64,000 bases of DNA from a virus, in the IMG/VR virus record IMGVR_UViG_3300014501_000002, positions 1-64,000 of that record; one strand, given 5' to 3'. The position numbers and the translations under genes were made by a program. Positions 1 to 64,000 of the stretch are shown piece after piece; position 1 is the first letter of the stretch, and every line of letters starts with the position of its first letter. Under the pieces are notes generated by a model. The model was not told where the DNA came from. It made no database searches and was given only the letters and a program-made list of their open reading frames with translations.

Positions 1-128
1 ATCAGCATTATATAGTATAGTGCATTAAACCCTAACCCTAACCATCAGCATTATATAGTATAGTGCATTAAACCCTAACCCTAACCATCAGCATTATATA
101 GTATAGTGCATTAAACCCTAACCTAACC
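1..128. repeat. Tandem repeat with telomere-like CCCTAA tracts
   Basis: Three head-to-tail copies of a 42-43 bp unit fill the left edge (1-43, 44-86, 87-128). Each unit has an AT-rich half and ends in CCCTAACCCTAACC; the third copy has lost one base in that tract. A partial fourth copy, without the CCCTAA part, lies at about 349-375 beyond the inverted repeat. The array runs off the window edge, so its true length is unknown. It could be a phage terminal or origin repeat or an assembly artefact. Confidence 0.85.
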
Positions 129-134
129 GGATCA

Positions 135-346
135 GGTTTGTCATGTAGTACATGACAATTCTGTCACGGTCGAGCATGCATTGTCAAGCTAAAATGCTCT
201 GTTAAAAGCTAAAAAGCTAAGTTGTTGATTCTATTATATTTAAATAAAAACGAAGACGATACGTTACGAGTGAGTGTGTCATCTTATGATTTGTACCTTT
301 GTGTTGCTCGACCGTGACAGCATTGTCATGCACTACATGACAAACC
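135..346. repeat. Imperfect 42-bp inverted repeat enclosing an AT-rich loop
   Basis: The arms at 135-176 and 305-346 are reverse complements with two mismatches in 42 bases. Each arm itself contains a shorter palindrome (TGTCATGTAGTACATGACA at 139-157, weaker in the second arm). The 128 bases between the arms are strongly AT-rich and contain no gene. Nested palindromes around an AT-rich core next to tandem repeats resemble a replication origin, a protein-binding site or a hairpin terminus, but nothing in the sequence decides between these. Confidence 0.8.
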
Positions 347-375
347 GGATCAGCATTATATAGTATAGTGCATTA

Positions 376-1165
376 AGCTTGAGCAAGTTCATTTGATCCA
401 AACTATCAAAGCGAGCCCGGCGAGCGTGTCGCGCGCATCGGCCGCGATGGCATACGCAAATAGCCGTCGAATAAGCGGACACACGCGTACGATAGCGAAC
501 GGCGCGCACGGCAAGCTTGCAGTGCGACGCGCGCCCGGCGAGCAAGCTAACAGACCAACAAACGCGCGTTTGAATCGCTATGGCTCACTAAAGCGAGGCA
601 GTTTATTGAGCACAAAGGCTTTAGTGATTGGACACAGCACGGCGCTCTATCACACAATTTCCCGTCGGCCCGGTTTAATTTTCGAAATTTCCGCGATAAA
701 AGCCGAATTTTCGCTAAATCCTTTGTTTTCAGTGCAGTATGTCGGCCGTCGGACGTGTGAATCAATACAACATTGATTGACAAGCCTAGATAACAAAGGG
801 TTTAGCAACGAAATGCAATAAGTGCAATGCTCTGATCGAGCCCGGAAATGGTGAGCCGATTGGAGTTTATCTTGTTTGCTATCATATAGATATGGAGTGC
901 TCTGTATGTTGATGAGCTCGCGCGGGTTAGAGTCTTGGCCGCTATCTCTTTTGTTGTGAGGCACATGCCGGGGGCGGGGCGCCCCGTGCCACCCCACCGC
1001 GGCCGCCCGCTTGGCGAATGGCAAACCGCGGATACGTACCTTCTGCAGACCCGGTAAATTCTACATGCTCGGAAACTGCTTGACGCCCGGCTCCGGACGT
1101 GTTCTAATGATCTGGGAGGGTGTGTTCGGGAAGTTGGCAGCTGTATGTCTATGATACGAAAAACT
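376..1165. other. Long stretch without a supported gene
   Basis: No reading frame here has a ribosome-binding site or protein-like composition. Two frames of over 120 codons lie on opposite strands (393-776 plus, 650-1024 minus) and look like chance openings. There is a very GC-rich patch at about 965-1020 with a possible GGCAC/GTGCC stem, and a motif GCCCGGCGAGC that occurs twice between 410 and 545. I see no clear function. Confidence 0.6.
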
Positions 1166-1169
1166 TTAG

Positions 1170-1175
1170 TATAAT
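1170..1175 (+). promoter_or_regulatory. Perfect -10 box upstream of the structured RNA
   Basis: TATAAT lies seven bases upstream of about 1182, where the folded region begins. No good -35 hexamer is visible at 16-18 bp upstream, so the promoter may depend on an activator or a phage factor. Confidence 0.45.
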
Positions 1176-1181
1176 GTGTGC

Positions 1182-1700
1182 CTAGCTTGGAACCAATTAC
1201 AGACGAAGAATACGTGACTCGTATCCTTCGCGCACGGTCTGGAGGGAACCGTTAACCGATCTCGTATCGGTACTCTCACCTATTTTGAGGAGTGACACAC
1301 GAGTTATAACGGGCTGGCGAGACCCGATAGCCGTTCTTCGTAACGGCACCCGCGCCAATTTGAGGAGTGACACAGCAGCCTCACACGAGCCCGGTCGACT
1401 GGCGTAGACCTTCGGGTTTATGCCGGGCCGGAATATTGTCACGATAACGAGGCGTTTCAACGCACGCCTACCTCACACGAAGAAGTAACCGCGTACGAGA
1501 AGGAGCACCGACGTGTCGGTCTAATTGGCAGACACCCGGTTTGGGAGCCCTCGTCCGGCCAAGCGCTAATTTTTATTACCCGGTGAAATTCCGGGTGACA
1601 CGAACCCGTTTGTGGCTTTATTGTCTGAGACGCCTGGCGTCGAGGAAAGCCACCATCTGCCCCGTATGGCCGTGAGGCGACGGGCAAATTTCTTTTCACA
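1182..1700 (+). ncRNA. Candidate large ornate non-coding RNA
   Basis: There is no credible protein here, but successive stable stems can be read directly. 1204-1214 pairs with 1220-1230; 1255-1260 with 1266-1271; 1330-1335 with 1342-1347; 1401-1410 with 1415-1424, capped by a TTCG tetraloop and extended by 1389-1392 with 1425-1428; 1578-1583 with 1591-1596; 1612-1619 with 1646-1653, enclosing 1629-1633 with 1637-1641; and 1658-1665 with 1680-1686, enclosing a GTGA (GNRA) loop. A motif TTTGAGGAGTGACACA recurs near 1274 and 1359. A -10 box precedes it, and a ribosome-binding site for small genes follows. Size, setting in a phage and nearness to a tRNA resemble the GOLLD and ROOL classes of giant RNAs, but I could not match a conserved core, so it may be a new class. 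Confidence 0.6.
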
Positions 1701-1713
1701 CAAGGAGGTTCAC

Positions 1714-1731
1714 ATGACAATCACTCTTTAG
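1714..1731 (+). CDS. Five-codon mini-ORF with strong ribosome-binding site
   Basis: ATG follows AAGGAGG at optimal spacing and reads MTITL before TAG. The stop is followed at once by the ribosome-binding site of the next gene. It may be a leader peptide that couples translation, or the AAGGAGG may serve another purpose. Only the strong Shine-Dalgarno supports it. Confidence 0.3.
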   Translation: MTITL

Positions 1732-1743
1732 GAGAGGTGACTC

Positions 1744-1929
1744 ATGGAACCAAAGAAAGGTCGTAAAGGTCGGAAGATCGGAAAAGGTGTTCGCAAGCTG
1801 TCCCATTCGAAGTGGGGTAAGTACGCCGCACTGTTCGATTATAACACCATGGTAACTGAAACCCTGGTCCCGAGGTTAATATCGGGGCACATACTGAAAT
1901 TGTCTGGACTGACGTGCATGCGCCTCTGA
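1744..1929 (+). CDS. Small basic protein, 61 aa
   Basis: The start ATG is preceded by AGGAGAGG. The first 30 residues are very rich in Lys, Arg and Gly (KKGRKGRKIGKGVRKL), suggesting nucleic-acid binding. The rest is mixed hydrophobic. It lies between two folded non-coding stretches, and a hairpin can be drawn near its 3' end, so it may be an embedded gene within a longer structured transcript. I do not recognise a family. Confidence 0.5.
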   Translation: MEPKKGRKGRKIGKGVRKLSHSKWGKYAALFDYNTMVTETLVPRLISGHILKLSGLTCMRL

Positions 1930-2230
1930 GGGCGGGTGCCACGATCTAGCGCATCTCGGTGCGACGGTACCAGAACAAGAGCCCTCACACTTTCTTAATC
2001 TCGTCCGGTTGACAACCGAGCACAGCTACAACAAGGTTAGCTTCGGCTTATAAATCCTTGCCTATTCTGTCGACAGTCATCCCATGCTCTGCGCATAGCT
2101 GGGAATACGAGAGGTGCCGTCGGCACCTGGCCGCGAGGCCGAAGCCGACAAAATTTTGATCACGAGCGCCAGTAAATAAAGTCTGTAAGCGTGCGATCCC
2201 CTGCACCACCGACTCCGTGAATCTCCAGTC
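1928..2230 (+). ncRNA. Second folded non-coding stretch leading to tRNA-His
   Basis: No gene is supported. A branched fold can be read near 1928-1990: an outer GAGGGC/GCCCTC stem, an inner GGTGCC/GGTACC stem and a CGCA/TGCG hairpin. Further on there are CGGTT/AACCG, AGGTGCC/GGCACCT and a GGCC stem with a GCGA (GNRA) loop. TCGGCTT near 2044 can pair over distance with AAGCCGA near 2142. It may be part of the same transcript as the RNA at 1182-1700. Confidence 0.4.
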
Positions 2231-2304
2231 GTGAATGTGTTGTAACGTCAGCATGGCGAGTTGTGTCCTCGCCGGAGCGGGTTAGACTCCCGTCATCCAC
2301 CCCA
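2231..2304 (+). tRNA. Atypical tRNA-His (GTG) with encoded CCA
   Basis: The acceptor arms GTGAATG and CATCCAC pair at six of seven positions. The anticodon arm is GCGAG-TTGTGTC-CTCGC, giving anticodon GTG. The T-arm is GCGGG-TTAGACT-CCCGT, followed by discriminator C and CCA. The T-loop has TTA in place of TTC, and the short D-loop lacks the usual GG. Both partners of the normal elbow contact are therefore missing. The base before the acceptor stem is C rather than the G expected for tRNA-His. It may be a degenerate tRNA or a tRNA-like structure. Confidence 0.6.
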
Positions 2305-2322
2305 CTTCCCAGGAGGGAAGCA

Positions 2323-2358
2323 ATGGTACATCACACTAACTCTCGAGTAGGAGCATGA
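2323..2358 (+). CDS. 11-codon leader ORF coupled to next gene
   Basis: A strong AGGAGG, within a CTTCCC/GGGAAG hairpin, precedes this ATG. The peptide MVHHTNSRVGA stops in TGA overlapping the ATG of the next gene (ATGA). That arrangement suggests translational coupling, with the hairpin possibly controlling access to the ribosome-binding site. No function is assigned to the peptide. Confidence 0.4.
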   Translation: MVHHTNSRVGA

Positions 2359-2564
2359 TTCTGCTCCACCAGATAATTCCCATTACGCCCAGCACACCGC
2401 TGGTCACCGTGAAGCGTAACCGCATAAACATAGACACCATCGAGCGTGTGATTCAAAAGGACGTGGGCTGCATAGTCGTGTTCAATTCCGGCGCAGCAGT
2501 AGACTATCAAGAGACAGACGTCGAAGTCTATAATCTGATTCAGAAAGATATGGTCACCGCGTAA
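2355..2564 (+). CDS. Hypothetical protein, 69 aa
   Basis: The start ATG overlaps the stop of an upstream leader and has its own TAGGAG. The composition is normal for a soluble protein, with beta-strand-like hydrophobic stretches (GCIVVFNSG) and an acidic C-terminal half. It heads a series of small genes read in the same direction. I do not recognise the family. Confidence 0.65.
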   Translation: MILLHQIIPITPSTPLVTVKRNRINIDTIERVIQKDVGCIVVFNSGAAVDYQETDVEVYNLIQKDMVTA

Positions 2565-2605
2565 GCGGTTCAGGCGTCGTTACCCGGCGCAAAGAGGGAG
2601 GCCTC

Positions 2606-2659
2606 ATGACCTACAAAGTTAAATCGCAGCACCCACTCTTCGATGGGTGGGACGACTAA
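2606..2659 (+). CDS. Very small ORF, 17 aa
   Basis: ATG follows GGGAGG at good spacing and reads MTYKVKSQHPLFDGWDD. It ends 17 bp before the next start, within the operon. Size and spacing fit a genuine micro-gene or a leader for the following gene. There is no recognisable family. Confidence 0.45.
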   Translation: MTYKVKSQHPLFDGWDD

Positions 2660-2676
2660 TACCGAAAGGAAAGTCC

Positions 2677-3168
2677 ATGAGTAAGCCAATAGAGAATACG
2701 ATCGGACAAGCCACCGAAAAGACATGGGACGTTTGGACTAAGCCCGCGACGCCTGTTCTGCCGACAGATTTGTACGATAAAGAATGCGTCAAACAACTCT
2801 CTGAGTTCTGTAACATTACATCCGATTGGACCGAAGGTAGTATAGACGACCCTGCAGTTATTGCAGCGACGGCGCCTAGCGCGTTCCCCGAGCACACTAA
2901 GAGCCATACCTTCGAGGATGGGCCACCGTATCGCCCCACGTCCGAAGTAGACGTCGAGCGCATCGTCGCGCGAGAACTGAAGAAGGAATTAGACATCATC
3001 AAGAAGTCGTACGCGAAGCTGATCGCTGTGCAAGACTTCAATGTTAATCAGCGCCTGAATGAGATTGAGGAAAAGTTTCAGAGCGACCTAGAACTGATCA
3101 CGAACAAAGTCGTGGCCGCGTTCAAACACATCGGCCATCCGCTCAGCGGCATGGTCCCGAAGATATAA
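2677..3168 (+). CDS. Hypothetical protein with C-terminal coiled coil, 163 aa
   Basis: I chose the ATG preceded by AAAGGAAAG rather than the in-frame start ten codons upstream. The N-terminal half has Pro- and Thr-rich loops. Residues from about 100 to 150 form a charged heptad-like helix (EVDVERIVARELKKELD and beyond) typical of a coiled coil. It lies in the small-gene run between the RNA region and the fibre genes. I do not recognise a family. Confidence 0.75.
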   Translation: MSKPIENTIGQATEKTWDVWTKPATPVLPTDLYDKECVKQLSEFCNITSDWTEGSIDDPAVIAATAPSAFPEHTKSHTFEDGPPYRPTSEVDVERIVARELKKELDIIKKSYAKLIAVQDFNVNQRLNEIEEKFQSDLELITNKVVAAFKHIGHPLSGMVPKI

Positions 3169-3201
3169 GATTCGGAGTCCAACGCGTTAACGTTTTGGGA
3201 G

Positions 3202-3279
3202 ATGCAAGAGATCGCCTTTAGCAAGCGTGCAGCTTGGCGGGCCTCGCCCGCACACAACAACATCCGTTCCCGATTCTGA
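3202..3279 (+). CDS. Possible micro-ORF, 25 aa
   Basis: It is a short basic peptide (MQEIAFSKRAAWRASPAHNN and five more residues) with GGGAG immediately upstream, at rather short spacing. It fills the gap between two better-supported genes. It could equally be untranslated spacer. Confidence 0.3.
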   Translation: MQEIAFSKRAAWRASPAHNNIRSRF

Positions 3280-3314
3280 CGCCGCGGTAGCCATGCAAAA
3301 GGTGAACCTCCGAT

Positions 3315-3527
3315 ATGATCCGTTACAGACCGAACGCAGAGAACACGATGAAGGGCGCCGCGCCACGAAATGCGTGGTGGAACGATATCAAAAGTTCAGT
3401 CTGCCTTTATTGCGGTCAAATTCACGACTCCGCAGGCCGTACGCTCGACGAGCGCGGCAAGCTGGTCGACCAACCGGCCCGCCCGGATATCCCGCGGGTA
3501 CCGAATACTTGTCCGCTTGTAAAATAG
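3315..3527 (+). CDS. Zinc-ribbon-like small protein, 70 aa
   Basis: A CLYCGQ knuckle occurs at about residue 30 and a further Cys in NTCP near the C-terminus, as in half or degenerate zinc ribbons. AAAAGGTG lies a little far upstream of the start. The frame overlaps a longer out-of-phase opening that I judge to be a shadow. Function unknown. Confidence 0.6.
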   Translation: MIRYRPNAENTMKGAAPRNAWWNDIKSSVCLYCGQIHDSAGRTLDERGKLVDQPARPDIPRVPNTCPLVK

Positions 3528-3534
3528 GAGACAT

Positions 3535-3720
3535 ATGGCTTTCAAGGCTGGAGACGTAGTCAAAGTTAAAGCTGGCGGCCCGCTGATGACCGTACAGAGC
3601 ATTGAGTTAAGCGATGTTGAATGCATCTGGTTCGTCAAAGAGACTCTGAAGGTCGGGAGATTTGTCCCTGCGACTCTTGAACCGGTTCCAGACGAAGAGT
3701 TGTTTTCCTCGAAAGAGTAG
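3535..3720 (+). CDS. YodC/DUF2158-like small protein
   Basis: The 61-residue product begins MAFKAGDVVKVKAGGPLMTV and contains CIWF at mid-length. That is the pattern of the YodC (DUF2158) family of small beta-barrel-like proteins found in bacteria and phages, which share a GDVV.LKSGGP.MTV start. Length fits the family. TAGGAGA sits just upstream of the ATG. The molecular role of the family is not known to me. Confidence 0.8.
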   Translation: MAFKAGDVVKVKAGGPLMTVQSIELSDVECIWFVKETLKVGRFVPATLEPVPDEELFSSKE

Positions 3721-3722
3721 TT

Positions 3723-3911
3723 ATGGCAAAGCAAAATGATTATGCAGCTGCCCGGCAAGAGCGCGTGACCGGAGAGTTCAGTGCTGAGCTCGAGAAATTG
3801 AAGCGTGGATCTACCCCGGATGAGAAACGTAAGCCGGAGATTCACGATGAATCTGCTGATTTGTCGAAGGCCCGGGACACGATCCCCGCGGCGTCGCAAG
3901 AACGTACCTAG
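3723..3911 (+). CDS. Hypothetical charged protein, 62 aa
   Basis: It starts two bases after the previous stop, so it is probably coupled to it. The product is hydrophilic, rich in Lys, Glu and Ala, with no Cys or membrane segment, and likely partly disordered. No family recognised. Confidence 0.6.
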   Translation: MAKQNDYAAARQERVTGEFSAELEKLKRGSTPDEKRKPEIHDESADLSKARDTIPAASQERT

Positions 3912-3919
3912 GAGTAGTG

Positions 3920-4273
3920 ATGAAGAATTCAGACAACATGTCAGACGTGAAGAACTTCCCCTTCAAGAAGGTGATGGACTCCACAGCGCCGGGCGCAATT
4001 GCCGCGAAGGATGTCGAAGACTCGACTCCGCATGCTGGGACGACCGCCATGCCGGGGAAAAGCACTCCTGCCAATGGTGCAGGAAATTACAGGTTCAGCA
4101 CGACTAACGCAGTCGTGAAAGCAGAAGAGTTCGCGGGCGCGAAGAAACGCGCACAAGATTTGCAAGAAGGCACGAACAAGTCTAAGCTGCCCGATGCCGC
4201 ACCTCCGGGAGGAAGTCGCTTGAAGGACGGAGAGACTGAGACTTATCAAAGTGGATTGATCGGCACACCTTAA
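3920..4273 (+). CDS. Hypothetical disordered protein, 117 aa
   Basis: I chose the ATG at 3920 (after TAGGAGTAGTG) rather than the GTG just upstream. The sequence is rich in Ala, Gly, Pro, Thr and Lys, has little hydrophobic core and ends in a Pro/Gly-rich tail (DAAPPGGSRL). It is followed by a clear terminator, so it is the last gene of this small-gene transcript. Confidence 0.65.
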   Translation: MKNSDNMSDVKNFPFKKVMDSTAPGAIAAKDVEDSTPHAGTTAMPGKSTPANGAGNYRFSTTNAVVKAEEFAGAKKRAQDLQEGTNKSKLPDAAPPGGSRLKDGETETYQSGLIGTP

Positions 4274-4283
4274 TATTCATCAC

Positions 4284-4305
4284 AACCCCCTCGAATGAGG
4301 GGTTT
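4284..4305 (+). terminator. Rho-independent terminator
   Basis: A CCCCTC/GAGGGG stem with a GAAT loop is flanked by AA on the 5' side and TTT on the 3' side. It lies 10 bp after the stop of the preceding gene and upstream of tRNA-Pro. Confidence 0.75.
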
Positions 4306-4365
4306 CGTTACACAACATTACAAGGAGACTCCCATGATGGACATCACCGACCCGGCCCCATCGTT

Positions 4366-4442
4366 AGGGGAGTAGCCCAATCTGGTAAGGCGCTCGTTTC
4401 GGATACGAGAGACTGTGGGTTCAAATCCCACCTCCCCTACCA
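4366..4442 (+). tRNA. tRNA-Pro (CGG) with encoded CCA
   Basis: The cloverleaf is complete. Acceptor AGGGGAG pairs with CTCCCCT. The anticodon arm CTCGT-TTCGGAT-ACGAG gives anticodon CGG. The T-arm is GTGGG-TTCAAAT-CCCAC, followed by A and CCA. It reads CCG proline codons. Confidence 0.95.
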
Positions 4443-4473
4443 TAATACTACAATTTTCTAAGGGAATCGTGCA

Positions 4474-4677
4474 ATGAACCTAGTACGGAAGATCAAGCAA
4501 CTCGAAGAACGCATCACACAACTGGAATGGCAACTCGCGCAGCACCCGCAGATAATCGTTGTATCGGCGCCCGCGCCGGTTACGCTTCCTACGGTGCCAA
4601 CGTACAAACCGAATCCTTTCATGCCGAACTATCCGGTCATTATGTGTGGACAAACACCCGGATTTCAGTCTAGGTAG
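4474..4677 (+). CDS. Hypothetical protein with N-terminal coiled coil, 67 aa
   Basis: Residues 1-25 form a heptad helix (KIKQLEERITQLEWQL). The rest is Pro-rich and probably extended. AAGGGAA lies upstream. Such small coiled-coil plus Pro-rich proteins are common among phage accessory genes. No family recognised. Confidence 0.65.
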   Translation: MNLVRKIKQLEERITQLEWQLAQHPQIIVVSAPAPVTLPTVPTYKPNPFMPNYPVIMCGQTPGFQSR

Positions 4678-4685
4678 AACATACA

Positions 4686-4958
4686 ATGATTGATCTAACC
4701 CTTGACGACCTCGCGCAACTTGACCACGTAGCATGGGGCTACCTGATCGTCACTTTTCTTTGTCTCATGTTCCATGCCCCTTTAGATATCGTCGTACCGA
4801 TTGCATTCGTCGCGGCCGCCGGTAAAGAGTACTGGGATTGTCACGGGCTCGAGCCTATTGCAGACTCCGGTGGCATCAGCGGTAGTTGGAAAGACTTTAT
4901 ATTCTGGTCCCTGGGAATTCTGATTGGGGCATTTGTGTCACTTTACGTTCGACCATAG
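4686..4958 (+). CDS. Small inner-membrane protein, 90 aa
   Basis: Two hydrophobic spans are visible, about residues 15-45 (YLIVTFLCLMFHAPLDIVVP) and 70-87 (FIFWSLGILIGAFVSLYV). They are joined by a loop with AAAGKEYWD. The GKE..D..G motif between two membrane helices recurs in small phage membrane proteins. A holin role is possible but unproven, since no endolysin is recognisable nearby. Confidence 0.65.
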   Translation: MIDLTLDDLAQLDHVAWGYLIVTFLCLMFHAPLDIVVPIAFVAAAGKEYWDCHGLEPIADSGGISGSWKDFIFWSLGILIGAFVSLYVRP

Positions 4959-4965
4959 GAGAATT

Positions 4966-5169
4966 ATGATTACAGTCATTATAGCCACAGTAGTAGGTTA
5001 CGTCACCGGGGCATTCACACCGGGTATCGAACGCAAGATCAAAGCTTGGTACACCGCGAAGTCCAAAGCTGTAGTCGTGGCAGTAGTCACGAAGGCGCTA
5101 CCGGCCGCGCCCGCGTCCGTGACATCCGAAGTCGCCAAGGTCGAGGCCGAAGTCAAGGCCATACTTTAG
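4966..5169 (+). CDS. Single-span membrane protein, 67 aa
   Basis: I chose the ATG after TAGGAGAATT rather than the in-frame start 14 codons upstream. Residues 2-17 form a membrane span, followed by a basic segment (ERKIKAWYTAKSKA) and an Ala/Val/Glu-rich helix. Topology with the N-terminus in the membrane and the helix inside is expected. Function unknown. Confidence 0.6.
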   Translation: MITVIIATVVGYVTGAFTPGIERKIKAWYTAKSKAVVVAVVTKALPAAPASVTSEVAKVEAEVKAIL

Positions 5170-5199
5170 TTACTGGGCCACGGCCCACAGGAGAATTTT

Positions 5200-5421
5200 A
5201 TGGGATGCAATCCGAAAGATGAATCTAATCCGCAAATGGGCACGCGCGAACACACCGACTTCTCGGCCAATTCCGGAGAGATGGCAGAGTGCGGTTCGAA
5301 GGGCACCAAGATGAAGGTGACCGATGCCAAGTTGGATCAGGCCGCGCTGGCGAAGGCGCGTAAGTTTATTGAACGATCAGAAAACGGCGGCGCGGAAGAA
5401 TCTGCGTATCCCGGCAAGTAG
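5200..5421 (+). CDS. Hypothetical hydrophilic protein, 73 aa
   Basis: CAGGAGAATTTT precedes the start. The product has two Cys (positions 3 and about 32), many Gly, Ser, Glu and Lys residues and no membrane segment. It is the last small gene before the first virion-type gene. No family recognised. Confidence 0.6.
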   Translation: MGCNPKDESNPQMGTREHTDFSANSGEMAECGSKGTKMKVTDAKLDQAALAKARKFIERSENGGAEESAYPGK

Positions 5422-5447
5422 TTAGAGACTAAACAGGAGATACAAAG

Positions 5448-6599
5448 ATGCCGTTAAATCAAACGAAAGCGACTGTGGCTGATTGGGGGCGTCTGCGTCT
5501 TAATCCCACGTCACCTTTGTCCCTGCTCAGCTTGTACAACCCCCTGAAGCTCGACCTGTTGCAAGTGGTCGACGAGGGCGGCGACATGTTGCTCAACGTG
5601 ACCTACAAGGGCGTTGTGCAGCTTCTGCCAAACAACCAGACTCCATCCGGCGGCGGCTCCTCATTTGTTACCGGTAAGTTGGGTTTGGCTGGGAACTATG
5701 AACTGTTAGCTGCGGCCGGAATTTCGAACACCGGTAACACGGTGGTCACCGGCGGAAATGTTGGGTCATTCCCCACTCCGTCGATCACAGGCTTCCCTCC
5801 CGGGATCGTTACACCTCCTTTCACGGTCGACAATACCGACGCTGCCGCGGCTCAGTCTGCTGCCCTTGTCGCGTACAACTATTTCACAGGCTTGACATTC
5901 ACGTCATTGAGTGGTTCTTCGGCCAATCTGAGCGTCCTTGGAAACGGATCGACTGCATCGACTTATCTTCCGGGAAACTATTCGTCTGGTTCTAGCATGG
6001 ATATTCCTACGAGCATTACTTTGGATGCTCAAGGAAATCCAAACGCGATGTTCGTGTTCATGGCCGGATCATCGACGATCACTCTTGAGAGCGGAGCATC
6101 TATCCTACTTGTCAATGGTGCACAAGCAGCCAACGTGGTGTGGTTGCCGGGTAGCTCTTTCACATCAGTTTACAACGGCATTTCTTCAGTCATGCAGGGT
6201 AACATTCTCGCGAACACGAGTATCACGCTCGGTGGCGGCGTACTGAATGGTCGTGCGCTCGCAGGCATCGTTACTTCAAGTGGCGCAATTACTATCGCAG
6301 CGGCTGTACTGGCTACTTCGCCAGGCGGCGGTGGCGGTACACCTGTCACCGGTGGATTCTATTCTAGCCAGTGCTTGTTCGGAAAGTACTACACTCGGGT
6401 TGCTGCTACGACCGTGCCACCTCTGACGGCCGCCGCAATATTCGCGGATGTGTTCAGCCAGAATAACCAGCACTACGATATCTTCGATATCATCGGGCAG
6501 GGAGATTCTCCGATTTATCACTTGGACTACTTGGGCGTCGCATATTATGACTCTCCATCGCTTACGTACCAAACTGCGGAAGGTTCGACAAACGTTTAA
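5448..6599 (+). CDS. Virion protein with ice-binding-like DUF3494 domain, 383 aa
   Basis: Residues of about 75-290 carry the hallmarks of DUF3494, the ice-binding/antifreeze adhesin fold. They include an opening NYELLAAAGISNTGNT, ADAAAAQ-like helix (TDAAAAQSAALVAYNYF), LDAQGNPNAMFVFMAGSS, LVNGAQAANVVWLPGSS and INGRALAG-like NGRALAGIV. The flanking N-terminal 65 and C-terminal 75 residues are unrelated to it, so the domain looks inserted into a phage protein. It starts after AGGAGATACAAAG and is followed closely by tRNA-Met. Its neighbours are fibre-like genes, which suggests a surface adhesin or decoration. In bacteria this fold binds ice or acts as an adhesin; ice binding here is not shown. 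Confidence 0.8.
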   Translation: MPLNQTKATVADWGRLRLNPTSPLSLLSLYNPLKLDLLQVVDEGGDMLLNVTYKGVVQLLPNNQTPSGGGSSFVTGKLGLAGNYELLAAAGISNTGNTVVTGGNVGSFPTPSITGFPPGIVTPPFTVDNTDAAAAQSAALVAYNYFTGLTFTSLSGSSANLSVLGNGSTASTYLPGNYSSGSSMDIPTSITLDAQGNPNAMFVFMAGSSTITLESGASILLVNGAQAANVVWLPGSSFTSVYNGISSVMQGNILANTSITLGGGVLNGRALAGIVTSSGAITIAAAVLATSPGGGGGTPVTGGFYSSQCLFGKYYTRVAATTVPPLTAAAIFADVFSQNNQHYDIFDIIGQGDSPIYHLDYLGVAYYDSPSLTYQTAEGSTNV

Positions 6600-6605
6600 C
6601 TCGGT

Positions 6606-6681
6606 TGCGGGGTAGTGCAGCGGTAGCATACCTGCCTCATAAGCACGGTGGTCGTTGGTTCGAATCCAACTCCCGCAACCA
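6606..6681 (+). tRNA. tRNA-Met (CAT) with encoded CCA
   Basis: Acceptor TGCGGGG pairs with TCCCGCA. The T-arm is GTTGG-TTCGAAT-CCAAC, followed by A and CCA. The anticodon loop CTCATAA gives CAT, on a stem with one mismatch. Elongator, initiator and lysidine-modified Ile identity cannot be separated by eye; the first acceptor pair is a normal T-A, not the mismatch of bacterial initiators. Confidence 0.92.
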
Positions 6682-6699
6682 ATTTTCTAAAGGAACAAC

Positions 6700-7140
6700 A
6701 TGGCATCCGGCAAGGGCAATAACAACAGCATCCTTTACCTCGGGGCGATTTTCCAGGCAGTGTTTACGGGAGTCCCAAGCTTGCTCGCGAATGCGGGTAG
6801 TCCCTTAACCAACCTCTACGTCAGCTTGTACACAGCGAATCCTGGAGCATCGGGGAACCAGACGTCTAACGAAGCTGCATACACGAGCTACGCTCGCGTG
6901 GCGGTTGCTAGAACAGTCAGCGGATGGTCTATCAGTAGTGAGACAATTGCGAACGTGGCTGCGGTCACCTTCCCGGCTTGCACTGGTGGTACAGAAACAG
7001 AAAATTATGTTGGGATCGGTACGCTCGCGACGCTCGCCGGAAACTTGCTTTGGTTCGGACAGCTTACCACCCCTCTCGCTGTCAGCGCTGGAATTACTCC
7101 ATCATTTGCGATCGGTGCTTTAACGATAACGGAGTCGTAA
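6700..7140 (+). CDS. Tail-fibre-like structural protein, 146 aa
   Basis: The pattern LYVSLYTANPGASGNQTSNE followed by AYTSYARVAVAR, FPACTGGTETENYVGIG and a C-terminal ITPSFAIGALTITE is a widespread phage virion family. It is annotated as tail fibre or Gp80-like in phages of several proteobacteria. Length fits. The start follows AAAGGAACAAC, right after tRNA-Met. Its exact place in the particle is not known. Confidence 0.7.
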   Translation: MASGKGNNNSILYLGAIFQAVFTGVPSLLANAGSPLTNLYVSLYTANPGASGNQTSNEAAYTSYARVAVARTVSGWSISSETIANVAAVTFPACTGGTETENYVGIGTLATLAGNLLWFGQLTTPLAVSAGITPSFAIGALTITES

Positions 7141-7144
7141 CCCT

Positions 7145-8137
7145 GTGACGATACAGGCGGCCATTACCGGTGTAGGTGTAGTATCCGGAACGCTAGGCGG
7201 GAAAGGATTACTCGCCGATCATATTACAGGAGTCGGCGCCGTCGCCGGAACGTTGGGCGGTCTCGGCAACCTTGCATCAGTCATTGCAGGACACGGTGCG
7301 GTAACAGGAGCGATCTCTACTGCAAACCCCGTGTCTGCCACGATTCATGGATCAGGCTCAGTGCTTGCAGCGCTTTCTGGAACACTGACCGGGAACATGC
7401 TCGGCAACATCTTAGGAATCGGCAGTGTGGTGGGTTTCCCATCATTCACGAAAGAATTTTTTCCACCACGCAATCCAGGTGGGCACGTCAAGAATTACAT
7501 TCTGCGGGATTTCGGTACGATGTATTCCGCTCCCGCATATTTAGCGACTGCTAGTAATGCATTGCAGTTGTTTCACCAAACTACTTTTATTCCCAACGTC
7601 AATCCCGGAACAGTTACACCTCCGCGATGGTCAACTCCGGGAACCCCCGATTCATTTAACTATCAGGGGCGAGTACAGATGCCCGGCGAGGTGATGAGTC
7701 CGCCTGGGACCGGTTCACTCAATGGTAAGATTTACAAAGTCAAAGCTGATGGAATGGTTTTTGTTCCACAGTCGGCGGTCAACGCATCGTTCAACATTGT
7801 CCTGAATCAGAATTACACCTCGTACGGTTACGCAGTTGTTTCAGATACCTTATTCTCTATGACTAGTCAGGTGCCGGTAGCGGCCGGTACTATGGTCGGT
7901 TGGTCTCTGAGTGCAACCTTGGCGGGGAATGGTGTTGGAAACCCGGTGCTAAGTTGCGCAGGCGTTATGTATGTCGACGGTGTTCAGTACGTAGGTAATG
8001 GGTTCTCGAGTCGACTGACTAACCGAGAGCCTATTGTGCAGTTAAGTCTCGGAGTGCAATTCGGTGGAGCGTTAACCGGCCCCGATATGTACCAGGCTTT
8101 CCTCAGCACGTTTCAAATCAGGGAAGATCATTTTTAG
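7145..8137 (+). CDS. Virion protein with GVG/GTLGG repeats, 330 aa
   Basis: It begins with GTG five bases after the previous stop. The first 110 residues contain repeats of the type ITGVGxVxGTLGGxG, likely a beta-rich repeat. From about residue 130 a second domain carries GSLNGKIYKVKADGM, resembling RLNGQVFHILASGNY in the product at 18971-19579. The two proteins flank the sugar cassette and may share a fold. A capsid-fibre or decoration role is inferred from context. Confidence 0.65.
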   Translation: MTIQAAITGVGVVSGTLGGKGLLADHITGVGAVAGTLGGLGNLASVIAGHGAVTGAISTANPVSATIHGSGSVLAALSGTLTGNMLGNILGIGSVVGFPSFTKEFFPPRNPGGHVKNYILRDFGTMYSAPAYLATASNALQLFHQTTFIPNVNPGTVTPPRWSTPGTPDSFNYQGRVQMPGEVMSPPGTGSLNGKIYKVKADGMVFVPQSAVNASFNIVLNQNYTSYGYAVVSDTLFSMTSQVPVAAGTMVGWSLSATLAGNGVGNPVLSCAGVMYVDGVQYVGNGFSSRLTNREPIVQLSLGVQFGGALTGPDMYQAFLSTFQIREDHF

Positions 8138-8147
8138 ATCGGAACCC

Positions 8148-8909
8148 ATGACAGACTTGTCGCGCGTCACCATAGGTATAAAAACCTTTTTACGCGATGC
8201 GCAACTGTTCAACACTATCGCAGCGATCCGGCAGAGCATGCCGGAGGTGCGCATGATAATCGCGGACGACGGTGAGATGTCTGAAGAGAAGAGGGAAGTT
8301 TATAAGTCCCGAACAGGTTTGATGCACATTTTTCTCCTGCCGTTCGATAGCGGGTTCGGTGCGAAAAGTAACATCATCGCTGGTTGCTGTGGTACCCCGT
8401 ATCTTTTAATTGGGTCAGATGATTTCGATTTTTCTCCAGCACCGGTTCGAGAGGGCATCGAGCGTCTGACTGAAGTATTGGATCATACGCCGCGGCTTAG
8501 TATCGTCAGCGGTCGAGTGAGTAACCGGCCGTACGAGTTCGCTTTGGCTGATGAGGGACATCGAGTTCAGGAGTTCCCCATTGAATATAGCGAAGGTATG
8601 CCTTACTGTCCGTGTGACTTGACGGTGAACTATTCCTTGATTCGGCAAGAAGTATTCCAGAAAGTTAGTTGGGATGACGATGTTAAGATCGGTGGCGGCG
8701 AACACGGCGCATTTTTTGTAGATTGCAAACGCGCGGGTTTCGAAGTAGCGTATGTCCCTGGAGTAAGCATTTCTGAGCAACGAGTTCCTAGCAGTGCGCG
8801 TTACCGGCAGTTTCGCGCGAGAGCTAACAGCCCGGAGCGCCCATGTTTTGATAAGCGCGGCATTACAGAATACATCCTAGGAGATGGCAGAACGGATTAC
8901 AAGAAATGA
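8148..8909 (+). CDS. Family 2-like glycosyltransferase, 253 aa
   Basis: It shows the GT-A pattern: a beta-strand start (RVTIGIKTFLRD), IIADDGE near residue 41, GAKSNI near 70, and a metal/nucleotide site GSDDFDF near 88. The GAK.N and DDF combination resembles family 2 hexosaminyl- or galactosaminyltransferases. The gene opens the sugar cassette and overlaps the next start by four bases (ATGA). Donor and acceptor cannot be told. Confidence 0.8.
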   Translation: MTDLSRVTIGIKTFLRDAQLFNTIAAIRQSMPEVRMIIADDGEMSEEKREVYKSRTGLMHIFLLPFDSGFGAKSNIIAGCCGTPYLLIGSDDFDFSPAPVREGIERLTEVLDHTPRLSIVSGRVSNRPYEFALADEGHRVQEFPIEYSEGMPYCPCDLTVNYSLIRQEVFQKVSWDDDVKIGGGEHGAFFVDCKRAGFEVAYVPGVSISEQRVPSSARYRQFRARANSPERPCFDKRGITEYILGDGRTDYKK

Positions 8910-9574
8910 ACGTCTTGCTTGCTGTCAAGTCATGTCAGCGCGATTTAGATCATGGATGCCACGACATTATTCGCAGCACGTGGGGTAAGGACGTGCACGA
9001 AGCGAACCTTCGGTTCTTCGTCGGTGCCCTCCAGGAGTCAGAGAAGATATCACAAGGCGACGTTTTCTTAAATGTCCCAGATGATTACGACTCCCTGCCT
9101 TTTAAAACGCGTGAGATCTTACGCTGGTCGCTGGTACATAATTACGATTACACTTTTTTGTGCGATACAGATACATTCATTATTCCGAGATTGCTGATGC
9201 GGTGCGGTTTTGAGAAGTACGACATCGCCGCGCGATTTGGTACGATACACCCAGTTGGCGGTCCGATGTTCGACTATACGGACGGCAGAGGCTACCAAGG
9301 GCAGGTTCATCCGTGGCCGAGCGGAGGTTTAGGATACTTCGTATCAAAGAAGGCCGCAGAAATTATTGTGGCCGCTGAAATCAAAGTTTGGGCCGAGGAT
9401 ATGCATGTAGGCCAAGTCTTAGGCGAGCATATTCGAAAAGGCGTGATTTTAGCGCTTGACATTCCCGACTATGAATGCAATACTAGCTGGCACTGGCCCA
9501 GACGGGCTACGGGAAAGGCATACGACCACACGAGCGGATGGATGGAGCGTATGCAGAAAGAACACGGACAATGA
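8906..9574 (+). CDS. GT31-like (beta-1,3-galactosyltransferase-type) protein, 222 aa
   Basis: Family 31 landmarks are visible in order: IIRSTWG at residues 21-27, a DTDTF metal site near 86, PSGGLGYFVSKKAAE near 137 and AEDMHVGQVL near 160, equivalent to the family EDV motif. The length is that of a bare catalytic domain without the membrane anchor of animal enzymes. Animal members transfer Gal or GlcNAc in beta-1,3 linkage; substrate here is unknown. It is coupled by ATGA overlaps to the genes on both sides. Confidence 0.75.
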   Translation: MNVLLAVKSCQRDLDHGCHDIIRSTWGKDVHEANLRFFVGALQESEKISQGDVFLNVPDDYDSLPFKTREILRWSLVHNYDYTFLCDTDTFIIPRLLMRCGFEKYDIAARFGTIHPVGGPMFDYTDGRGYQGQVHPWPSGGLGYFVSKKAAEIIVAAEIKVWAEDMHVGQVLGEHIRKGVILALDIPDYECNTSWHWPRRATGKAYDHTSGWMERMQKEHGQ

Positions 9575-10029
9575 GCGTAATTAAATTCAACCTGAAAACA
9601 GTAGAGGGAAGACGGGCATACAACAGGGCGAAGTATATTGCTAATAGAAAGAGGCATAGCGCCCAGATGAAGCTTTGGAGAAAGCGCAATTTTAAAAAAG
9701 TTAAGGTACTCGCAAATAGTTATTACGCAAATAATACAGCCCAGATTCGTCTTCGCATGAGATTGAGAAATGCTAAAAATAAAGCGGAAGTTTTAAGCCA
9801 TTATGGACCGGGTGGGAAACTTCAATGTTCTTGGGATAAATGTAAAGTAGTCGATCCAGATATGCTATCTTTAGATCATATCAAAAATGATGGGGCGGAA
9901 TCTAGACGATCTGGAGAATCTGTCAACGCTTATGGTTATGTAAGAAAACATAATTACCCTTCGGGATATCAAACCCTGTGCCACAACCACCAGTGGAAGA
10001 AGGAATTAATTCGCCGGAGAGCCATGTGA
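9571..10029 (+). CDS. HNH-type endonuclease, probably homing, 152 aa
   Basis: I chose the ATG overlapping the previous stop (ATGA). A basic N-terminal half is followed by a Cys pair (CSWDKC), DMLSLDHIKNDG and YPSGYQTLCHNHQWKK. This is the HNH layout seen in free-standing phage endonucleases, in which LSLDHI supplies the catalytic His. The second zinc knuckle is LCHNH instead of LC.NC. The gene is clearly richer in A+T than the glycosyltransferase genes around it, a sign of insertion. Confidence 0.75.
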   Translation: MSVIKFNLKTVEGRRAYNRAKYIANRKRHSAQMKLWRKRNFKKVKVLANSYYANNTAQIRLRMRLRNAKNKAEVLSHYGPGGKLQCSWDKCKVVDPDMLSLDHIKNDGAESRRSGESVNAYGYVRKHNYPSGYQTLCHNHQWKKELIRRRAM

Positions 10030-10868
10030 ACGCAATACTCTTAATCGCGACTGGCTCGATGTATTGGGGTTTTGCGAAAAACCTGATAGTGTCTGCTAGG
10101 CAATATTTCATTCCGCATGATGTGATTTTATTTACAGACAGTCCAGAGCGGTTCGATGTCGCGCACAAGATCGTTATACCTAGTGCCGGATACCCGGAGG
10201 CAACATTAAAACGGTACCACACGTTTCTAGACCAGCGGAGTATTCTAGATCGATACGAAACATTATGGTACGTAGACGCAGATATGAAATTCGTCTACCC
10301 AGTTACGGAAGCGGACGTACTGTCCGATGGGATCACGGCAACGCTCCATCCCGGCTTCGCGGTGGATAGAATACATCCGACCGTCGGCTTTGTAAGCAAA
10401 GTCGGTACTCCGGAGAGACGGAGAGAGTGTACAGCGTTCATTCCGGAGACCGCACAGAGTCTGTATTTCTGCGGCGGATTTAACGGTGGTCGCGCAGAGA
10501 GTTATTTGTGCATGGCCGAGAAGATTCGAGAAAATATTGACATCGATGCAGCGGGCGGCATCATCGCTCACTGGCATGATGAGTCTCACCTGAACCGATA
10601 TCTGTATGACAATCCACCGGCTAGAATTTTGTCGCCGTCGTTTTGTTATCCTGAAGGATACGATGGTGGGTACGGTTGGCCTATAAATGGGCATCGTCCA
10701 ATTCTCCTAGCGCTGAATAAGCCGGGCCATTATGAACCGTCACATTATGTGCCGGAGCCGCTTGTAGCAGTTCAACCGACTCCCGCAATGCCAGCGCGTC
10801 GAGGCGTGGTTCCCGGATCGAAGTCTCGTATACGCTCGGCAATGCAGAAAGGAAACAGATGGTCGTAA
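10026..10868 (+). CDS. GT6 (ABO blood-group family) glycosyltransferase, 280 aa
   Basis: I chose GTG at 10026, which overlaps the preceding stop. Family 6 signatures are strong: WYVDADM with a D84-A85-D86 metal site, FCGGFNGGRAE near 148-158, and AHWHDESHLNRYL at about 181-193 followed by RILSPSFCYPE. WHDESHLN is the signature of the ABO, alpha-1,3-Gal and Forssman transferases. Animal enzymes add Gal or GalNAc in alpha-1,3 linkage, often to fucosylated H antigen. The C-terminal 45 residues are Pro/Arg-rich and extra to the fold. The next gene, a fucosyltransferase, would make the H-type acceptor. Confidence 0.88.
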   Translation: MNAILLIATGSMYWGFAKNLIVSARQYFIPHDVILFTDSPERFDVAHKIVIPSAGYPEATLKRYHTFLDQRSILDRYETLWYVDADMKFVYPVTEADVLSDGITATLHPGFAVDRIHPTVGFVSKVGTPERRRECTAFIPETAQSLYFCGGFNGGRAESYLCMAEKIRENIDIDAAGGIIAHWHDESHLNRYLYDNPPARILSPSFCYPEGYDGGYGWPINGHRPILLALNKPGHYEPSHYVPEPLVAVQPTPAMPARRGVVPGSKSRIRSAMQKGNRWS

Positions 10869-11635
10869 TTAAACTTCTCGGCGGGTTGGGCAATCAGTTG
10901 TTCCAACGCGCGTACGGATTCGCGTTGCATCATCGCGGTTATAATGTCGCGTTCGATAAGTCGGCGTTAATAGAAGGGACACATCGCGAATATTCACTCG
11001 GCGCCTTTAACATGGATGTTTCATTCTCCGAACCAGTCGGGCCGATTGTTTATGAGTCGGGTCTTCAGTTTAACTGGCAGAACCTTCATCCCGCGGACCC
11101 GAGCACAATCGTGGGGTACTTTCAGACTGAGAAGTATTTCCAAGATATCGCGAATTTAATACGAGTGGAATTCACGTTGACCGGTGAGCCTTCTGAACAC
11201 GCGCAAGACTTACGAAGACAGATCAATAATTGCAACAGCATATTTCTTCACGTGCGTCGTCAAGATTACGTTGGCCTACAGCACTTCCATGGTATGCCAG
11301 ATATGGCATATTATAAAGAGGCGCTCGCGCTGATTCAGTCGTATTACGTGGACTCTAAAGTGTTCGTGTTCTCCGACGATCGCGAATGGTGTCTACAGAA
11401 CTTCATGGGGTACGACGTCGTTCAAGGTACAAGCAAGTATGAAGATTTGTGGCTCATGGCTCAGTGTCAACATGCGGTCATTGCGAATTCATCGTTCTCA
11501 TGGTGGGGTGCCTGGCTTGGCGATTGGGGTGATAGCAAATCGCGTCGCATAGTCGTCGCACCGAAACAATGGTTTAATCCGGCAGCAAATGTGGACGCGT
11601 CAGACATCGTCCCGGAAAGATGGCTCAGAATATGA
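10859..11635 (+). CDS. GT11 alpha-1,2-fucosyltransferase, 258 aa
   Basis: It has the family 11 start GGLGNQLFQ at residues 8-16, the donor-binding HVRRQDY near 130 and the C-terminal NSSFSWWGAWL near 210. These enzymes transfer L-fucose from GDP-fucose to galactose in alpha-1,2 linkage. Length is near that of bacterial FutC/WbsJ-type members, slightly short. The start overlaps the GT6 gene by ten bases. GDP-fucose would come from Gmd and the synthase domain encoded in the same cassette. Confidence 0.9.
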   Translation: MVVIKLLGGLGNQLFQRAYGFALHHRGYNVAFDKSALIEGTHREYSLGAFNMDVSFSEPVGPIVYESGLQFNWQNLHPADPSTIVGYFQTEKYFQDIANLIRVEFTLTGEPSEHAQDLRRQINNCNSIFLHVRRQDYVGLQHFHGMPDMAYYKEALALIQSYYVDSKVFVFSDDREWCLQNFMGYDVVQGTSKYEDLWLMAQCQHAVIANSSFSWWGAWLGDWGDSKSRRIVVAPKQWFNPAANVDASDIVPERWLRI

Positions 11636-13197
11636 TCGTCCAAGCATTCGTTCCAAATTGGCCCGGCCCGAAGCAACACGCTAAGGAAGTCGCCGCGATC
11701 ATCGCGCCGCACTGCCCGGTCACAATTCTGGACGACCCGAACGATTACTTTAACGCGCAGTGGGAGAAGGCCCGCGCACAGTTCACGGGAGATATCTTGT
11801 TGTGGGTTATGGCGGATGTGAAACCTCCGCTCGATTTTGGCGCCATGTTCGAGGAAGGCGTACGCTTAATGTCTCGCGCTCCCGTGGGTTGGTATGCCCC
11901 GGACGTTGCCTGGACAAGCTATATTTATGACCCGCAGAATCTATCTCGGGTCGAGGAACATATCTACGAAGTTCCGAATACAGATTCGTTGTGTTTCATG
12001 ATTCGTAAAGATGTGATTGACAACATGCCACACCTCGATCCTGCCACGTGTTTCATGTGGGGTATGGATTTGACGGCGATCGGCACCGCGCGTCTGATGG
12101 GTTTAAAAGTTGTTCGCGACTATCGGTTCAAGGCGCAGCATCCAAACCAGACGGGTTACGAGATTGAGAAGGCGGGACGCGGCATGATCCCTATGTTTAA
12201 GACGTACCCGATTGCGTTGCAGCGGGAGATTGGTAAGCTTGAAATCGAGACGCGTCGGTTACGCAAGCCGTTTTGGAAAGACAAGCGAATCACAGTCACC
12301 GGCGGCAATGGCTTCCTAGGGAACCACGTCGTCGCAGCGCTGCATAGCAAAGGTGCAGAAGTATCGGTTCCGCATCTCGTAGAGTATGACTTACGAAACC
12401 GTGCAGATGTGGATCGCATGTATCAGAATTTTCGCCCGACTATCGTCATTAACTTAGCCGCGGCTGTTGGTGGACTCGGCGCGAACATCGCGAGTCCGGG
12501 TCGTTTCTTTTACGACAATCTTATGATGGGCATGCATCTCATGGATGCGGGCTGTCAATTCGGTATAGACAAGTTTGTGCAGATGGGCAGCGCGTGTGAG
12601 TATCCGAAAGACGCGCCGGTTCCATTGGTAGAGGAAGATGTTTGGAACGGGTACCCCGAGCCCAGCAACGCTCCGTACGGCATCGCTAAGCGCGCGCTGT
12701 TGACCATGGGGGACGCCTACAGAACACAGTACGGCATGAATGTAATACACATTCTCTCGACCAATCTTTACGGGCCGGGAGACAACTTCAATCTTGAAAC
12801 GTCGCATGTTATTTCCGCGCTGATAAACAAGTGTGTCACGGCGAGAGACGCGGGCTCCCCAAGCATTTCGATATGGGGCACTGGCGCTGCCACGCGCGAC
12901 TTCTTGTTTGTGCGGGACGCGGCATCAGGAATAGTTCTTTCGACAGAGTTATGGAATAATCCGGCGCCGGTCAATTTAGGTTCCGGTAGGGAAGTATCGA
13001 TACTCGAGATTGCAGAGAAGATAAAACAGCTGACCGGTTTTCAAGGCGCGCTGTCATGGGACCACTCGAAACCAGACGGGCAGCCGCGCAGATTTCTCGA
13101 CACGAGTCGAGCGTTATCGTTTGGATTCGTATCCGGTACGCCCCTAGAAGCTGGGCTGAAAGAAACTATTTCGTGTTTCGAAGAAAAATTGCGATGA
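11632..13197 (+). CDS. Fusion: glycosyltransferase-like domain + GDP-L-fucose synthase, 521 aa
   Basis: I chose ATG at 11632 because it overlaps the fucosyltransferase stop (ATGA); an in-frame ATG lies four codons upstream. Residues 1-215 look like a GT-A domain (CPVTILDDPNDYF, LLWVMADVKPP). From about 220 an SDR domain begins: GGNGFLG at 224-230, AAAVGGLGANI, and catalytic Y349-G-I-A-K353, with NLYGPGDNF and an LGSG...SI tail. The SDR part matches GDP-L-fucose synthase (Fcl/WcaG), which epimerises and reduces GDP-4-keto-6-deoxymannose. Given the ColD-like neighbour, a ColC-like role making GDP-colitose is the alternative. Confidence 0.85.
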   Translation: MIVQAFVPNWPGPKQHAKEVAAIIAPHCPVTILDDPNDYFNAQWEKARAQFTGDILLWVMADVKPPLDFGAMFEEGVRLMSRAPVGWYAPDVAWTSYIYDPQNLSRVEEHIYEVPNTDSLCFMIRKDVIDNMPHLDPATCFMWGMDLTAIGTARLMGLKVVRDYRFKAQHPNQTGYEIEKAGRGMIPMFKTYPIALQREIGKLEIETRRLRKPFWKDKRITVTGGNGFLGNHVVAALHSKGAEVSVPHLVEYDLRNRADVDRMYQNFRPTIVINLAAAVGGLGANIASPGRFFYDNLMMGMHLMDAGCQFGIDKFVQMGSACEYPKDAPVPLVEEDVWNGYPEPSNAPYGIAKRALLTMGDAYRTQYGMNVIHILSTNLYGPGDNFNLETSHVISALINKCVTARDAGSPSISIWGTGAATRDFLFVRDAASGIVLSTELWNNPAPVNLGSGREVSILEIAEKIKQLTGFQGALSWDHSKPDGQPRRFLDTSRALSFGFVSGTPLEAGLKETISCFEEKLR

Positions 13198-13724
13198 AAA
13201 ACTTCTATGTGTATCTCTGGCTTAGAGAAGACAACACTCCTTATTACGTGGGTAAGGGTAGTGGGAATAGGGCTTACATTAGACATCGCGTTGGGCGATG
13301 CCCAGAAGGCCGAGTATTAATTCGGGATTGTTTTAGCGAGAAAGAAGCGTTTGAGATGGAGAAGTTTTTAATCGAGCTTTACGGTAGGAAGGATTTAGGA
13401 ACGGGCTGCCTTAGAAATTATTCATCAGGAGGCATCGGCGGATCGGCAAACCCGTCAGAAGAAGTCCGTTATAAGATGGGCGCGGCTAGAAGAGGGGTTG
13501 CGCCGTCCGCATCAACTCGTCGTAAGATAAGTTGTGCTAATGCGGGAAGGAAACATCCACATAAGTCTCATCCAGTTTCACAAGAAACCCGCAGTAAAAT
13601 AAGTAAGTATAGAAAGGGTCGCGAAAATTCTTACGCAACGCGAATTAAAATGAGCGACGCTAAAAAAGGTAAGCCGTGGTCGGAAGCAAGGTGGCGGGCT
13701 GAGCGTGAAAGGTTATCCCAATGA
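13194..13724 (+). CDS. GIY-YIG endonuclease with NUMOD3-type tail, 176 aa
   Basis: I chose ATG at 13194, overlapping the previous stop. YVYLWLREDNTPYYVGKG at residues 5-22 is the GIY-YIG core. R.Y...R and an E in the EMEKFLIE helix follow. The C-terminal half has repeats of the type SEEVRYKMGAA and ETRSKISKYRKG, which are DNA-binding NUMOD3 motifs. It is more AT-rich than its neighbours and interrupts the sugar cassette. A free-standing homing endonuclease is most likely. Confidence 0.85.
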   Translation: MKNFYVYLWLREDNTPYYVGKGSGNRAYIRHRVGRCPEGRVLIRDCFSEKEAFEMEKFLIELYGRKDLGTGCLRNYSSGGIGGSANPSEEVRYKMGAARRGVAPSASTRRKISCANAGRKHPHKSHPVSQETRSKISKYRKGRENSYATRIKMSDAKKGKPWSEARWRAERERLSQ

Positions 13725-14905
13725 GAAAAATCACGTTGGGACATTTGGACATTTCGGAGCGTGGTAAGGCCTACGTCAACGACGCCCTGGACCACAACCG
13801 ATTGTCGCGAGGCCCGTATACGGATAGATTCGAGAGCGAGTTTTCTCGGCTGCACGGATGCAAGCACGGTCTGTTTATGAACAGCGGCACGTCGGCGCTT
13901 CAAGTAGCGCTGGTCGCGTTGAAAGAAGTTCACGGTTACGCGGACGGAGACGAAGTTATCGTCCCGGCCACGACATTCATTGCGACAAGTAACATCGTGA
14001 TCCAGAACAACCTTACGCCGGTGTTCGTAGATGTCGACCCGTTTACGTTCAACATCGACCCTAGAAAGATCGAAGAGAAGCTTACATCGAAGACGCGGTG
14101 CATTATCCCGGTTCATTTGTTCGGGTTGCCCGCGGAGATGAAGTGGATTAGAGATATAGCAAAGCATCGGGGCCTTCAGATTATTGAGGATTCCTGTGAG
14201 ACTATGTTCGCTACTTTAGACGGACAGTCAGTCGGAAGTTTTGGGGACATCGGCTGCTTTAGTACATATGTGGCCCATTTAATTGTGGGCGGTGTGGGCG
14301 GACTCGTTACGACCAATGACCCTAAACTGAACGAGATTTGCAAGAGCCTGATGCAGCACGGTCGGGATAGCATTTATACGAACATAGACCAGGACGACAA
14401 CGCGGACGACGCACTGCTTAAACAGATGATCGAGCGCCGCTACTCGTTCGAGCGTGTAGGATACTCTTACCGTGCGACGGAACTCGAAGCCGCAGTCGCT
14501 CTGAGCGAACTCGAACGCTGGGAAGAGAATATTGGGCGCCGCAGGTTTTCCGCCGCCCGCCTGACGGACTTATTAAAAGATTTGAGCGGTGTACTGCAGC
14601 TGCCAGTAACGCCAGTTGGGTTCGAACACTCTTACATGATGTTCCCAATGGTGTTCTACGAAGGCTACGAGCGCAATCCATTTTTATGGTATCTTGAGAA
14701 GAACGGTATTGAGACTCGTTACCTGTTCCCGTTGCTGACGCAGCCGGTGTACAGGACGTTGTTCCCTGGACAAGCGGAGAAGTATCCCATAGCGCAGTAC
14801 CTCGCTGAGCACGGATTTTTTATCGGCATGCATCAGGGACTCTTAACAGAAGATATTGAATACATCTCAGAAGTAATCCACGACTATTTCAAAAAGAGTA
14901 AATAA
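13721..14905 (+). CDS. ColD-like PLP sugar 3-dehydrase (DegT/DnrJ/EryC1 fold), 394 aa
   Basis: It has the fold type I pattern of the DegT family (NSGTSALQVAL near 47, PATTFIATSN, IEDSCE near 161). The active-site Lys is replaced: the stretch CFSTYVAHLIVGGVGG puts His186 where aminotransferases have Lys. The same exchange defines GDP-4-keto-6-deoxymannose 3-dehydrase (ColD, His188), which removes the C3 hydroxyl using PLP and glutamate. I therefore predict a 3-deoxysugar enzyme rather than an aminotransferase. Its substrate would be the product of Gmd encoded downstream. It overlaps the genes on both sides by a few bases. Confidence 0.82.
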   Translation: MRKITLGHLDISERGKAYVNDALDHNRLSRGPYTDRFESEFSRLHGCKHGLFMNSGTSALQVALVALKEVHGYADGDEVIVPATTFIATSNIVIQNNLTPVFVDVDPFTFNIDPRKIEEKLTSKTRCIIPVHLFGLPAEMKWIRDIAKHRGLQIIEDSCETMFATLDGQSVGSFGDIGCFSTYVAHLIVGGVGGLVTTNDPKLNEICKSLMQHGRDSIYTNIDQDDNADDALLKQMIERRYSFERVGYSYRATELEAAVALSELERWEENIGRRRFSAARLTDLLKDLSGVLQLPVTPVGFEHSYMMFPMVFYEGYERNPFLWYLEKNGIETRYLFPLLTQPVYRTLFPGQAEKYPIAQYLAEHGFFIGMHQGLLTEDIEYISEVIHDYFKKSK

Positions 14906-15777
14906 TGGCTAAGGTGTCAGTTATCGTACCCCTCTACAATCAAGCCAAGTTCGTCACGCAGACATTGGATAGTATCATGGCGCAGACGTACGAAGACTTC
15001 GAAGTGATTGTGGTGAACGACGCCAGTACGGATGATAGTTTATCCGTTGTCACTGAGTACGCGAAGAACTTCCAGAAGATAAAGATTGTCAACAATCCTG
15101 TCAACCGTGGATTACCCGCCACACGAAATATCGCTATAAGTCATTCGGTAGGGGATTTCATACTTCCATTGGATTCAGATGACCGGATCGATCCGGACTT
15201 TCTGCAGAAGACGACGGCGCGGATGGTCGACGGAGTCGCGATAGTCGGAACGTGGATGCACATCGAGCCCGATGATATCACTCGACGTAACTCGCATGAG
15301 GTTCAGCAGGCCGGTGCATTCGGGTCGTGCTATCCAATCTACGCGCCCACGCGTGAGCAGATTCTAACCGGCAATAGTTTGGCTATATGCTCTTTGATTC
15401 GCCGCGAAGCCCTCGACCAGGCGGGCCAGTATCCAGAAGATTTTAAGAATGGTTCCGAGGATTGGTGTTTGTGGTGCTCGATCATATGCAGCGGTAGATG
15501 GAGAGTAGTGGTGGTTCCGGAGTATCTGTTTCATTATAGAGTCCATCCGGATTCTATGTGCCGGTCATCCACGATGGCCCCGTTCCCGGTGACACGAGCC
15601 CGCATCAGAACTAAGTTTGGTTGGACGGTTGAAGAGGCCGCGCGAGAGCAAGAGCGGTTGAATCCGAAGCCTATCCCGCCGCCCCCGCAGCCACCTCCCG
15701 GAATTTATCGAGTGAGTGATAGAGAACGTTTTCGAGCCCAACTCAAGGCGTACAAAGAGAAATACAATGTCCAATGA
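14905..15777 (+). CDS. Family 2 glycosyltransferase, 290 aa
   Basis: This is a classical GT2 catalytic domain: VSVIVPLYNQAKF at the start, VVNDASTDDS near 36-46, NRGLPATRN near 70 and the metal site DSDDR near 91. A GNSLAICSLIRREAL segment and EDWCLW acceptor helix follow, as in many LPS and teichoic-acid transferases. The C-terminus is Pro-rich (PKPIPPPPQPPP). It overlaps the dehydrase gene by one base. Specificity unknown. Confidence 0.88.
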   Translation: MAKVSVIVPLYNQAKFVTQTLDSIMAQTYEDFEVIVVNDASTDDSLSVVTEYAKNFQKIKIVNNPVNRGLPATRNIAISHSVGDFILPLDSDDRIDPDFLQKTTARMVDGVAIVGTWMHIEPDDITRRNSHEVQQAGAFGSCYPIYAPTREQILTGNSLAICSLIRREALDQAGQYPEDFKNGSEDWCLWCSIICSGRWRVVVVPEYLFHYRVHPDSMCRSSTMAPFPVTRARIRTKFGWTVEEAAREQERLNPKPIPPPPQPPPGIYRVSDRERFRAQLKAYKEKYNVQ

Positions 15778-16486
15778 TGTCGTTCAAGGATTATGGATCG
15801 GCGGCGATCTATCAAACATGGAGCGGTTGTCCATTAACTCATTTTTACAGAACGGACACGAGTACCATCTTTATATATACGATGAATTAGGGCACATTCC
15901 TGACGGCGTAATTGTTAAGGACGCCAACGAAATTATAGACGGGAAGGATATCTTCCTAGTTCGCGGAGGGTATTCAAGCTTCTCGGATTTCTTTCGTTGG
16001 AAGTTGGTGCTAGATCGTGGCAACTGGTGGGTGGACACGGATGCTGTGTGTTTACGGCCGTTGGATTTCATATCAGATCATGTGTTCATCGGTGGAAAAG
16101 GTTTGCCCGGCTCGGATGATTGTATCACGAGCGGGTTGTTTAAAGCGCCCGCGCAGTCAGAGATTATGAAGTGGGGTTGGGAACAGTGTCAGAAAATGAA
16201 TCCACTGACGATGGCGTGGGGCCAAGCTGGCCCGCCGCTGTTTACCGAGGCCGTGCACAAGTTCGGTTTGTCAGTTGGAGCCACCGTCGTTCCGGGTAGC
16301 TTATTCTTCCCGGTGTTTTACACGAAGGCGCCCGGCGCATTCATCGGTCCGAATACATCAGATGATTATGGCAACGCGTATTCCGTGCATCTGTTCAATG
16401 AAATTTGGCGCTTGGCTGGGACCGACAAGAATGCGGTCTACCCAAATACGTCCGCGTACGAAAAACTAAAGAAGAGGTTCCAATGA
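15767..16486 (+). CDS. GT32-like (DXD sugar-binding) glycosyltransferase, 239 aa
   Basis: I chose ATG at 15767, eleven bases inside the previous gene, rather than an earlier in-frame ATG. VVQGLWIGGDLS at the start, FSDFFRWKLVLDRGNWWVDTD near 75-92 with a DTD metal site, and WGQAGPPLFTEAV are features of the Gly_transf_sug/GT32 group. That group includes alpha-1,4-galactosyl-, GalNAc- and mannosyltransferases. It belongs to the overlapping sugar operon. Confidence 0.75.
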   Translation: MSNDVVQGLWIGGDLSNMERLSINSFLQNGHEYHLYIYDELGHIPDGVIVKDANEIIDGKDIFLVRGGYSSFSDFFRWKLVLDRGNWWVDTDAVCLRPLDFISDHVFIGGKGLPGSDDCITSGLFKAPAQSEIMKWGWEQCQKMNPLTMAWGQAGPPLFTEAVHKFGLSVGATVVPGSLFFPVFYTKAPGAFIGPNTSDDYGNAYSVHLFNEIWRLAGTDKNAVYPNTSAYEKLKKRFQ

Positions 16487-17157
16487 TCGGAACGCTTTAT
16501 AGATACGCGCATCCTTACGATTCAGCCCAATTTCTTTATTGTGGGCAGGGGTCAGATAGAGATAGGCATCATCGTTCTGGACACAGTTCATTTGGGCGAC
16601 GTTTTAAAGAGAAATTTCCCGATATAGAATTACCAGAACCTATAAGAGAACAAATCGAGGTTTCTTCTCCGATAGATTTAAACGAGGAAGAAACAATTTG
16701 GATTTTTCGATATCATACGTGGTGGCGGTATCCAAATGGAATGAATATAACTTTACCTGGTTCGGTCGACTATAAAAGTCAGGGTCTTATTACCGGTCGT
16801 CTAAATGCTAAAAATGGGCGTATGCAGAGAATTTCTACTCCGGAAACCTGTGCTAAAGGCGGTCGAATCGGCGGTCGCAGAAGAATAGAATTGCACGGCA
16901 ACCCACTGACGCCTGAGAGTTGTGCGAAAGGCGGTCGCATAACAGGCCGCATAAATGGGCGTAGGGCTTTTGAGAATAACACAGGAATATTCGCTTTAGA
17001 TTTCGATATAAACGCAGCTAGATGTAAAGCTGGACGCAAGAATTTCGAGAGTGGACACATGAAAAATCTCGGGAATTCAGGAATAGGTCTCTGTTTTCGA
17101 TGGAATATTAAACGTGGGAAACCTTGTGTTTGCGGTAAACACGGGAGAAAGGCGTAA
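16483..17157 (+). CDS. GIY-YIG-like homing endonuclease, 224 aa
   Basis: I chose ATG at 16483 (ATGA overlap). The N-terminus (GTLYRYAHPYDSAQFLYCGQ) is a divergent GIY-YIG core in which the usual YVG becomes YCG. GSDRDRHHRSGH follows. The second half has three NUMOD-like repeats (ETCAKGGRIGGR and ESCAKGGRITGR). A Cys pair (CVCGKHG) ends the protein. It is strongly AT-rich compared with the upstream glycosyltransferase gene, and this low G+C continues about 370 bp into the next gene. Confidence 0.72.
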   Translation: MIGTLYRYAHPYDSAQFLYCGQGSDRDRHHRSGHSSFGRRFKEKFPDIELPEPIREQIEVSSPIDLNEEETIWIFRYHTWWRYPNGMNITLPGSVDYKSQGLITGRLNAKNGRMQRISTPETCAKGGRIGGRRRIELHGNPLTPESCAKGGRITGRINGRRAFENNTGIFALDFDINAARCKAGRKNFESGHMKNLGNSGIGLCFRWNIKRGKPCVCGKHGRKA

Positions 17158-17160
17158 GAA

Positions 17161-18126
17161 ATGAAAGCTTTGGTAACTGGTTGTACGGGCCAGGACGGAT
17201 CTTATTTAGCGGAACTATTACTAGAAAAGGGTTATGAAGTTCATGGATTGGTGCGGAGACATAGTTCTGTTAGTACGGATCGTATTGATCATATTTTTAG
17301 CAAACTACATCTACATTATGGTGACCTTTCTGATTCCGGATCGCTAAATAAAATACTCCATGAAATACGTCCGGATGAGATTTATTCTCTTGGCGCACAA
17401 TCGCACGTTAGAGTATCGTTTGAGTGCCCAGAATATACGTCTGATGTGGACGCTTTAGGTGTTTTACGTTTGTTAGAAGCGATGCAGTTAAATTGCCCGG
17501 AAGCGAGATTTTATCAAGCATCGTCAAGTGAGATGTTTGGCGCAGCCCCAGCACCACAAACGGAGACCACGCCATTTTATCCGCGAAGCCCATACGGCAT
17601 CGCCAAGCAGTTCGCTTATTGGACCACAGTCAACTACCGTGAGGCATACGGTATGTTCGCGTGTAACGGGATATTATTCAACCACGAGAGTCCGCGCCGC
17701 GGCGAGACGTTTGTTACTCGGAAGATAACCAAAGCCGCCGTACGCATAAAAGCGGGATTGCAGGATAGTTTAGCGCTGGGTAATCTAGACGCTAAGAGAG
17801 ATTGGGGATTCGCCGGGGATTATGTTGAAGCGATGTGGCTCATGATGCAGCAACCGGTGCCCGATGATTTTGTCATAGCGACCGGCGCCACACATTCAGT
17901 TCGAGAATTCCTAGATGAAACATTTGGGTACCTAGGCATGGATTGGAAGCCGTATGTAAAGATCGACCCGAAGTATTTCCGTCCCGCAGAAGTCGATTTA
18001 TTGCAGGGCGATGCTAGCAAGGCGCGGCGTGTTCTAGGCTGGGAGCCGAAAGTAAATTTCAAACAATTGGTTAGGCTGATGGTCGACCATGAGACAGAAG
18101 GCAGTCGTTTGCATCCCCACGTTTAA
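17161..18126 (+). CDS. gmd: GDP-mannose 4,6-dehydratase, 321 aa
   Basis: Diagnostic Gmd stretches include [15 protein letters not shown] at residues 6-20 (NADP site), [27 protein letters not shown], the catalytic Y145-G-I-A-K149, [17 protein letters not shown] and [17 protein letters not shown]. The enzyme converts GDP-mannose to GDP-4-keto-6-deoxymannose, the branch point to GDP-fucose or GDP-colitose. It is slightly shorter than the 345-370 residues of bacterial enzymes. The first 370 bp are about 40 percent G+C, the rest about 55 percent, with a sharp change near 17530. Confidence 0.93.
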
Positions 18127-18847
18127 CCGCCCGGAATTCCTCGCTCTCGCACTCGAAAAGATTGCGCGGGCATCCGATGTTCCGGAAGATATCCGGATAT
18201 TTCTGGACACCTGTTCTGACGCACGGCTCGATGAAGTAGAATACGTCCGTGATACGTATATGCCCACAGCAGATATATTTCGCGCGCGTCTTCATGTCAT
18301 TGCCCCGAGCGGTACATGGAACATCTTGAATTCCTTGAAACAGGGATTTGAGACCGGCGCAGAGTTCGTCTTTTTTATCGAAGAAGACGTTATGATAAAG
18401 CCAGAATTCTTTAATGAGCATCTGAGGATGCAGTCCGAAGGAGACTACTTCGTGACTTGCGGTCGTAAGTTGCGAAACCGCGACGACAGTTACTATAGCA
18501 ATCCCGGCACCTGTTACCGAAGCGATAAGCTGTCTCTTGTTGTTCCACATATCAACATGAAGTATTTCGCGGACCAAGCGGGGTATCTTGAACGCCAGTT
18601 TCCGCATATGGACGACGCAGGCATTATGGATGACGGCCTGATTCGTCGCGTCATGCAGTCCATCGGCGCCCGAGCGAAGTGTGCGGTACCAGCTATAGCA
18701 GCACACCAAGGGTTCCATTATTTTGCGAAGTTCGCGCAGTATCAGACAGTTGGATCGATTGCAGAACGGATAGAGCAACTTCGCGTTATGCTAGCGAAGG
18801 TCGACCCAACCGATCGGTACACTCGAGACTTCGAAACACTTTTGTAG
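18089..18847 (+). CDS. Glycosyltransferase (GT-A type), 252 aa
   Basis: The product starts [20 protein letters not shown], a GT2 opening. [15 protein letters not shown] near 95-109 supplies an E-E-D metal site in place of DXD, as in GT-A enzymes of the GNT-I type. DDGLIRRV near 175 resembles a catalytic-base region. Its start lies 38 bases inside gmd in another frame. It is the last gene of the sugar cassette. Confidence 0.72.
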
Positions 18848-18970
18848 AAACATGTGAGTGATAGCACGTTCAAATCTACTCATATGGACTTAGACTAAAA
18901 TCTGAGTCTTTCATTAAAGCATCCATGCCGGGTGATCCTCGTCACTGGGTGTTAATAGGAAATAGAAACC

Positions 18971-19579
18971 ATGGCACAAGTAATCACGAATTATAGCATC
19001 AACGGCGCAACTCCGTCTACCGTCGGTGGAACCGGAATTCTGCCCAAGGCATTCCCGAACCTCCCCGGCCCTTCGATCGGGGTTAACCGTACGACTCCTT
19101 CTTTCCTGAATGCGACCACTCTTTCGAGTGCAGTCGGGCAGCTTGAAGTTCCCGGCTCAAACCGGTTGAACGGACAGGTGTTCCACATTCTGGCTTCTGG
19201 AAACTACGAAGTCGGCGTCGGCGGCGCGTGCCCGAGCTTCTCTCTCGCTCTGTTCGCGAACACTGGAACTCGGACGGCCCCAATCACTACGAAGATCGTT
19301 GCTCCTGCGGCTTTTACCGCGCAGAACCTCGACGCGGTGTTTTATCCTTGGTACATTGACGTCCTGTTGTACGGCGAAACTTTGTCCGGGACAGTGACGG
19401 GTTCTTACACCGGTCAAGTTGACGGCGTAGCTTTCTCGAAGACGACCCTGGATGTTAACCTCGCCGGTGTCAACTTCTCCAACGTCGAACCTGCTTTCGG
19501 TTTGGTGTTGGCGGTCACGTTCAGCGTTAGCGAGCCTGGAAACAGCGCAAACGCGTACGCGTTTCAAGTCGTAGCATAA
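18971..19579 (+). CDS. Virion decoration/fibre-like protein, 202 aa
   Basis: The product is beta-rich, almost free of Cys, with high Gly, Thr, Ser and Val, typical of phage surface proteins. GSNRLNGQVFHILASGNYEVG near residue 60-80 parallels GSLNGKIYKVKADG in the 330-residue protein encoded at 7145-8137, suggesting a shared domain. AATAGGAAATAGAAACC precedes the ATG. Codon choice is regular and strong, as in highly expressed structural genes. Function is inferred from composition and neighbours. Confidence 0.65.
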   Translation: MAQVITNYSINGATPSTVGGTGILPKAFPNLPGPSIGVNRTTPSFLNATTLSSAVGQLEVPGSNRLNGQVFHILASGNYEVGVGGACPSFSLALFANTGTRTAPITTKIVAPAAFTAQNLDAVFYPWYIDVLLYGETLSGTVTGSYTGQVDGVAFSKTTLDVNLAGVNFSNVEPAFGLVLAVTFSVSEPGNSANAYAFQVVA

Positions 19580-19592
19580 CCATTCAAGCCGC

Positions 19593-19614
19593 GGGAGGCC
19601 CGATTCGGCCTCCC
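19593..19614 (+). terminator. Strong hairpin after virion gene
   Basis: A perfect 8-bp stem GGGAGGCC/GGCCTCCC has a six-base loop 14 bp after the stop. It is not followed by a T-run, so it may be a Rho-dependent end, an RNA-stability element or a processing site rather than a classical terminator. Confidence 0.5.
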
Positions 19615-19629
19615 AAAGCTTACACGACC

Positions 19630-20028
19630 ATGATCGCGGTATCTCAGTTCTGGCACGAATTCAATTTCTACGGCAAGACAATTGGTACTGCGTTCACGTT
19701 CCTGTCGGTGCTAACATATTTGTATAAGAAGTTGGTTTCTCCAGTGGTTAAGAAGGTAGTGAACATTAATGACACCGTGTCATCACTAGCGTTGAATCAT
19801 TTCCCGCATTTACAAAATGCTCTTGCGTCACAAGAAATTCAACTCAAAGAAATTAAGACCAGTGTTGTAGAGTACGGAGCACGTTTAGAAAATACGAATA
19901 AGGCAGTCGAGACTCTGCATCAGTCGTTCACAAACCATATTGAGAACGAGTCAAGGAAGAAACGAAATGCCATTCGAGTCAACCGCGCAACAAGGGTACA
20001 TGCACGCGCACCCCGAGATTCTCGGTAA
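19630..20028 (+). CDS. Membrane-anchored coiled-coil protein, 132 aa
   Basis: Residues 16-30 (TIGTAFTFLSVLTYLYKK) form a membrane span. A long helix with coiled-coil character follows up to about residue 110, and the tail is very basic. The last 60 bases overlap the next gene in another frame. The design (short N-terminus, span, coiled coil) resembles small phage membrane proteins of holin or spanin-like type, but no signature proves it. Confidence 0.6.
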   Translation: MIAVSQFWHEFNFYGKTIGTAFTFLSVLTYLYKKLVSPVVKKVVNINDTVSSLALNHFPHLQNALASQEIQLKEIKTSVVEYGARLENTNKAVETLHQSFTNHIENESRKKRNAIRVNRATRVHARAPRDSR

Positions 20029-20152
20029 GAAAGGTTTGCACGAGTGGGATGAGGCGACCAAAGGTCATTACTCCAGTCTGCCCACGCATGTGAAACATGA
20101 GCATTCGAACGCGCCCTATAAGGTCGCGCGCGATGCGAGGAAGAAAGAGTAG
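19967..20152 (+). CDS. Small phage protein of the YMHA type, 61 aa
   Basis: ATG at 19967 follows CAAGGAAG. The opening MPFESTAQQGYMHAHPEILG matches a widespread small phage protein pattern (F.S.AQ..YMHA.HP.IA..W) found near packaging genes. Its function has not been described to my knowledge. The next gene begins two bases after its stop. Confidence 0.65.
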   Translation: MPFESTAQQGYMHAHPEILGKKGLHEWDEATKGHYSSLPTHVKHEHSNAPYKVARDARKKE

Positions 20153-20154
20153 TC

Positions 20155-20475
20155 ATGGCCGAAATGAAAAGTTGGTTGAAGAAGATCGGCCTGCTCAAGA
20201 AACTGCTCGCAGAGACCGGCCCACTTTGGCCTGACAGCACGAAGCTAGCAGGGTACGCCGAGAGCGGCCCATATCATTGTGGAGATTGTGAGTACTTGAA
20301 GGGTAAGACAAAAGGTGAAATTTTTAAAGACGAGAACGGAAAGGGTCGCTGCAACCAGTCGGTTATGATCGCGGATATTGAGACCTTGAAAGATAAAGAC
20401 GGTCTCCCGATCGTGAATATTGAAAAGGGATGTTGTGAGTTCGTAGAACCGCCGTCCCAAAAGTTGGAGAAGTAG
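20155..20475 (+). CDS. Cys-rich phage protein, 106 aa
   Basis: Four or five conserved-looking Cys occur as YHCGDCEYL, GRCNQSV and GCCEFVEP. This is a metal- or Fe-S-binding-like arrangement similar to small phage proteins resembling high-potential iron-sulfur proteins. The N-terminal 25 residues form an amphipathic basic helix. It is closely spaced with genes on both sides. The role is unknown. Confidence 0.65.
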   Translation: MAEMKSWLKKIGLLKKLLAETGPLWPDSTKLAGYAESGPYHCGDCEYLKGKTKGEIFKDENGKGRCNQSVMIADIETLKDKDGLPIVNIEKGCCEFVEPPSQKLEK

Positions 20476-20477
20476 TC

Positions 20478-21098
20478 ATGAAAATAGTCGCGTATTTCGT
20501 CAGACATGGCGACACGGACATGAATGATGACAATGTGTTCCGGGGCGACCTGGACATCGGCATCAATAAAGATGGGCAGGAACAAGCCAAGGAGTTAGTT
20601 CCATATTTTAAAGGACGCAAGTTTAGCGCTGCGTTCAACAGCACTCGGAAGAGGACGAAGCAGACTCTGGCCCCTCTCCTAAGTTCGAAAGGCATGGATT
20701 CCGTCACTTCCGACAGATTAGATTCGTTGGATACCGGTGACTTGGCCGGTAAGCCGAAGAGCGACGAGAATCTCGAGATTCTGAAGTATTATCGAAAACA
20801 TCCAGACGAAAAAATTCCCGGTGGGGAAAAGGTTCAAGACTGGAGAAATCGAGTAGACTCTGAACTGCTTGCGATTATTCGAAGGGGAGAAGAAGCTTCA
20901 TCTCCCACGATTGCGGGGATTCACGGGTCGGTGATCAAGGAATTATCTAGGCTCCTGACCGGAGACATGAACAAAGTAGGCGTTGATCCGGGCGGCGTAT
21001 TAGGAGTGTTCAAAACACCCAACGGTTATGTTTTAAGTGCATTGATTAAGCCGAAAGACGGGAAAGGTAACTACGACGACGATCGGCAAGGAAGCTAG
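20478..21098 (+). CDS. Histidine phosphatase family protein, 206 aa
   Basis: The catalytic RHG motif is at residues 9-11 (YFVRHGDTDMN), with a second active-site region FNSTRKRTKQT near 55. A later GIHGSVIK near 155 supplies the second catalytic His. This is the phosphoglycerate-mutase-like (branch 1) fold; members dephosphorylate sugars, nucleotides or proteins. A phage copy beside membrane and packaging genes is uncommon. Substrate unknown. Confidence 0.8.
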   Translation: MKIVAYFVRHGDTDMNDDNVFRGDLDIGINKDGQEQAKELVPYFKGRKFSAAFNSTRKRTKQTLAPLLSSKGMDSVTSDRLDSLDTGDLAGKPKSDENLEILKYYRKHPDEKIPGGEKVQDWRNRVDSELLAIIRRGEEASSPTIAGIHGSVIKELSRLLTGDMNKVGVDPGGVLGVFKTPNGYVLSALIKPKDGKGNYDDDRQGS

Positions 21099-21106
21099 GA
21101 GATATC

Positions 21107-21433
21107 ATGGCAGAAGAAAAGAAAGAACACAAGAAAAAGAAGCATGCAGGCCACGGCTTTAAGTCTACACACATCGAGCATCACGGCGATGGTAGCGCGA
21201 CTGTGCACCATATGCATGCCGATGGACCCGAGCATGATGTCAAGCACGCCGTTAGCGATCTCGACGGAATGCACGATAGCATGCAGGATCACCTTGGTAC
21301 GCCGAACCCCGGAGAAGCCGAAGCTAACGAAGGCTCTGACGCGGCAGCCGCAGGCGCAGCACCGGCAGGCGGGGCTCCCGCAGCAGCAGGCGGGGCTCCC
21401 GCAGCAGCAGGCGCAGCACCGGCAGGGATGTAA
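21107..21433 (+). CDS. His-rich protein with Ala/Gly/Pro repeat tail, 108 aa
   Basis: The N-terminal half is rich in His and Lys (KKKKHAGHGFKSTHIEHHGD) and could bind metal. The C-terminal 35 residues are repeats of APAGGAPAAAGG, encoded by imperfect 15-36 bp DNA repeats (about 21350-21432) that may vary in number. AGGAGATATC precedes the start. Function unknown. Confidence 0.65.
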   Translation: MAEEKKEHKKKKHAGHGFKSTHIEHHGDGSATVHHMHADGPEHDVKHAVSDLDGMHDSMQDHLGTPNPGEAEANEGSDAAAAGAAPAGGAPAAAGGAPAAAGAAPAGM

Positions 21434-21493
21434 ACCCATTGGGTGAGTTCGATTTGTGGTTGGACAAAGTTTATAAATCAAGGAGAAGTGGAC

Positions 21494-21544
21494 ATGGCGA
21501 AGAAGCATAATGTTTCATTATATCGCGCCCTCCACCACCTTTAG
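21494..21544 (+). CDS. 16-codon leader ORF overlapping next gene
   Basis: A very good ribosome-binding site (CAAGGAGAAGTGGAC) serves this ATG, which reads MAKKHNVSLYRALHHL. The main gene starts inside it in another frame. Known relatives of the downstream protein begin with MAK-type residues, so this could be the true N-terminus joined by a frameshift, or a leader peptide. Confidence 0.4.
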   Translation: MAKKHNVSLYRALHHL

Positions 21545-21689
21545 GAAAGGTGGTTTGCATAAGGCGTTAGGTGTTCCCGAAGGCGAGACAATCCCAGCTG
21601 CAAAGATCGCTAAGGCTAAGAGTTCGAAGAATTCGCACGTGGCCCATATGGCGAATTTCGCACACACAATGTCTCACTTCAAGCACTAG
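21510..21689 (+). CDS. Small phage protein of the LHKALGVP type, 59 aa
   Basis: The product contains GGLHKALGVPEGETIPAAKI, the hallmark of a small phage protein found near packaging genes (LH.ALGVP.G..IP..K). The C-terminus is His-rich. The only in-frame ATG (21510) lies within the leader at 21494-21544 and has no ribosome-binding site of its own. Expression therefore probably depends on re-initiation or a frameshift from the leader. Confidence 0.6.
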   Translation: MFHYIAPSTTFRKGGLHKALGVPEGETIPAAKIAKAKSSKNSHVAHMANFAHTMSHFKH

Positions 21690-21697
21690 GAATCTCA

Positions 21698-21964
21698 ATG
21701 AGTATCGTGGACGTTAAGAAAATTCTCCGAGAGATTCACAGCGATGCTAACGGCCAACTGTCTTGGGGTCGAACTGCATCTACGTTTGCCTTAGTTGCAG
21801 GTATTGCGTGGATCAGTCGTCTTGTTTTCATGACCCATACATTGCCCGCCATGGACGGCATTACCGCATTTGTGGTAGGTCCGTACGGCGCAAACAAAGT
21901 TGCGGGCGCCGCACAATCGTTCTCGCAAAACCCGGTGGTTCCACCGCCGAACAAACCGCAGTAA
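21698..21964 (+). CDS. Single-span membrane protein, 88 aa
   Basis: CTAGGAATCTCA precedes the ATG. Residues 28-47 (FALVAGIAWISRLVFM) are hydrophobic. YGANKVAGAAQSF followed by a Pro-rich tail resembles the FYG.NK.A.A.. pattern of small holin-like phage membrane proteins. A role in lysis is possible; no endolysin is visible in the window to support it. Confidence 0.6.
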   Translation: MSIVDVKKILREIHSDANGQLSWGRTASTFALVAGIAWISRLVFMTHTLPAMDGITAFVVGPYGANKVAGAAQSFSQNPVVPPPNKPQ

Positions 21965-21976
21965 TTGAGAGATGGT

Positions 21977-22336
21977 ATGAAACTTCCTCACGTCCCATAT
22001 TGGTACCTGGCAATAGGCCCGTATCTTCTGATGTCATTGGGGTTCACCCTTAACGCGCTTGTAATGGCTTTTAACGGTGGGCAGATGCCAGTTCTTTGGC
22101 CCGGCGGCTGCGATGCTATGCGCGCTATTCAGGATATGGTTACATCTTTAGGTGGTAGCAGTGATCCACTTCATTCGTGTATGACTCACGCCACTCATTT
22201 GAAGTTCCTGGCAGATTGGATTATTTTAAAAAGTGGTGTTGCTAGTCCTGGGGATTTTCTGGAGTGGGCGTACGACTACACGCACATTCCATCCGTGGCA
22301 ATTTGGGTTGCACTTACGATAAAGGAAAGATTATGA
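21977..22336 (+). CDS. Membrane protein with NGG.MPV motif, 119 aa
   Basis: I chose ATG at 21977 rather than the upstream TTG. Hydrophobic spans occur at about residues 9-30 and near the C-terminus (VAIWVALTI). NALVMAFNGGQMPVLWPGG resembles the NGG.MPV motif of DUF5317 membrane proteins. The stop overlaps the next start (ATGA). Function unknown. Confidence 0.55.
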   Translation: MKLPHVPYWYLAIGPYLLMSLGFTLNALVMAFNGGQMPVLWPGGCDAMRAIQDMVTSLGGSSDPLHSCMTHATHLKFLADWIILKSGVASPGDFLEWAYDYTHIPSVAIWVALTIKERL

Positions 22337-22599
22337 GTTCAATGGCGAGTATTTTAGCTGGCGCACAAGGAGCGGTGGATAAGGCAAAAGCCACAACTAA
22401 ATCTGTGGAGGGCTCGGAGACATCGAGGTTTGGCCCAAAGAATCAATACTCAGCGACGCCTTATAAGATGGCAACCGCCGAGAAAAATACACCGACCTGG
22501 TCCAGTCAAATCAACGGAGCGGGCGCTGGTAACGACGCGGCCGCAGGCATCAAGGCTCGACAGCAGAACGCACAGGCAGTAAATGATGTGACGAAGTAG
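22333..22599 (+). CDS. Hypothetical protein, 88 aa
   Basis: It starts in an ATGA overlap with the upstream membrane protein. The product is Ala-, Thr- and Lys-rich, hydrophilic and without Cys. It sits directly upstream of the terminase gene, a place where small terminase subunits or accessory proteins are often found, but it shows no helix-turn-helix signature. Confidence 0.6.
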   Translation: MSSMASILAGAQGAVDKAKATTKSVEGSETSRFGPKNQYSATPYKMATAEKNTPTWSSQINGAGAGNDAAAGIKARQQNAQAVNDVTK

Positions 22600-22670
22600 T
22601 TTGAAGCACCGTTTGTACAATAGAAGTCCGCAAGACAATCAATGGGCCGACAGGCCATCGGAGAAATACA

Positions 22671-24557
22671 ATGCCGTTAGAAGGCGAAGAGAAAAAGAAG
22701 TGGCAGGCAGAATACGACGCGCGACGCAGACAACAGCGCGCCGAGAATAACGTTGAGAAGGATGAAATTGAAAAAGCTGCAGAACGCGATAAGGCTACTG
22801 CGCTCCTGGCACCGGATGGAGTCGGGGCAGCGCGTCATCTATCAGAGACGAAGTCGTACAGTGATCTAGCAAAGTGGTACTTTGGCCTCGTGGAAGATTC
22901 CGACGACGAAGACGTTGAAGACAGGAAGAAAAAGAAGAAAAAGAAGAAGGCGCTTAAGCCCGCGACCGCAACGATCTTAGGTGAGAAGCGTACGTTCGAC
23001 GAGTGGCTCGCGCTCCGAGACAAGGCCCGTAAGGATTTGTTCTGGCTCGGAAAAGAAGTCCTGAAAAGAGATTTCACGCCATTTACTCACCAGATTATCT
23101 GCGATCAATTCGTGCAGAAGAATTTTGATGGGGTGTACAAAGAAGGTTACACCCTGAAGGATTTTCACAAAGCAATCGATGCACAGCCGCGAGAGAAGGA
23201 AATGATTCTTCTCGACCCGCGTGGATTCTATAAGTCAACTATAGATGGCGTCGACTCGGTGCAGTGGATTATCAACGCGCCGGACATTCGCATCCTGATC
23301 ATCACGGGAGAGTACAAACTAGCACTTGCGTTCATGTCCGAAATCAAGCGCTATTTTTACTTAGCCGACGGCGGTGAAGCGACCGATTTTCATTACCTGT
23401 TTCCAGATTTTGTCCTGTCCGGTATAGACGGGCGCTCTAAAGAACCTATCCAATGTCCCGCGCGTAAGCACAACCAAGTCGCGCCGACTCTTTGGATCAA
23501 TTCTATCGACGCCAACTTGTCTGGATGGCACTGCGATATTAAAAAGGGTGATGACGTTGTCACCGACGAGAACAGTAAGAACGAAACCGCTCGGAAGAAC
23601 CTGAAAGAAAAGTACGACGGCACCGCGAACCTACTCGATGAGTGGGGATTCTCGGATCATATCGGGACACGTTATTACACCGATGACTGGTACGGCACGA
23701 AGATACTGCCGGTCATGGATGATAATGATGTAGTCCAAGATACGTCTCTGCGGTATCATTGTCGCGCGTGTTGGAACGTGAGACCAGGCTTTGAGCAAGT
23801 GCCACTTCGGCAGTTGACCGAAGACATGGTCATCTTGAATTTCCCGGAGAAGGCGTCGTTTAAATCTCTCCGTAAGAAGTTGCTCGACAACGAGCGCAGC
23901 TTCAGAAACCAGCAGTTGAACGAACCGACTGATGTTCTCGATGAAGCCGCATTCAAGATTACGTTCGAAAAAGAAGTTTTGATTAAGCATTCTTACGCGG
24001 CATCAGCCGCTCCGAAGATAGGAGATATTTACATCGGTTGGGATTGGGCGTATACCGATGGTAAGTACTCAGACATGTCCGCGGGAGCCGCGGGCAGAGT
24101 TTACAAACGGGAAGATGGTGAATGGGGCATCGCGGTCCTGGAAGTTATTTACGGCCGTTGGAAGCCTAGCGAGTTGGCGTTTCACATCGTGCAGTTCAAC
24201 AAGAAGTGGAATCCAAAGAAGACGTTGATTGAAAAGACGATGTGTGCCGACCTCCTCAAGCTTGAGGTTCAGCGTCAAGCAATGAAGTACGGCGTGACGT
24301 TGGATGTATTCTGGAAGCCGGTTGATCTATCCCCGGATGCAAAGCGCAATCGCATTAAAGGTCTCGAAGTATTGTTGACCAACGGCTTGTTGTGGTTTGT
24401 GACCGGCGCATGGCTCGAAGAAACATTCCTTCAATTAGTACGATATACAGGAGAACGAAAAGGTCGTGGACGTAAAGACGATCTCCCCGACGCGATAAGT
24501 TTTTTAGCTGTTTTCTGCCCTCGACCGCACCTAACGCGGATATGGAAGCAATGCTAG
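22671..24557 (+). CDS. terL: Terminase large subunit (zero-frame product 628 aa)
   Basis: ATPase part: a Walker A-like loop DPRGFYKST near residue 182-190, preceded by a strand (EMILL), and DDVVTDEN near 293-300 as Walker B with the catalytic Glu. Nuclease part: IGWDWAYTD near 454, IEKTM near 519 and KDDLPDAISF at 601-610, giving the acidic RNase H-like cluster. The N-terminal 110 residues are charged, with a run of eight Lys. The zero frame ends soon after the last nuclease Asp with unlikely residues (FCPRPHLTRIWKQC). The minus-one frame continues with 65 sensible codons to 24703, so the full protein is probably 677 aa. Confidence 0.9.
   Translation: MPLEGEEKKKWQAEYDARRRQQRAENNVEKDEIEKAAERDKATALLAPDGVGAARHLSETKSYSDLAKWYFGLVEDSDDEDVEDRKKKKKKKKALKPATATILGEKRTFDEWLALRDKARKDLFWLGKEVLKRDFTPFTHQIICDQFVQKNFDGVYKEGYTLKDFHKAIDAQPREKEMILLDPRGFYKSTIDGVDSVQWIINAPDIRILIITGEYKLALAFMSEIKRYFYLADGGEATDFHYLFPDFVLSGIDGRSKEPIQCPARKHNQVAPTLWINSIDANLSGWHCDIKKGDDVVTDENSKNETARKNLKEKYDGTANLLDEWGFSDHIGTRYYTDDWYGTKILPVMDDNDVVQDTSLRYHCRACWNVRPGFEQVPLRQLTEDMVILNFPEKASFKSLRKKLLDNERSFRNQQLNEPTDVLDEAAFKITFEKEVLIKHSYAASAAPKIGDIYIGWDWAYTDGKYSDMSAGAAGRVYKREDGEWGIAVLEVIYGRWKPSELAFHIVQFNKKWNPKKTLIEKTMCADLLKLEVQRQAMKYGVTLDVFWKPVDLSPDAKRNRIKGLEVLLTNGLLWFVTGAWLEETFLQLVRYTGERKGRGRKDDLPDAISFLAVFCPRPHLTRIWKQC
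24500..24506 (+). promoter_or_regulatory. U UUU UUA slippery heptamer, candidate -1 frameshift site
   Basis: The heptamer T TTT TTA lies exactly in the X XXY YYZ register of the terL zero frame (AGT TTT TTA). The identical heptamer acts in HIV-1 gag-pol and in some phages. A short CCGC/GCGG stem starts about 17 bp downstream. Slipping joins DAISFL to SCFLPSTAPNADMEAM. A sequencing or assembly error in the six-T run is the alternative. Confidence 0.6.
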
Positions 24558-24703
24558 AGGCGCAGAATGCAGTAGCGTTGCTGAAGCAGATGCAGAGTCA
24601 TATCTTCGGTTCAGAATCGATTATTCGCGATCCCGAAGCTCCTGTGACACCGGCAAAGATCGACCCGAGGGGTAGGTATAACATCCCCGGTTTGAGGTAT
24701 TAA
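24506..24703 (+). CDS. terL: TerL C-terminal extension in the -1 frame, 65 codons
   Basis: From AGC at 24506 the minus-one frame runs without a stop to TAA at 24701-24703, three bases before the portal ATG. The peptide has a helical segment (MEAMLEAQNAVALLKQM) and ends RGRYNIPGLRY, resembling terminase C-termini. The only ATG inside (24542) has no ribosome-binding site, so independent translation is less likely than a frameshift fusion. Confidence 0.6.
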   Translation, partial: SCFLPSTAPNADMEAMLEAQNAVALLKQMQSHIFGSESIIRDPEAPVTPAKIDPRGRYNIPGLRY

Positions 24704-24705
24704 GA

Positions 24706-26862
24706 ATGAGTAAGCAGCTTAAGAACCCAAACATCGGTGAGGGTCAGGTCAATAGCAAGCTCGAAGAAGCAAAACAGAAACTGGATGCGCTCAGCTTGAC
24801 TCCGGCATCTGAAGTAACCAAAGCGAGCATGACGTACGATGAAGAAACGGGAACTTTCACGTTTGACGATCGTACCGCGCTCAAGTTGATTATCGACGAT
24901 TCGAACACTGTGGACACGTTCATCAATGTGAACCAGTGGGCGAGCGGTTGGACTTTATCCGACATCATTTATCAATCCCCGGCATCCGCTTCGGCGTTTG
25001 ACGGCGGGAACGTGGCACAGGCCAACGTCCCGAAGTTTACGGTTAGTAACCACATCAGTTCGATCGTTCCGAAGATTATGTCGGGAATTTTTTACGAAGA
25101 TCCTCCGTTTTTACTGCGGCCGCTTGCTGGGACAGATCAGGATACCGTCCTTGCGAAGACTGCGTTGTTCTCTCAGCAACTGGTAGAGATGAAGTTTGAA
25201 GAGGAAGTCGAGCGCGGCCTTGATCAGATGGCGCTTTTGGGAACCTGCATTTTCAAGTGGGGATACCTGGAGTACCAAAAGAAAACCAAGACGTATGTTC
25301 AAACCGGCGAGCGTCTCAACCTGAATCTGCCGTCCGGCAATAAGCAATTGGATACCCCGGACTCCGATAATTTTAAAGTCATTCGTAAGGATGAAACTGT
25401 CTCGCATCCTTGGATTCGTTACTGCGATATTCGTACGGTTCTTGTAGACCCGGCTTGCCGTTACGGTGATATCCGGCGCGCGAATTACGTCATTTATCGT
25501 GATTATGCTACGTACACCGATTTAGATCATCTGCGCGGCCAAGAGGGTTACGATATCCCGGCAGAGGCTGTTCTTCAGGCGCTGTTCTTGAGTAATCCTT
25601 CAAGCGGTCCGGATAACATCAGTCTGACTCTTCCAGAAGGTATGCGTGGCTATTTGCAGCACGCCGTACCGCGAAGCTATAAGACGACCGCCGATCCGAC
25701 GCTGCAGTCTATCGAAATTCTCGAGCGTTGGGATAACGAGAAGGTCATCGTGGTGCTGTCATACAACGGCCACAACATCTTGATCCGTAACGAAGCTAAT
25801 CCTTACGGGAAGATTCCGTTCTATAGCGCAAACTGGCGCAACATCCCCGATGCATTTTATGGTCAAGGGCTCGGCCAGTTGGTCGGAAGCGAACAGCTTG
25901 TCGAACAGGGAATCACGAACATCGCGCTCGATCTGTTGGCTTATGGCCTGCAGCCGACGGCTGTTCGTAAAAAGGGTTTCAACACACCTACGCAGAATCA
26001 GCGCTGGAAACAGGGCGGTATTATCGACGTAGATGACGACGTGGAAAGGGCGTTCAAGTTCCTTGAGATGCCTCCGGTTCCTCCTGCCGCATGGCAGTTT
26101 ATATCCCAGGCGCAGTCCGCTTCCGCGGCAACCTCCGGAGCCAACGAGCAAGTTGTGCAGGGCGCGGGTGGTATGGGTAACAAGTCAACTGGTATGCGTT
26201 CAGGTACCGGCGCGGCAGCTGTTGTAGCAGCCAACGCGTCCCGGCTCGATGGGCCAACTGGTCGATTCGTTCGTCAAGTCTTTTTGCCATGGATCACACA
26301 GATGGACGACTTGAACAACGATTTACTCCCGACATCGGTTATGAAATCTGTTCTCGGAGAGAAACTCGGCGAAACATTTCAAATCGATCATTTGAAACTC
26401 CGTAACGCGAAATTTGAATTCGAAGTCCTGGCCGGTACGAAGCTTGGCGCCAAGAAGGAAATGGCGCAGTTCTTGCCGATCATGTTGCAGATATTCAATA
26501 ACCCGACGTTCACGCAAGATTTGGCACAGGCTGGATATATCTTTGATCCAGTCGCGATCTTCAAGTCCTTCGCGGATGCCGCAGGGTGGAAGTTCTCGCA
26601 GAATTTCCTTAAGAAGATGACAGATGAGCAGATGCAGACTGCCAAGGCTAACACCAAGGCAGCGCTCATGCAGATGCAGTTGAACGCGAAACAGCAATCG
26701 CAGACTCAGCAGTTCCAGCATGAAGAGACGTTGGAAGATCAGAAACAGCTTGGCAAGGCAGGCAATGAGGTTCTTCGCCAATCTATTGAACAGGCCACGA
26801 CTCCCGAGGAAGTTCAAGGGGAGCCCGGCGGTGTAGGGTTCGGATCGACAGACGTCATCTAG
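24706..26862 (+). CDS. Portal protein, 718 aa
   Basis: It lies directly after terL. The middle of the protein reads like portals of podovirus type: ISSIVPKIMSGIFYEDPPF near 120, a stem-and-wing region with YCDIRTVLVDPACRYGDIR near 245, IPFYSANWRNIPDAFYGQGLGQL near 370, and AAATSGANEQV. The C-terminal 90 residues form a Gln-rich helical barrel or crown (MQMQLNAKQQSQTQQF). Length is at the large end, as in P22-like portals. It forms the dodecameric DNA channel. Confidence 0.85.
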   Translation: MSKQLKNPNIGEGQVNSKLEEAKQKLDALSLTPASEVTKASMTYDEETGTFTFDDRTALKLIIDDSNTVDTFINVNQWASGWTLSDIIYQSPASASAFDGGNVAQANVPKFTVSNHISSIVPKIMSGIFYEDPPFLLRPLAGTDQDTVLAKTALFSQQLVEMKFEEEVERGLDQMALLGTCIFKWGYLEYQKKTKTYVQTGERLNLNLPSGNKQLDTPDSDNFKVIRKDETVSHPWIRYCDIRTVLVDPACRYGDIRRANYVIYRDYATYTDLDHLRGQEGYDIPAEAVLQALFLSNPSSGPDNISLTLPEGMRGYLQHAVPRSYKTTADPTLQSIEILERWDNEKVIVVLSYNGHNILIRNEANPYGKIPFYSANWRNIPDAFYGQGLGQLVGSEQLVEQGITNIALDLLAYGLQPTAVRKKGFNTPTQNQRWKQGGIIDVDDDVERAFKFLEMPPVPPAAWQFISQAQSASAATSGANEQVVQGAGGMGNKSTGMRSGTGAAAVVAANASRLDGPTGRFVRQVFLPWITQMDDLNNDLLPTSVMKSVLGEKLGETFQIDHLKLRNAKFEFEVLAGTKLGAKKEMAQFLPIMLQIFNNPTFTQDLAQAGYIFDPVAIFKSFADAAGWKFSQNFLKKMTDEQMQTAKANTKAALMQMQLNAKQQSQTQQFQHEETLEDQKQLGKAGNEVLRQSIEQATTPEEVQGEPGGVGFGSTDVI

Positions 26863-26874
26863 AAAGGTACACCA

Positions 26875-27237
26875 ATGGCAATAGGAATGTTATGCCGCGA
26901 TCTAACCTTCGCGGAGCAATCGATACTTGCAAACTTGGCACAACATCCCGGCTTCGAAATTCTTACGAGGTTGATGGATGAGTGTTGCATTCAGTCCGCA
27001 CGTGAGCCTATTAAACTCGATCCAACGGCTGAAGATTACACTACTAAGTTGATGAAGTTAACGCTCATTGCTCGGGCTATGAATGAATTTTGTGCCACAT
27101 TGCGCAAATCGGTCAATGCTCACATTGAAGCTGCAGTCCTTCAAGCGAATCAAGACGAAGTAGATGCACAAATGGAAGCCGAAGCAGAACAGGTGATAAA
27201 TACTGTCCGGCGGCTTCAGAATTCCAATAAAGAATAG
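26875..27237 (+). CDS. Hypothetical head-module protein, 120 aa
   Basis: AAAGGTACACCA precedes the start. The product is alpha-helical, with an acidic Glu/Gln-rich C-terminus (MEAEAEQVINTVRRL) and two adjacent Cys. It lies between portal and scaffold-like genes in the same operon. No family recognised; an accessory head or scaffold-core role is inferred from place alone. Confidence 0.65.
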   Translation: MAIGMLCRDLTFAEQSILANLAQHPGFEILTRLMDECCIQSAREPIKLDPTAEDYTTKLMKLTLIARAMNEFCATLRKSVNAHIEAAVLQANQDEVDAQMEAEAEQVINTVRRLQNSNKE

Positions 27238-27246
27238 GAGACTACA

Positions 27247-28491
27247 ATGAATTGGCAAGACCTTAAGACGTTCGCAGATATCAAAGCTGTACCGCGCGGA
27301 GAATTTCGCGCCATGTTAAAACACCCGGAAGGAGCGGCTCACATAGATAAGTTGATTGCGGAGCGTAAGGCCGCATTGGACGAAGCTGCAATCGCTGAGG
27401 CGGCTGCTAAGGAAGTGGTCGCAGAAGAGACTACCGAGACTGCCGAGACGGAAGTTGTAGTCGACGTCGAGAAGACTCCCGAAGAGTTGGCCGCAGAGGC
27501 TAGTGAAGCGGCGCGCGTCATCGAGGAAGCTCGTGTAGCAGAAGAAACTGAGAAGGCCCGGATTCTCGCGGAAGCGAATGTCAAGGCCGCACAAGACGCA
27601 GAGAAGGTGTCGAAGCGTTACGTGTACGAATTCCAAGCGACTGATGAAGAGGGTCATCCGATTGGTAGCAAGACGCACCTCGAAGCATCATCGCAGGAAG
27701 AGTTGGACAAGAAGAAAGAAGTTGCATACCTCAACGCCGTTCGCGCGATCGACCGGTTGAAGAAACAGAAACCGACATTTAAGAAGGATGAAGTTATTCG
27801 CGTCACGACTCAGGAAGAGTTAGATGAGGCCGCAGTGGACATCGCATCCGATGATCCGGCGAAGCGAGCAGCCGCAGTACGCAAGCTTGCATCTAACGAT
27901 TTAGAACAAGAGCGTCAGAAGGTACGACTCGCTGAAATTAACGCGAATCAAAAAGAACAGTCTTACATTTTTATGAACAACCATATGTCTGATTACAATC
28001 GTTGTCAGGCAAATGGCGAGGCTCTGGCCGCGTTCATTCGAGACAATAACCTCGATTGGACCGCCGAGAATCTTGAAATCGCTTTTGGAAACCTAGAAGC
28101 ACAATTGGCTCCGGTCCCCCGATCGGCGGCCCCAGCAAGTTCCGTCGCGAGCGAAGTGATCAATCCCACTCCAGCCGCGACAGTCACAGCACCAGTGGTG
28201 CCTGTGGCGCCTGCAGCGGTTGTAGCACCGGCGATCCCGGCAGCTACCGTCCCTGCGGCAAACGTTGTACCCGCGGCAACGCCTAATAGCGCGGCCGTTC
28301 CTGTACGACGTGCGGGAGTCAACTCCGGTCTTATCCCTGGTCAGACGCTTTCGGGCGTCAAGCCGTTGGTTAAGGTCGCGGAACTCACGAAGAAGGACAT
28401 TAAGGATATGTCGGCGGAAGAAATGAAACGTAGACACAAAATAGATCCAAAGTTCTACGATAAAGTCAATGCTCTATTCGCCAAGAAATAA
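27247..28491 (+). CDS. Scaffold-like head protein, 414 aa
   Basis: It sits between portal and capsid genes, the standard place for a scaffold. Residues 35-115 are a Glu/Ala-rich coiled coil (EETTETAETEVVVDVEKTPE). The middle holds more helices. Residues 285-350 are an Ala/Pro/Val linker, and the C-terminus is short and basic (KKDIKDMSAEEMKRRHK), as in scaffold proteins that bind the capsid through a basic tail. No protease motif is visible. Confidence 0.7.
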   Translation: MNWQDLKTFADIKAVPRGEFRAMLKHPEGAAHIDKLIAERKAALDEAAIAEAAAKEVVAEETTETAETEVVVDVEKTPEELAAEASEAARVIEEARVAEETEKARILAEANVKAAQDAEKVSKRYVYEFQATDEEGHPIGSKTHLEASSQEELDKKKEVAYLNAVRAIDRLKKQKPTFKKDEVIRVTTQEELDEAAVDIASDDPAKRAAAVRKLASNDLEQERQKVRLAEINANQKEQSYIFMNNHMSDYNRCQANGEALAAFIRDNNLDWTAENLEIAFGNLEAQLAPVPRSAAPASSVASEVINPTPAATVTAPVVPVAPAAVVAPAIPAATVPAANVVPAATPNSAAVPVRRAGVNSGLIPGQTLSGVKPLVKVAELTKKDIKDMSAEEMKRRHKIDPKFYDKVNALFAKK

Positions 28492-28519
28492 TGTGCTTCG
28501 ATAGGATATAGGTAATTTT

Positions 28520-31133
28520 ATGGGCGGACCTAACCCCTCAGCAACAAACGTTGGAAACGTTCTCACGGCTCAGGCAATTCTGTTCGACAAGGAATTGATC
28601 CCGAACTTGAAAGGCGAGACCGACGCTTTCGTAGCAGCAGCAGAACGGCGCGTGCAGCCACTCCACATGGGTATCAACCGTACGTTTTTCCAGTACAATA
28701 CCCTGTCGGGCGACACCAGCCAGTCGGCAGATGGAACCGTCGGTTCTCCGATGGAAATCACGCAGATCAGCGCCCCGGCGCAGGTCGGCGAGTGGAGAAA
28801 TTAACGTTTATTCCTCTCGCTTAAATAAACACTTGACTAAATCGGTGGAACTCTGTTATATTGCAGACAGTACCGAGGAAAGGCAGGTTTGATGATTATT
28901 AAAGATAAATCAAAGCTATCTTATTTAGCAGCTATGCTGGACGGAGAAGGTTTTTTCTGTATCAGCAAGACTAATGCTTATTACGAAAGCGGCGAAATTT
29001 ATCCGGCTTTTGATTTGCAAATAGGTATAGCCAATACTTCTGAAAAACTTATGAAGTGGCTAGTATCAAATTTCGGTCAAAAGTACCGCCCATTGTCTCA
29101 ACGAACAAACACTTTTGCTAAGAAAGTTTGTTATCAATGGCGAATTGAAAGGAGAGAAAACCAAGAAGTGTTCATTTTGGCAATTCTCCCTTATTTAATA
29201 ATTAAGAAAGAGCAAGCAAAAACAGCCCTTCAGTATATTCGTTTACCGCGAGTAGCCCCTACTGAAAGGATGAAGTTGCATTTGAAAATGAAAGCTCTTA
29301 ACAAACCTGAATCCGTAACGACTAATATGTCAAGCCTCCCTCAATAATAGGGAGTGAAGATAGAGTCTGATCTCATAGGCGACTATGAGCGCGACCCTAC
29401 GGTGACGTAGGATTCCCAAACACAATTGATAACTACAGCAACTTCTCGTCTTTCGCAATCGCTTCGGCCATTGACGAACTCGTCGGGAACTCCGCTGTGG
29501 AACTCGGGTATCAGGCTGGGCAGAGCATTTCTGAACTGTACAGCACTGTGGCCGATTCCGCCGCAGCTGTCGACGCACAGGTTAACCAGAGCGGGTTGCT
29601 TGCAACTCCGTTCACGCTCGACCTGGCAACGATTCGCGAAATGAAACAGCAACTCGTCAGCAATGACGTGCTGCCGTGCAAGAAAGGCAAGTTCGTGGGA
29701 GCCATCAGCCCGAACGTGCTCGGAGACATCTACAATGCTACCACAGTCAATAATTCCATCAACTAGGTGGACTTTCTAGCGAAAGCTAGATAGACTAAAT
29801 CGTTTCTAATTGTCTCGAACCCTGAAATGGGAACGAGGGCGAAGCCCCTAAGGCACGTTGAGAGATCAAACGAAACGATTCCCAGAAAGGGAAATGCAAT
29901 GATCCGTTCTTGTGAGAAGAACCCAGATTTAACAGGTGAAAAATTCGGTCGTCTGTTGGCTTTAGAGCGTGCTCAGTCTCGTCATAATAGAGCAACGTGG
30001 TTATGTGTTTGCGATTGCGGCAAGAGAAAAGTTGTTTTGGGTCGCAGTCTACGTATAGGAAAGACCAAAAGTTGTGGCTGTATACGAAAGGAACTTGCGC
30101 TTAAATCTATCGTTCATACGAGAGAGAGCAATTTTCTTCCTTATGGAGAAGCATCTTTTAATGTCATGTTTTATACGTATCAAATACACGCTAATGAGCG
30201 CAATCTAGTGTTTGAAATAGGCAAAGATCAGTTCCGCGATTTGACAAAAGGTAATTGTTTTTATTGCGGAGACGATCCCAATACATTATTTAAACCTAAC
30301 TCGCCCAATGGCGGTTATTTGAGTAATGGGATAGATCGAATCGACAACAACGTAGGATACACGATAGAAAACAGCGTATCTTGTTGTCGTATCTGTAATC
30401 AAATGAAGAGCGATAGATCACACGGTGACTTCGTTTCTCATTGCTGGAAAATCACAAGAGGCCATAAGCCCTCCGTCAAATAAACGGAGTAACACAGAAG
30501 CGTTGATTTGTGGAAGTATGCAAACATGAGTAAGTTCGACGAAATGGCTGGCAGTGACCAGACCAAGGAAATCGAACTGCCTGGCACGAACGTTGTGTTC
30601 CGGCAGACTCCCTTCGTGACGCAGACTCCGAATTACCTCGGTGGCGGCAGTATCGCTTTCCGTACGTATATTTTCGGTAACTACGCCATGATCGGCGTGT
30701 GGCTCGAAGTTCCGGGCGACACGGATTTGGACGAAGGCGACTGGCGCACGATCGACTGCAAAGTCGTGACTGACGCTCCTCCTTCTTCGTTTGACCCGAC
30801 TGCAACAATCGGGGGCTGGTGTGCTTACAAGTTTCATCGATCTGGTGCCCTCGCGGCGTAATCCGCGATGTGGAAATCCTGGGTAATTGACTTTAACCCT
30901 GCAATGGGAAAAAGGCGGAAGGCGAAAGCCACCGTGAGAGACTAAACCCTGGGACGGCCTTCGGGCCGATGCGATAGTCCGACCATACGGGAAGCAAACC
31001 GTATGAGGTTGACAGAAATGATCAACCCCGTCGAAAGGCGAGTAACAACACGCAGACTGTAACGCTACCTCCCGCAATCGGAGCCGGTACTCAACGTATT
31101 CGGTTCATAGATTCGGTTCCCGCAATCCAATAG
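28520..31133 (+). CDS. Major capsid protein gene, four exons split by three group I introns
   Basis: Proposed exons are 28520-28793, 29429-29759, 30501-30837 and 31053-31133: 1023 nt, 340 codons plus stop, all in phase. The spliced product reads as one coat protein of the kind encoded next to scaffold genes: VLTAQAILFDKELIPNL, ELGYQAGQSISELYSTVADS, KFVGAISPNVLGDIYN, MSKFDEMAGSDQTKEIELPG, YRFH-like YKFH joined to QTVTLPPAIGAGTQRIRFID. Unspliced, every segment ends quickly in a stop. The first 5' splice site is the least certain: 28793 and 28802 both keep frame. Confidence 0.85.
28833..28862 (+). promoter_or_regulatory. Promoter-like sequence inside intron 1
   Basis: TTGACT, an 18-bp spacer and TATATT lie 30 bp before the LAGLIDADG gene start. 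It overlaps intron core elements, so the match may be coincidental. It could give the endonuclease its own transcript. Confidence 0.35.
28892..29347 (+). CDS. LAGLIDADG homing endonuclease in intron 1, 151 aa
   Basis: The motif LSYLAAMLDGEGFF at residues 9-22 is a LAGLIDADG helix ending in the DGEG catalytic turn. Only one copy is clear, so the protein would act as a homodimer. Basic residues and a WRIERREN strand follow, as in the family. GAGGAAAGG precedes the ATG. The stop lies in the loop of a CTCCCT/AGGGAG hairpin of the intron. Confidence 0.85.
   Translation: MIIKDKSKLSYLAAMLDGEGFFCISKTNAYYESGEIYPAFDLQIGIANTSEKLMKWLVSNFGQKYRPLSQRTNTFAKKVCYQWRIERRENQEVFILAILPYLIIKKEQAKTALQYIRLPRVAPTERMKLHLKMKALNKPESVTTNMSSLPQ
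29760..30500 (+). mobile_element. Group I intron 2 in the capsid gene (741 nt)
   Basis: The 5' splice site is well supported. Exon TCCAT pairs with GTGGA inside the intron, with the required U-G pair at the junction (P1). The core shows AATTGTCTCGAACCCTG near 29808 and an R-like GAGAGATCAAACG near 29861. An S-like GCGATAGATCAC at about 30410, inside the endonuclease gene, could complete P7 through GATC. A CTCCGT/ACGGAG hairpin lies near the end, and the last base is G. Splicing restores ...NNSIVDLWKYANM.... Confidence 0.8.
29899..30483 (+). CDS. HNH homing endonuclease in intron 2, 194 aa
   Basis: I chose ATG at 29899 after AAAGGGAAATGCA. The N-terminal LTGEKFGRLLALERA and CVCDCGKRKVV...TKSCGC form the zinc-binding domain common in phage HNH proteins. 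The HNH part has CFYCGD near 120, NGIDRIDNN near 150, and CCRICNQMKS near 170. The frame runs through the intron's probable P7-S and P9 elements to a stop 17 bp before the splice site. Confidence 0.85.
   Translation: MIRSCEKNPDLTGEKFGRLLALERAQSRHNRATWLCVCDCGKRKVVLGRSLRIGKTKSCGCIRKELALKSIVHTRESNFLPYGEASFNVMFYTYQIHANERNLVFEIGKDQFRDLTKGNCFYCGDDPNTLFKPNSPNGGYLSNGIDRIDNNVGYTIENSVSCCRICNQMKSDRSHGDFVSHCWKITRGHKPSVK
30838..31052 (+). mobile_element. Group I intron 3 in the capsid gene (215 nt, no ORF)
   Basis: This is the clearest core. AATTGACTTTAACCCTGCAA (P), GAGAGACTAAACCC (R) and GCGATAGTCCGACC (S) give the canonical P7 GACTA/TAGTC. A GGGACGGCC-TTCGGGCC element forms P8. A CGCGG/CCGCG hairpin lies near the 5' end. 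It begins after CAT and ends in G; removal joins YKFH to QTVTLPP in frame. Its small size marks it as a minimal intron without an endonuclease. Confidence 0.85.
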
Positions 31134-31139
31134 TTCGAT

Positions 31140-31168
31140 TTGACACAGACTTCGGTTTGTGTTAATGT
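31140..31168 (+). promoter_or_regulatory. Sigma70-like promoter after the capsid gene
   Basis: TTGACA, a 17-bp spacer and TAATGT occur just after the capsid stop and upstream of the GIY-YIG gene. The -35 is perfect and the -10 is moderate. Part of the spacer forms a small ACACAG..TTTGTGT hairpin. Confidence 0.45.
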
Positions 31169-31189
31169 GGTTTTGAAGTAAACTGTTTG

Positions 31190-31214
31190 GGGAGGGTGCC
31201 CTTAACACTCTCCC
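31190..31214 (+). terminator. Stable hairpin between capsid and GIY-YIG genes
   Basis: A 9-bp stem GGGAGGGTG/CACTCTCCC with a seven-base loop lies 57 bp after the capsid stop. There is no immediate T-run. It could end or attenuate capsid transcription, or limit expression of the endonuclease that follows. Confidence 0.5.
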
Positions 31215-31241
31215 TGAACAAATCCTTTAAGGGAGGATTCA

Positions 31242-31877
31242 ATGTACGTCTATCTAGCGACAAACAATATCAACGGAAAACAATATGTTGGGCAGCATTC
31301 GGGAAGCGATTTGAGTAAGTATTGGAATCACTGTGTTGCGCATGCTTTACGTGGCAGCCGTGATAAGCCATATTTATACAACGCTGTTCGAAAGCATGGC
31401 CTTAGTAGTTTTCATATAAGTCCGCTTGTCATAGTAGCGACAAAATGGGAGATGGACCTGTACGAGAAAGGAATGATTAAAGCTCTAAATACTCGAAAGC
31501 CAGTCGGATATAATCTTACCGAAGGCGGCGACGGTGTTTTGGGATTAAGGCATTCTGAAGAGTCCAATCAAAAGAATAGAGACGCTCATCTAGGCCGGAA
31601 AGACTCCCCCGAGACCAAAGAGAAGAAAAGGGTCACTAGTTTGGGACGTAGACATACAGAAGAAACTCGGTTGAAAATGTCTCAACACATTAAGTCAGAA
31701 GAACATCGAAAGAAAATCTCAATCGCTAAGATGGGGAATAAGTCGCGGTTAGGGATGAAGAATTCAAAGAAGTCCCGAAGACCTCGATCAACAGAAGTCA
31801 GATTAAAAATGTCTGAGGCGCAGACGCGCCGCAGAGAAAGAGAAAGGCAGGGCAATGGCAATTCAATACAGCACTAG
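31242..31877 (+). CDS. GIY-YIG endonuclease with NUMOD3 repeats, 211 aa
   Basis: MYVYLATNNINGKQYVGQHS at the N-terminus is the GIY-YIG core. YLYNAVRKHG and GYNLTEGGDG near 90 follow the family order. NUMOD3 repeats (HSEESNQKNRDAHLG, SPETKEKK, HTEETRLKMSQH) and a basic tail bind DNA. AAGGGAGGATTCA precedes the ATG. The end overlaps the next structural gene by 23 bases. Location after the intron-riddled capsid gene fits homing into conserved head genes. Confidence 0.85.
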   Translation: MYVYLATNNINGKQYVGQHSGSDLSKYWNHCVAHALRGSRDKPYLYNAVRKHGLSSFHISPLVIVATKWEMDLYEKGMIKALNTRKPVGYNLTEGGDGVLGLRHSEESNQKNRDAHLGRKDSPETKEKKRVTSLGRRHTEETRLKMSQHIKSEEHRKKISIAKMGNKSRLGMKNSKKSRRPRSTEVRLKMSEAQTRRRERERQGNGNSIQH

Positions 31878-32505
31878 CAAGTCAGGCCTAGTAACGGTTG
31901 ACGACAATATAAAAGGTCGTCACGATTTGAAGACCACCACCGCGAGCATCAAGCAGTTACTCGCCGGAGGCACTCCAGATTGGGTCCGATTTCCTCAAGA
32001 CTACCGCAACTTCGTCAAGGAAAGCTTCGCTGCAGAAAAAGAAGCGTCCAATGCACAAGTCGAAGGTTATAAGATGGACGGTCAAGATTTACTGACCGAC
32101 GAAAAACCTAGAAAAGTTCACATCATCGAGACCCGAGAATTCATTAAGCGATTACGCGACAATGGCGTGAAATGCTTTACAGTTGACAACGGGATGGTCG
32201 GGACAGTCGCTTTGTGGGCCGCACGCGGACAGGAAATGCTGTACTGCTGCTACCTACAGGTGCCCGCGATGTACGAATGGTCGATACTTCGATTGGATAA
32301 GCACGATCTCCCCGCCGGTGAAAAATTCCGTGGTTGGCGTACGGTACTCGCGCAGCTGATCGTGAAGCAGATTCTGACCGAAGAGAAAGCGCATGCTATC
32401 TTTGGAAGGCCACAGGGCGGCCCGGTGAGTAGCCGGTATCGGAAGTCATTGTGGAATTTCAGATGTGGTAAACGCGATCCAGAAGTAAAAGCAGTACTCG
32501 CCTAG
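31855..32505 (+). CDS. Hypothetical head-module protein, 216 aa
   Basis: It starts inside the end of the endonuclease gene after AAAGGCAGGGCA. The product is mixed alpha/beta with no motif that I recognise: VRFPQDYRNFVKESF near 45, RKVHIIETREFIKRL near 85, and CRKRD-like basic end (FRCGKRDPEVK). Its place downstream of the capsid gene suggests a conserved virion or maturation protein. Confidence 0.65.
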   Translation: MAIQYSTSKSGLVTVDDNIKGRHDLKTTTASIKQLLAGGTPDWVRFPQDYRNFVKESFAAEKEASNAQVEGYKMDGQDLLTDEKPRKVHIIETREFIKRLRDNGVKCFTVDNGMVGTVALWAARGQEMLYCCYLQVPAMYEWSILRLDKHDLPAGEKFRGWRTVLAQLIVKQILTEEKAHAIFGRPQGGPVSSRYRKSLWNFRCGKRDPEVKAVLA

Positions 32506-32570
32506 TCGCACTTGTAACCCGACACGCGAGACGTTCAGGGAAGGTGTCCACGCCCTGATAAGAGGATGTT

Positions 32571-33125
32571 ATGTCCAATCAAGAACCAAAGGAAACAGAA
32601 TCAGGGAAGGCGGCGCACGAACAGTCTGTCAAGCCTCGTTACACCGATGAGGATTCTAGGGATGTACTAATTCGCAGTTTGCTTGAGCGCGAAGCGCGGC
32701 TGGCAAAGAAAGAAATCGCGGATGACGAAGCAATCCTAGCTCGCGGCAAACAGCGCGCCCTTAACACCAAGAATCGCAACGAGAAGACGTTCCTGAAGCA
32801 ACAGCGTTGCACTCATTTGAAGGGTGGCAAGGTTAAGTCGAAGACCGGCATTAAGGATTATGCCCTTTTTCATCACACATATATCGATAAAACGCAAACC
32901 ATCGGTTGTTTCATTTGCAAGATGCGGTGGAAACCAGGAGACACGAAGGAAGCGTTGTTACGTTCCGGTCGCCGGATTCGAAACCACACGAAGATCGGTT
33001 GGCTCGAAGCGAACGAATTATTCGGTCAATCTAGCAACACTCCTAGCATGTCGGAAATCCCGCAGACGTTCAACACTGTTGAAGACGTCAGCGACGATGA
33101 TCTCGAGCCTGCAGAAGCGCAGTAG
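32571..33125 (+). CDS. Zinc-finger-like phage protein, 184 aa
   Basis: The N-terminal 80 residues are a charged helix (LLEREARLAKKEIADDE). A possible zinc site is formed by RCTHLKGG near 85 and GCFICKMRWKPGD near 115. The C-terminus is acidic. A strong terminator follows, so it closes the head-gene operon. A role in capsid assembly or host interaction is not shown. Confidence 0.65.
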   Translation: MSNQEPKETESGKAAHEQSVKPRYTDEDSRDVLIRSLLEREARLAKKEIADDEAILARGKQRALNTKNRNEKTFLKQQRCTHLKGGKVKSKTGIKDYALFHHTYIDKTQTIGCFICKMRWKPGDTKEALLRSGRRIRNHTKIGWLEANELFGQSSNTPSMSEIPQTFNTVEDVSDDDLEPAEAQ

Positions 33126-33140
33126 ATCGTTCAAATACGA

Positions 33141-33167
33141 GGGGCGGCGTTACCGCCCCCATTTTTC
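33141..33167 (+). terminator. Rho-independent terminator
   Basis: A perfect GGGGCGG/CCGCCCC stem with loop CGTTA is followed by CATTTTTC, 15 bp after the preceding stop. This is a textbook intrinsic terminator separating head genes from fibre-module genes. Confidence 0.92.
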
Positions 33168-33255
33168 TTAGAGGCTAAGTGAACCCGCAAGCTTCAAATT
33201 CCACTTTTAAAATTCATGACAAATCTAAGCTGCGGAATTTTTCTATGAGAGCTAT

Positions 33256-34092
33256 ATGTCCGGACCGTTAAATAGCTCGGTTCCAACAACGTCTCAAATC
33301 GTTGGTGGAGTTTTTAATGAAACTACTCCGGCTCCCATTGATAAACAAGCGTGCGCGCTCCAATTAGACAACGAAGGAAACCTTCTGGTCAATGCGCGAA
33401 ATCCGCTTCCCGTGGCCGGACCATTAATGGTTGAAGGTCTCGCCGCATCGAATACCCCTTTTATCGGAAATCCGGTACAGATGGGTTCGGTGTTTGGTGG
33501 CCTTGTCTCAGAAGTTGCGGCCGTTGGTGACGTTGTGGCGCTGCAGTGCGACCCGCTTGGATCTTTGTACGTGGACGCGACTGGGCGTGAGTACACATAT
33601 CGTGCTTGCCAGAGTGCGTTCGCACCATTGGCCGATCCAAGCGTTCCGTTTGTCGTCTTGCAAGGCTCAGCAACCAAAACTGTAAAAATTCGTCACGTGA
33701 AAGTCACGTGGGCATGCACGACCGGAAACGCCGCGCCGAACGTCATTCGACTTCGGCGGTACACTGTGATTAGCGGTGGCACGCCAAATTTCATGACTCC
33801 GGCGCCCCTCGATATTAATAATCCGACTGCAACTGCTGTGTGTGATCAATACTCTGTCCTGCCGACTACGGCAACCCCGTACAATGCGGGTTCAATCAGT
33901 TCTGAGTATATGCAGTGGACCACGAACTCCGCTGGTCTGGTTGGTCCTGTCGCAGTTCAATTGGATTTTGGAGTCGACAATTGTCAGGCTCTGACGCTTC
34001 ACGGCACGTCAGATTTTATCGGAATTGAAATCTCAGCCGTTGCGGCGGCTGGCTCGCTCATGACGGTTCGAATTACGTGGACCGAATCTTAA
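33256..34092 (+). CDS. Fibre-like protein A sharing an N-terminal anchor module, 278 aa
   Basis: The first 50 residues (SGPLNSSVPTTSQIVGGVFN, then KQACALQLDNEGNLLV) are nearly identical in the genes at 34105 and 35515. The remainder is a beta-rich domain with GRxYTYRACQSAFAPL and VKIRHVKVTWACTTG. The shared module is probably the attachment to the virion, and the variable part the exposed domain. It is the first gene after the terminator. Confidence 0.7.
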   Translation: MSGPLNSSVPTTSQIVGGVFNETTPAPIDKQACALQLDNEGNLLVNARNPLPVAGPLMVEGLAASNTPFIGNPVQMGSVFGGLVSEVAAVGDVVALQCDPLGSLYVDATGREYTYRACQSAFAPLADPSVPFVVLQGSATKTVKIRHVKVTWACTTGNAAPNVIRLRRYTVISGGTPNFMTPAPLDINNPTATAVCDQYSVLPTTATPYNAGSISSEYMQWTTNSAGLVGPVAVQLDFGVDNCQALTLHGTSDFIGIEISAVAAAGSLMTVRITWTES

Positions 34093-34104
34093 GGATGGTA
34101 TAGT

Positions 34105-35475
34105 ATGTCTGGACCTTTAAATAGCTCGGCACCAACAACGTCCCAAATCGTCGGTGGCGTGTTTAACGCAACGACTCCGACTCCGGCTGATCGCCAAGCC
34201 TGCGCGTTCCAATTAGACAGCGAAGGAAATTTGCTTGTGCGCGTGGTCGGCGGTGGCGCCGGTGTCACAGAGCTCAATGGTTTAACGGGTAACCTGAACA
34301 TCACAGGCACGGGTATCACTGTTACGCCTGCAGGTACTAATATTGTGCTGTCCCTCCCAGCATCCGGCGTTACACCAACTTCTTACACAAATGCGAACAT
34401 TACGGTCAATGCCGCGGGCATTATCACCGCTGCGTCTAATGGATCAGCTGGCGGTGTAACGTCATTCATTGGACGTACGGGCGCGGTTGTCGCGGTCTCG
34501 GGAGACTACACCGTGGCACAGGTCACGGGCGCAGCACCGATTGCTTCGCCGACATTCACCGGCGTCCCAACCGGCCCGACCGCGGCCGCAGGAACCAATA
34601 CTACCCAACTGGCTACGACTGCTTTCGTGTTAGGCCAAAGTTTTATTACGGCGGCGACGGCCCCCGTTACTTCCGTTTTTGGACGCACCGGCGCTGTGCT
34701 TGCGGTAAGTGGAGATTACACGGTAGCTCAAGTCACTGGAGCCGCACCGATTGCTTCGCCGACATTCACTGGAACAGCAACCTTCGATTTGACATCTTCG
34801 AGCGTTGCAAACATTGCGACGTTTCAGCAACTGGGAAGTCAAAGCGGCTATGTGACTCTCAGTGCTCCGCTCGCATTTCAAACTGCCATCAGTTTTAACG
34901 ACAACACCAACGGTGCGGATTTCCTCGTATACCGTCCCGCAGGTACACAAGATTTATCGATTTTTTCCATCACAGCTGGAAACCAACTATATTTTGCCCA
35001 GGCGGGTGGGATTTATGTCGGTGCTGCGACGGGCGGCAGTGAGGGAGCAGGTACGGTCAACGTATCCAGCGGTTACTACGTCAATGGGGCAGCACTCGGT
35101 ACTTGGGTGAACTATACGCCCACTGTTACGGCGACCACGGGTACAATCACCACAGCCACTGCCACGGGGCGATATACTAAAATCGGAAAAACAGTTACCG
35201 TTGCAATCTCAGTGGATATCATAGCCTCTGGTTCAGGGGCAGGGAACGTATTAGCCAGTCTGCCATTCACCGCCGGGGCATCTTCGTCAACATTCCTTGT
35301 AGGGCGAGAGGCGGCAGTCACGGGGTTAGCCTTGATTGGTATCATAACCCCCAACACTACGGTCGCAAGTATTTTGTCCTTGTCACCTTCACCTAACAGC
35401 AACCTTTACGGCACCTATCCTGGTGTCAACGGATACGTGCTTCAAATTTCTGGAACATATGAATCGTCGACGTAA
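34105..35475 (+). CDS. Fibre-like protein B with tail-fibre repeats, 456 aa
   Basis: The N-terminal anchor module is shared with its neighbours. Residues of about 110-230 hold two copies of a phage tail-fibre repeat: FIGRTGAVVAVSGDYTVAQV and FGRTGAVLAVSGDYTVAQV, each followed by TGAAPIASPTFTG. The C-terminal 200 residues are beta-rich and end ISGTYESST. Trimeric fibre architecture is likely. The gene follows its relative by 12 bp. Confidence 0.8.
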   Translation: MSGPLNSSAPTTSQIVGGVFNATTPTPADRQACAFQLDSEGNLLVRVVGGGAGVTELNGLTGNLNITGTGITVTPAGTNIVLSLPASGVTPTSYTNANITVNAAGIITAASNGSAGGVTSFIGRTGAVVAVSGDYTVAQVTGAAPIASPTFTGVPTGPTAAAGTNTTQLATTAFVLGQSFITAATAPVTSVFGRTGAVLAVSGDYTVAQVTGAAPIASPTFTGTATFDLTSSSVANIATFQQLGSQSGYVTLSAPLAFQTAISFNDNTNGADFLVYRPAGTQDLSIFSITAGNQLYFAQAGGIYVGAATGGSEGAGTVNVSSGYYVNGAALGTWVNYTPTVTATTGTITTATATGRYTKIGKTVTVAISVDIIASGSGAGNVLASLPFTAGASSSTFLVGREAAVTGLALIGIITPNTTVASILSLSPSPNSNLYGTYPGVNGYVLQISGTYESST

Positions 35476-35514
35476 TCGGCGCAGTTGTGACAAAATTTTA
35501 GTGAGGATGGTAAC

Positions 35515-36069
35515 ATGTCTGGACCTTTAAATAGTTCGACGCCAACAACGTCTCAAATAATTGGTGGGGTTTTCAATCTGACGGCCCCAACCCCTGCGGA
35601 CAAACAAGCCTGCGCGCTCCAAGTCGATAGCGGGGGAAATTTGCTCGTACGGATGATCAGCAGTAGTGCGGCCGGAGCCCAGGTCGTTGCGAAATCATTC
35701 CTGACCGGACAGATTGCTGCGATACCACCTACAACCATTTACGCCATTCCAGCGGGTGCCGGTGGGATGTACGAACTTAAATACGCCGCGACCATTACGA
35801 CACCAGGCACGTCTGGGACGATTCTCGGTGGCACAAACGGTTTTCAGATTATATATACCAACGCCAACGGCGACTCGGTGGTAAAGACGAGCCTGCCTAC
35901 GACACCTAACGTGTCCGCGGGTGACTTAACAAGTACTCAAATTTCTGGTGAGGATGATGGGTACGCGGCCGGTGGAACTAACCTGCAATTCGCGATGGGC
36001 TTTACACCTGGCAGTCCGATCACAGGCGCGTATGATCTTGCAATTTTCGTAGTGTATTTCGGGGCGTAG
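35515..36069 (+). CDS. Fibre-like protein C, short, 184 aa
   Basis: It carries the same anchor module as the two upstream genes, then a compact domain of about 130 residues (TTIYAIPAGAGGMYELKYAA, GGTNGFQIIYTNANGDSVVK, GFTPGSPITGAYDLAIFV). That domain is closely repeated at the C-terminus of the 677-residue protein encoded at 43118-45151. The gene looks like an anchor fused directly to an exchangeable tip domain. It has its own GAGGATGGTAAC upstream. Confidence 0.75.
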   Translation: MSGPLNSSTPTTSQIIGGVFNLTAPTPADKQACALQVDSGGNLLVRMISSSAAGAQVVAKSFLTGQIAAIPPTTIYAIPAGAGGMYELKYAATITTPGTSGTILGGTNGFQIIYTNANGDSVVKTSLPTTPNVSAGDLTSTQISGEDDGYAAGGTNLQFAMGFTPGSPITGAYDLAIFVVYFGA

Positions 36070-36072
36070 GCT

Positions 36073-36657
36073 ATGGCAAATACATACGTCGACCAAGCGT
36101 TGGTTATTTACGACCGAGCTACGGGAACATTTACTCCGTCGAACTCATTGGCACAAAGTGCTATACTAGGTGCTGTTGCCGTGTACGACGAAATAACCGG
36201 GATGCTCGGCCCCGGCGGACCACTCATCTTAGATATTGCCCGAGTTGCGACGGTGAGTTTGACAAGCGCCCAACTTCTTGCGCTATACGCTACGCCGGTG
36301 CAGATTCTTCCAGCCCCAGGCCCAGGTCTTTATAATTGGCCCATTGCTTATGCGATGGAATACATTTTCGGCGGGATTGCTTATTCATCGCCCGCACACA
36401 CCAACGATTGTTTCATCACGTATGGTAATCCCCCAGCCGCATCCACAAATGAATTAGTGATCTATGCATGGGCCAACGCAGCCTCGGGCATCATCGAGGC
36501 AACACAGTCATGCATATTCCAGGGCGTGTGTGGTAATGGACTTATCACGCTGTCGATTGCGGAAAATGCTCCGGTGATGTTCAGCGCGCCGAATGCTTTG
36601 ACGTTGGGGAATGGAACTTTGAATATATCAGTCTCTTACTCTACTTTAAAGGCATAG
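36073..36657 (+). CDS. Virion protein with TGxLGP repeats, 194 aa
   Basis: The N-terminus has two repeats of the form YVDQALVIYDRATGTFTPS and LGAVAVYDEITGMLGPGG, related to those in the next gene. A beta-rich domain with four Cys follows. Start and stop spacing (3 and 6 bp) indicates one operon with its neighbours. Probably a fibre or decoration protein; no family known to me. Confidence 0.65.
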   Translation: MANTYVDQALVIYDRATGTFTPSNSLAQSAILGAVAVYDEITGMLGPGGPLILDIARVATVSLTSAQLLALYATPVQILPAPGPGLYNWPIAYAMEYIFGGIAYSSPAHTNDCFITYGNPPAASTNELVIYAWANAASGIIEATQSCIFQGVCGNGLITLSIAENAPVMFSAPNALTLGNGTLNISVSYSTLKA

Positions 36658-36663
36658 GACAAA

Positions 36664-37191
36664 ATGTCAGATAACTATCAGGATCAAGCAGTGATGGTTT
36701 ACGATGAGACGACGGGCACGATTCAGCCGTCTCCCGTGCTCACTGTGTCGGAAGTTCTCGGGGCTGTCGCGGCATATGATGCGATCACAGGCATACTCGG
36801 CCCATCTTCCTTGCTCACTGTTTCAGGAGAGCTAGGAGCTATTGCTGCGTACGATCTAACCACAGGTATACTCGGTCCTTCTTCTGTAGTATTGGATCAA
36901 CTTTTTACGAGACAAGTTCAGACGATACGAGTCGACTGCGGGGTGATCGCAAGCGCAACACCGTCTTTGGTGATTCCGGTTCTTTGGCCTGTTGCTTTCG
37001 CGGATAACAATTACACGCTCACCGGTAGTGTCGTCATACTTGAGACTCCTCCGGCAGCAGCCGCAACAGAGATTATCTGTATCGGGAGTATAGAACTGGC
37101 AGTCAACGGCACTGGATTTTCATTCGTGGTTTGTAACGCTTCTTCTGGCGTTCATCACGTGATAGCTAACTTTTTCGCGATACACGATTAA
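36664..37191 (+). CDS. Virion protein with three TGxLGP repeats, 175 aa
   Basis: Three tandem repeats occupy residues 1-80: MVYDETTGTIQPSP, LGAVAAYDAITGILGPSS and LGAIAAYDLTTGILGPSS. The C-terminal half is a separate beta-rich domain. It is a paralogue of the preceding product in the repeat part only. A surface or fibre function is inferred from context. Confidence 0.65.
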   Translation: MSDNYQDQAVMVYDETTGTIQPSPVLTVSEVLGAVAAYDAITGILGPSSLLTVSGELGAIAAYDLTTGILGPSSVVLDQLFTRQVQTIRVDCGVIASATPSLVIPVLWPVAFADNNYTLTGSVVILETPPAAAATEIICIGSIELAVNGTGFSFVVCNASSGVHHVIANFFAIHD

Positions 37192-37200
37192 GAAGGAACC

Positions 37201-38322
37201 ATGATTCAAACTCAAAGCACCGTTACGCTTCAACGAATTGTCAACATTGCGCAAGCATTCGCCGATATCGAGCCGGTGTTAAACGTGGCTGGGAGCGATG
37301 ATCACCCGGCGTTGTTTATTGCCACCGACGTCATGAACGCTATCTGCGGGGTTCCTTTCCCGCACAAGTGGAATGAATTCAACCTCCCTCCGTTTTATAC
37401 GAACTCGTTTCAGCAAGACTACGCGCTTATCTATCCCACCGGTCAACCCGCGGGTTATCCGGTATCAGGTTCTTCGGTGACCAATCTTGAATGGCTTGAG
37501 CGTGGCATCGCGATCGATATTAACAGCACGTCGTTTCCGAAAGCTTACCGCACCGTTGAAGTCGGTCGGCAGTTGCCACAAGCTACGGCATCAAATTGGA
37601 ATTATGGCAATGGTAGCGGGGGCGGTAACTACGGCGTCGGCAACGCAATATGCATCGCCAACTTTTTCCCGAACAACACTTTATATTACGGAACATGGGG
37701 CGCGCTGAACAACGGAACGCAGTCGATCGGAAACAATCCTATCCCTGGCTCCGCATACACACAGCCGCTCGGAACACAGAGCATGCCGTCGAACCCGATC
37801 TCACAGATTCAGGATGCGAACGGAAATCTTTTAGTGATCACCACGTACGGTATCGAAGGTGTAAGTGCTCCTCTCGCACCAGAGAATTCGGTCCCTGGCA
37901 CAACCTGTTCTGGAGTAGGCGCCACGACTGTATGGACTGTGGTCGATCCGTGGGGACAGGGTATTCGTGTCCAACCGGTACCTTATCAGACTGGACGCGT
38001 TTTTCAAATTCAGTTAACCGGGCAGGCGAAGCCGGTTCGTTTCACATCTCTCGCGCAGACGTTGTTCCCTTTGCCCGATCAGTTCGAGTCGAACTTCCGG
38101 GCCGGGTTTATCGCACAATGCTATCGGTACTCTGCGGACTCGAAGGTTCGTGGCAAATTTAAAGATGAGTGGGCGCTCTGGCTCGCCTCTTTAGTCGAAC
38201 TTCGCGCGAAGCAAGATCGTGAACTCGAAGAGAATGTGTTTGTCCCGGATCGTGGAATTATGTCCGGCGGTTCCCAACGGGGCGGCTTCTTCCGTGGCCC
38301 AGGCCGTCCGTTCAACTACTAA
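37201..38322 (+). CDS. Connector/tail-tube-like protein 1, 373 aa
   Basis: Helical start (STVTLQRIVNIAQAFADIEP) with ALFIATDVMNAICGVPFPHKWNEF, then a beta-rich middle with NGNLLVITTYGIEG, and a helical C-terminal region (FKDEWALWLASLVELRAKQD). The first 80 residues align by eye with the next gene product (IANMVLDTVTSAPITWPWNR), so the two are related. The position before a very large tail protein suggests head-to-tail adaptor or nozzle components of a short tail. Confidence 0.65.
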   Translation: MIQTQSTVTLQRIVNIAQAFADIEPVLNVAGSDDHPALFIATDVMNAICGVPFPHKWNEFNLPPFYTNSFQQDYALIYPTGQPAGYPVSGSSVTNLEWLERGIAIDINSTSFPKAYRTVEVGRQLPQATASNWNYGNGSGGGNYGVGNAICIANFFPNNTLYYGTWGALNNGTQSIGNNPIPGSAYTQPLGTQSMPSNPISQIQDANGNLLVITTYGIEGVSAPLAPENSVPGTTCSGVGATTVWTVVDPWGQGIRVQPVPYQTGRVFQIQLTGQAKPVRFTSLAQTLFPLPDQFESNFRAGFIAQCYRYSADSKVRGKFKDEWALWLASLVELRAKQDRELEENVFVPDRGIMSGGSQRGGFFRGPGRPFNY

Positions 38323-38330
38323 GGATTACA

Positions 38331-39050
38331 ATGTACACACTTCAGCAAACGATCAACTGGGCACGGACGTTCATCCAATACTCGCCTTTGACTGCGGGAA
38401 TAGGAAACGAACCCGCGATATCCATTGCGAACATGGTGTTGGATACAGTCACATCCGCGCCGATCACATGGCCGTGGAACCGCGCGGAATATACGGGGTT
38501 GACACTGACCGCCAATATACAGGACTACAACGTAGTTCCGATCACAGATTTCAATTTTCTTGAGGTGGTTAGTTTGAAGACTGTGGACGGTAAGTACTCG
38601 TACGAATTGAAGGATGTGTACAACACGAATATTCTCGGTGTGTCAGTCTCCGCACCGGCGCAACCCAAAGCGGTCGCGGTTAAGTTTTTTACTTATGGGG
38701 TAAGTGTCGCGCTTAGGTTCTTGAGCATTCCGGATCAGAATTACGCCGCGACCATAACGTATCAGAAGGTTATTACACCGTTCACTCTCCTGACGCAAGC
38801 ATGGCCCATTCCGGATCAGTACCTCGATATTTACAACAACCTTTTTCTTGCAGAAGCGTTTCAGTCGGTCGACGATGATCAGCAAGCTGCGCGGTATCGT
38901 ATGCGTGGCATCGCGGCATTGTTGTCGAAGGCGGAAGGCCTCAGCGAAATGCAGCGCAACGCATTCCTTGCTCAGTATCTCGCTCGTGAGAGTCAATCGC
39001 AAACTAATGTATCACGTACGCAACAGGGTCAGCAGGCCCGCGGAGTATAA
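38331..39050 (+). CDS. Connector/tail-tube-like protein 2, 239 aa
   Basis: It is a shorter paralogue of the upstream protein. INWARTFIQYSPLTAGIGNE, SIANMVLDTVTSAPITWPW and QDYNVVP open the protein, and a helical end (YLDIYNNLFLAEAFQSVDDD) with RMRGIAALLSKAEGLSE closes the fold. The Gln-rich tail is likely flexible. The stop overlaps the next ATG (TAATG). Confidence 0.65.
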   Translation: MYTLQQTINWARTFIQYSPLTAGIGNEPAISIANMVLDTVTSAPITWPWNRAEYTGLTLTANIQDYNVVPITDFNFLEVVSLKTVDGKYSYELKDVYNTNILGVSVSAPAQPKAVAVKFFTYGVSVALRFLSIPDQNYAATITYQKVITPFTLLTQAWPIPDQYLDIYNNLFLAEAFQSVDDDQQAARYRMRGIAALLSKAEGLSEMQRNAFLAQYLARESQSQTNVSRTQQGQQARGV

Positions 39051-42000
39051 TGCCTAATTTACTCGAGCAATCCGGAGCGCAACCACAGAAACAACCGAAG
39101 TTTGCGCCGCTTTTCATTGATAAAGCGTTTACCGGAATTTATACACAGCGCTCGGTGCTGCACGATCCTTCTGATTTAGCTACGTCGAGATTTTATGGCG
39201 GTCGTCCAGATGCTTTATGGCAGGGTTCGAACGTTGAACTAACGAATCGACTCACTTTGCAACGGCGCCCCGGCTTGTCGGAATTCTCTACAGTGACTTA
39301 TCCGACGCCTCCAGATCGCGGCTTCTCGTTCCAACTTCTCGACGGAACCATTCGCGTAATCATTGACACCGAATCCACCGGTGCTTTGAGCGTCACATCG
39401 GTTGCTACTTCTGTCGGCGGTAATGCGGTATATACCGGCACGTTCCCCGGAGGTGTGGGGAACACGTATGTCGGCATGAAGTTCACCGTTTCCGGATTCG
39501 TGGGTGCCGGTTCCGATTCAATATACACCGCCGTAGCTTCAACTGGCACAACCATCACTTTGAACAACCCGCACGCCACCGCGGAGACCGCAGCTGCGAG
39601 TATGGTGTCTTCAGGCGCCGTGTATTGGGATCAGCAGAACGGTTCGAAAACTTTGATATTCGCGAAAGGCACCGGCGCTGGACAGACTTATTTCGTTGCC
39701 GTCGCGGGCATTCTTTACATGGGCGATGGGGTCGAGACTTTTATCTATACGCCACTGAATCCGAACGCAATCGCATACGGATTCGGTTTGGTCGCGCCGG
39801 TCAATGGGCCGACGATTACCACCACAGAGTCAGCTGCTAGTGCGGTCGCATGGCAGGCGCACACATATTTTACCACGATGGGTTTGATCGTCGACTCTAA
39901 CGGAAACATTGAGCAATTATCCGGAGTCAACGCAGACGGAACTAACCCGACACTGCGATTCGGCACGAGTAGCAACGGACAACCTCCATGGAACCAAGCG
40001 ACCGGCGGAACAACTGCGGATGGTTCGGTCACATGGACCAACCAAGGCCCGATCGGCACGTGGGCTCCTAAGACGACATATCAGCCTGGTCAAGCCATCT
40101 ATGATCCGGGAACTAAGTGCGTGTTTATTCAGACGCACAATTTCGCGGCTACTTCTGGACCCTCGGCGCCACAGTGGAACCCAGCCCTTGTATCCACGGG
40201 CGCTCGCACGAGTGAACTGAACGCAGGCGGCGCAACCGCCGCGCGTTGGGGTAGCCTCGGACAATTGAACGTCACACCTACGTTGCTTAGATCGTGGACC
40301 GCCGGAGAGACGTACGGAACGTATGTCGAGCCGAGTACTGGAAACGATCCGAACGTATTGAATTGCGCGACGATTGAGCCCACACTTATTCTTCCTCCAC
40401 TTGCCGGGCAGAATGTTTACCTGCAAGGTGCGACTACCGGCGGCGTGACCGGAACCGGCGCGACTCCTCCTCCGTGGCAAACAGCTATCGGTCAGACGAC
40501 TACAGACGGCCAATTGACCTGGACAATGCTCGGTTCGGCGACATGGACTGCGCTCACTTCTTACACTGCATGGGTTTCTGGAGCAAACACCTTTTCGGTA
40601 ATTGAAGATACGAACGGCAACTTGCAAGTTTGCATGGCGAGTGGGATCAGCGGTCCTACTATCCCTGCAGCGTGGGGAACTACTTATGGTGCAACTACTT
40701 TGGATGGCTCCGGCACTTCTCAGATTACTTGGGTGTGCGTTGGTGCAGCAATTGCATGGGCTGCGAATACGATTTGGTATCTTCCGCTAGCTGGTTTCGT
40801 TCCTCCAAGCAAGAACCAACCTTACGGCAGCGCGTCTGTCATTGATACTCAGGGTGATCTTGAGTATGTGATTTCATCGGGTGAGTCAGGTTCTGTAACT
40901 CCGGCGTGGCAAGCGATCGGTTTCAATACGACTGATAACACGATTACGTGGTACAACTCGGGCGTCGCGCAGACCAACTCACTCGCGTGGACCCAAGGCT
41001 ACTCGTACGCATATTCATACTACAGTCGAACGACCACAGATTTCTACGACACCAATCCTCCTCCGGGACTCAACCTGATATATCCCGCGGGACTCGGCCA
41101 GCCAACTGGCTCCGAGACAGGTGCGATCAGCACTGCGTCACCCGCGACTGTAATCGGCGGCCCAAACACCGGCGCGATTAACACGGTTAGTGGGATCAGT
41201 TCACTTGATCCGGCCGTGGACACAATCATCATCTGGCGCTCGGCGGACGGCGGCGGATCGGACAACATGTTCTTCCTGACCGAGATTCCGAACCCTCTTC
41301 CGAACGGCGGACAACCCGTTGTGTGGCACTTCCAAGATTATCTCCCCGACGTAGCTATAGGAGTATTCCAAGGTTTGAACAACCTCATTCCGGCTCCGAT
41401 TGATGATGAGAATGATCCTCCTCCGAATAATTTCTTGCCGATGACGTATAACTTCCAACGTATTTGGGGAGCGTCCGGTAGCAGTGTGGTGTTCTCAGGC
41501 GGTCCTGATGTCATCACCGGAAACGCGAACTTCGCGTTCAACCCATCCGATACTTTCCCATACCTTGCGGACGTTATACGTATCGTAAAAACGTCTACGG
41601 GGCAGGTTGTGTTCTTGACTGACAGCATTGAGTTCTTGGCCGGGGGTCCGTTAACTGCGTCGTTCTACTCCGTGACACTCGGGCCGGGCATCGGACTTCG
41701 CTCATTCAATGCGCTCGATGTGTACGCAGGAGAAATTTATTTCGTATCATCTGACGGGCAATTCCGCGTAATCAATCCGTCTCTTAACATTTCTAACGCA
41801 GGATTCCCGATCGGAGATCAACTTGCCGTATTGAATACATCGAAAATTTATGTCGCGGTTCAACAGGCCGGTGTAGACAACGCAATTTACGTCGCGGATG
41901 GAAGTACTGGGTGGTGGCGTTGTAATCCACACCAAGTTCCCGGAAGCGCAAATGGTCCGGAGCCTATTTGGAGTCCGTTCGCGAATATCACCAACGGATG

Positions 42001-43114
42001 TCAGATGGTGCAGAGCATCGAAATTACTCCGGGCATCAAGAAGCTTCTCGTGGGTGGCGTCGGTGATAACGAGAATATATTATTCCGCGATTTGACTGTG
42101 TACACGGATGGGGTGGTAGTGTTAAACCCGTCGCCGATTAACTTGCTAACAACTTCTACATACGGTGTCCTGGCAGGTAGCACAATCACTAATTCCGGGA
42201 CAACTACCATCAATGGAGACTTAGGGTTGAGCCCGGGAAGCGCTGTCACGGGTGCTCCAGTAGTTACGGGCGCGACGAACATCGATAACCCAGCAGCGGT
42301 TCAGGCTCAGACGGATTTGGTCACGGCATACAATCAAGCCGCGGCTTTCCCAGGGGCTGTTACGATACCGACAGAATTAGGTGGGACGACTCTTCCACCC
42401 GGAGTTTATTCAAGTCTGTCTGGAACGTTCAGTATCACGACGGGGACGTTAACTCTCGATGCTGCAGGTAATCCAAACGCGTTCTGGATTTTTAAAACTG
42501 CGACTACGTTGGTGTTGGGCACGGGTACTTCGGTATCTTTGATAAATAAAGCGCAATCCCTTAACGTGTTCTGGCAAGTTGGTAGTTCCGCTACGATCGG
42601 GGTAGGCGCCGTGTTCCAAGGAACCATCCTTGCACTTACGTCTATTTCTGTAAATACCGGAGCGATACTGACTGGAAGATTGTTGGCTCAAACCGGTGCA
42701 GTGACATTGCTGGGTAACACTATCACCACGCCTAGCTCAACTGTTACCGGGCAGTACGACGCCTACTTTGTCATGGGTAGCATTATGCTCGCGCACCCAG
42801 GACAGATAGCCGTGCTCGGATTTATCGAAGGCGATTTCTCCGGAGTTGCGTATCAACCTCAAGTTGGTTTCTTACTGAACGAGATAGCGGGTTCGTTCGT
42901 GAACATGCCGCTTAAGCCTCAGTTCGATCCTCCGACAATTTACGGAGATACGATTGCGCCGACGTCATATTCTCCTAATCGGTATTATTTCGCTGCAACG
43001 GGTACACTCGCGCGCTGTCGTCACCTTCAGATTAAGGTCGATTTCGGAATTACCCCGAACGGTGACGAGCTTTATAACCTCACCATCTTTGGGCGGGTCT
43101 TCGTGGAAAATTAG
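39050..43114 (+). CDS. Very large tail protein with C-terminal DUF3494 domain, 1354 aa
   Basis: Region 1-130 is a globular start with GRPDALWQGSNVELTNRLTL. Residues 250-640 contain repeats of the type W.A.T.Y..G..I.D.NGNLQ followed by P.W....G.TT.DG..TW, a sugar-binding-like tail repeat. About 780-1020 holds SDGQFRVINPSLN and other propeller-like strands. Residues about 1027-1230 are a complete DUF3494 ice-binding-like domain (YGVLAGSTITNSGTTTINGD, LDAAGNPNAFWIFKT, SLNVFWQVGSSATIG, GRLLAQTGAVTLL). A final 120-residue module follows. It is probably the main tail spike or nozzle with an adhesive end. Confidence 0.8.
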   Translation: MPNLLEQSGAQPQKQPKFAPLFIDKAFTGIYTQRSVLHDPSDLATSRFYGGRPDALWQGSNVELTNRLTLQRRPGLSEFSTVTYPTPPDRGFSFQLLDGTIRVIIDTESTGALSVTSVATSVGGNAVYTGTFPGGVGNTYVGMKFTVSGFVGAGSDSIYTAVASTGTTITLNNPHATAETAAASMVSSGAVYWDQQNGSKTLIFAKGTGAGQTYFVAVAGILYMGDGVETFIYTPLNPNAIAYGFGLVAPVNGPTITTTESAASAVAWQAHTYFTTMGLIVDSNGNIEQLSGVNADGTNPTLRFGTSSNGQPPWNQATGGTTADGSVTWTNQGPIGTWAPKTTYQPGQAIYDPGTKCVFIQTHNFAATSGPSAPQWNPALVSTGARTSELNAGGATAARWGSLGQLNVTPTLLRSWTAGETYGTYVEPSTGNDPNVLNCATIEPTLILPPLAGQNVYLQGATTGGVTGTGATPPPWQTAIGQTTTDGQLTWTMLGSATWTALTSYTAWVSGANTFSVIEDTNGNLQVCMASGISGPTIPAAWGTTYGATTLDGSGTSQITWVCVGAAIAWAANTIWYLPLAGFVPPSKNQPYGSASVIDTQGDLEYVISSGESGSVTPAWQAIGFNTTDNTITWYNSGVAQTNSLAWTQGYSYAYSYYSRTTTDFYDTNPPPGLNLIYPAGLGQPTGSETGAISTASPATVIGGPNTGAINTVSGISSLDPAVDTIIIWRSADGGGSDNMFFLTEIPNPLPNGGQPVVWHFQDYLPDVAIGVFQGLNNLIPAPIDDENDPPPNNFLPMTYNFQRIWGASGSSVVFSGGPDVITGNANFAFNPSDTFPYLADVIRIVKTSTGQVVFLTDSIEFLAGGPLTASFYSVTLGPGIGLRSFNALDVYAGEIYFVSSDGQFRVINPSLNISNAGFPIGDQLAVLNTSKIYVAVQQAGVDNAIYVADGSTGWWRCNPHQVPGSANGPEPIWSPFANITNGCQMVQSIEITPGIKKLLVGGVGDNENILFRDLTVYTDGVVVLNPSPINLLTTSTYGVLAGSTITNSGTTTINGDLGLSPGSAVTGAPVVTGATNIDNPAAVQAQTDLVTAYNQAAAFPGAVTIPTELGGTTLPPGVYSSLSGTFSITTGTLTLDAAGNPNAFWIFKTATTLVLGTGTSVSLINKAQSLNVFWQVGSSATIGVGAVFQGTILALTSISVNTGAILTGRLLAQTGAVTLLGNTITTPSSTVTGQYDAYFVMGSIMLAHPGQIAVLGFIEGDFSGVAYQPQVGFLLNEIAGSFVNMPLKPQFDPPTIYGDTIAPTSYSPNRYYFAATGTLARCRHLQIKVDFGITPNGDELYNLTIFGRVFVEN

Positions 43115-43117
43115 TCC

Positions 43118-45151
43118 ATGGCTAAAAAGAAAAGTGCGCCAAAATTCGAGTCCGCGCCGCAACAAACCGTCGCGCAAGAAGCTGGGCTGCCCGGTAATTT
43201 TCATCCGATAGATGTTCCGCCGATTATTCCCGGTCAACCTACCGGTGGGGCACCTCCTACGCCTGCAACCATGCAGCCGTATTTCAGTGGATCAATTCCC
43301 CCGGCATTCATGTTGCAGCCGGACCAGATTAATACACAGTACGGCGGCGGTAGCACTCCGTCCGCGCGACTCATGCCGGTTGGTGCGGGAGGGAATCCGC
43401 AGATCGTCGCCGCGGCACAATCAGTCGCAACGCAGATCGTCGGTTCGAGTGTTGGGCTGCAGATGCCTATCCAATACAACGTCACAACGAGCGCAGGTTT
43501 CTCGATTGTCACGTGGAAACCCGAGCCCGCAGGCTATGCACTCATGGGACCGCCGATCTTGATACCGGAGGCATTCGTTTCAAACGATCAAATACCACTC
43601 GCAAGTCAAACAGGCGCTGTCGTAACCCTGAATCCGGTCACGGCCGCAAGTCCCATTTCTATCGGTGATTTTGGATTTTTAACTTGTTACCTAAGCGGTG
43701 GCGCTATAGTTGTGTCAGTCGTGGATAATTTAGGGCAAACGTGGTTGCCTCTTTTCCCAGTCCAAACTCCCCCTGGCTCTAGCGGAACCATTTCTTTCCA
43801 AGTTTTTTATTTTCCTTTTACCAATGCGGTAGCTATCGGCGGCACGTTTACTATAACGGTCACGATGAGCGATACCTTCTCGCAGTTATTCGACGCCGAA
43901 TTTGTCAGCGTCAACGGACTTCTTGCCGTTGATCAGGTTGTGCAAGCAACCGGCTCCGCAGGAAATCCTACAGCGGGCTCCGTGACAATCACTCAAGGAG
44001 AGTGGGTGACGAGTTGGGTATGGGATAACAACGGCGCCGGAAGCGAACCACTTGTGGTTCCGCCGGGCTGGGCCGCAATCACTCCATTGGACCTCACGGT
44101 CAATGCACCGACTTCATTTGGTGGCGCGGGTATTATCGAGCCAGCTGGGACGTACACGGATGCGTGGAGCGGAATTCCAAGCCCTAATGTTTTCGGTTGG
44201 ACTGCAAGTATCGTAACGTTTGTGACAACCGGAAGTGCTGGCGGGCCGTCATCTGGAATTCCCACCTTTCGAGCCATAGAACCGTCTGATCTTCCTGGCA
44301 CGTCGGTCAATTTCGTGGTTAATAATTCGAATTCATTCATCACGGGTTCGATCGCAAATCATACGTTAACGTTGGCCTACGGCGGCACTCCGCTCCTCGT
44401 GACTCAGGGCGGCACCGGTGCAGATTTGTCCGCAACTGGTGGTGCGGGCGAAGTCGTGCAACAAACTTCACCAGGCGCGCCGTTCACAGTCGCGACACTT
44501 GCATTAAGCAGTCTCACGGGCATCCTAGCTTTGAACCAAGGCGGAACCGGATCAGACTTATCCGGAACCGGTGGCACGAATAAAGTGCTGCAGCAAAGCA
44601 CACTCGGTGGTGTGGTCACCGTCGCGCAATTAACTGTGTCACAAATCTCGGGTGCTGCGCCTCTCGCGTCCCCTACGTTCACGGGTACGGTGACGGCACC
44701 AACCCTTGCTTTAACAGGAAAAATTTCTAAGTATGATAACGTAGCTACGGTTCGAGGTGGTATCCCAGCCATCTTAGCGTCTTCTTTGCTTACAGCCCAA
44801 GCAGCGGCTATTACCGCTACGACGATTTACGCAGTTCCGGCCGCGGGAGTTGGCCTGTACCGCATCTCGTACGTCGCTACTATAACGACCGCGGGAACGA
44901 CTTCCGTTTTAGGTGGAGCGACCGGCTTTCAAGTTATATACACGAACGGTAATGGCGACACGGTGGTTAAGACAAGCAATCCCACGACACCAAACGTGTC
45001 ATCGGGTAACACAACGGGGACACAAATCTCCGGTGTGGTTCTTGCTTACGCCAAAGCTTCAACGAACTTGCAGTACGCTTTCGGTTACACGCCGGGCAGC
45101 CCAACAGCGGGCGCGTACGATTTAGCAGTTTACGTAGAATGGCTTGGGTGA
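43118..45151 (+). CDS. Large fibre protein, 677 aa
   Basis: The N-terminus is basic and then Pro/Gly-rich. Residues 150-380 are beta-rich. Around 430-530 come TQGGTGADLSATGGAGEVVQ repeats and SGAAPLASPTFTGTVTAPTL, the usual fibre-shaft motif also present in the product at 34105-35475. The last 125 residues closely match the tip domain of the short protein encoded at 35515-36069 (TTIYAVPAAGVGLYRISYVA, GFQVIYTNGNGDTVVK, GYTPGSPTAGAYDLAVYV). It is likely a receptor-binding fibre. Confidence 0.8.
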   Translation: MAKKKSAPKFESAPQQTVAQEAGLPGNFHPIDVPPIIPGQPTGGAPPTPATMQPYFSGSIPPAFMLQPDQINTQYGGGSTPSARLMPVGAGGNPQIVAAAQSVATQIVGSSVGLQMPIQYNVTTSAGFSIVTWKPEPAGYALMGPPILIPEAFVSNDQIPLASQTGAVVTLNPVTAASPISIGDFGFLTCYLSGGAIVVSVVDNLGQTWLPLFPVQTPPGSSGTISFQVFYFPFTNAVAIGGTFTITVTMSDTFSQLFDAEFVSVNGLLAVDQVVQATGSAGNPTAGSVTITQGEWVTSWVWDNNGAGSEPLVVPPGWAAITPLDLTVNAPTSFGGAGIIEPAGTYTDAWSGIPSPNVFGWTASIVTFVTTGSAGGPSSGIPTFRAIEPSDLPGTSVNFVVNNSNSFITGSIANHTLTLAYGGTPLLVTQGGTGADLSATGGAGEVVQQTSPGAPFTVATLALSSLTGILALNQGGTGSDLSGTGGTNKVLQQSTLGGVVTVAQLTVSQISGAAPLASPTFTGTVTAPTLALTGKISKYDNVATVRGGIPAILASSLLTAQAAAITATTIYAVPAAGVGLYRISYVATITTAGTTSVLGGATGFQVIYTNGNGDTVVKTSNPTTPNVSSGNTTGTQISGVVLAYAKASTNLQYAFGYTPGSPTAGAYDLAVYVEWLG

Positions 45152-45164
45152 TAAAATAGGACTT

Positions 45165-45740
45165 ATGACTTTTTACGCTTACCTTTATTTACGACAAAAC
45201 GGGACGCCCTATTATGTGGGTAAAGGCCGCGGTCGTCGCGCTTATAATTCATACATAGGTCATCGTCCGCCCAAAAACCGTTCTCGTATCGTCATCATGA
45301 ATCGTAGTAATGAGGCAGAGGCGTTCGTCACGGAAATAGAGTTGATTCGCAACTGGGGTAGAAAGGATTTGGGCACAGGTATTCTTTATAATCGCACGGA
45401 CGGAGGAGACGGCGCATCTGGATTCATTTCCTCTGAGGAACGAAATCAGAAAATACGAGAGTCAAAGCAAGGAAAGAATCGTCCGACATTTTCTAAAGAA
45501 TGGCGTGAAAATCTTTCCAAAGCCGCGATGGGTAATCAGCACCTTCTCGGGAAAACATGGGCGCTGTCAGCAGAAGCCCGTCGTCATCATAGCGAAGCCC
45601 TAAAAGGGAAACTAAAGACCGGAGCCGCTCTTATTGCCGCTCAGGCGAATGGGAAACTTGGCGGTGGGCATGCCCGCTGGCATTCAAGTAAGGGGATAGT
45701 AAATCCCAATTGTGAACTCTGCATGAAAGACCAAGGATAG
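45165..45740 (+). CDS. GIY-YIG endonuclease with NUMOD3-like tail, 191 aa
   Basis: I chose ATG at 45165 (AATAGGACTT upstream). FYAYLYLRQNGTPYYVGKGRG at residues 3-23 is closely related to the endonuclease at 13194-13724. GRKDLGTGILYNRTDGGDGA follows. The tail has SSEERNQKIRESKQG and later a C.....C pair (NPNCELC). It sits between a fibre gene and a small virion-module gene, as a free-standing homing enzyme. Confidence 0.85.
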   Translation: MTFYAYLYLRQNGTPYYVGKGRGRRAYNSYIGHRPPKNRSRIVIMNRSNEAEAFVTEIELIRNWGRKDLGTGILYNRTDGGDGASGFISSEERNQKIRESKQGKNRPTFSKEWRENLSKAAMGNQHLLGKTWALSAEARRHHSEALKGKLKTGAALIAAQANGKLGGGHARWHSSKGIVNPNCELCMKDQG

Positions 45741-45747
45741 AGGGAAT

Positions 45748-46158
45748 ATGATTAGCTTTGTACCAACAACGTTCGAAGACGTACCGCAGTTAGCTAGGTG
45801 GATACAAGCCGATCCCTGGCACACCATAAAGGACAGTACAGATTGGTGGATTCACGGTTACCTTACATTCAAATTGGCAGATGATAAGGGCACGGTCATC
45901 TTTGTCCGATTCGATCGCGAAAAAGATGTGCTTCGGTTGCATAGCCAGTTTGGACCGTTGTCCGAAGTTTCGGAACGTCGCGTGGCTTCTGCAATCATAC
46001 AAGGCATCCAGAATTTCATTCCATATGCGAAATTAGATGGCGCGACGGGAATTATCACGGAAAGCATATCGGTGAAATTGGTGAGTTTTTTGCAACAACA
46101 TTTGGGATTTAAACCTGTTTTGTCGACCGACGATTACGAGCTTGATTTTTCGGAGTAG
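45748..46158 (+). CDS. GNAT-like acyltransferase-fold protein, 136 aa
   Basis: The order of elements is that of small GNAT proteins: FVPTTFEDVPQLARWI at the start, central strands (KGTVIFVRFDR), a helix ASAIIQGIQNFIP and a C-terminal FLQQHLGFKPV, where LGF is the usual end of the fold. The acetyl-CoA loop (Q/R-x-x-G-x-G/A) is not obvious, so catalysis is doubtful. Similar proteins occur in phage structural modules. It overlaps the minus-strand endonuclease gene by 50 bases. Confidence 0.6.
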   Translation: MISFVPTTFEDVPQLARWIQADPWHTIKDSTDWWIHGYLTFKLADDKGTVIFVRFDREKDVLRLHSQFGPLSEVSERRVASAIIQGIQNFIPYAKLDGATGIITESISVKLVSFLQQHLGFKPVLSTDDYELDFSE

Positions 46159-46612
46159 ACCACTGGCAATTTTCAGGTGTGTAGTTTCCATCATTGTCTT
46201 TCCTATCTATAGTTTTGTCATTTGGGCGAACACCCATGTCATAAAGAAAGTTTTGGAAAGACCATCTCCAACGAGTGCACACTTTGATGCCCCTTCCTCC
46301 GTAATCGTGGTAACGAGGATGTTTCTTGTAGTAACAGCGTTCTCTCATGGCAAGCCAAGAATAGTACGTAGGCGATCGTTTTCCTCCTCTTTTGTGTCCA
46401 TGAGTTGAGTTTCTTATAGACGAAAGCTCTCTAGCTAGGCACCCGCAACTTCGTATTTTTCCGTTTCGCATTTTAGAACCGCAAGTTGTAATCGTAGTGC
46501 CACATTTGCAACGGCATCGCCATAGGGAGTTTCCGCCGGAATCTAAACCAGCGGCTTCTAGAACGGTTAATCGTCCGAATACTAGACCTTCGAGTTGTAA
46601 ACGGTTTGCCAT
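46109..46612 (-). CDS. HNH/AP2-type homing endonuclease, 167 aa, opposite strand
   Basis: I chose the second ATG (46612). FGRLTVLEAAG and CRCKCGTTITTCGSKMRNGK-type zinc residues (with SCGC) are followed by YYSWLAMRERCYY, YGGRGIKVCTRW, FQNFLYDMGVRP and TIDRKDNDGNYTPENCQWST. That is the classic HNH with AP2-like DNA-binding part. It is the only minus-strand gene among plus-strand virion genes. Its 3' end runs into the convergent GNAT-like gene. Confidence 0.85.
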   Translation of the reverse strand: MANRLQLEGLVFGRLTVLEAAGLDSGGNSLWRCRCKCGTTITTCGSKMRNGKIRSCGCLARELSSIRNSTHGHKRGGKRSPTYYSWLAMRERCYYKKHPRYHDYGGRGIKVCTRWRWSFQNFLYDMGVRPNDKTIDRKDNDGNYTPENCQWSTPKNQARNRRSTKQV

Positions 46613-46668
46613 AAAGAAATAGTAGCATTTCAAAGGTTTGTTTGTCAAGGCTTTTTAGTGAGGCGAGT

Positions 46669-47418
46669 ATGAAGATTATCACGAGAGCAATCCTCGATAT
46701 GGAAACATTGGAGTGGGTATGCGAGGACTCTTATGAATATGAAGGTCTGGTTGTACAATGCTGCGGGCCAACAACGGCTGAGCAGAATATTGCTGGGCAG
46801 CAGGAGCAATTTTCTCAGCAAGTACAACAGAATTATGGTACGCTGTTTAAGCAACAGCAAGGTGTAAATCAAAACTTAAGTAACATTTTTACACCAATCG
46901 CTGAAGCTGGGCCAAACCAGAACGGTATGAGCGCCCAGCAGCTAGCTGCGGAAAACACGCAAGCTCTTGATACTACGGGAGCCAATTACGCGAACGCGGC
47001 TCGCGCCCTGAACGGACAAATAGCTGGACATGCATCGGATTCTGGGTCAACATCCGGGCCGGAGCAACAGCTTCAGGCGAACTTGGCAAGCACCGCGGCC
47101 GGGCAGTTATCAACCGAACAGTTGGGGATTACGCAGCGGAATGCCGATCTTGGACGTCAGAACTTCCAAGAAGCGACCGGTGGGTTGCAATCTTTATCAG
47201 GCGACTATAGTCCGAACGCGGCAGGTAGCGCCGCAAATACGGCAAGCAATCAAGCATTCGGTGACGCAAACACGATCGCGCAGCAAGAGGCGCAGGAAGA
47301 TCAAGCTATATCAGGCGCGGTCACCGGCGGGGTGATGGATGCGGCTACATTCGGTGCCGGGGCAATGGGTGGCGGTGGGTTTCAAGGCGGTCTTAACGCA
47401 TTAACCGGTCAAGCATAA
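46669..47418 (+). CDS. Gln/Ala-rich virion protein, possible internal protein, 249 aa
   Basis: I chose ATG at 46669 after GTGAGGCGAG. After a 30-residue start with adjacent Cys (VVQCCGPTT), the protein is Gln-, Ala- and Asn-rich and helical (EQNIAGQQEQFSQQVQQNYG). It ends in a Gly/Ala/Met-rich segment (GGVMDAATFGAGAMGGGGF) that could insert into a membrane. Such proteins often belong to the ejected internal set of short-tailed phages. No direct homology is visible. Confidence 0.6.
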   Translation: MKIITRAILDMETLEWVCEDSYEYEGLVVQCCGPTTAEQNIAGQQEQFSQQVQQNYGTLFKQQQGVNQNLSNIFTPIAEAGPNQNGMSAQQLAAENTQALDTTGANYANAARALNGQIAGHASDSGSTSGPEQQLQANLASTAAGQLSTEQLGITQRNADLGRQNFQEATGGLQSLSGDYSPNAAGSAANTASNQAFGDANTIAQQEAQEDQAISGAVTGGVMDAATFGAGAMGGGGFQGGLNALTGQA

Positions 47419-47429
47419 GGAGCAATAAA

Positions 47430-49688
47430 ATGGCATTAGTTCTTACCCCTGAACAACAGGCTAACCAGCAGCAGATGACGGCGGCAAATCAAGGTTCTGC
47501 ACCCGGCGCGGGCACGTTGGCCGGACCGGGAGGCACACCTCCAGCTGCGGCCGCTCCAGATACTGCGGCTCCCGATGCAGGACAAGGCGCCCTCGGTGCT
47601 CCGGATTCAACTCAGGAGCCCGTCAACGCGTCCAATCCAAAGTCGTTGTTCGCGCAGAAATTAGGCCGCGCTCTAGATAAACCAGAGAACTCAATTCCGC
47701 TGCAGGCGAATGGTAAGCCTCAGCCCGGCGGATGGGCGAAGTCGTTGCTCGGCGCCGCGCAAGGTGTGTTGTCCGGTCTCGGTGATGCTCCGCAAGGAAA
47801 GGCCCCAGTCGGCGGCGGAATCCTGAGTGGAATCACGGGCACGATTGCGAATCGCAATCAGCGTCTTGCTGCGCAGAAAGAGCAAGCTCAAAAGGCCCAG
47901 CACGAAAATGCCGAAGATCAACGCGCACAGGAAAAACAAGATGATGCGCATCAGAAGGCACAGCTGGATAATACCGAAGCGAATCTGCGCATGATCCACA
48001 CGCAGAATTTGAACCATCAAATCGGCGTCGTCGATCCAATGATTGCCGATGGAAACAAGACGCTCAAAATGTTGGAAGATCCCGATAGCGGACATCCTAC
48101 GCCGGTTCTCGCACGAGATGTCACGTACGCCGACCTACAGAAGGGTGTTGTCGACGGTAAGTGGAACCTGCATGATATGACGCCGTTCCCATCTGGTAAG
48201 AAGGCAATCGGCACGGACGCGAACGGTGAGCCGCAGTACGCGACTACGTACACGCTTGTGGATGCGCACGGTAAGGTCACGCCGAACGAAGATGAGATCA
48301 AGTACCTAAACGCCAATAAAGCGACCGACCAGCCCATTAAGCCGGGTCAGGAATTCGATTTCAGTTCATGGAATTCTCTGCATCAGAAGGCCGATGATAT
48401 CAAGGCTCAGACAGATGCGCGAAACAAGACGTTGATCAATAACAAATTGTCCGATGCGGACGATGCTTATAAATTAGAGAAGGTCGACTTTCCTCCGGTA
48501 TGGTCGAAGGCGCTGTCCGATCCTCGCGCGAAAGGCAAGGATGGTTTGCCTGATCCGATTAAAGCACGTAACCTGATCCTAAGCGACCCGGCATCGTTGA
48601 AGCAATTCCCGGACGTTGCAAAGCTTGTTCCCGAAGCTTACCCTGGATTCGACAAACTCGAGTCTCAGGCTCAGGAAGCAGGATTTAAGGCTACGGAAGA
48701 TGCTGCGAAGAAAGCGGCAGACAAGGCCGATGACATTCGTAATCTCATGACAGATGATATGAAAGCGAGTATTGCACAGCTTTCTCCGGATCGACAGAAG
48801 TTCCTTGGTCAGTATAACCCGGAAGAACAAGGCGCGATCGTATCTCTCGGCACGAGCCCCGGCGATGTAAACTTCCGCGATGTGTTCACACGTATGGCGA
48901 AGGGCCAGAAAGGTCTCACGCCACAAGACGCGGAAAACGCCATCAAGCAAGTTTACCCGCACTGGAGCATGGCTGCGTACGCGAACACTCAAAAGATGTA
49001 CAAGGACATCACGGGTGGCGGTCCGTTGTCCAAGCAGATCGCACAGTACAACAACGTTCTACAGCACGCATCCATCGCGCAAGATGCAATCACCGAAGCG
49101 ACCGGTCGCGCAAACAACCCGCGGTTCGTGAACACCGCTTTGAACCAACTCGAGAAACAGGGTTGGGGAGCCGAAGCCGGTAAATTGAATATCGCGCTCG
49201 GTACGGTCAAGGATGAATATGCGTTGTTGCAGTCCGGCGGATACAAACCGTCTGAACAAGAACAAGCAACTCTCGACGCAGCACTAAAGCCTACCGCTAC
49301 TGCTGGACAGATTTCCGGTGCATTGAAAGCCTTAGCCGACGTCGGAGCCGTTCGATTGAACCAGATCAACGATCAGTACAAGCGTAGCTCTGGTCGCAAC
49401 GTTCCCGGAATGTTGAATCAGGATTCGGTGGACGCCGCAAACCACCTCAACGTCAACCCGGCTACGAGAAAGGTTCTCGGACGCATGAACGTCGCGGGCG
49501 ATTTGTTCGGAAACGACGATGGACATCTAGCGTCGCAGGATTTAGAGCAGAAGAATACGCAGGCGCCTAATGCCGCAGCCGCCCCGACACAACCAGTTGC
49601 GGGAATTCCTCACAATGTCATTATCAACGGAAAGGTTGCAGGAGTCACGACAGATGGTGGTAAGACTTACAAGCCGGTCGCGCAATAA
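47430..49688 (+). CDS. Large internal/ejection-like protein, 752 aa
   Basis: The N-terminal 70 residues are Ala/Pro/Gly-rich and disordered. Residues 80-150 include a Gly-rich stretch (SLLGAAQGVLSGLGDAP) and a Gln/Lys helix. The rest is largely helical with Asp/Lys/Gln-rich segments and no Cys. The size, composition and run of similar genes after the tail genes resemble pilot or ejection proteins of podoviruses. No enzymatic motif was seen. Confidence 0.6.
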   Translation: MALVLTPEQQANQQQMTAANQGSAPGAGTLAGPGGTPPAAAAPDTAAPDAGQGALGAPDSTQEPVNASNPKSLFAQKLGRALDKPENSIPLQANGKPQPGGWAKSLLGAAQGVLSGLGDAPQGKAPVGGGILSGITGTIANRNQRLAAQKEQAQKAQHENAEDQRAQEKQDDAHQKAQLDNTEANLRMIHTQNLNHQIGVVDPMIADGNKTLKMLEDPDSGHPTPVLARDVTYADLQKGVVDGKWNLHDMTPFPSGKKAIGTDANGEPQYATTYTLVDAHGKVTPNEDEIKYLNANKATDQPIKPGQEFDFSSWNSLHQKADDIKAQTDARNKTLINNKLSDADDAYKLEKVDFPPVWSKALSDPRAKGKDGLPDPIKARNLILSDPASLKQFPDVAKLVPEAYPGFDKLESQAQEAGFKATEDAAKKAADKADDIRNLMTDDMKASIAQLSPDRQKFLGQYNPEEQGAIVSLGTSPGDVNFRDVFTRMAKGQKGLTPQDAENAIKQVYPHWSMAAYANTQKMYKDITGGGPLSKQIAQYNNVLQHASIAQDAITEATGRANNPRFVNTALNQLEKQGWGAEAGKLNIALGTVKDEYALLQSGGYKPSEQEQATLDAALKPTATAGQISGALKALADVGAVRLNQINDQYKRSSGRNVPGMLNQDSVDAANHLNVNPATRKVLGRMNVAGDLFGNDDGHLASQDLEQKNTQAPNAAAAPTQPVAGIPHNVIINGKVAGVTTDGGKTYKPVAQ

Positions 49689-49700
49689 TAGGAAATGATT

Positions 49701-51425
49701 ATGGCAGACACCAACAATATCCCCGTCCCCACCGGTGCAACATTTGCGCCGGTAGAATCAGAAGCTGTTCCCGTTCCCCAAGGTGCGACATTTTCGCCGG
49801 TCACGCCTGTGTCCGATGTAAATCCCGGCACGATGTCTGCGCCTCCGAAGACAACCCCGGGCGGTCTTTTAGATACGGCGGCTCAGGCAGTAATCGATCC
49901 CATCGGCTCGGTGAGCAAAGCTTTGGATCATGTGACGTCGTCCATCGAGAATTATACGCAACAGGGACGTGCAGAACATCCGATCCTGTCCCGCATCGGT
50001 GACGCTACACGCGAAGCTAAAGAGTTGTTGACCGGCGGACAGTCGGCAGGTAAACCTCTCGGTACGTCAAGCGGCGTGACCAATAATCCCGTGACTATCG
50101 CGATGTCGACGGCTCCAGGTGCGGCTGAACTAGGCGCCGAGGCAGAACAAAGATTGACGCAAGGTTTGGAAGCGATTAAGTCAGCGCGGGTCGCGCGCAC
50201 TGCAACCGCGGCACAGGAAGCGGCTGCGAAGGTTGCAACCGTGAAACCCGTGGACCCGGCTCAGTTTGTGTATCGCGAGCCTTCCCCGGTGCCCCAACAC
50301 GGCGCGCCGGTACAGGTCGACAGCCCATTGGATAATGCAACGATCAATAAACTCCCCGGTGGAAAAGATTTGAGCGCGAATGCCATCGAGACTCTCAAAC
50401 AGCATGTCGGCGGCACACCTGGCGCGGAGATTGAGGCTGGAAGCAGCCCGAAGAACACGCTCATGAAGGCCGTCGAGCCTGTCCAGCAGACCATCAAAGA
50501 TACGGGTATCAAGATGAATGACCTGATACAGAATTCACCTCCGTTTCGATCCACCGTGAAGGACGACGGCACGTTGGTTGATGTGATGGACGAACTGAAG
50601 AACAACATACCCGCGAGCGATCGCGCGAAGCTGAGTCTAGATGTGGACGATGAATTGAAGAATGCAAACGACGCGATGATTTCGTTCGATCCGAACGAAG
50701 TGCTCGCGTATCGTCGGAAGCTCGGCAGTCAGATCGATTGGAACGATATCCCGCGCAACCCGCAGACTCCGGGAGAAGTGCAGAATGTCGCGAAGGTAAA
50801 AATTTACAAGGCATTGGGCGATAAGATTCACACCGAAGTCCCAGGCGCCGCGGAACTGGATAAAGTCTTCCAGCCGAACCTGGAATTGCAATCGCACCTC
50901 GACGCGAAGCTTGGACGCACAGTTAGTCGCGACCCAGTGGAAGCGAACGCACAACAGCGGTCCGAATTGCTCAAGGGCAAGGCGCAGCTGGAGAACAAGG
51001 CGCACAATGATATCGTTGCGAAGAACCGCGACCTCGCCGGGCTGTCAGAGAGCGACATAAAGCCGACCATCACCGGGGCGAATGTTCCTAAGACTCCGGT
51101 AGACGTGGCAGTCGACAAGGCTCTGGACCAGTTTAATGTACCCGTCACAGAGAAGCCCGCGTTGCGAGACATCCTTGATGTAAAGGCCGGGACTTATTAC
51201 GGCACGAACACCGATTGGGTAAACGCGAGAAATACTTTCGATAAACTGTCCCCGGCTGAGCGTGCGGCCCGATTCTCTAACCCCGAAGAGGTGCGATCGG
51301 TGCTACAGAAACAAGCTAAAAGGCAAGCTGTTAAGGCGATCCTTAAATATGGTAGTATCGGAGCGGCAGCCATCGGCACGGGTATCGACAGGTACATTCT
51401 GCACGCAGCGGCGACGGGAGAATAA
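49701..51425 (+). CDS. Internal/ejection-like protein with PxGATFxPV repeats, 574 aa
   Basis: I chose ATG at 49701, better spaced from AGGAAA than the ATG two codons upstream. The N-terminus repeats IPVPTGATFAPVE and VPVPQGATFSPVT, an opening seen in several phage virion proteins. The middle is Ala/Lys/Glu-rich and helical. The end has a hydrophobic segment (YGSIGAAAIGTGIDRYIL). A stop-start contact with the next gene shows coupling. Confidence 0.6.
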   Translation: MADTNNIPVPTGATFAPVESEAVPVPQGATFSPVTPVSDVNPGTMSAPPKTTPGGLLDTAAQAVIDPIGSVSKALDHVTSSIENYTQQGRAEHPILSRIGDATREAKELLTGGQSAGKPLGTSSGVTNNPVTIAMSTAPGAAELGAEAEQRLTQGLEAIKSARVARTATAAQEAAAKVATVKPVDPAQFVYREPSPVPQHGAPVQVDSPLDNATINKLPGGKDLSANAIETLKQHVGGTPGAEIEAGSSPKNTLMKAVEPVQQTIKDTGIKMNDLIQNSPPFRSTVKDDGTLVDVMDELKNNIPASDRAKLSLDVDDELKNANDAMISFDPNEVLAYRRKLGSQIDWNDIPRNPQTPGEVQNVAKVKIYKALGDKIHTEVPGAAELDKVFQPNLELQSHLDAKLGRTVSRDPVEANAQQRSELLKGKAQLENKAHNDIVAKNRDLAGLSESDIKPTITGANVPKTPVDVAVDKALDQFNVPVTEKPALRDILDVKAGTYYGTNTDWVNARNTFDKLSPAERAARFSNPEEVRSVLQKQAKRQAVKAILKYGSIGAAAIGTGIDRYILHAAATGE

Positions 51426-52085
51426 ATGTCATCCACGAATGTTATGCCTAAGAATGCCGATCCGATCGGGGACGTGGCTAAGGCGCTCGATAGCGTCGTA
51501 GGCGAAATCACTCAGTATCCCGAACAAGACGTCAAGCAGCATCCTATCCTGATCCACATCGCGAACACGTTGCGCGCGGCAACCGATATGCTGCGTAAGG
51601 AAACCGGCGCGGAGGGAACAAACCTCACGCAGAATCAAGTTTCGCCGGGCACGGACGAACAGGCGGCCAAGGGCGTTCAGAATTTGCCGGAGTTTGCGGC
51701 GGCGCACGGCGGCGACGAAGACCTCGCCGGTCTGTCCAAGGCCACGAAGCTTGTGGCGCTCGCGAAGAAATATCCGCAAGTCGCGGAGACGTTGAATATG
51801 GCGAAGGATCATCCGCTGCTCTCGAAGATCATCACCACGCCTCCGAAGCCGGAGCCTGCAGCGAAGTCTCCCGCAGCGAAACCGGCTGCGAAGAAAGATA
51901 AGACTGCGGCGAAGCCATCCGCTCCGGAAGCTAAGAACGAAGAGCAGCCCGAAGCCCCGCCTCCAGTCGAGGCAGGATTCGTGCGCGTGCAGGATAGTCG
52001 CGGCGGAATCCACGACATCCCCGAGCAGGCGATCGCTGCGGCGCAACAGCGCGATCCAGGTCTCAAGATCATGGGCGGTAAATAA
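51426..52085 (+). CDS. Lys/Ala/Pro-rich virion-module protein, 219 aa
   Basis: It starts immediately after the preceding stop and overlaps the next start by one base. Residues 1-55 (DPIGDVAKALDSVVGEITQY) resemble a segment near the start of the previous protein (DPIGSVSKALDHVTSSIENY), suggesting local duplication. A disordered KPAAKKDKTAAKPSAPEAK region follows, then a structured C-terminus with VQDSRGGIHDIPEQA. Function unknown. Confidence 0.6.
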   Translation: MSSTNVMPKNADPIGDVAKALDSVVGEITQYPEQDVKQHPILIHIANTLRAATDMLRKETGAEGTNLTQNQVSPGTDEQAAKGVQNLPEFAAAHGGDEDLAGLSKATKLVALAKKYPQVAETLNMAKDHPLLSKIITTPPKPEPAAKSPAAKPAAKKDKTAAKPSAPEAKNEEQPEAPPPVEAGFVRVQDSRGGIHDIPEQAIAAAQQRDPGLKIMGGK

Positions 52086-54148
52086 TGGCTGACGATAAGG
52101 ACTATCAACAGTCCGCGGAGTTTACGCCTACTCCGGAAGATACCAGAAGTTTCCAATCGTGGACGCCCACCGGCCCCACGCAAGTTGACGGAATGGTTTC
52201 ACCGGGGAACATTGATTTGACTGCGCGCCCGATCGTTCATCACTCGGACGGATCGTCCAGTTCTTTGTATTCGTCCAGCTTCAATGAGGACGGCCGCGAA
52301 ATCCTGGTCCCGCAAGTGAGCTCCGACGGCCACATGATGACCGAGCAAGAATCTCGAGATGAATACCATAAAACCGGAAAGCATCTCGGTATGTTCAAGA
52401 GCCCCGATGACGCGGATAAGTACGCGTCGATGCTTCATTTGAAACAGGGCGCGTTCCAGACATACAAGAACGGCGGGAAGTATAACCCATCCGTCGAGAC
52501 TTATGACGATTGGAAAGAGCCTAAAGATGGAGCTCCGGAAAGCAGCCGATTGGTGGGCGATCGAGCACTAGCCAGCACTCAAGCACAAGCCAAAGCTGAT
52601 CTTCCGCAACCGAAAACTCAATCCGCATTCGACTTCTCCGATCTAGGTGGGAAGAAAATTTCTGCGGGCGATGCGCTCAAAAAGAACGAAGCGGATGCCG
52701 CGGCAGATAACGAACTGTACGGCACAAATCCCCAGGCGTATAAAGTCAAGCATCCGATCGATTACCAAATTCGTAAAGCACACGACTTCATGTCGAATGC
52801 GATCACCGGTCTCGCGATGCACGATCAGGCCGCAAGCACGAAGGCATTGGCTGAAGCGCCTGTACGTAAAGTGGTCAGCGGCGCGATGGGTCTCGCGGGT
52901 GTGCCGACCGGCGAACAGGAAGGCGGGATACTGAAATCTACGTTACCAGTTAGGCCCGGTGGCGGTGAATTAGGCAACATTGAGCGCGGCCCGGATCGCC
53001 GCGTCGGCGGCGATGAGCTACCCGTGGAAGGCGAGCGTCGTCTCGGGCCACGTCGGCAAGTCACATATTCAGATGCGCAGAGTCGCGCGATCAAGAACGT
53101 AGATGCACAAATCGCCAAGCCTGGTATAACTCCTGAAGACCATTCTTCTTTGACTCGACAGAGACAGGAAATTCTCGATCACCCGGAAGACTTCGGTGTG
53201 GTCAGCGAGGCGCGGAAAGAGCCCAACGAGCCCGGCCTTGAGCAACAGATCAACGCGGTGCGCGGCCAGATCGGTCGTGGAAAGTCTCCGGAGTCCTTGG
53301 AGCCTGGCGCCCGGTACCTGTACCAGAAGTACGTGTCGCCTCTAGGCGGCGAAATTTCTAAATCGTACAAGCCGGTTGCCGGTTTGGACCCCGAAGAGGT
53401 AGAAGCGATCGGCGGAAAGACCATCGTTCCGCCTACGCCGCACCCCGATGTGATCAAAGACGGGTGGATCACGGACCAGGGATTCGTCGAGAACCCGCAC
53501 GGAACAAATCACAAACAGAATGCACCGGACAATGATACGCAAGCTGCGATTAAAAACGGCCACGTACGTGTCGCGACGCTGGGAACGAACGGAGAGAATC
53601 TCCATTTCGAAGCACACGACTACAGCAACCCTGTTACTCGCAAGCGCATCGCGGACGCGATTCAGCATGGGCCGCGTGCACAAAACATCAGTATGGAGTT
53701 CACGAAGTCTCAAGCTTATAAAAATGCAATGAGCATGAGCCCGGAAGATGCAATGAAATGGCTCGACTCACACGGCGGTGTCTCCGGAGTGACCGAAGAG
53801 GTTAAACCCGGCCCGGCTACCGACCCGCACGAGTATACGGAGTCTGCGAAGTACAACGGAGTGGAATACCGCGGTTTACAGAAACCAATCCTGGATGATA
53901 CCGGGAAAGTTTTGCATCCCGGTGTGGCAATGTTCCAAGACCCGAAATCGGGCACGTCCGTCGCGGTGCGATTGGATGAATGGACCCCGGCGAAGCTGCA
54001 CGAGCACGTAGAGGCGGCGCGCGAGCGTATGAAGGGTACGCCCAATGTTGTGAAGCCGACGTACGGCGTGGTACTGAAAAAGCTTGACAAGAAGCCGAAG
54101 ATTAAGCTAGACTCTGATGAGGCTGGAAGAAAAGCCCTTTACGAATAA
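52085..54148 (+). CDS. Virion protein with GNIDL...TGKHLG domain, 687 aa
   Basis: Residues 35-125 carry a phage domain recognisable as SPGNIDLTARPIVHHSDGSS, ILVPQVSSDGHMM, YHKTGKHLGMFKSPDDADKYA and LHLKQ. It is common in internal virion proteins of podoviruses and other phages. The remainder is long and hydrophilic with no known catalytic motif. The gene ends the plus-strand virion operon together with a small downstream gene. Confidence 0.68.
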   Translation: MADDKDYQQSAEFTPTPEDTRSFQSWTPTGPTQVDGMVSPGNIDLTARPIVHHSDGSSSSLYSSSFNEDGREILVPQVSSDGHMMTEQESRDEYHKTGKHLGMFKSPDDADKYASMLHLKQGAFQTYKNGGKYNPSVETYDDWKEPKDGAPESSRLVGDRALASTQAQAKADLPQPKTQSAFDFSDLGGKKISAGDALKKNEADAAADNELYGTNPQAYKVKHPIDYQIRKAHDFMSNAITGLAMHDQAASTKALAEAPVRKVVSGAMGLAGVPTGEQEGGILKSTLPVRPGGGELGNIERGPDRRVGGDELPVEGERRLGPRRQVTYSDAQSRAIKNVDAQIAKPGITPEDHSSLTRQRQEILDHPEDFGVVSEARKEPNEPGLEQQINAVRGQIGRGKSPESLEPGARYLYQKYVSPLGGEISKSYKPVAGLDPEEVEAIGGKTIVPPTPHPDVIKDGWITDQGFVENPHGTNHKQNAPDNDTQAAIKNGHVRVATLGTNGENLHFEAHDYSNPVTRKRIADAIQHGPRAQNISMEFTKSQAYKNAMSMSPEDAMKWLDSHGGVSGVTEEVKPGPATDPHEYTESAKYNGVEYRGLQKPILDDTGKVLHPGVAMFQDPKSGTSVAVRLDEWTPAKLHEHVEAARERMKGTPNVVKPTYGVVLKKLDKKPKIKLDSDEAGRKALYE

Positions 54149-54157
54149 AGGAGGCTT

Positions 54158-54436
54158 ATGCTCTACAGAATCTATGCAGCAAATATTTTATTTGATGATG
54201 TGGCGGTCATTTTATGCGGCCGCGGCATTCGGTCGTTCTCGCTGATTAAGCAAGAGGGTTACTGGCGCGGCGTACCTGAAGCATCGATTGTAATCGATGT
54301 GTTCGATCAGGGTGGAGAACTTGAGAATCGGATATATGCGGCCGCAGAAGATATTCGTGCGCTCACCGGTCAAGAGATTGTGTACGTGATCGAATCCAAG
54401 GCACATGCGGTCCGATCGATAAAACAAAAGTCTTGA
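54158..54436 (+). CDS. Hypothetical protein, 92 aa
   Basis: AAAGGAGGCTT precedes the ATG, a very strong ribosome-binding site. The product is a small alpha/beta protein (VAVILCGRGIRSFSLIKQEG, IVYVIESKAHAV) with no motif that I know. It lies 9 bp after the last large virion gene. Confidence 0.65.
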   Translation: MLYRIYAANILFDDVAVILCGRGIRSFSLIKQEGYWRGVPEASIVIDVFDQGGELENRIYAAAEDIRALTGQEIVYVIESKAHAVRSIKQKS

Positions 54437-54493
54437 CATCAGTTTTGTAATTTCGGCTCCACCATTTCTCGGTAGCTAAAGAAAGGAGGACCA

Positions 54494-54643
54494 ATGAGTG
54501 AGAATAAGGGCGGGGACGTTCTAGCTCGCGGGAATGTGCGGTGCACATTTCAGCCAGCCGGTTCGAAAGTCTCGCAAAAGAAGTGGGATAAGATTTGGGA
54601 TATCTCCACGAAGAAAGCGCCTCGCAAAAACCGCAAGAGCTAA
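54494..54643 (+). CDS. Small basic protein, 49 aa
   Basis: AAAGGAGGACCA is a near-perfect ribosome-binding site. The product is rich in Lys and Arg, with two Trp in KKWDKIWD and a basic tail (KAPRKNRKS), suggesting nucleic-acid or membrane contact. No family recognised. Confidence 0.6.
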   Translation: MSENKGGDVLARGNVRCTFQPAGSKVSQKKWDKIWDISTKKAPRKNRKS

Positions 54644-54662
54644 CCTAAAATGATCGTATCTG

Positions 54663-54693
54663 GTGCCGGGTAACTGTCCCGCAGGCCCGGCAC
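54663..54693 (+). terminator. Hairpin between small genes
   Basis: GTGCCGGG pairs perfectly with CCCGGCAC across a 15-base loop that itself contains TGTCCCGCAGG. It is followed by AATCCCTTG, not a T-run, so it may regulate or process the transcript rather than terminate it. Confidence 0.4.
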
Positions 54694-54718
54694 AATCCCT
54701 TGAACTGAGGAGGCTCAG

Positions 54719-55078
54719 ATGTCAAGTTTATTGGCAGTGAATTACGATGAGCGCCACAAGGCGTTCGCGGATTTCAAACAGGATATTGAAACACGGCTCG
54801 AAGCATGGCTCTTGGAACATCCTGTCCAGGAACAGAAATTGCTCACCACAGCCTTCGGGAAAAACATGATCGTGAAAGTGCTGCCGTCCAATTTCGCGTA
54901 TGGCGGGTGGATCGTGTACAAGAACGGGGAGATTATGGAGACGTTCACCGGCGAGAACGCATGGTCGGACGCGACCGCGTACGGAAACAGTCTATTGAAT
55001 CCAACTCTGCAAGAAGAAAATCGACAGCGAGACGAACAAGAAGAGAGGCGTCGGAGAGACGAAGGTTACATTTATTAA
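54719..55078 (+). CDS. Hypothetical protein, 119 aa
   Basis: GAGGAGGCTCAG precedes the start. The middle looks like a compact domain (MIVKVLPSNFAYGGWIVYKN, GEIMETFTGENAW). The last 25 residues are a charged helix (EENRQRDEQEERRRRDE). It is the last plus-strand gene before the convergent integrase. Confidence 0.65.
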   Translation: MSSLLAVNYDERHKAFADFKQDIETRLEAWLLEHPVQEQKLLTTAFGKNMIVKVLPSNFAYGGWIVYKNGEIMETFTGENAWSDATAYGNSLLNPTLQEENRQRDEQEERRRRDEGYIY

Positions 55079-55084
55079 GCTTAG

Positions 55085-55132
55085 GGTGCGGGCACAGTAG
55101 ATCCCAGAAATGGGCACGTGTCATCCCGCACC
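55085..55132. terminator. Convergent-gene hairpin, possible bidirectional terminator
   Basis: GGTGCGGG and CCCGCACC form an 8-bp stem enclosing a 32-base loop, then ACAATTTT. It lies between the plus-strand gene at 54719-55078 and the end of the minus-strand integrase. The loop holds one copy of the direct repeat described separately. Confidence 0.45.
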
Positions 55133-55168
55133 ACAATTTTAAAGAACGGGCACACTCGATCCCAGAAT
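55090..55168. repeat. 21-bp direct repeat at the integrase 3' end, possible att site
   Basis: GGGCACAGTAGATCCCAGAA at 55090 and GGGCACACTCGATCCCAGAA at 55148 differ at two positions. The second copy lies within the last codons of the integrase gene. Repeats at the 3' end of an integrase gene are typical of attP or of remnants of gene-end duplication. Confidence 0.5.
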
Positions 55169-56053
55169 ATCAAACCCCAGCCCGGCCTTTTTGGCCCATT
55201 CCTTGCGCAGCGTAGTGTTCTGTGCAAGCTTAGAATACCGATCGGTGATATCTCGGTTGGCCGAGTGGCCGATCCAGAACTTCAGGATGTCCTCGGGTGT
55301 CCCGACTTCCCGGAGCCGCGTGGTGCGAAACCGGCGAAGGCTGTGATGTCCAGGCACGCCGTCCGCTTTCAGCGTCCGGTACGTATTATCACGTTTCATG
55401 TTGAATAGTTTGCCTGTCGGGCCACTTATCGCGCGCAGCGTATCACTGATCTCTGGGATGATATCCACCTCGCGCGTGCCTGCGGCCGTCTTCGGCGTCG
55501 CGCTTCGTCCGTCCTGTACCTGATCCCGGATAATCAGCTTGCCTTGCTCTGGGAGCCAGAACGACCCTTTGCCGTCGTCCAGGCCCGCCCGTAGCGCCAA
55601 GCATTCGCTGATTCTAAGCCCAGTACCAGCCAGAGTGATATACAGAGGCTTAAACAGCCCTTCCGCCTCGGAAATCGCCTCCTGGAGGGCTTCCCGGCCT
55701 ATGCTAGGCGATGATTGATCCGATGGATTCACTTCCGGAAGGTCGATAAAGTCTGCATTCCACGTACGCGGGTACAATTCGTTGCCATTCGCGTCCGTCG
55801 CGGAGGCTATAACCCCCTTTAAACAGTTCACGATACCACACACCGACGCCGGTTTTAGTTCCCCGGCGATCGAAGACACAAACTTCTTCATGCTTCCGTT
55901 ATCGAAGTTCGCCAAGTCTTCGGCGCCGCAGAGGGGAACGATCCATGTCCGGAGGTAACTCTGGTATCTTTGCAGGGTTCCCGGCTTGGGCGGCTTCCGG
56001 CGCCGAGACTCTAAGGCTTTGATGAATGCGACCGATTGTTCTTGGATGGTCAT
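55139..56053 (-). CDS. int: Tyrosine recombinase (integrase), 304 aa
   Basis: I chose the ATG with GGAGGATACA upstream. The catalytic set is visible: Arg in GTGLRISE (about R147), HHSLRRFR (H237, R240), GHSANRD (H263) and the nucleophile in TDRYSKL (Y273). The N-terminal 100 residues form a SAM-like core-binding domain. Length is typical of XerC/phage integrases. It is the last gene of a minus-strand operon and ends in a direct repeat that may be the attachment site. Confidence 0.92.
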   Translation of the reverse strand: MTIQEQSVAFIKALESRRRKPPKPGTLQRYQSYLRTWIVPLCGAEDLANFDNGSMKKFVSSIAGELKPASVCGIVNCLKGVIASATDANGNELYPRTWNADFIDLPEVNPSDQSSPSIGREALQEAISEAEGLFKPLYITLAGTGLRISECLALRAGLDDGKGSFWLPEQGKLIIRDQVQDGRSATPKTAAGTREVDIIPEISDTLRAISGPTGKLFNMKRDNTYRTLKADGVPGHHSLRRFRTTRLREVGTPEDILKFWIGHSANRDITDRYSKLAQNTTLRKEWAKKAGLGFDILGSSVPVL

Positions 56054-56101
56054 TGTATCCTCCTGTAAACGAAGGTAGCATTGATTCACAGGCGGGTCAA
56101 G

Positions 56102-56320
56102 CTAATTTATTTTGATGTTCGGATTCGGACACAACTCTTGTTTCTGTTTAATTATTTCGAGCCATACGACGGCAGCTGTAGCCGGTACTAACCCGGATGG
56201 ATAGATGTCGCCCCTCTGGTATTCTTCGTCGTATTTTTTGTATAGCTTTGCACATTCTTCGCAACACTCCATATACCTCTTTTCCAACTCGTTCAATTTC
56301 CTCCGCTTCTTTTGGTCCAT
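56102..56320 (-). CDS. Helical Cys-containing small protein, 72 aa
   Basis: TAGGAGGCGTC precedes the ATG. Residues 1-40 form a highly charged helix with ECCEECAKLYKKYDEEY, and a second hydrophobic helix follows (VPATAAVVWLEII). It belongs to the integrase operon. It could be an excisionase-like partner by position, but no winged-helix signature is present. Confidence 0.65.
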   Translation of the reverse strand: MDQKKRRKLNELEKRYMECCEECAKLYKKYDEEYQRGDIYPSGLVPATAAVVWLEIIKQKQELCPNPNIKIN

Positions 56321-56328
56321 GACGCCTC

Positions 56329-56582
56329 CTAGAGATTAACGTGCCCGGTCGGACTGACCAGGTTGCGTCGGTCAGGGTGCTTCTTGCAAAAGATGATTTC
56401 GCGGCCCCATTTATCAGCGCGGCGTTGTCTTGCTTTCGAACCGTGATAGCGCTCATTACCGCATGCAGAACACCCCGAAGTTCGATGCCTCTGTATCCAC
56501 ATGGATGGCTTAATTGGTTTCTTATGCTTCGCGGCTTGAACGCGCAGTACGGGCGTCGTCGCACGCCAAAATCATCAATCAT
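56329..56582 (-). CDS. Frameshifted small zinc-ribbon protein
   Basis: The start at 56582 overlaps the upstream stop (ATGA) and has AAGGAGAAGTC. Its frame, however, runs across the whole next gene. A neighbouring frame (ATG at 56502 to stop at 56329) gives the more natural protein, with GCSACGNERYHGS, CKKHPDRRN and an ending beside the next ribosome-binding site. A single-base shift near 56510-56530 would join the two as one protein of about 80 aa. A sequencing error, a real mutation or a frameshift signal are possible. Confidence 0.5.
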
Positions 56583-56725
56583 GACTTCTCCTTATACATC
56601 GCCTTATACATCGCCTTCTTGACTAGGTCGTCGAGAGTCTTGGCCGTATGCCACAAACCAGCTTCTCGTAGATCCAGGACCGCCTTTTGAATGCGGTGAA
56701 TCGAGTTAATCTGTTCTCGGGTCAT
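56579..56725 (-). CDS. Small helical protein, 48 aa
   Basis: It is coupled by ATGA overlaps to the genes on both sides. The product is one or two basic helices (EQINSIHRIQKAVLDLREAG) and ends with KKAMYKAMYKEKS, encoded by a 12-bp tandem repeat. No family recognised. Confidence 0.6.
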   Translation of the reverse strand: MTREQINSIHRIQKAVLDLREAGLWHTAKTLDDLVKKAMYKAMYKEKS

Positions 56726-56808
56726 CGGAGCACTCCCACGAAGACAAATCCCCAGCTAATCAGAGTCTTGAACAGGTAGAACACGACCAGTAGTTTCTTC
56801 GATTTCAC
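56722..56808 (-). CDS. 28-residue membrane peptide
   Basis: It starts with GTG after a strong AGGAGG and stops in an overlap with the next ATG. The sequence is KSKKLLVVFYLFKTLISWGF plus FVFVGVLR: a basic start and a single membrane span. It is the first gene of the integrase operon. Such peptides in phages can be toxins or membrane anchors; nothing specific can be claimed. Confidence 0.55.
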   Translation of the reverse strand: MKSKKLLVVFYLFKTLISWGFVFVGVLR

Positions 56809-56835
56809 AAAATGTGACCTCCTTCCATCATAGAT

Positions 56836-56864
56836 AGAATAACTCAGTCAAGGTGCAATGTCAA
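56836..56864 (-). promoter_or_regulatory. Sigma70-like promoter for the integrase operon
   Basis: Read on the minus strand: TTGACA, a 17-bp spacer and TATTCT, 28 bp before the GTG of the membrane peptide. A second TTGACT overlaps the spacer. This is the best promoter match in the minus-strand block. Confidence 0.6.
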
Positions 56865-56870
56865 GTTCTT

Positions 56871-57125
56871 TTAGATACAAATGGAGTAAAACCCCACAGG
56901 CTCGGAACCGAGGATCAGGAACACTCCAGCATCAGTATGCACACGCAGGACATCGAGAATACCGGAAGATGAGATTGAAAGTCGGCGCACGTCCTCTGGG
57001 AAAGAAAACGTGTGCTCGTTCCACAACTTCGTTCGACCGGCGTTCCAATCGTCGAGAGTTACGTACCCTAGTTCATTCCCGCACGCGAACCACTTCAGAC
57101 CGCAGTAATCAATTGTGTTTGTCAT
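56871..57125 (-). CDS. Hypothetical protein, 84 aa
   Basis: TAGGAGGGAAC precedes the ATG. The product is a small beta-rich domain (GLKWFACGNELGYVTLDDW, VLRVHTDAGVFLILG) without known motif. It lies immediately upstream of the integrase-operon promoter and may be transcribed separately. Confidence 0.65.
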   Translation of the reverse strand: MTNTIDYCGLKWFACGNELGYVTLDDWNAGRTKLWNEHTFSFPEDVRRLSISSSGILDVLRVHTDAGVFLILGSEPVGFYSICI

Positions 57126-57144
57126 GTTCCCTCCTAACTACATC

Positions 57145-57161
57145 TAGAAATTTTAGGGCGG
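57145..57161. repeat. 17-bp direct repeat, copy 1
   Basis: TAGAAATTTTAGGGCGG is repeated exactly at 57628-57644. The two copies flank the secreted-protein gene at 57186-57611. Confidence 0.85.
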
Positions 57162-57175
57162 TGGGTCGCCGCCCT
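57155..57175 (-). terminator. Hairpin after the secreted-protein gene
   Basis: AGGGCGG and CCGCCCT form a 7-bp stem with a seven-base loop. On the minus strand it is followed by AAAATTTC. It overlaps the left direct repeat. A weak intrinsic terminator is likely. Confidence 0.55.
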
Positions 57176-57185
57176 AGACAACTGT

Positions 57186-57611
57186 TTAGAATACTATTGT
57201 GAGTCCGACATGAGCGCCAGGATAGAACGGATTGTACATGTAGTACGCCCCATCTGGGCCTTCATCCACGTAAACGCCGTCAGAATATGCCCAACCTACG
57301 GGCCATTCCTCGAAGTCGAACTGAAATCCACCATAGTAGAATCCCCATCCGCCGTCAATGCCGAACGGTGAACATACGAACACATGGCCTCGACCGAAAT
57401 AGCGTCCGCGATAGTCGGCGTCAAAATGACGCCCATCGAAATGACCTCGTTCACGATCATGGTCTCCGCGAAATGCGCGATCGTCGCCTCTGTGCTGCTG
57501 TTGTGCGTGCTGACCCCCTCGTCGATTCCCGCCTCCGTGTTCCTGGCGTTGCGCATAAACTGGCGCGGCCAGCAATGCCAATGTTAGTACAAATAGTACG
57601 ATTGCTTTCAT
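57186..57611 (-). CDS. Secreted His/Gly/Tyr-rich protein, 141 aa, moron-like
   Basis: A clear signal peptide (KAIVLFVLTLALLAAPVYA, cleavage after AYA-like VYA) starts the protein. A His/Arg/Gly/Gln-rich segment follows, then aromatic WPVGWAYSDGVYVDEGPDGA and YNPFYPGAHVGLTIVF. This layout resembles small exported proteins abundant in Acidobacteria. The gene has its own ribosome-binding site and terminator and is bounded by exact 17-bp direct repeats, so it looks like a host-derived cassette expressed from the prophage. Confidence 0.7.
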   Translation of the reverse strand: MKAIVLFVLTLALLAAPVYAQRQEHGGGNRRGGQHAQQQHRGDDRAFRGDHDRERGHFDGRHFDADYRGRYFGRGHVFVCSPFGIDGGWGFYYGGFQFDFEEWPVGWAYSDGVYVDEGPDGAYYMYNPFYPGAHVGLTIVF

Positions 57612-57627
57612 TTGTTCTCCTTTGTGG

Positions 57628-57644
57628 TAGAAATTTTAGGGCGG
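57628..57644. repeat. 17-bp direct repeat, copy 2
   Basis: This is the exact second copy of TAGAAATTTTAGGGCGG, immediately upstream (minus-strand sense) of the secreted-protein gene. It overlaps another hairpin. Confidence 0.85.
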
Positions 57645-57664
57645 CCCTACACTCGGCGCCGCCC
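57639..57664 (-). terminator. Hairpin upstream of the secreted-protein gene
   Basis: GGGCGGC and GCCGCCC form a 7-bp stem with a 12-base loop, followed on the minus strand by TAAAATTT. It probably ends transcription from the small-gene operon to its right. Confidence 0.55.
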
Positions 57665-57757
57665 AACCGGTTTAACGTCTGACCGGTACTCGACGCGGGC
57701 CTTTACGTTGATCAGCCTATGTGGTGCGGGCGGCATTACCCGGTCGACACCTCGCAT
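57647..57757 (-). CDS. Possible small protein, 36 aa
   Basis: The frame reads MRGVDRVMPPAPHRLINVKA and further basic residues to TAG, with AAAGGG 12 bases upstream of the ATG. It fills the gap before the hairpin at 57639-57664, into which its end extends. Support is weak. Confidence 0.3.
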   Translation of the reverse strand: MRGVDRVMPPAPHRLINVKARVEYRSDVKPVGRRRV

Positions 57758-57807
57758 AGCCAACGTCGTGCCCTTTTATCCTGAGCCCTCGATGAAGCAT
57801 CACCAGT

Positions 57808-57981
57808 TTACCCAGGTAAATTCGTATGAACCTTTCGGACCTTAATCTTGATATCGCTGTTCCGGACCGAGAATTCGTTGCCTCGACTGTCCTTGATGCG
57901 GGACAGGATCGCGCCCGACGCCAGTATACACACCGGCAGTCCTTGAAAGAACGCCACCTCCACGGTTCGTGTCCCGGTCAT
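57808..57981 (-). CDS. Small hypothetical protein, 57 aa
   Basis: It starts in an ATGA overlap with the gene to its right. The product is a small beta-rich protein (VEVAFFQGLPVCILASGAIL, EFSVRNSDIKIKVRKVHTN). Coupling and composition favour a real gene. No family known. Confidence 0.55.
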   Translation of the reverse strand: MTGTRTVEVAFFQGLPVCILASGAILSRIKDSRGNEFSVRNSDIKIKVRKVHTNLPG

Positions 57982-58226
57982 TCGGCCTCCATCGGTGCAT
58001 TCAGTTCACGCCTCACGTCGGCCAGCCAATAGTGTGCAGCGCAAACATATGAGGGTTGCATATCATCGCACGGTGTGCCCTCGCAGTTGCCGCACATATA
58101 GCCGATGTAATCAGGCAAGAACTTTAAGCCTCGCCGCAATAGCTTTTCTGCGTTGCTCGTGTCTTTCGGAAAAGTGATCGGGCCGTTTTGGATAACCATA
58201 TCTTTGTATCGAATCACCTTAGTCAT
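57978..58226 (-). CDS. Cys-containing small protein, 82 aa
   Basis: CGNCEGTPC and a further VCAAHYW suggest a zinc site of four Cys/His ligands. ATGA overlaps link it to genes on both sides in this minus-strand series. Function unknown. Confidence 0.65.
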   Translation of the reverse strand: MTKVIRYKDMVIQNGPITFPKDTSNAEKLLRRGLKFLPDYIGYMCGNCEGTPCDDMQPSYVCAAHYWLADVRRELNAPMEAE

Positions 58227-58423
58227 GGTTTCTCCAATGTGTGCACGCCTAAAACTTCTCTACAATACTTCAGAAGCATCGTTCGGCATTCCTCTTCAGT
58301 ACTGTAAGGTCCGTTTTCATCCGCCCACGTCTCTTCATAAAACCACCATGTACTGTCGGGATGTGAATGTACTGGGTCCGGAGGTTTCACGGAGTCGCAA
58401 TCGTTTCTTTTTAATTCACTCAT
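58223..58423 (-). CDS. Hypothetical protein, 66 aa
   Basis: The product is acidic with aromatic residues (DSTWWFYEETWADENGPYST) and two Cys. Overlap of a few bases with both neighbours shows translational coupling. The pattern of aromatic and acidic residues occurs in small phage early proteins, but I cannot assign a family. Confidence 0.62.
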   Translation of the reverse strand: MSELKRNDCDSVKPPDPVHSHPDSTWWFYEETWADENGPYSTEEECRTMLLKYCREVLGVHTLEKP

Positions 58424-58658
58424 AATTTTCCACCTCCATTACGGCGCTGGTTATAATTAACCGGCCGTCGGCTTTGTCGTGATAGGGCTCGCAGTTCAGG
58501 ATCGCTGGGTAACCCAGTTGAATCTCCGGTATCTCAAGCAGCGCTCCGTTGTCGCCGCGCACGTATCCGGACTTTTCGGTCTCCGTGACGCGCGCCCACC
58601 GAAGATGCTCGGAGTCGATTTCGTAAATGCTTCCTGTACGAGTCTTGAATCGAATCAT
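58416..58658 (-). CDS. Hypothetical protein, 80 aa, paralogue of its neighbour
   Basis: VRGDNGALLEIPEIQLGYPAILN in the middle matches VVGREAMLFEIPDIQMGHIY in the adjacent upstream product, so the two arose by tandem duplication. It is a small beta-rich protein starting MIRFKTRTGSIYEIDSEHLR. Coupled to neighbours by overlaps. No known function. Confidence 0.65.
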   Translation of the reverse strand: MIRFKTRTGSIYEIDSEHLRWARVTETEKSGYVRGDNGALLEIPEIQLGYPAILNCEPYHDKADGRLIITSAVMEVENYE

Positions 58659-58879
58659 AGATCGCTCCTCAACACGCTGGCATCTATGTAGATATATCGC
58701 ACCGGCACATGTTGGATTAGCATGGGCTCGAAGCCATCGATGTGTAACACGCGCCAGTTTGACCGATAGATGTGCCCCATTTGAATATCCGGTATCTCAA
58801 ACAGCATTGCCTCGCGTCCAACCACGTATGTACGATATGGTGCGCCTGTTACAGTCGGTTGCGTAAGATGAATCGTCAT
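58655..58879 (-). CDS. Hypothetical protein, 74 aa, paralogue of its neighbour
   Basis: It shares the EIP.IQ.G core with the downstream product and otherwise differs, with more aromatic residues (VPVRYIYIDASVL). ATGA overlap on both sides. Tandem duplication with divergence is the simplest reading. Confidence 0.65.
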   Translation of the reverse strand: MTIHLTQPTVTGAPYRTYVVGREAMLFEIPDIQMGHIYRSNWRVLHIDGFEPMLIQHVPVRYIYIDASVLRSDL

Positions 58880-59217
58880 ACGAATTTCCTCCCGTAAAAC
58901 TTGATGATGACTTGTTCCATGCGCGCTTTGCCTGCTGGATTCGCGGAATGTACACGCACGCCGCCGCTCGGCCAGAATTGCGGATGTTGCTTCAGGAACA
59001 GGACGACATCGTAGCCGGACAGTTGGCCGTCTTCGTAAATCTTACCTAGGTAGCCGCCTAGGGTCATCTGACCTTCGGACAGGTCGTGGTCTAGCGACGC
59101 CACAGTCACCACTCCGGTACGGAATATGGAGACCGCTTCCTCCGCGGTCTTGGCCCAGTACCAATCCGGTCTGCCAAAATCCACCGGGTCACGGATGTCA
59201 TCCAACCAAAGTTTCAT
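58876..59217 (-). CDS. Cyclic-phosphate-processing receiver-like domain, 113 aa
   Basis: The product begins KLWLDDIRDPVDF, followed by WAKTAEEAVSIF, ASLDHDLSEGQMTLGGY and a final HSANPAGKARM. This is the pattern of the cREC family, a stand-alone receiver-like domain proposed in comparative genomics to process cyclic phosphates in RNA-repair or nucleotide-signal contexts. Length fits a single domain. In phages it may act in RNA repair or counter-defence, which is inference. Confidence 0.78.
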   Translation of the reverse strand: MKLWLDDIRDPVDFGRPDWYWAKTAEEAVSIFRTGVVTVASLDHDLSEGQMTLGGYLGKIYEDGQLSGYDVVLFLKQHPQFWPSGGVRVHSANPAGKARMEQVIIKFYGRKFV

Positions 59218-59407
59218 CGTTTTCCTCCATGTGAATCGTCAGGATTCGTCTACGAGATTCATTATCCACGAGCGCGTTGAAGATGTCAAGCCATTTTTTC
59301 ATGTGTTTATTTGCCTCGTACATGTTGTGCACCTTCGGTTCGTCAAAAGTCGAGGTCCACGGCTCACCGACGCATTCTTCCGTGTGGAACCGGACGTCGA
59401 ACTTCAC
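59198..59407 (-). CDS. Hypothetical protein, 69 aa
   Basis: Its end overlaps the next gene by 20 bases. The product has a helix with MYEANKHMKKWLDIFNALV and acidic ends. No motif recognised. Confidence 0.6.
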   Translation of the reverse strand: MKFDVRFHTEECVGEPWTSTFDEPKVHNMYEANKHMKKWLDIFNALVDNESRRRILTIHMEENDETLVG

Positions 59408-59592
59408 AGAGTTTTCCGAATTGCAGTAAAAAGACGATTCAAGGCATCGGCGTGATTTTGTGCGTCGTCCTTTAAACCGTATTTTATGCTACTCACAAAT
59501 CCACCTGATCCGATCACCACCCACGTGCTGCCTTCCCCGCAATTCGGACAACCTAGATGTTCATGCTGAACTTCGTATTTACCAGAGGTCAT
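59404..59592 (-). CDS. Zinc-knuckle small protein, 62 aa
   Basis: One GCPNCGEGS knuckle near residue 14 and an N-terminal His suggest half a zinc ribbon. The rest is a helix (DAQNHADALNRLFTAIRK). Coupled to both neighbours. Function unknown. Confidence 0.62.
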   Translation of the reverse strand: MTSGKYEVQHEHLGCPNCGEGSTWVVIGSGGFVSSIKYGLKDDAQNHADALNRLFTAIRKTL

Positions 59593-59977
59593 GGAACGCT
59601 CCTTGTTTAGCTTTATCCATCATGCAATCCTGAAAAGCTACGCCGTGATCACCATCGGGCAACGGTTGCTCTACGTTCTCTTCGACCCACACGTGGCACA
59701 TTTCGTGGATCAGGCTCTCCTGCGTCGTAACCGTCGCGAGATTCGTCACCGTGTCGATCTGAATTACATAGCGCTGGTCTATGACGCTGGTCAGCCCCAT
59801 TGCTTTCCGCGACGTTAAATCGTCCCACTTAACGATTGTGTTCTGTGGCAGACTGTCCCCGAAGTACCGGATATTGTACCAAGCGTACCACGGTTGCAGC
59901 GCCAGGCGTTCCGGGCGGGCGTACAGTGCGGCGCCCATGAGAACGGACAGTATCGCGAGCATCCGAAGCATCTTCAT
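59579..59977 (-). CDS. Exported SprT-like zinc metallopeptidase, 132 aa
   Basis: A signal peptide or anchor starts it (MLRMLAILSVLMGAALYA). NIRYFGDSLPQNTIVKW precedes the zinc motif LIHEMCHVW (H91-E92-x2-H95), and DGDHGVAFQDCM (H near 111) gives the third ligand, the SprT layout. The basic zinc ribbon of full SprT is absent. A second, cytoplasmic-looking SprT-like gene lies 260 bp away. Export would suggest periplasmic or cell-wall action. Confidence 0.72.
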   Translation of the reverse strand: MKMLRMLAILSVLMGAALYARPERLALQPWYAWYNIRYFGDSLPQNTIVKWDDLTSRKAMGLTSVIDQRYVIQIDTVTNLATVTTQESLIHEMCHVWVEENVEQPLPDGDHGVAFQDCMMDKAKQGAFHDLW

Positions 59978-60225
59978 ACGGACCAGTTGTACTTGATCAC
60001 AGGAACCGGAACCGCCACGGATTCCGCGACGCTAAATACCCCGTATTCCTCATGCCGGTTTAAAATGAACGCATTCGTGTATTTGCACGGATAGGATTCT
60101 AAGTGCTCCCGAGCCTCGACTGCGGACCTAAAATTTCCTAGGGTGCGGAATCTATTGCACAAAATTTCGTTGTTCGGATCGTAAATAATTAACGCAAATT
60201 GCTTGATTGCTCCATTGTCTCTCAT
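59974..60225 (-). CDS. Hypothetical protein, 83 aa
   Basis: Coupled to the metallopeptidase gene by ATGA; AGGAGGAACC lies upstream. A small alpha/beta protein (FALIIYDPNNEILCNRF) with two Cys. It sits between the two SprT-like genes. No family recognised. Confidence 0.62.
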   Translation of the reverse strand: MRDNGAIKQFALIIYDPNNEILCNRFRTLGNFRSAVEAREHLESYPCKYTNAFILNRHEEYGVFSVAESVAVPVPVIKYNWSV

Positions 60226-60234
60226 GGTTCCTCC

Positions 60235-60597
60235 TTAGAGTAAATTGTCGTACGCGCCGATTCGAATCAACCGACGTTTGTTCGCTTCGAAAGTCTCATC
60301 ATGATGCACATGCAACCCGGCCGCCAGATGGAGCATTTCATGCTGCAGGACGATGAACACGATCCTCCGGCCGCAGTTCCATACCGCCTTGCTGAACGTG
60401 ATCTTATAGTACAGCAACGCGTGCGCCTGATCAGCCATGCGTGCACACTCTCCGGACTGGCCGTAACCCATTCGATCCACTCCGAAGGTTACGTTCTTCG
60501 GTAGCGAGTCCGAGAAGCACATCCGATTGATCTGTGCGTACCGCCGTTGCACATCCTTAACTGTTACTCGGCGTACTCGCTTCCGTGGTTTGACCAT
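60235..60597 (-). CDS. SprT-like zinc metallopeptidase, cytoplasmic, 120 aa
   Basis: The zinc motif VLQHEMLHLAAG (H86-E87-x2-H90) is followed by HVHHDETFEANKR, giving the third His near 98-99. NRMCFSDSLPKNVTFGV matches the FGDSLP segment of the exported paralogue. The N-terminus is very basic (KPRKRVRRVTVKDVQRR), consistent with DNA binding as in SprT/Spartan proteases that clear DNA-protein crosslinks. It lacks the C-terminal zinc ribbon. Confidence 0.75.
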   Translation of the reverse strand: MVKPRKRVRRVTVKDVQRRYAQINRMCFSDSLPKNVTFGVDRMGYGQSGECARMADQAHALLYYKITFSKAVWNCGRRIVFIVLQHEMLHLAAGLHVHHDETFEANKRRLIRIGAYDNLL

Positions 60598-60787
60598 GTT
60601 CCTCCTTGTCTTCGGGCCAGATTTGGGGAATCAGGAGCCGCGTAATGTCTCGGCCGTCGTCACTTGTGAGTAGCGGCGCCGCGTACACGTTCTCTTTCAG
60701 GATCATGCCGCCGCGCTTGAACCGCTCTGGATACGCGTCCCAATTGTCTCCGTACCGCTCTTTCATTCTGTCGCCGATGTTGTCCAT
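60557..60787 (-). CDS. Hypothetical protein, 76 aa
   Basis: I chose the ATG at 60787 with AAGGAGGCATC upstream, not the in-frame start further up. The end overlaps the SprT-like gene by 41 bases. Hydrophilic, with GDNWDAYPERFKRGGMI; no family recognised. Confidence 0.62.
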   Translation of the reverse strand: MDNIGDRMKERYGDNWDAYPERFKRGGMILKENVYAAPLLTSDDGRDITRLLIPQIWPEDKEEHGQTTEASTPSNS

Positions 60788-60797
60788 GATGCCTCCT

Positions 60798-61874
60798 TTA
60801 AATATTTGTGTCGAGCAGTGCGAGCAGTGCCACTTTCTCGTAATCTTGATATACGCTAAAGGCCGCACTGTCTCCTAATTTGAAAAGTGTCGTTGGTTCC
60901 TTGATTTGCTTGATCCCACCGTCTTCCACTGCCTTTAAAAATTTCTCCACGTAGCTCGTATTCTTGATATCGAATATCCGGGTGTAGTTCATCGTCGCGA
61001 ACTCCCGGAACCAACCGCTACACAGATTCGTACATATACGCATAAGCGCCCAATCGAATGCATCTTGCGAGTTGGAAATCTTCCCGCCCGCGAAAAGCAT
61101 CGGGATGATGCACCGTTCAAGAGCAATCACGTACGCCTCTTCGAGCACGCCTCGGCATTGGTCATCGATCGGTAACGCGAAGAACTTTTCCTTCGAACAT
61201 TTAACTGAGCCCTCGGGCTCGCCGTCCTTCTTGTAATACGTGAACATTGGGCGGGTTCGGTACGCCATGACCTGATGGATTTCATCGTGCACGAAAGTCT
61301 TGTTGGACACATTGTCGTTGAAGAATTCACCGGCCACTTTATTGAGACTCGGAGTCTTCAACTTCCCTTCGCACAATTCAGTCTCACCTTCTCGGATTTT
61401 GGTGATTAACGGGAGGCGGTCCACAAGTTGATATGGGCGGGCACCGGGATATCCACCAAGGTGTTCGTGCATGAGCATCAGGTCTTGAATGTGTTTCTTC
61501 CACGCGCGCGGGTAATGCCGGTGCGCTTTCTTGATCGAATACAGCACTTCCAACGGCGCGTAGATCATTTTGATCGGGGCACCATGCGCTCTGAACAAAT
61601 AGCGTGTGAATGGGTTTGTTTCCGCGACGTAACTCATGTACATTCTGCCGGATTCAGACTGGTGAAGCATTTCAAATTCAACAGTCACATTATTGGCATG
61701 CTCGAATCCTTGCCATTTGTACTCGGCGATTTGTTTTAGCGCGAGCCCGTTGCCGTCCGCGTAGTCGTTCATTTCCGCCTCGGTGCAGATTACGTCTAGG
61801 TCGGCGGGCACCCGAAACGGTTGCCTTAGACTGAACATAACCTGCGCCAGAGCGGTGCTACCGATTACGAGCAT
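60798..61874 (-). CDS. Nucleotidyltransferase-like protein, 358 aa
   Basis: The opening LVIGSTALAQVMF followed by VPADLDVICTE is a GS..x(n)..D-x-D nucleotidyltransferase site (residues 5-6 and about 25-27). A third acidic residue may lie in VEFEML near 65. The remaining 290 residues are helical with RRHYPRAWKKHIQDL-type (AHRHYPRAWKKHIQDL) and do not match a toxin partner. Similar phage proteins of unknown substrate exist. It overlaps its upstream neighbour by one base. Confidence 0.65.
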   Translation of the reverse strand: MLVIGSTALAQVMFSLRQPFRVPADLDVICTEAEMNDYADGNGLALKQIAEYKWQGFEHANNVTVEFEMLHQSESGRMYMSYVAETNPFTRYLFRAHGAPIKMIYAPLEVLYSIKKAHRHYPRAWKKHIQDLMLMHEHLGGYPGARPYQLVDRLPLITKIREGETELCEGKLKTPSLNKVAGEFFNDNVSNKTFVHDEIHQVMAYRTRPMFTYYKKDGEPEGSVKCSKEKFFALPIDDQCRGVLEEAYVIALERCIIPMLFAGGKISNSQDAFDWALMRICTNLCSGWFREFATMNYTRIFDIKNTSYVEKFLKAVEDGGIKQIKEPTTLFKLGDSAAFSVYQDYEKVALLALLDTNI

Positions 61875-62443
61875 TAATAGCTCGGCTTGTACGACGAATT
61901 GTACGAATATTCCGTCGCCGTCCCGATTTCGGACTCCTTAAGGTCTTCCTCGTCGATATTGATGTTGAACGGAAGTCCGGCCGCGAGAGCGTCCCGGTTG
62001 AGCGCATAGATCAGTTCGGCCGTGGGCTCGCTGGTAACGTCGTTGTTCCGAAAATCGGCCAGGATTTTATCCAGCCGCTTGTACGCCTCGATGATTGTGA
62101 GTTTCTTGGGTGCCATGTATTCCTCCTTTGGTTTCGATAGAATTTTATTCAAGTTCCCGAGAAAAGTCAACATGTAAGATGGTGCGTCGTGCATCGTTGA
62201 CAAATTCGGCATAGACTCTTTCAGTTCGGTCATGGTGAGTTGCCGGTAGCCGATCAACTTGGACAGGTAGTCCTTGTCAACCAATTCTATGCCGTCCGGA
62301 GCGATGATTATCGGCACACTGAATGTCATGTTCAGTATCTTACCTGCCTTCTTTAGTCTCTCGGCGGCTTCGGACGTCTTGACTACCAGGATATCTCCCG
62401 GCGCCAACTTAAGCTGTTTTACTTCGTGAGTAGTCACGGTCAT
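61874..62443 (-). CDS. Hypothetical protein, 189 aa
   Basis: It is translated just before the nucleotidyltransferase-like protein, with an overlap of one base, and may work with it. The first 60 residues are beta-rich (LKLAPGDILVVKTSEAAERL). A helical middle with LTFLGNLNKILSKPKEEY and a Tyr/Ser-rich tail follow. No motif recognised. Confidence 0.65.
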   Translation of the reverse strand: MTVTTHEVKQLKLAPGDILVVKTSEAAERLKKAGKILNMTFSVPIIIAPDGIELVDKDYLSKLIGYRQLTMTELKESMPNLSTMHDAPSYMLTFLGNLNKILSKPKEEYMAPKKLTIIEAYKRLDKILADFRNNDVTSEPTAELIYALNRDALAAGLPFNINIDEEDLKESEIGTATEYSYNSSYKPSY

Positions 62444-62667
62444 AGCCCTTCCTTTTCCACGCGTCGTTGTACTTCCTTAATGTGTTCACATTTCATGCGT
62501 GGATGAAACATCTTGTGCGTACAGTCGCACCGGAACGTGAGCCCAGTACCCCGACGGCTGGCCGTCACTAGATGACGGCTTAGGGGATTCGATCGGGATT
62601 CGGTCTCCGCGTAAAGCACGATCCCCGATTTGGCATCCTTCGCTCTCTTGAACCGATAAATTTTCAT
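62440..62667 (-). CDS. SWIM-like zinc-finger protein, 75 aa
   Basis: FRCDCTHKMFHPRMKCEHI is a C-x-C-x(n)-C-x-H pattern typical of SWIM zinc fingers, which bind DNA or protein. A short basic N-terminal beta segment (YRFKRAKDAKSGI) precedes it. Strong ribosome-binding site (GGAGGGCAC); coupled to the next gene by an ATGA overlap. Confidence 0.68.
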   Translation of the reverse strand: MKIYRFKRAKDAKSGIVLYAETESRSNPLSRHLVTASRRGTGLTFRCDCTHKMFHPRMKCEHIKEVQRRVEKEGL

Positions 62668-62708
62668 GTGCCCTCCATCACCGAGTCTATGTTAATTTCG
62701 AACCCTTG

Positions 62709-63308
62709 TCAAGCTTTTTCTTCATCTCTCGTTATTTCGGCCCCGACATACCTGCCGCCGATTTCAGTCGTCGAAGACAAATATTCTACGCTCCCGGCGA
62801 CCGCAGCTTCTGTTCGCGCTTCAATCTCATCATACGACATGCCGTCCGGATCAACCCATTTTCCATCTGTGGTCGACACAAACTTGAATATGCCGTGCGG
62901 GTCCGTATCCCATCCACCGCGATTTAAGTATTCCACGGCGATTTCCTCAACCTGGCCGAGGTAGTTCGTCGGGCACGTGTGTTCATTATAGTGGTATCGT
63001 TGATGTTCGGCATACTCTTCTAGGCTATCTTTCTGGCAATGCCTGTATTTCCACGCGTTCAGTGTGAGTCGGATTCTTGGAACCGTATCAGACATAAGAA
63101 CCACCGTGACTGGTGTCTCTACTTCGCCGCTCGGAGACACTGTCATTTCTACGAACGCGCCCAACCGTTTTCCTCGGACGTACACGTGACATTGATTGCA
63201 GGCCCAGGGACCGAAAGCGGAGTTGGCCGGTATCTGGTCGATCTGGAATTCTCCATCCTTGCAGTTCGGGCATTGCGCATACAGCTTCACAATCGGTCGC
63301 GTGACCAT
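62709..63308 (-). CDS. Zinc-ribbon protein, 199 aa
   Basis: A four-Cys ribbon opens the protein: QCPNCKDGE and ACNQCHV (residues about 12-40). A beta-rich middle, a His-rich loop (EHQRYHYNEHTCPTNY) and a C-terminal acidic segment follow. Starts one base inside the upstream stop. No enzymatic motif. Confidence 0.65.
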   Translation of the reverse strand: MVTRPIVKLYAQCPNCKDGEFQIDQIPANSAFGPWACNQCHVYVRGKRLGAFVEMTVSPSGEVETPVTVVLMSDTVPRIRLTLNAWKYRHCQKDSLEEYAEHQRYHYNEHTCPTNYLGQVEEIAVEYLNRGGWDTDPHGIFKFVSTTDGKWVDPDGMSYDEIEARTEAAVAGSVEYLSSTTEIGGRYVGAEITRDEEKA

Positions 63309-63505
63309 CAGTATTTCCTCACGCGCAAAAGAGCATGAAGTTCCTTTAAGAGCTCAGCACGACCGGCTTCCATAGCTCGGTCGAGAAGCACCGCGATTTC
63401 TTCGGTGACCTTGACAGTAACCGTGTTGTTACTTTCGGGAGAGTATGTATACGTGCACTGCCAGTCATTCAATTCTGGACCCGCTTTGTAAATTTGGAAC
63501 GTCAT
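63308..63505 (-). CDS. Hypothetical protein, 65 aa
   Basis: Beta-rich N-terminal half and a helical C-terminal half (VLLDRAMEAGRAELLKELHA). Overlaps of one and four bases with its neighbours show coupling. No family recognised. Confidence 0.62.
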   Translation of the reverse strand: MTFQIYKAGPELNDWQCTYTYSPESNNTVTVKVTEEIAVLLDRAMEAGRAELLKELHALLRVRKY

Positions 63506-63687
63506 AATTCCTCCACTTCGATCACTTCGAATTTGTTTCCTGATTCTTCGATGTCATACCACGTGCGTAAGCAACGGGTGCACACATTGTCGGACAGCGA
63601 ATGCCTGTACGTCGTGATCTTCTTACCGTCCGCGGTATACGTTAGTTTACGCGCGCACGGACTTTCGAATCTAAGTTCTCCAGTCAT
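63502..63687 (-). CDS. CxxC small protein, 61 aa
   Basis: VCTRCLRTWYDIEESG with an upstream PCARK could make a zinc site. The protein is coupled on both sides. Function unknown. Confidence 0.62.
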   Translation of the reverse strand: MTGELRFESPCARKLTYTADGKKITTYRHSLSDNVCTRCLRTWYDIEESGNKFEVIEVEEL

Positions 63688-64000
63688 TATTCCACCTTTC
63701 CGAGTGTCCGGGAATACTCTTTATATTTTTCGATCTTATCCCACTTAGCGTTCTTAATCTTCACCAATTCTATAGGGCTCACAGACGGGATCTCTCCGCA
63801 AAATGTTAGAAAATCGATTATCGCGAGAAGATCGTTGATTTCGCCACGCAGCCGCTGCGCATTGGTCTTCCTCATTTCATCCGTCATCGCTCGGCCCGCA
63901 TTGATTACGTTCGTCGCCTGGGATTCCTCGGCGCCGAATTGAATCTGTTTCAGGGCACGCTGTGCAACTTCGGTGCACTCTTCGGCAAGCTTCGTGAGTA
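63687..64000 (-). CDS. MazG-like nucleotide pyrophosphohydrolase, partial (5' end outside window)
   Basis: The frame is open through the ATG at 63887 to the window edge. The extra part reads LTKLAEECTEVAQRALKQIQ, then FGAEE, and joins RLRGEINDLLAIIDFL. EEC.E near the edge and E-I-N-D downstream are the EExxE and ExxD motifs of all-alpha NTP pyrophosphohydrolases (MazG-like). Such phage enzymes hydrolyse NTPs or alarmone-like nucleotides. An internal ATG start at 63887 would remove half the active site, so I prefer the longer gene. Confidence 0.75.
   Translation of the reverse strand, partial: LTKLAEECTEVAQRALKQIQFGAEESQATNVINAGRAMTDEMRKTNAQRLRGEINDLLAIIDFLTFCGEIPSVSPIELVKIKNAKWDKIEKYKEYSRTLGKVE

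Follow-up and report, generated by a model that had tools for sequence, protein, structure and literature searches.

A mobile DUF3494 domain, with ice as a putative ligand, in virion-type proteins of uncultured tailed phages

Two secreted ice-binding proteins (IBPs) with solved structures, EfcIBP (PDB 6EIO) from a bacterial consortium and AnpIBP (PDB 7BWX) from a fungus, have the same family and fold as the phage domains described here, and residues of a like kind on the b-face. In contrast to these secreted proteins, the phage domain is found inserted within virion-type proteins that have no signal peptide, and ice is its putative ligand. Viral genes of the same Pfam family (PF11999) have been listed among possible host cryoprotection genes (AMGs) in Arctic surface waters, and homologues associated with Synechococcus phage S-SKS1 have been mentioned (PMC11515562); the copies reported here, however, sit inside virion-type proteins. 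In predicted viral protein structures (BFVD), the sole DUF3494 proteins with a significant match were those of Hyperionvirus, a giant virus, and these have no link to tailed-phage virion proteins. The Ig-like domains of tailed-phage virion proteins offer a different comparison. They are likewise movable, occur in sheath, tail, and decoration proteins, and are present or absent among relatives (PMC9230969). Their fold is an Ig sandwich, whereas the phage DUF3494 domain is a beta-helix with a long alpha-helix and a different conserved face, and the two could work alike without sharing a fold. DUF3494 domains and movable virion domains are each known; their combination appears to be new, and the papers searched contained no account of DUF3494 in phage virion proteins.

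The window analyzed here is a stretch of 64,000 nucleotides, bases 1-64000 of a 111,514-base IMG/VR record that holds two DUF3494 domains. Its identity as part of a tailed-phage genome and its relation to cultured phages were read from the following genes.

22671-24557, plus strand: large terminase, which gives the tailed-phage identity
24706-26862, plus strand: portal protein

In a comparison with 50,697 phage records, the terminase had its best E-value against Tunturiibacter phage Tunturi_3 (PP885686), which was also the only record to match a nozzle of the family described below. This podovirus of an Arctic tundra acidobacterium is the nearest cultured relative. It is of similar size (97.6 kb), and its portal, adaptor, and nozzle are related to those of the present phage and lie in the same order. 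However, identity is only about 26-37%, and no DUF3494 domain was found anywhere in the Tunturi_3 genome. The Tunturi_3 homologue of the nozzles is gp19 (18182-21592), which is annotated as a head decoration protein.

The first DUF3494 domain lies in a protein, P1, that a sequence-only reading had described as DUF3494 in its middle but not at its ends.

5448-6599, plus strand: P1, the reported 383-aa protein, a DUF3494 domain flanked by two short ends
5448-5672, plus strand: N-terminal flank of P1, with motif LDLLQVVDEGGDMLLNVTYKGVV and a Ser/Pro/Gly-rich linker, pLDDT mostly below 50
5673-6305, plus strand: DUF3494 domain of P1, residues 76-286 by the phage profile, with a Pfam core at 87-275
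6306-6596, plus strand: C-terminal flank of P1, with motif DIFDIIGQGDSPIYHLDYLGVAYY, related to the N-terminal LDLLQVVDEGGDMLLNVTYKGVV

The P1 ORF is intact, with an aggag ribosome-binding site 5' of the ATG at 5448, a TAA stop, and 383 aa. Residues 87-275 match Pfam Ice_binding (PF11999) with an E-value of 3.1e-33 and 115.6 bits (cut-off 28.7). A PDB sequence search with P1 returned 13 distinct sequences at E-values up to 1, DUF3494 ice-binding proteins only, and the best match spans residues 77-283. Neither end has a match in Pfam or PHROGs, and neither is DUF3494, which bears out the placement of the domain in the middle of the protein. Each end carries one motif of the same type, connected to the domain by a Ser/Pro/Gly-rich linker, and with linkers on both sides and a repeated motif common to the two ends the domain was rightly called inserted. 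The AlphaFold2 model of P1 has residues 72-290 mostly at pLDDT above 90 and most of the flanks below 50. It contains the IBP beta-helix that structure prediction was expected to reveal, with a long helix (residues 132-147) alongside, and all 31 PDB chains found by Foldseek at E <= 1e-3 were DUF3494 IBPs. The TM-score to 7bwx was 0.85 (target length).

Orthologues of P1 with the same layout were found at loci L003 (75%), L004 (72%), L024, and L049. This repetition on separate contigs rules out a one-off fusion or an assembly chimera. At L029, L031-L033, L073, and L077 the domain precedes both flank motifs, as compared to its position between them in P1. No domain-free version of P1 was found by scans with the flank sequences or by a local profile search.

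6606-6681, plus strand: tRNA-Met (cat), immediately 3' of P1
6700-7140, plus strand: fibre-type gene adjoining P1, matching Pfam PF23140 (podophage GP4 fibre I protein gp80) at E 1.1e-21

No virion family was matched by P1 as a whole. The gene neighborhood is kept at L003 and partly at L049, and a gp80-type fibre gene also lies close to P1 at L003/L022 and L049/L050. From the place of P1, 0.1 kb upstream of the GP4 gp80-type fibre gene, and from this conserved synteny, we infer that P1 is a virion protein.

The second domain, which had been overlooked, lies in a gene for a tail nozzle-type protein, P2.

38331-39050, plus strand: neck/tail adaptor-type gene, domain-free here, with relatives at L016/L030 and L028 that carry a DUF3494 insert
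39050-43114, plus strand: P2, a tail nozzle-type protein of 1354 aa, carrying the second DUF3494 domain and assigned by the fold of residues 690-1354
42167-42727, plus strand: DUF3494 insert in P2, residues 1040-1226, between ...DLTVYTDG and QYDAYF...

The P2 domain matches the family profile with an E-value of 1.8e-55 and 188.3 bits (cut-off 28.7). Within the model of residues 690-1354, the insert has a TM-score of 0.88 to 6eio (EfcIBP; 43% identity) and of 0.94 to 7bwy (rmsd 1.1), both by target length. A three-faced beta-helix with a long alpha-helix alongside is thus present in the models of both copies. The remainder of the P2 model, whose confidence is modest (pTM 0.38), matches podophage nozzle or hub proteins, namely P22 gp10, GP4, SU10, VP1, Pa223, and Pan3. 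A search of the PDB by sequence with the nozzle profile gave no match; the relation came from fold comparison. Several independent nozzle structures agree and the gene order of portal, adaptor, and nozzle fits, which suggests that P2 is a podophage tail nozzle. P22 gp10, GP4, SU10, and VP1 share both the fold of the nozzle part and this gene order, but none of the nozzle or hub proteins matched by P2 has a DUF3494 insert.

Related nozzles were aligned to locate the insertions. The domain is present in the nozzles of L009 (N-terminal part 91% identical) and L010 (about 55%), in the latter case about 15 residues before the P2 site, and the inserts of L063, L068, and L078 lie near the place used in L010. 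In the nozzles of L012-L017 the absence is clean, and ...SLSVFTD or its counterpart joins NGTxYDAFF directly. The L018 nozzle has no insert at P2's place and instead carries DUF3494 near its N-terminus (residues 91-295), while the L035 nozzle has it in another loop, ahead of GWYRLNP. The nozzle family therefore uses four DUF3494 insertion sites in total. P2 also contains, at about residues 111-190, a small beta-rich repeat (...VYTGTFPGG..NTYVGMKFTVSGF...), of which one or more units are also found in several unrelated proteins at L032, L033, L035, and L060; to judge by these occurrences, the repeat would be another movable module.

A profile scan of IMG/VR, with a query built from ten phage DUF3494 domains, was performed to assess how widely the domain is spread. 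It gave 235 relatives, the best of which were kept as 79 loci, and at these loci 101 domains were read in 94 proteins whose flanks fall into about 20 groups. In these proteins the domain is an insert in a larger ORF, and nearly all lack a signal peptide. Each matching record holds from one to six copies, typically two. Among 50 domain-bearing proteins, PHROGs matches include tail sheath (E 6.9e-24), head decoration, tail fibre, and minor tail families, and neck adaptors and nozzles are also among the carriers. At L006, L008, L088, L090, and L091, the domain-bearing version adjoins a paralogue without the domain. For the domain in general, the nozzle, neck adaptor, and tail sheath cases lend good support to a virion role. 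One set of proteins, starting MGVPTIGP (L044, L052-L055, L064, and L089), has two DUF3494 domains each, and at L044 and L052 the two copies sit in different parts of the domain tree. In cultured phages, tblastn gave no credible match (best E 3) for any of five DUF3494 queries, which included the EfcIBP sequence; the gp80 and terminase controls gave matches, and the BLAST low-complexity filter may hide some DUF3494.

These data bear on the published reading of viral PF11999 genes in Arctic waters as host cryoprotection genes (PMC11515562), by which the infected cell would produce or export the protein to protect itself from ice. Signal-peptide-like starts at L047 and L083, the only credible ones in a crude scan, agree with it. 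However, the same scan found no such start in P1 or P2, in both of which the domain sits within a larger protein. P2 is the nozzle itself, P1 is located among late, virion-type genes, and at most loci the domain is inserted in virion-type proteins. For the present phage this explanation is very improbable, and a stand-alone secreted AMG is rejected for P1 and P2 by the missing signal peptide and the insertion in larger virion-type proteins. Because the query was made of phage domains, the survey is biased and cannot tell the share of secreted-type genes among viral DUF3494 genes.

The phylogeny of 56 non-redundant domains was compared with the proteins that carry them, and the domain tree is at odds with the grouping by host protein. 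A single clade of nozzle-borne domains was rejected (p-AU 1.8e-43), as was a single clade of domains from P1-type hosts (p-AU 8e-6). The L016 neck-adaptor domain pairs with the L035 nozzle domain. In the case of P1, the closest relative of the domain (84%) lies at L023, in a protein whose flanks are unrelated to those of P1; the N-terminal part of that protein has a relative in the present window.

18971-19579, plus strand: domain-free protein, N-terminal part related to that of the L023 protein

Since the tree contradicts the host proteins, the domain moves. Nozzles have acquired it more than once, and it has probably been exchanged within the P1 chassis. Close relatives have the domain at defined sites or lack it there, and this holds across different virion proteins, as is expected of a movable virion domain.

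Other features of the genome were also noted. The major head protein gene appears to be in three pieces (28526-28807, 29431-29763, and 30502-30852; match to Tunturi_3 gp6), with small homing-endonuclease-like ORFs between them (28889-29347 and 29827-30483). Rfam gave no intron family at the gathering threshold in this region (28526-30852). Many GIY-YIG- or HNH-like homing endonuclease ORFs, recognized by eye, are scattered elsewhere (13056-13724, 16405-17157, 31242-31877, 45144-45740, and 46109-46648). Three adjacent proteins at 33256-36069 (starting at 33256, 34105, and 35515) begin alike, MSGPLNSS.PTTSQI.GGVFN..., and then diverge, and probably consist of a common attachment part with variable ends. 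Between the P1 and fibre genes and the terminase lies a run of about ten sugar genes (8148-18847), named mostly by eye as glycosyltransferases and epimerase/dehydratase- and aminotransferase-like proteins; such genes may enable the phage to make sugars of its own or to attach them.

The ice-binding-site positions of AnpIBP (PMC7277481) were transferred to the phage domains by alignment, with strands 2 and 3 assigned by pattern and not from coordinates. At the outward b-face positions of the 56 phage domains, 59% of residues are T/S, 27% are A/G, and 3.8% are charged or His. Entropy is 1.02 bits at these positions as compared to 1.33 bits at inward positions and 1.45 bits at the others, and the b-face is the most conserved part of the domain. 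On strand 4, the nozzle copy reads SSATIG and AnpIBP reads SSATLG. The b-face is flat, with small, Thr/Ser-rich outward residues. This pattern is what a retained ice-binding face would look like, but it does not prove one; in DUF3494 proteins the ice-binding site follows no consensus motif (PMC7966756), and ice binding therefore cannot be proven from sequence.

The same measurements weigh against a neutral spacer, in which exposed loops tolerate a domain that adds bulk or stability without binding anything. The many unrelated sites and host proteins fit such a spacer, as do the close relatives that manage without the domain. But a face that stays small and Thr/Ser-lined across 56 diverse domains, with an entropy below that of inward positions and of the rest, would not be expected of it, nor would the retention of typically two and up to six copies per record. 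We consider a spacer highly unlikely.

Soil or cell polysaccharide is the main rival ligand to ice. In that case the domain would be a module for general adhesion or carbohydrate binding, also displayed on the virion, with its Thr/Ser face binding cell-surface or soil polysaccharide. The known movable virion domains, the Ig-like domains, are thought to be weak carbohydrate binders (PMC9230969), the DUF3494 family is said to include putative substrate binders and to take part in surface adhesion (PMC12337378), and the phage has its set of sugar-modifying genes at 8148-18847. A receptor face, however, would be expected to vary between hosts, whereas the b-face positions vary least. We consider a carbohydrate-binding module rather unlikely, although less so than a spacer or a host gene. 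Ice is the likeliest ligand of the phage domains at about even odds.

The likely host and habitat were approached through relatives. Tunturi_3 is the nearest cultured relative, and the P1 orthologue at L004 comes from permafrost at Utqiagvik, Alaska (IMG dataset 3300006638), the only contig whose habitat was confirmed in papers; the host is therefore likely to be an acidobacterium of cold soil. The cold origin of both speaks for ice as the ligand, and the lack of the domain in Tunturi_3 speaks against it. A search for hosts through proviruses with the nozzle profile matched a single contig, which belongs to an 'uncultured archaeon' MAG, and no DUF3494 match was found on it. This 99.9 kb contig (L100) is about a whole phage genome of the group and carries a domain-free nozzle at 9989-13138; it is probably a stray phage contig that was misbinned.

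Taken together, the data favor a mobile DUF3494 binding module displayed on the virion, with ice as its likeliest ligand, a reading to which we assign a probability of roughly 0.58. The earlier proposal of a novel phage binding protein stands in part, in that P1 is a phage protein without a signal peptide and has a true DUF3494 insert with a conserved ice-binding face; its scope was too narrow, as the module is mobile and not a one-off. The element is a beta-helix domain of about 205 residues that phages of this group place in loops or between segments of virion proteins, as other phages do with Ig-like domains. The present phage has two copies, the first in P1, which probably belongs to the fibre region, and the second in the tail nozzle, and would display them with the domain facing outward. 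The domain retains the flat, small, Thr/Ser-lined face that is the ice-binding face of its solved relatives. Because the domain retains that face, adhesive docking to ice or another ordered surface is its most likely function. With several such adhesive faces, the particle would dock to these surfaces in frozen soil, and docking would keep it in places where cells are concentrated or protect it from growing ice during freeze-thaw.

Some phage particles may therefore stick to ice or similar surfaces. More tentatively, and at somewhat less than even odds, cold-soil tailed phages have made an antifreeze fold into a movable module, and their particles bind ice through copies in the nozzle, neck, sheath, and fibre region, which would place or protect them at the ice-water boundary. 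If this is true, ice-binding folds would belong to phage particles and not to cells alone, and the viral PF11999 genes listed as host cryoprotection genes would need to be re-read. One purified domain and one cultured phage would then be enough to test how phages survive and position themselves in freezing soils. The DUF3494 domain would then be a second widespread, horizontally exchanged fold, beside the Ig-like domains, to serve as a movable decoration of virions.
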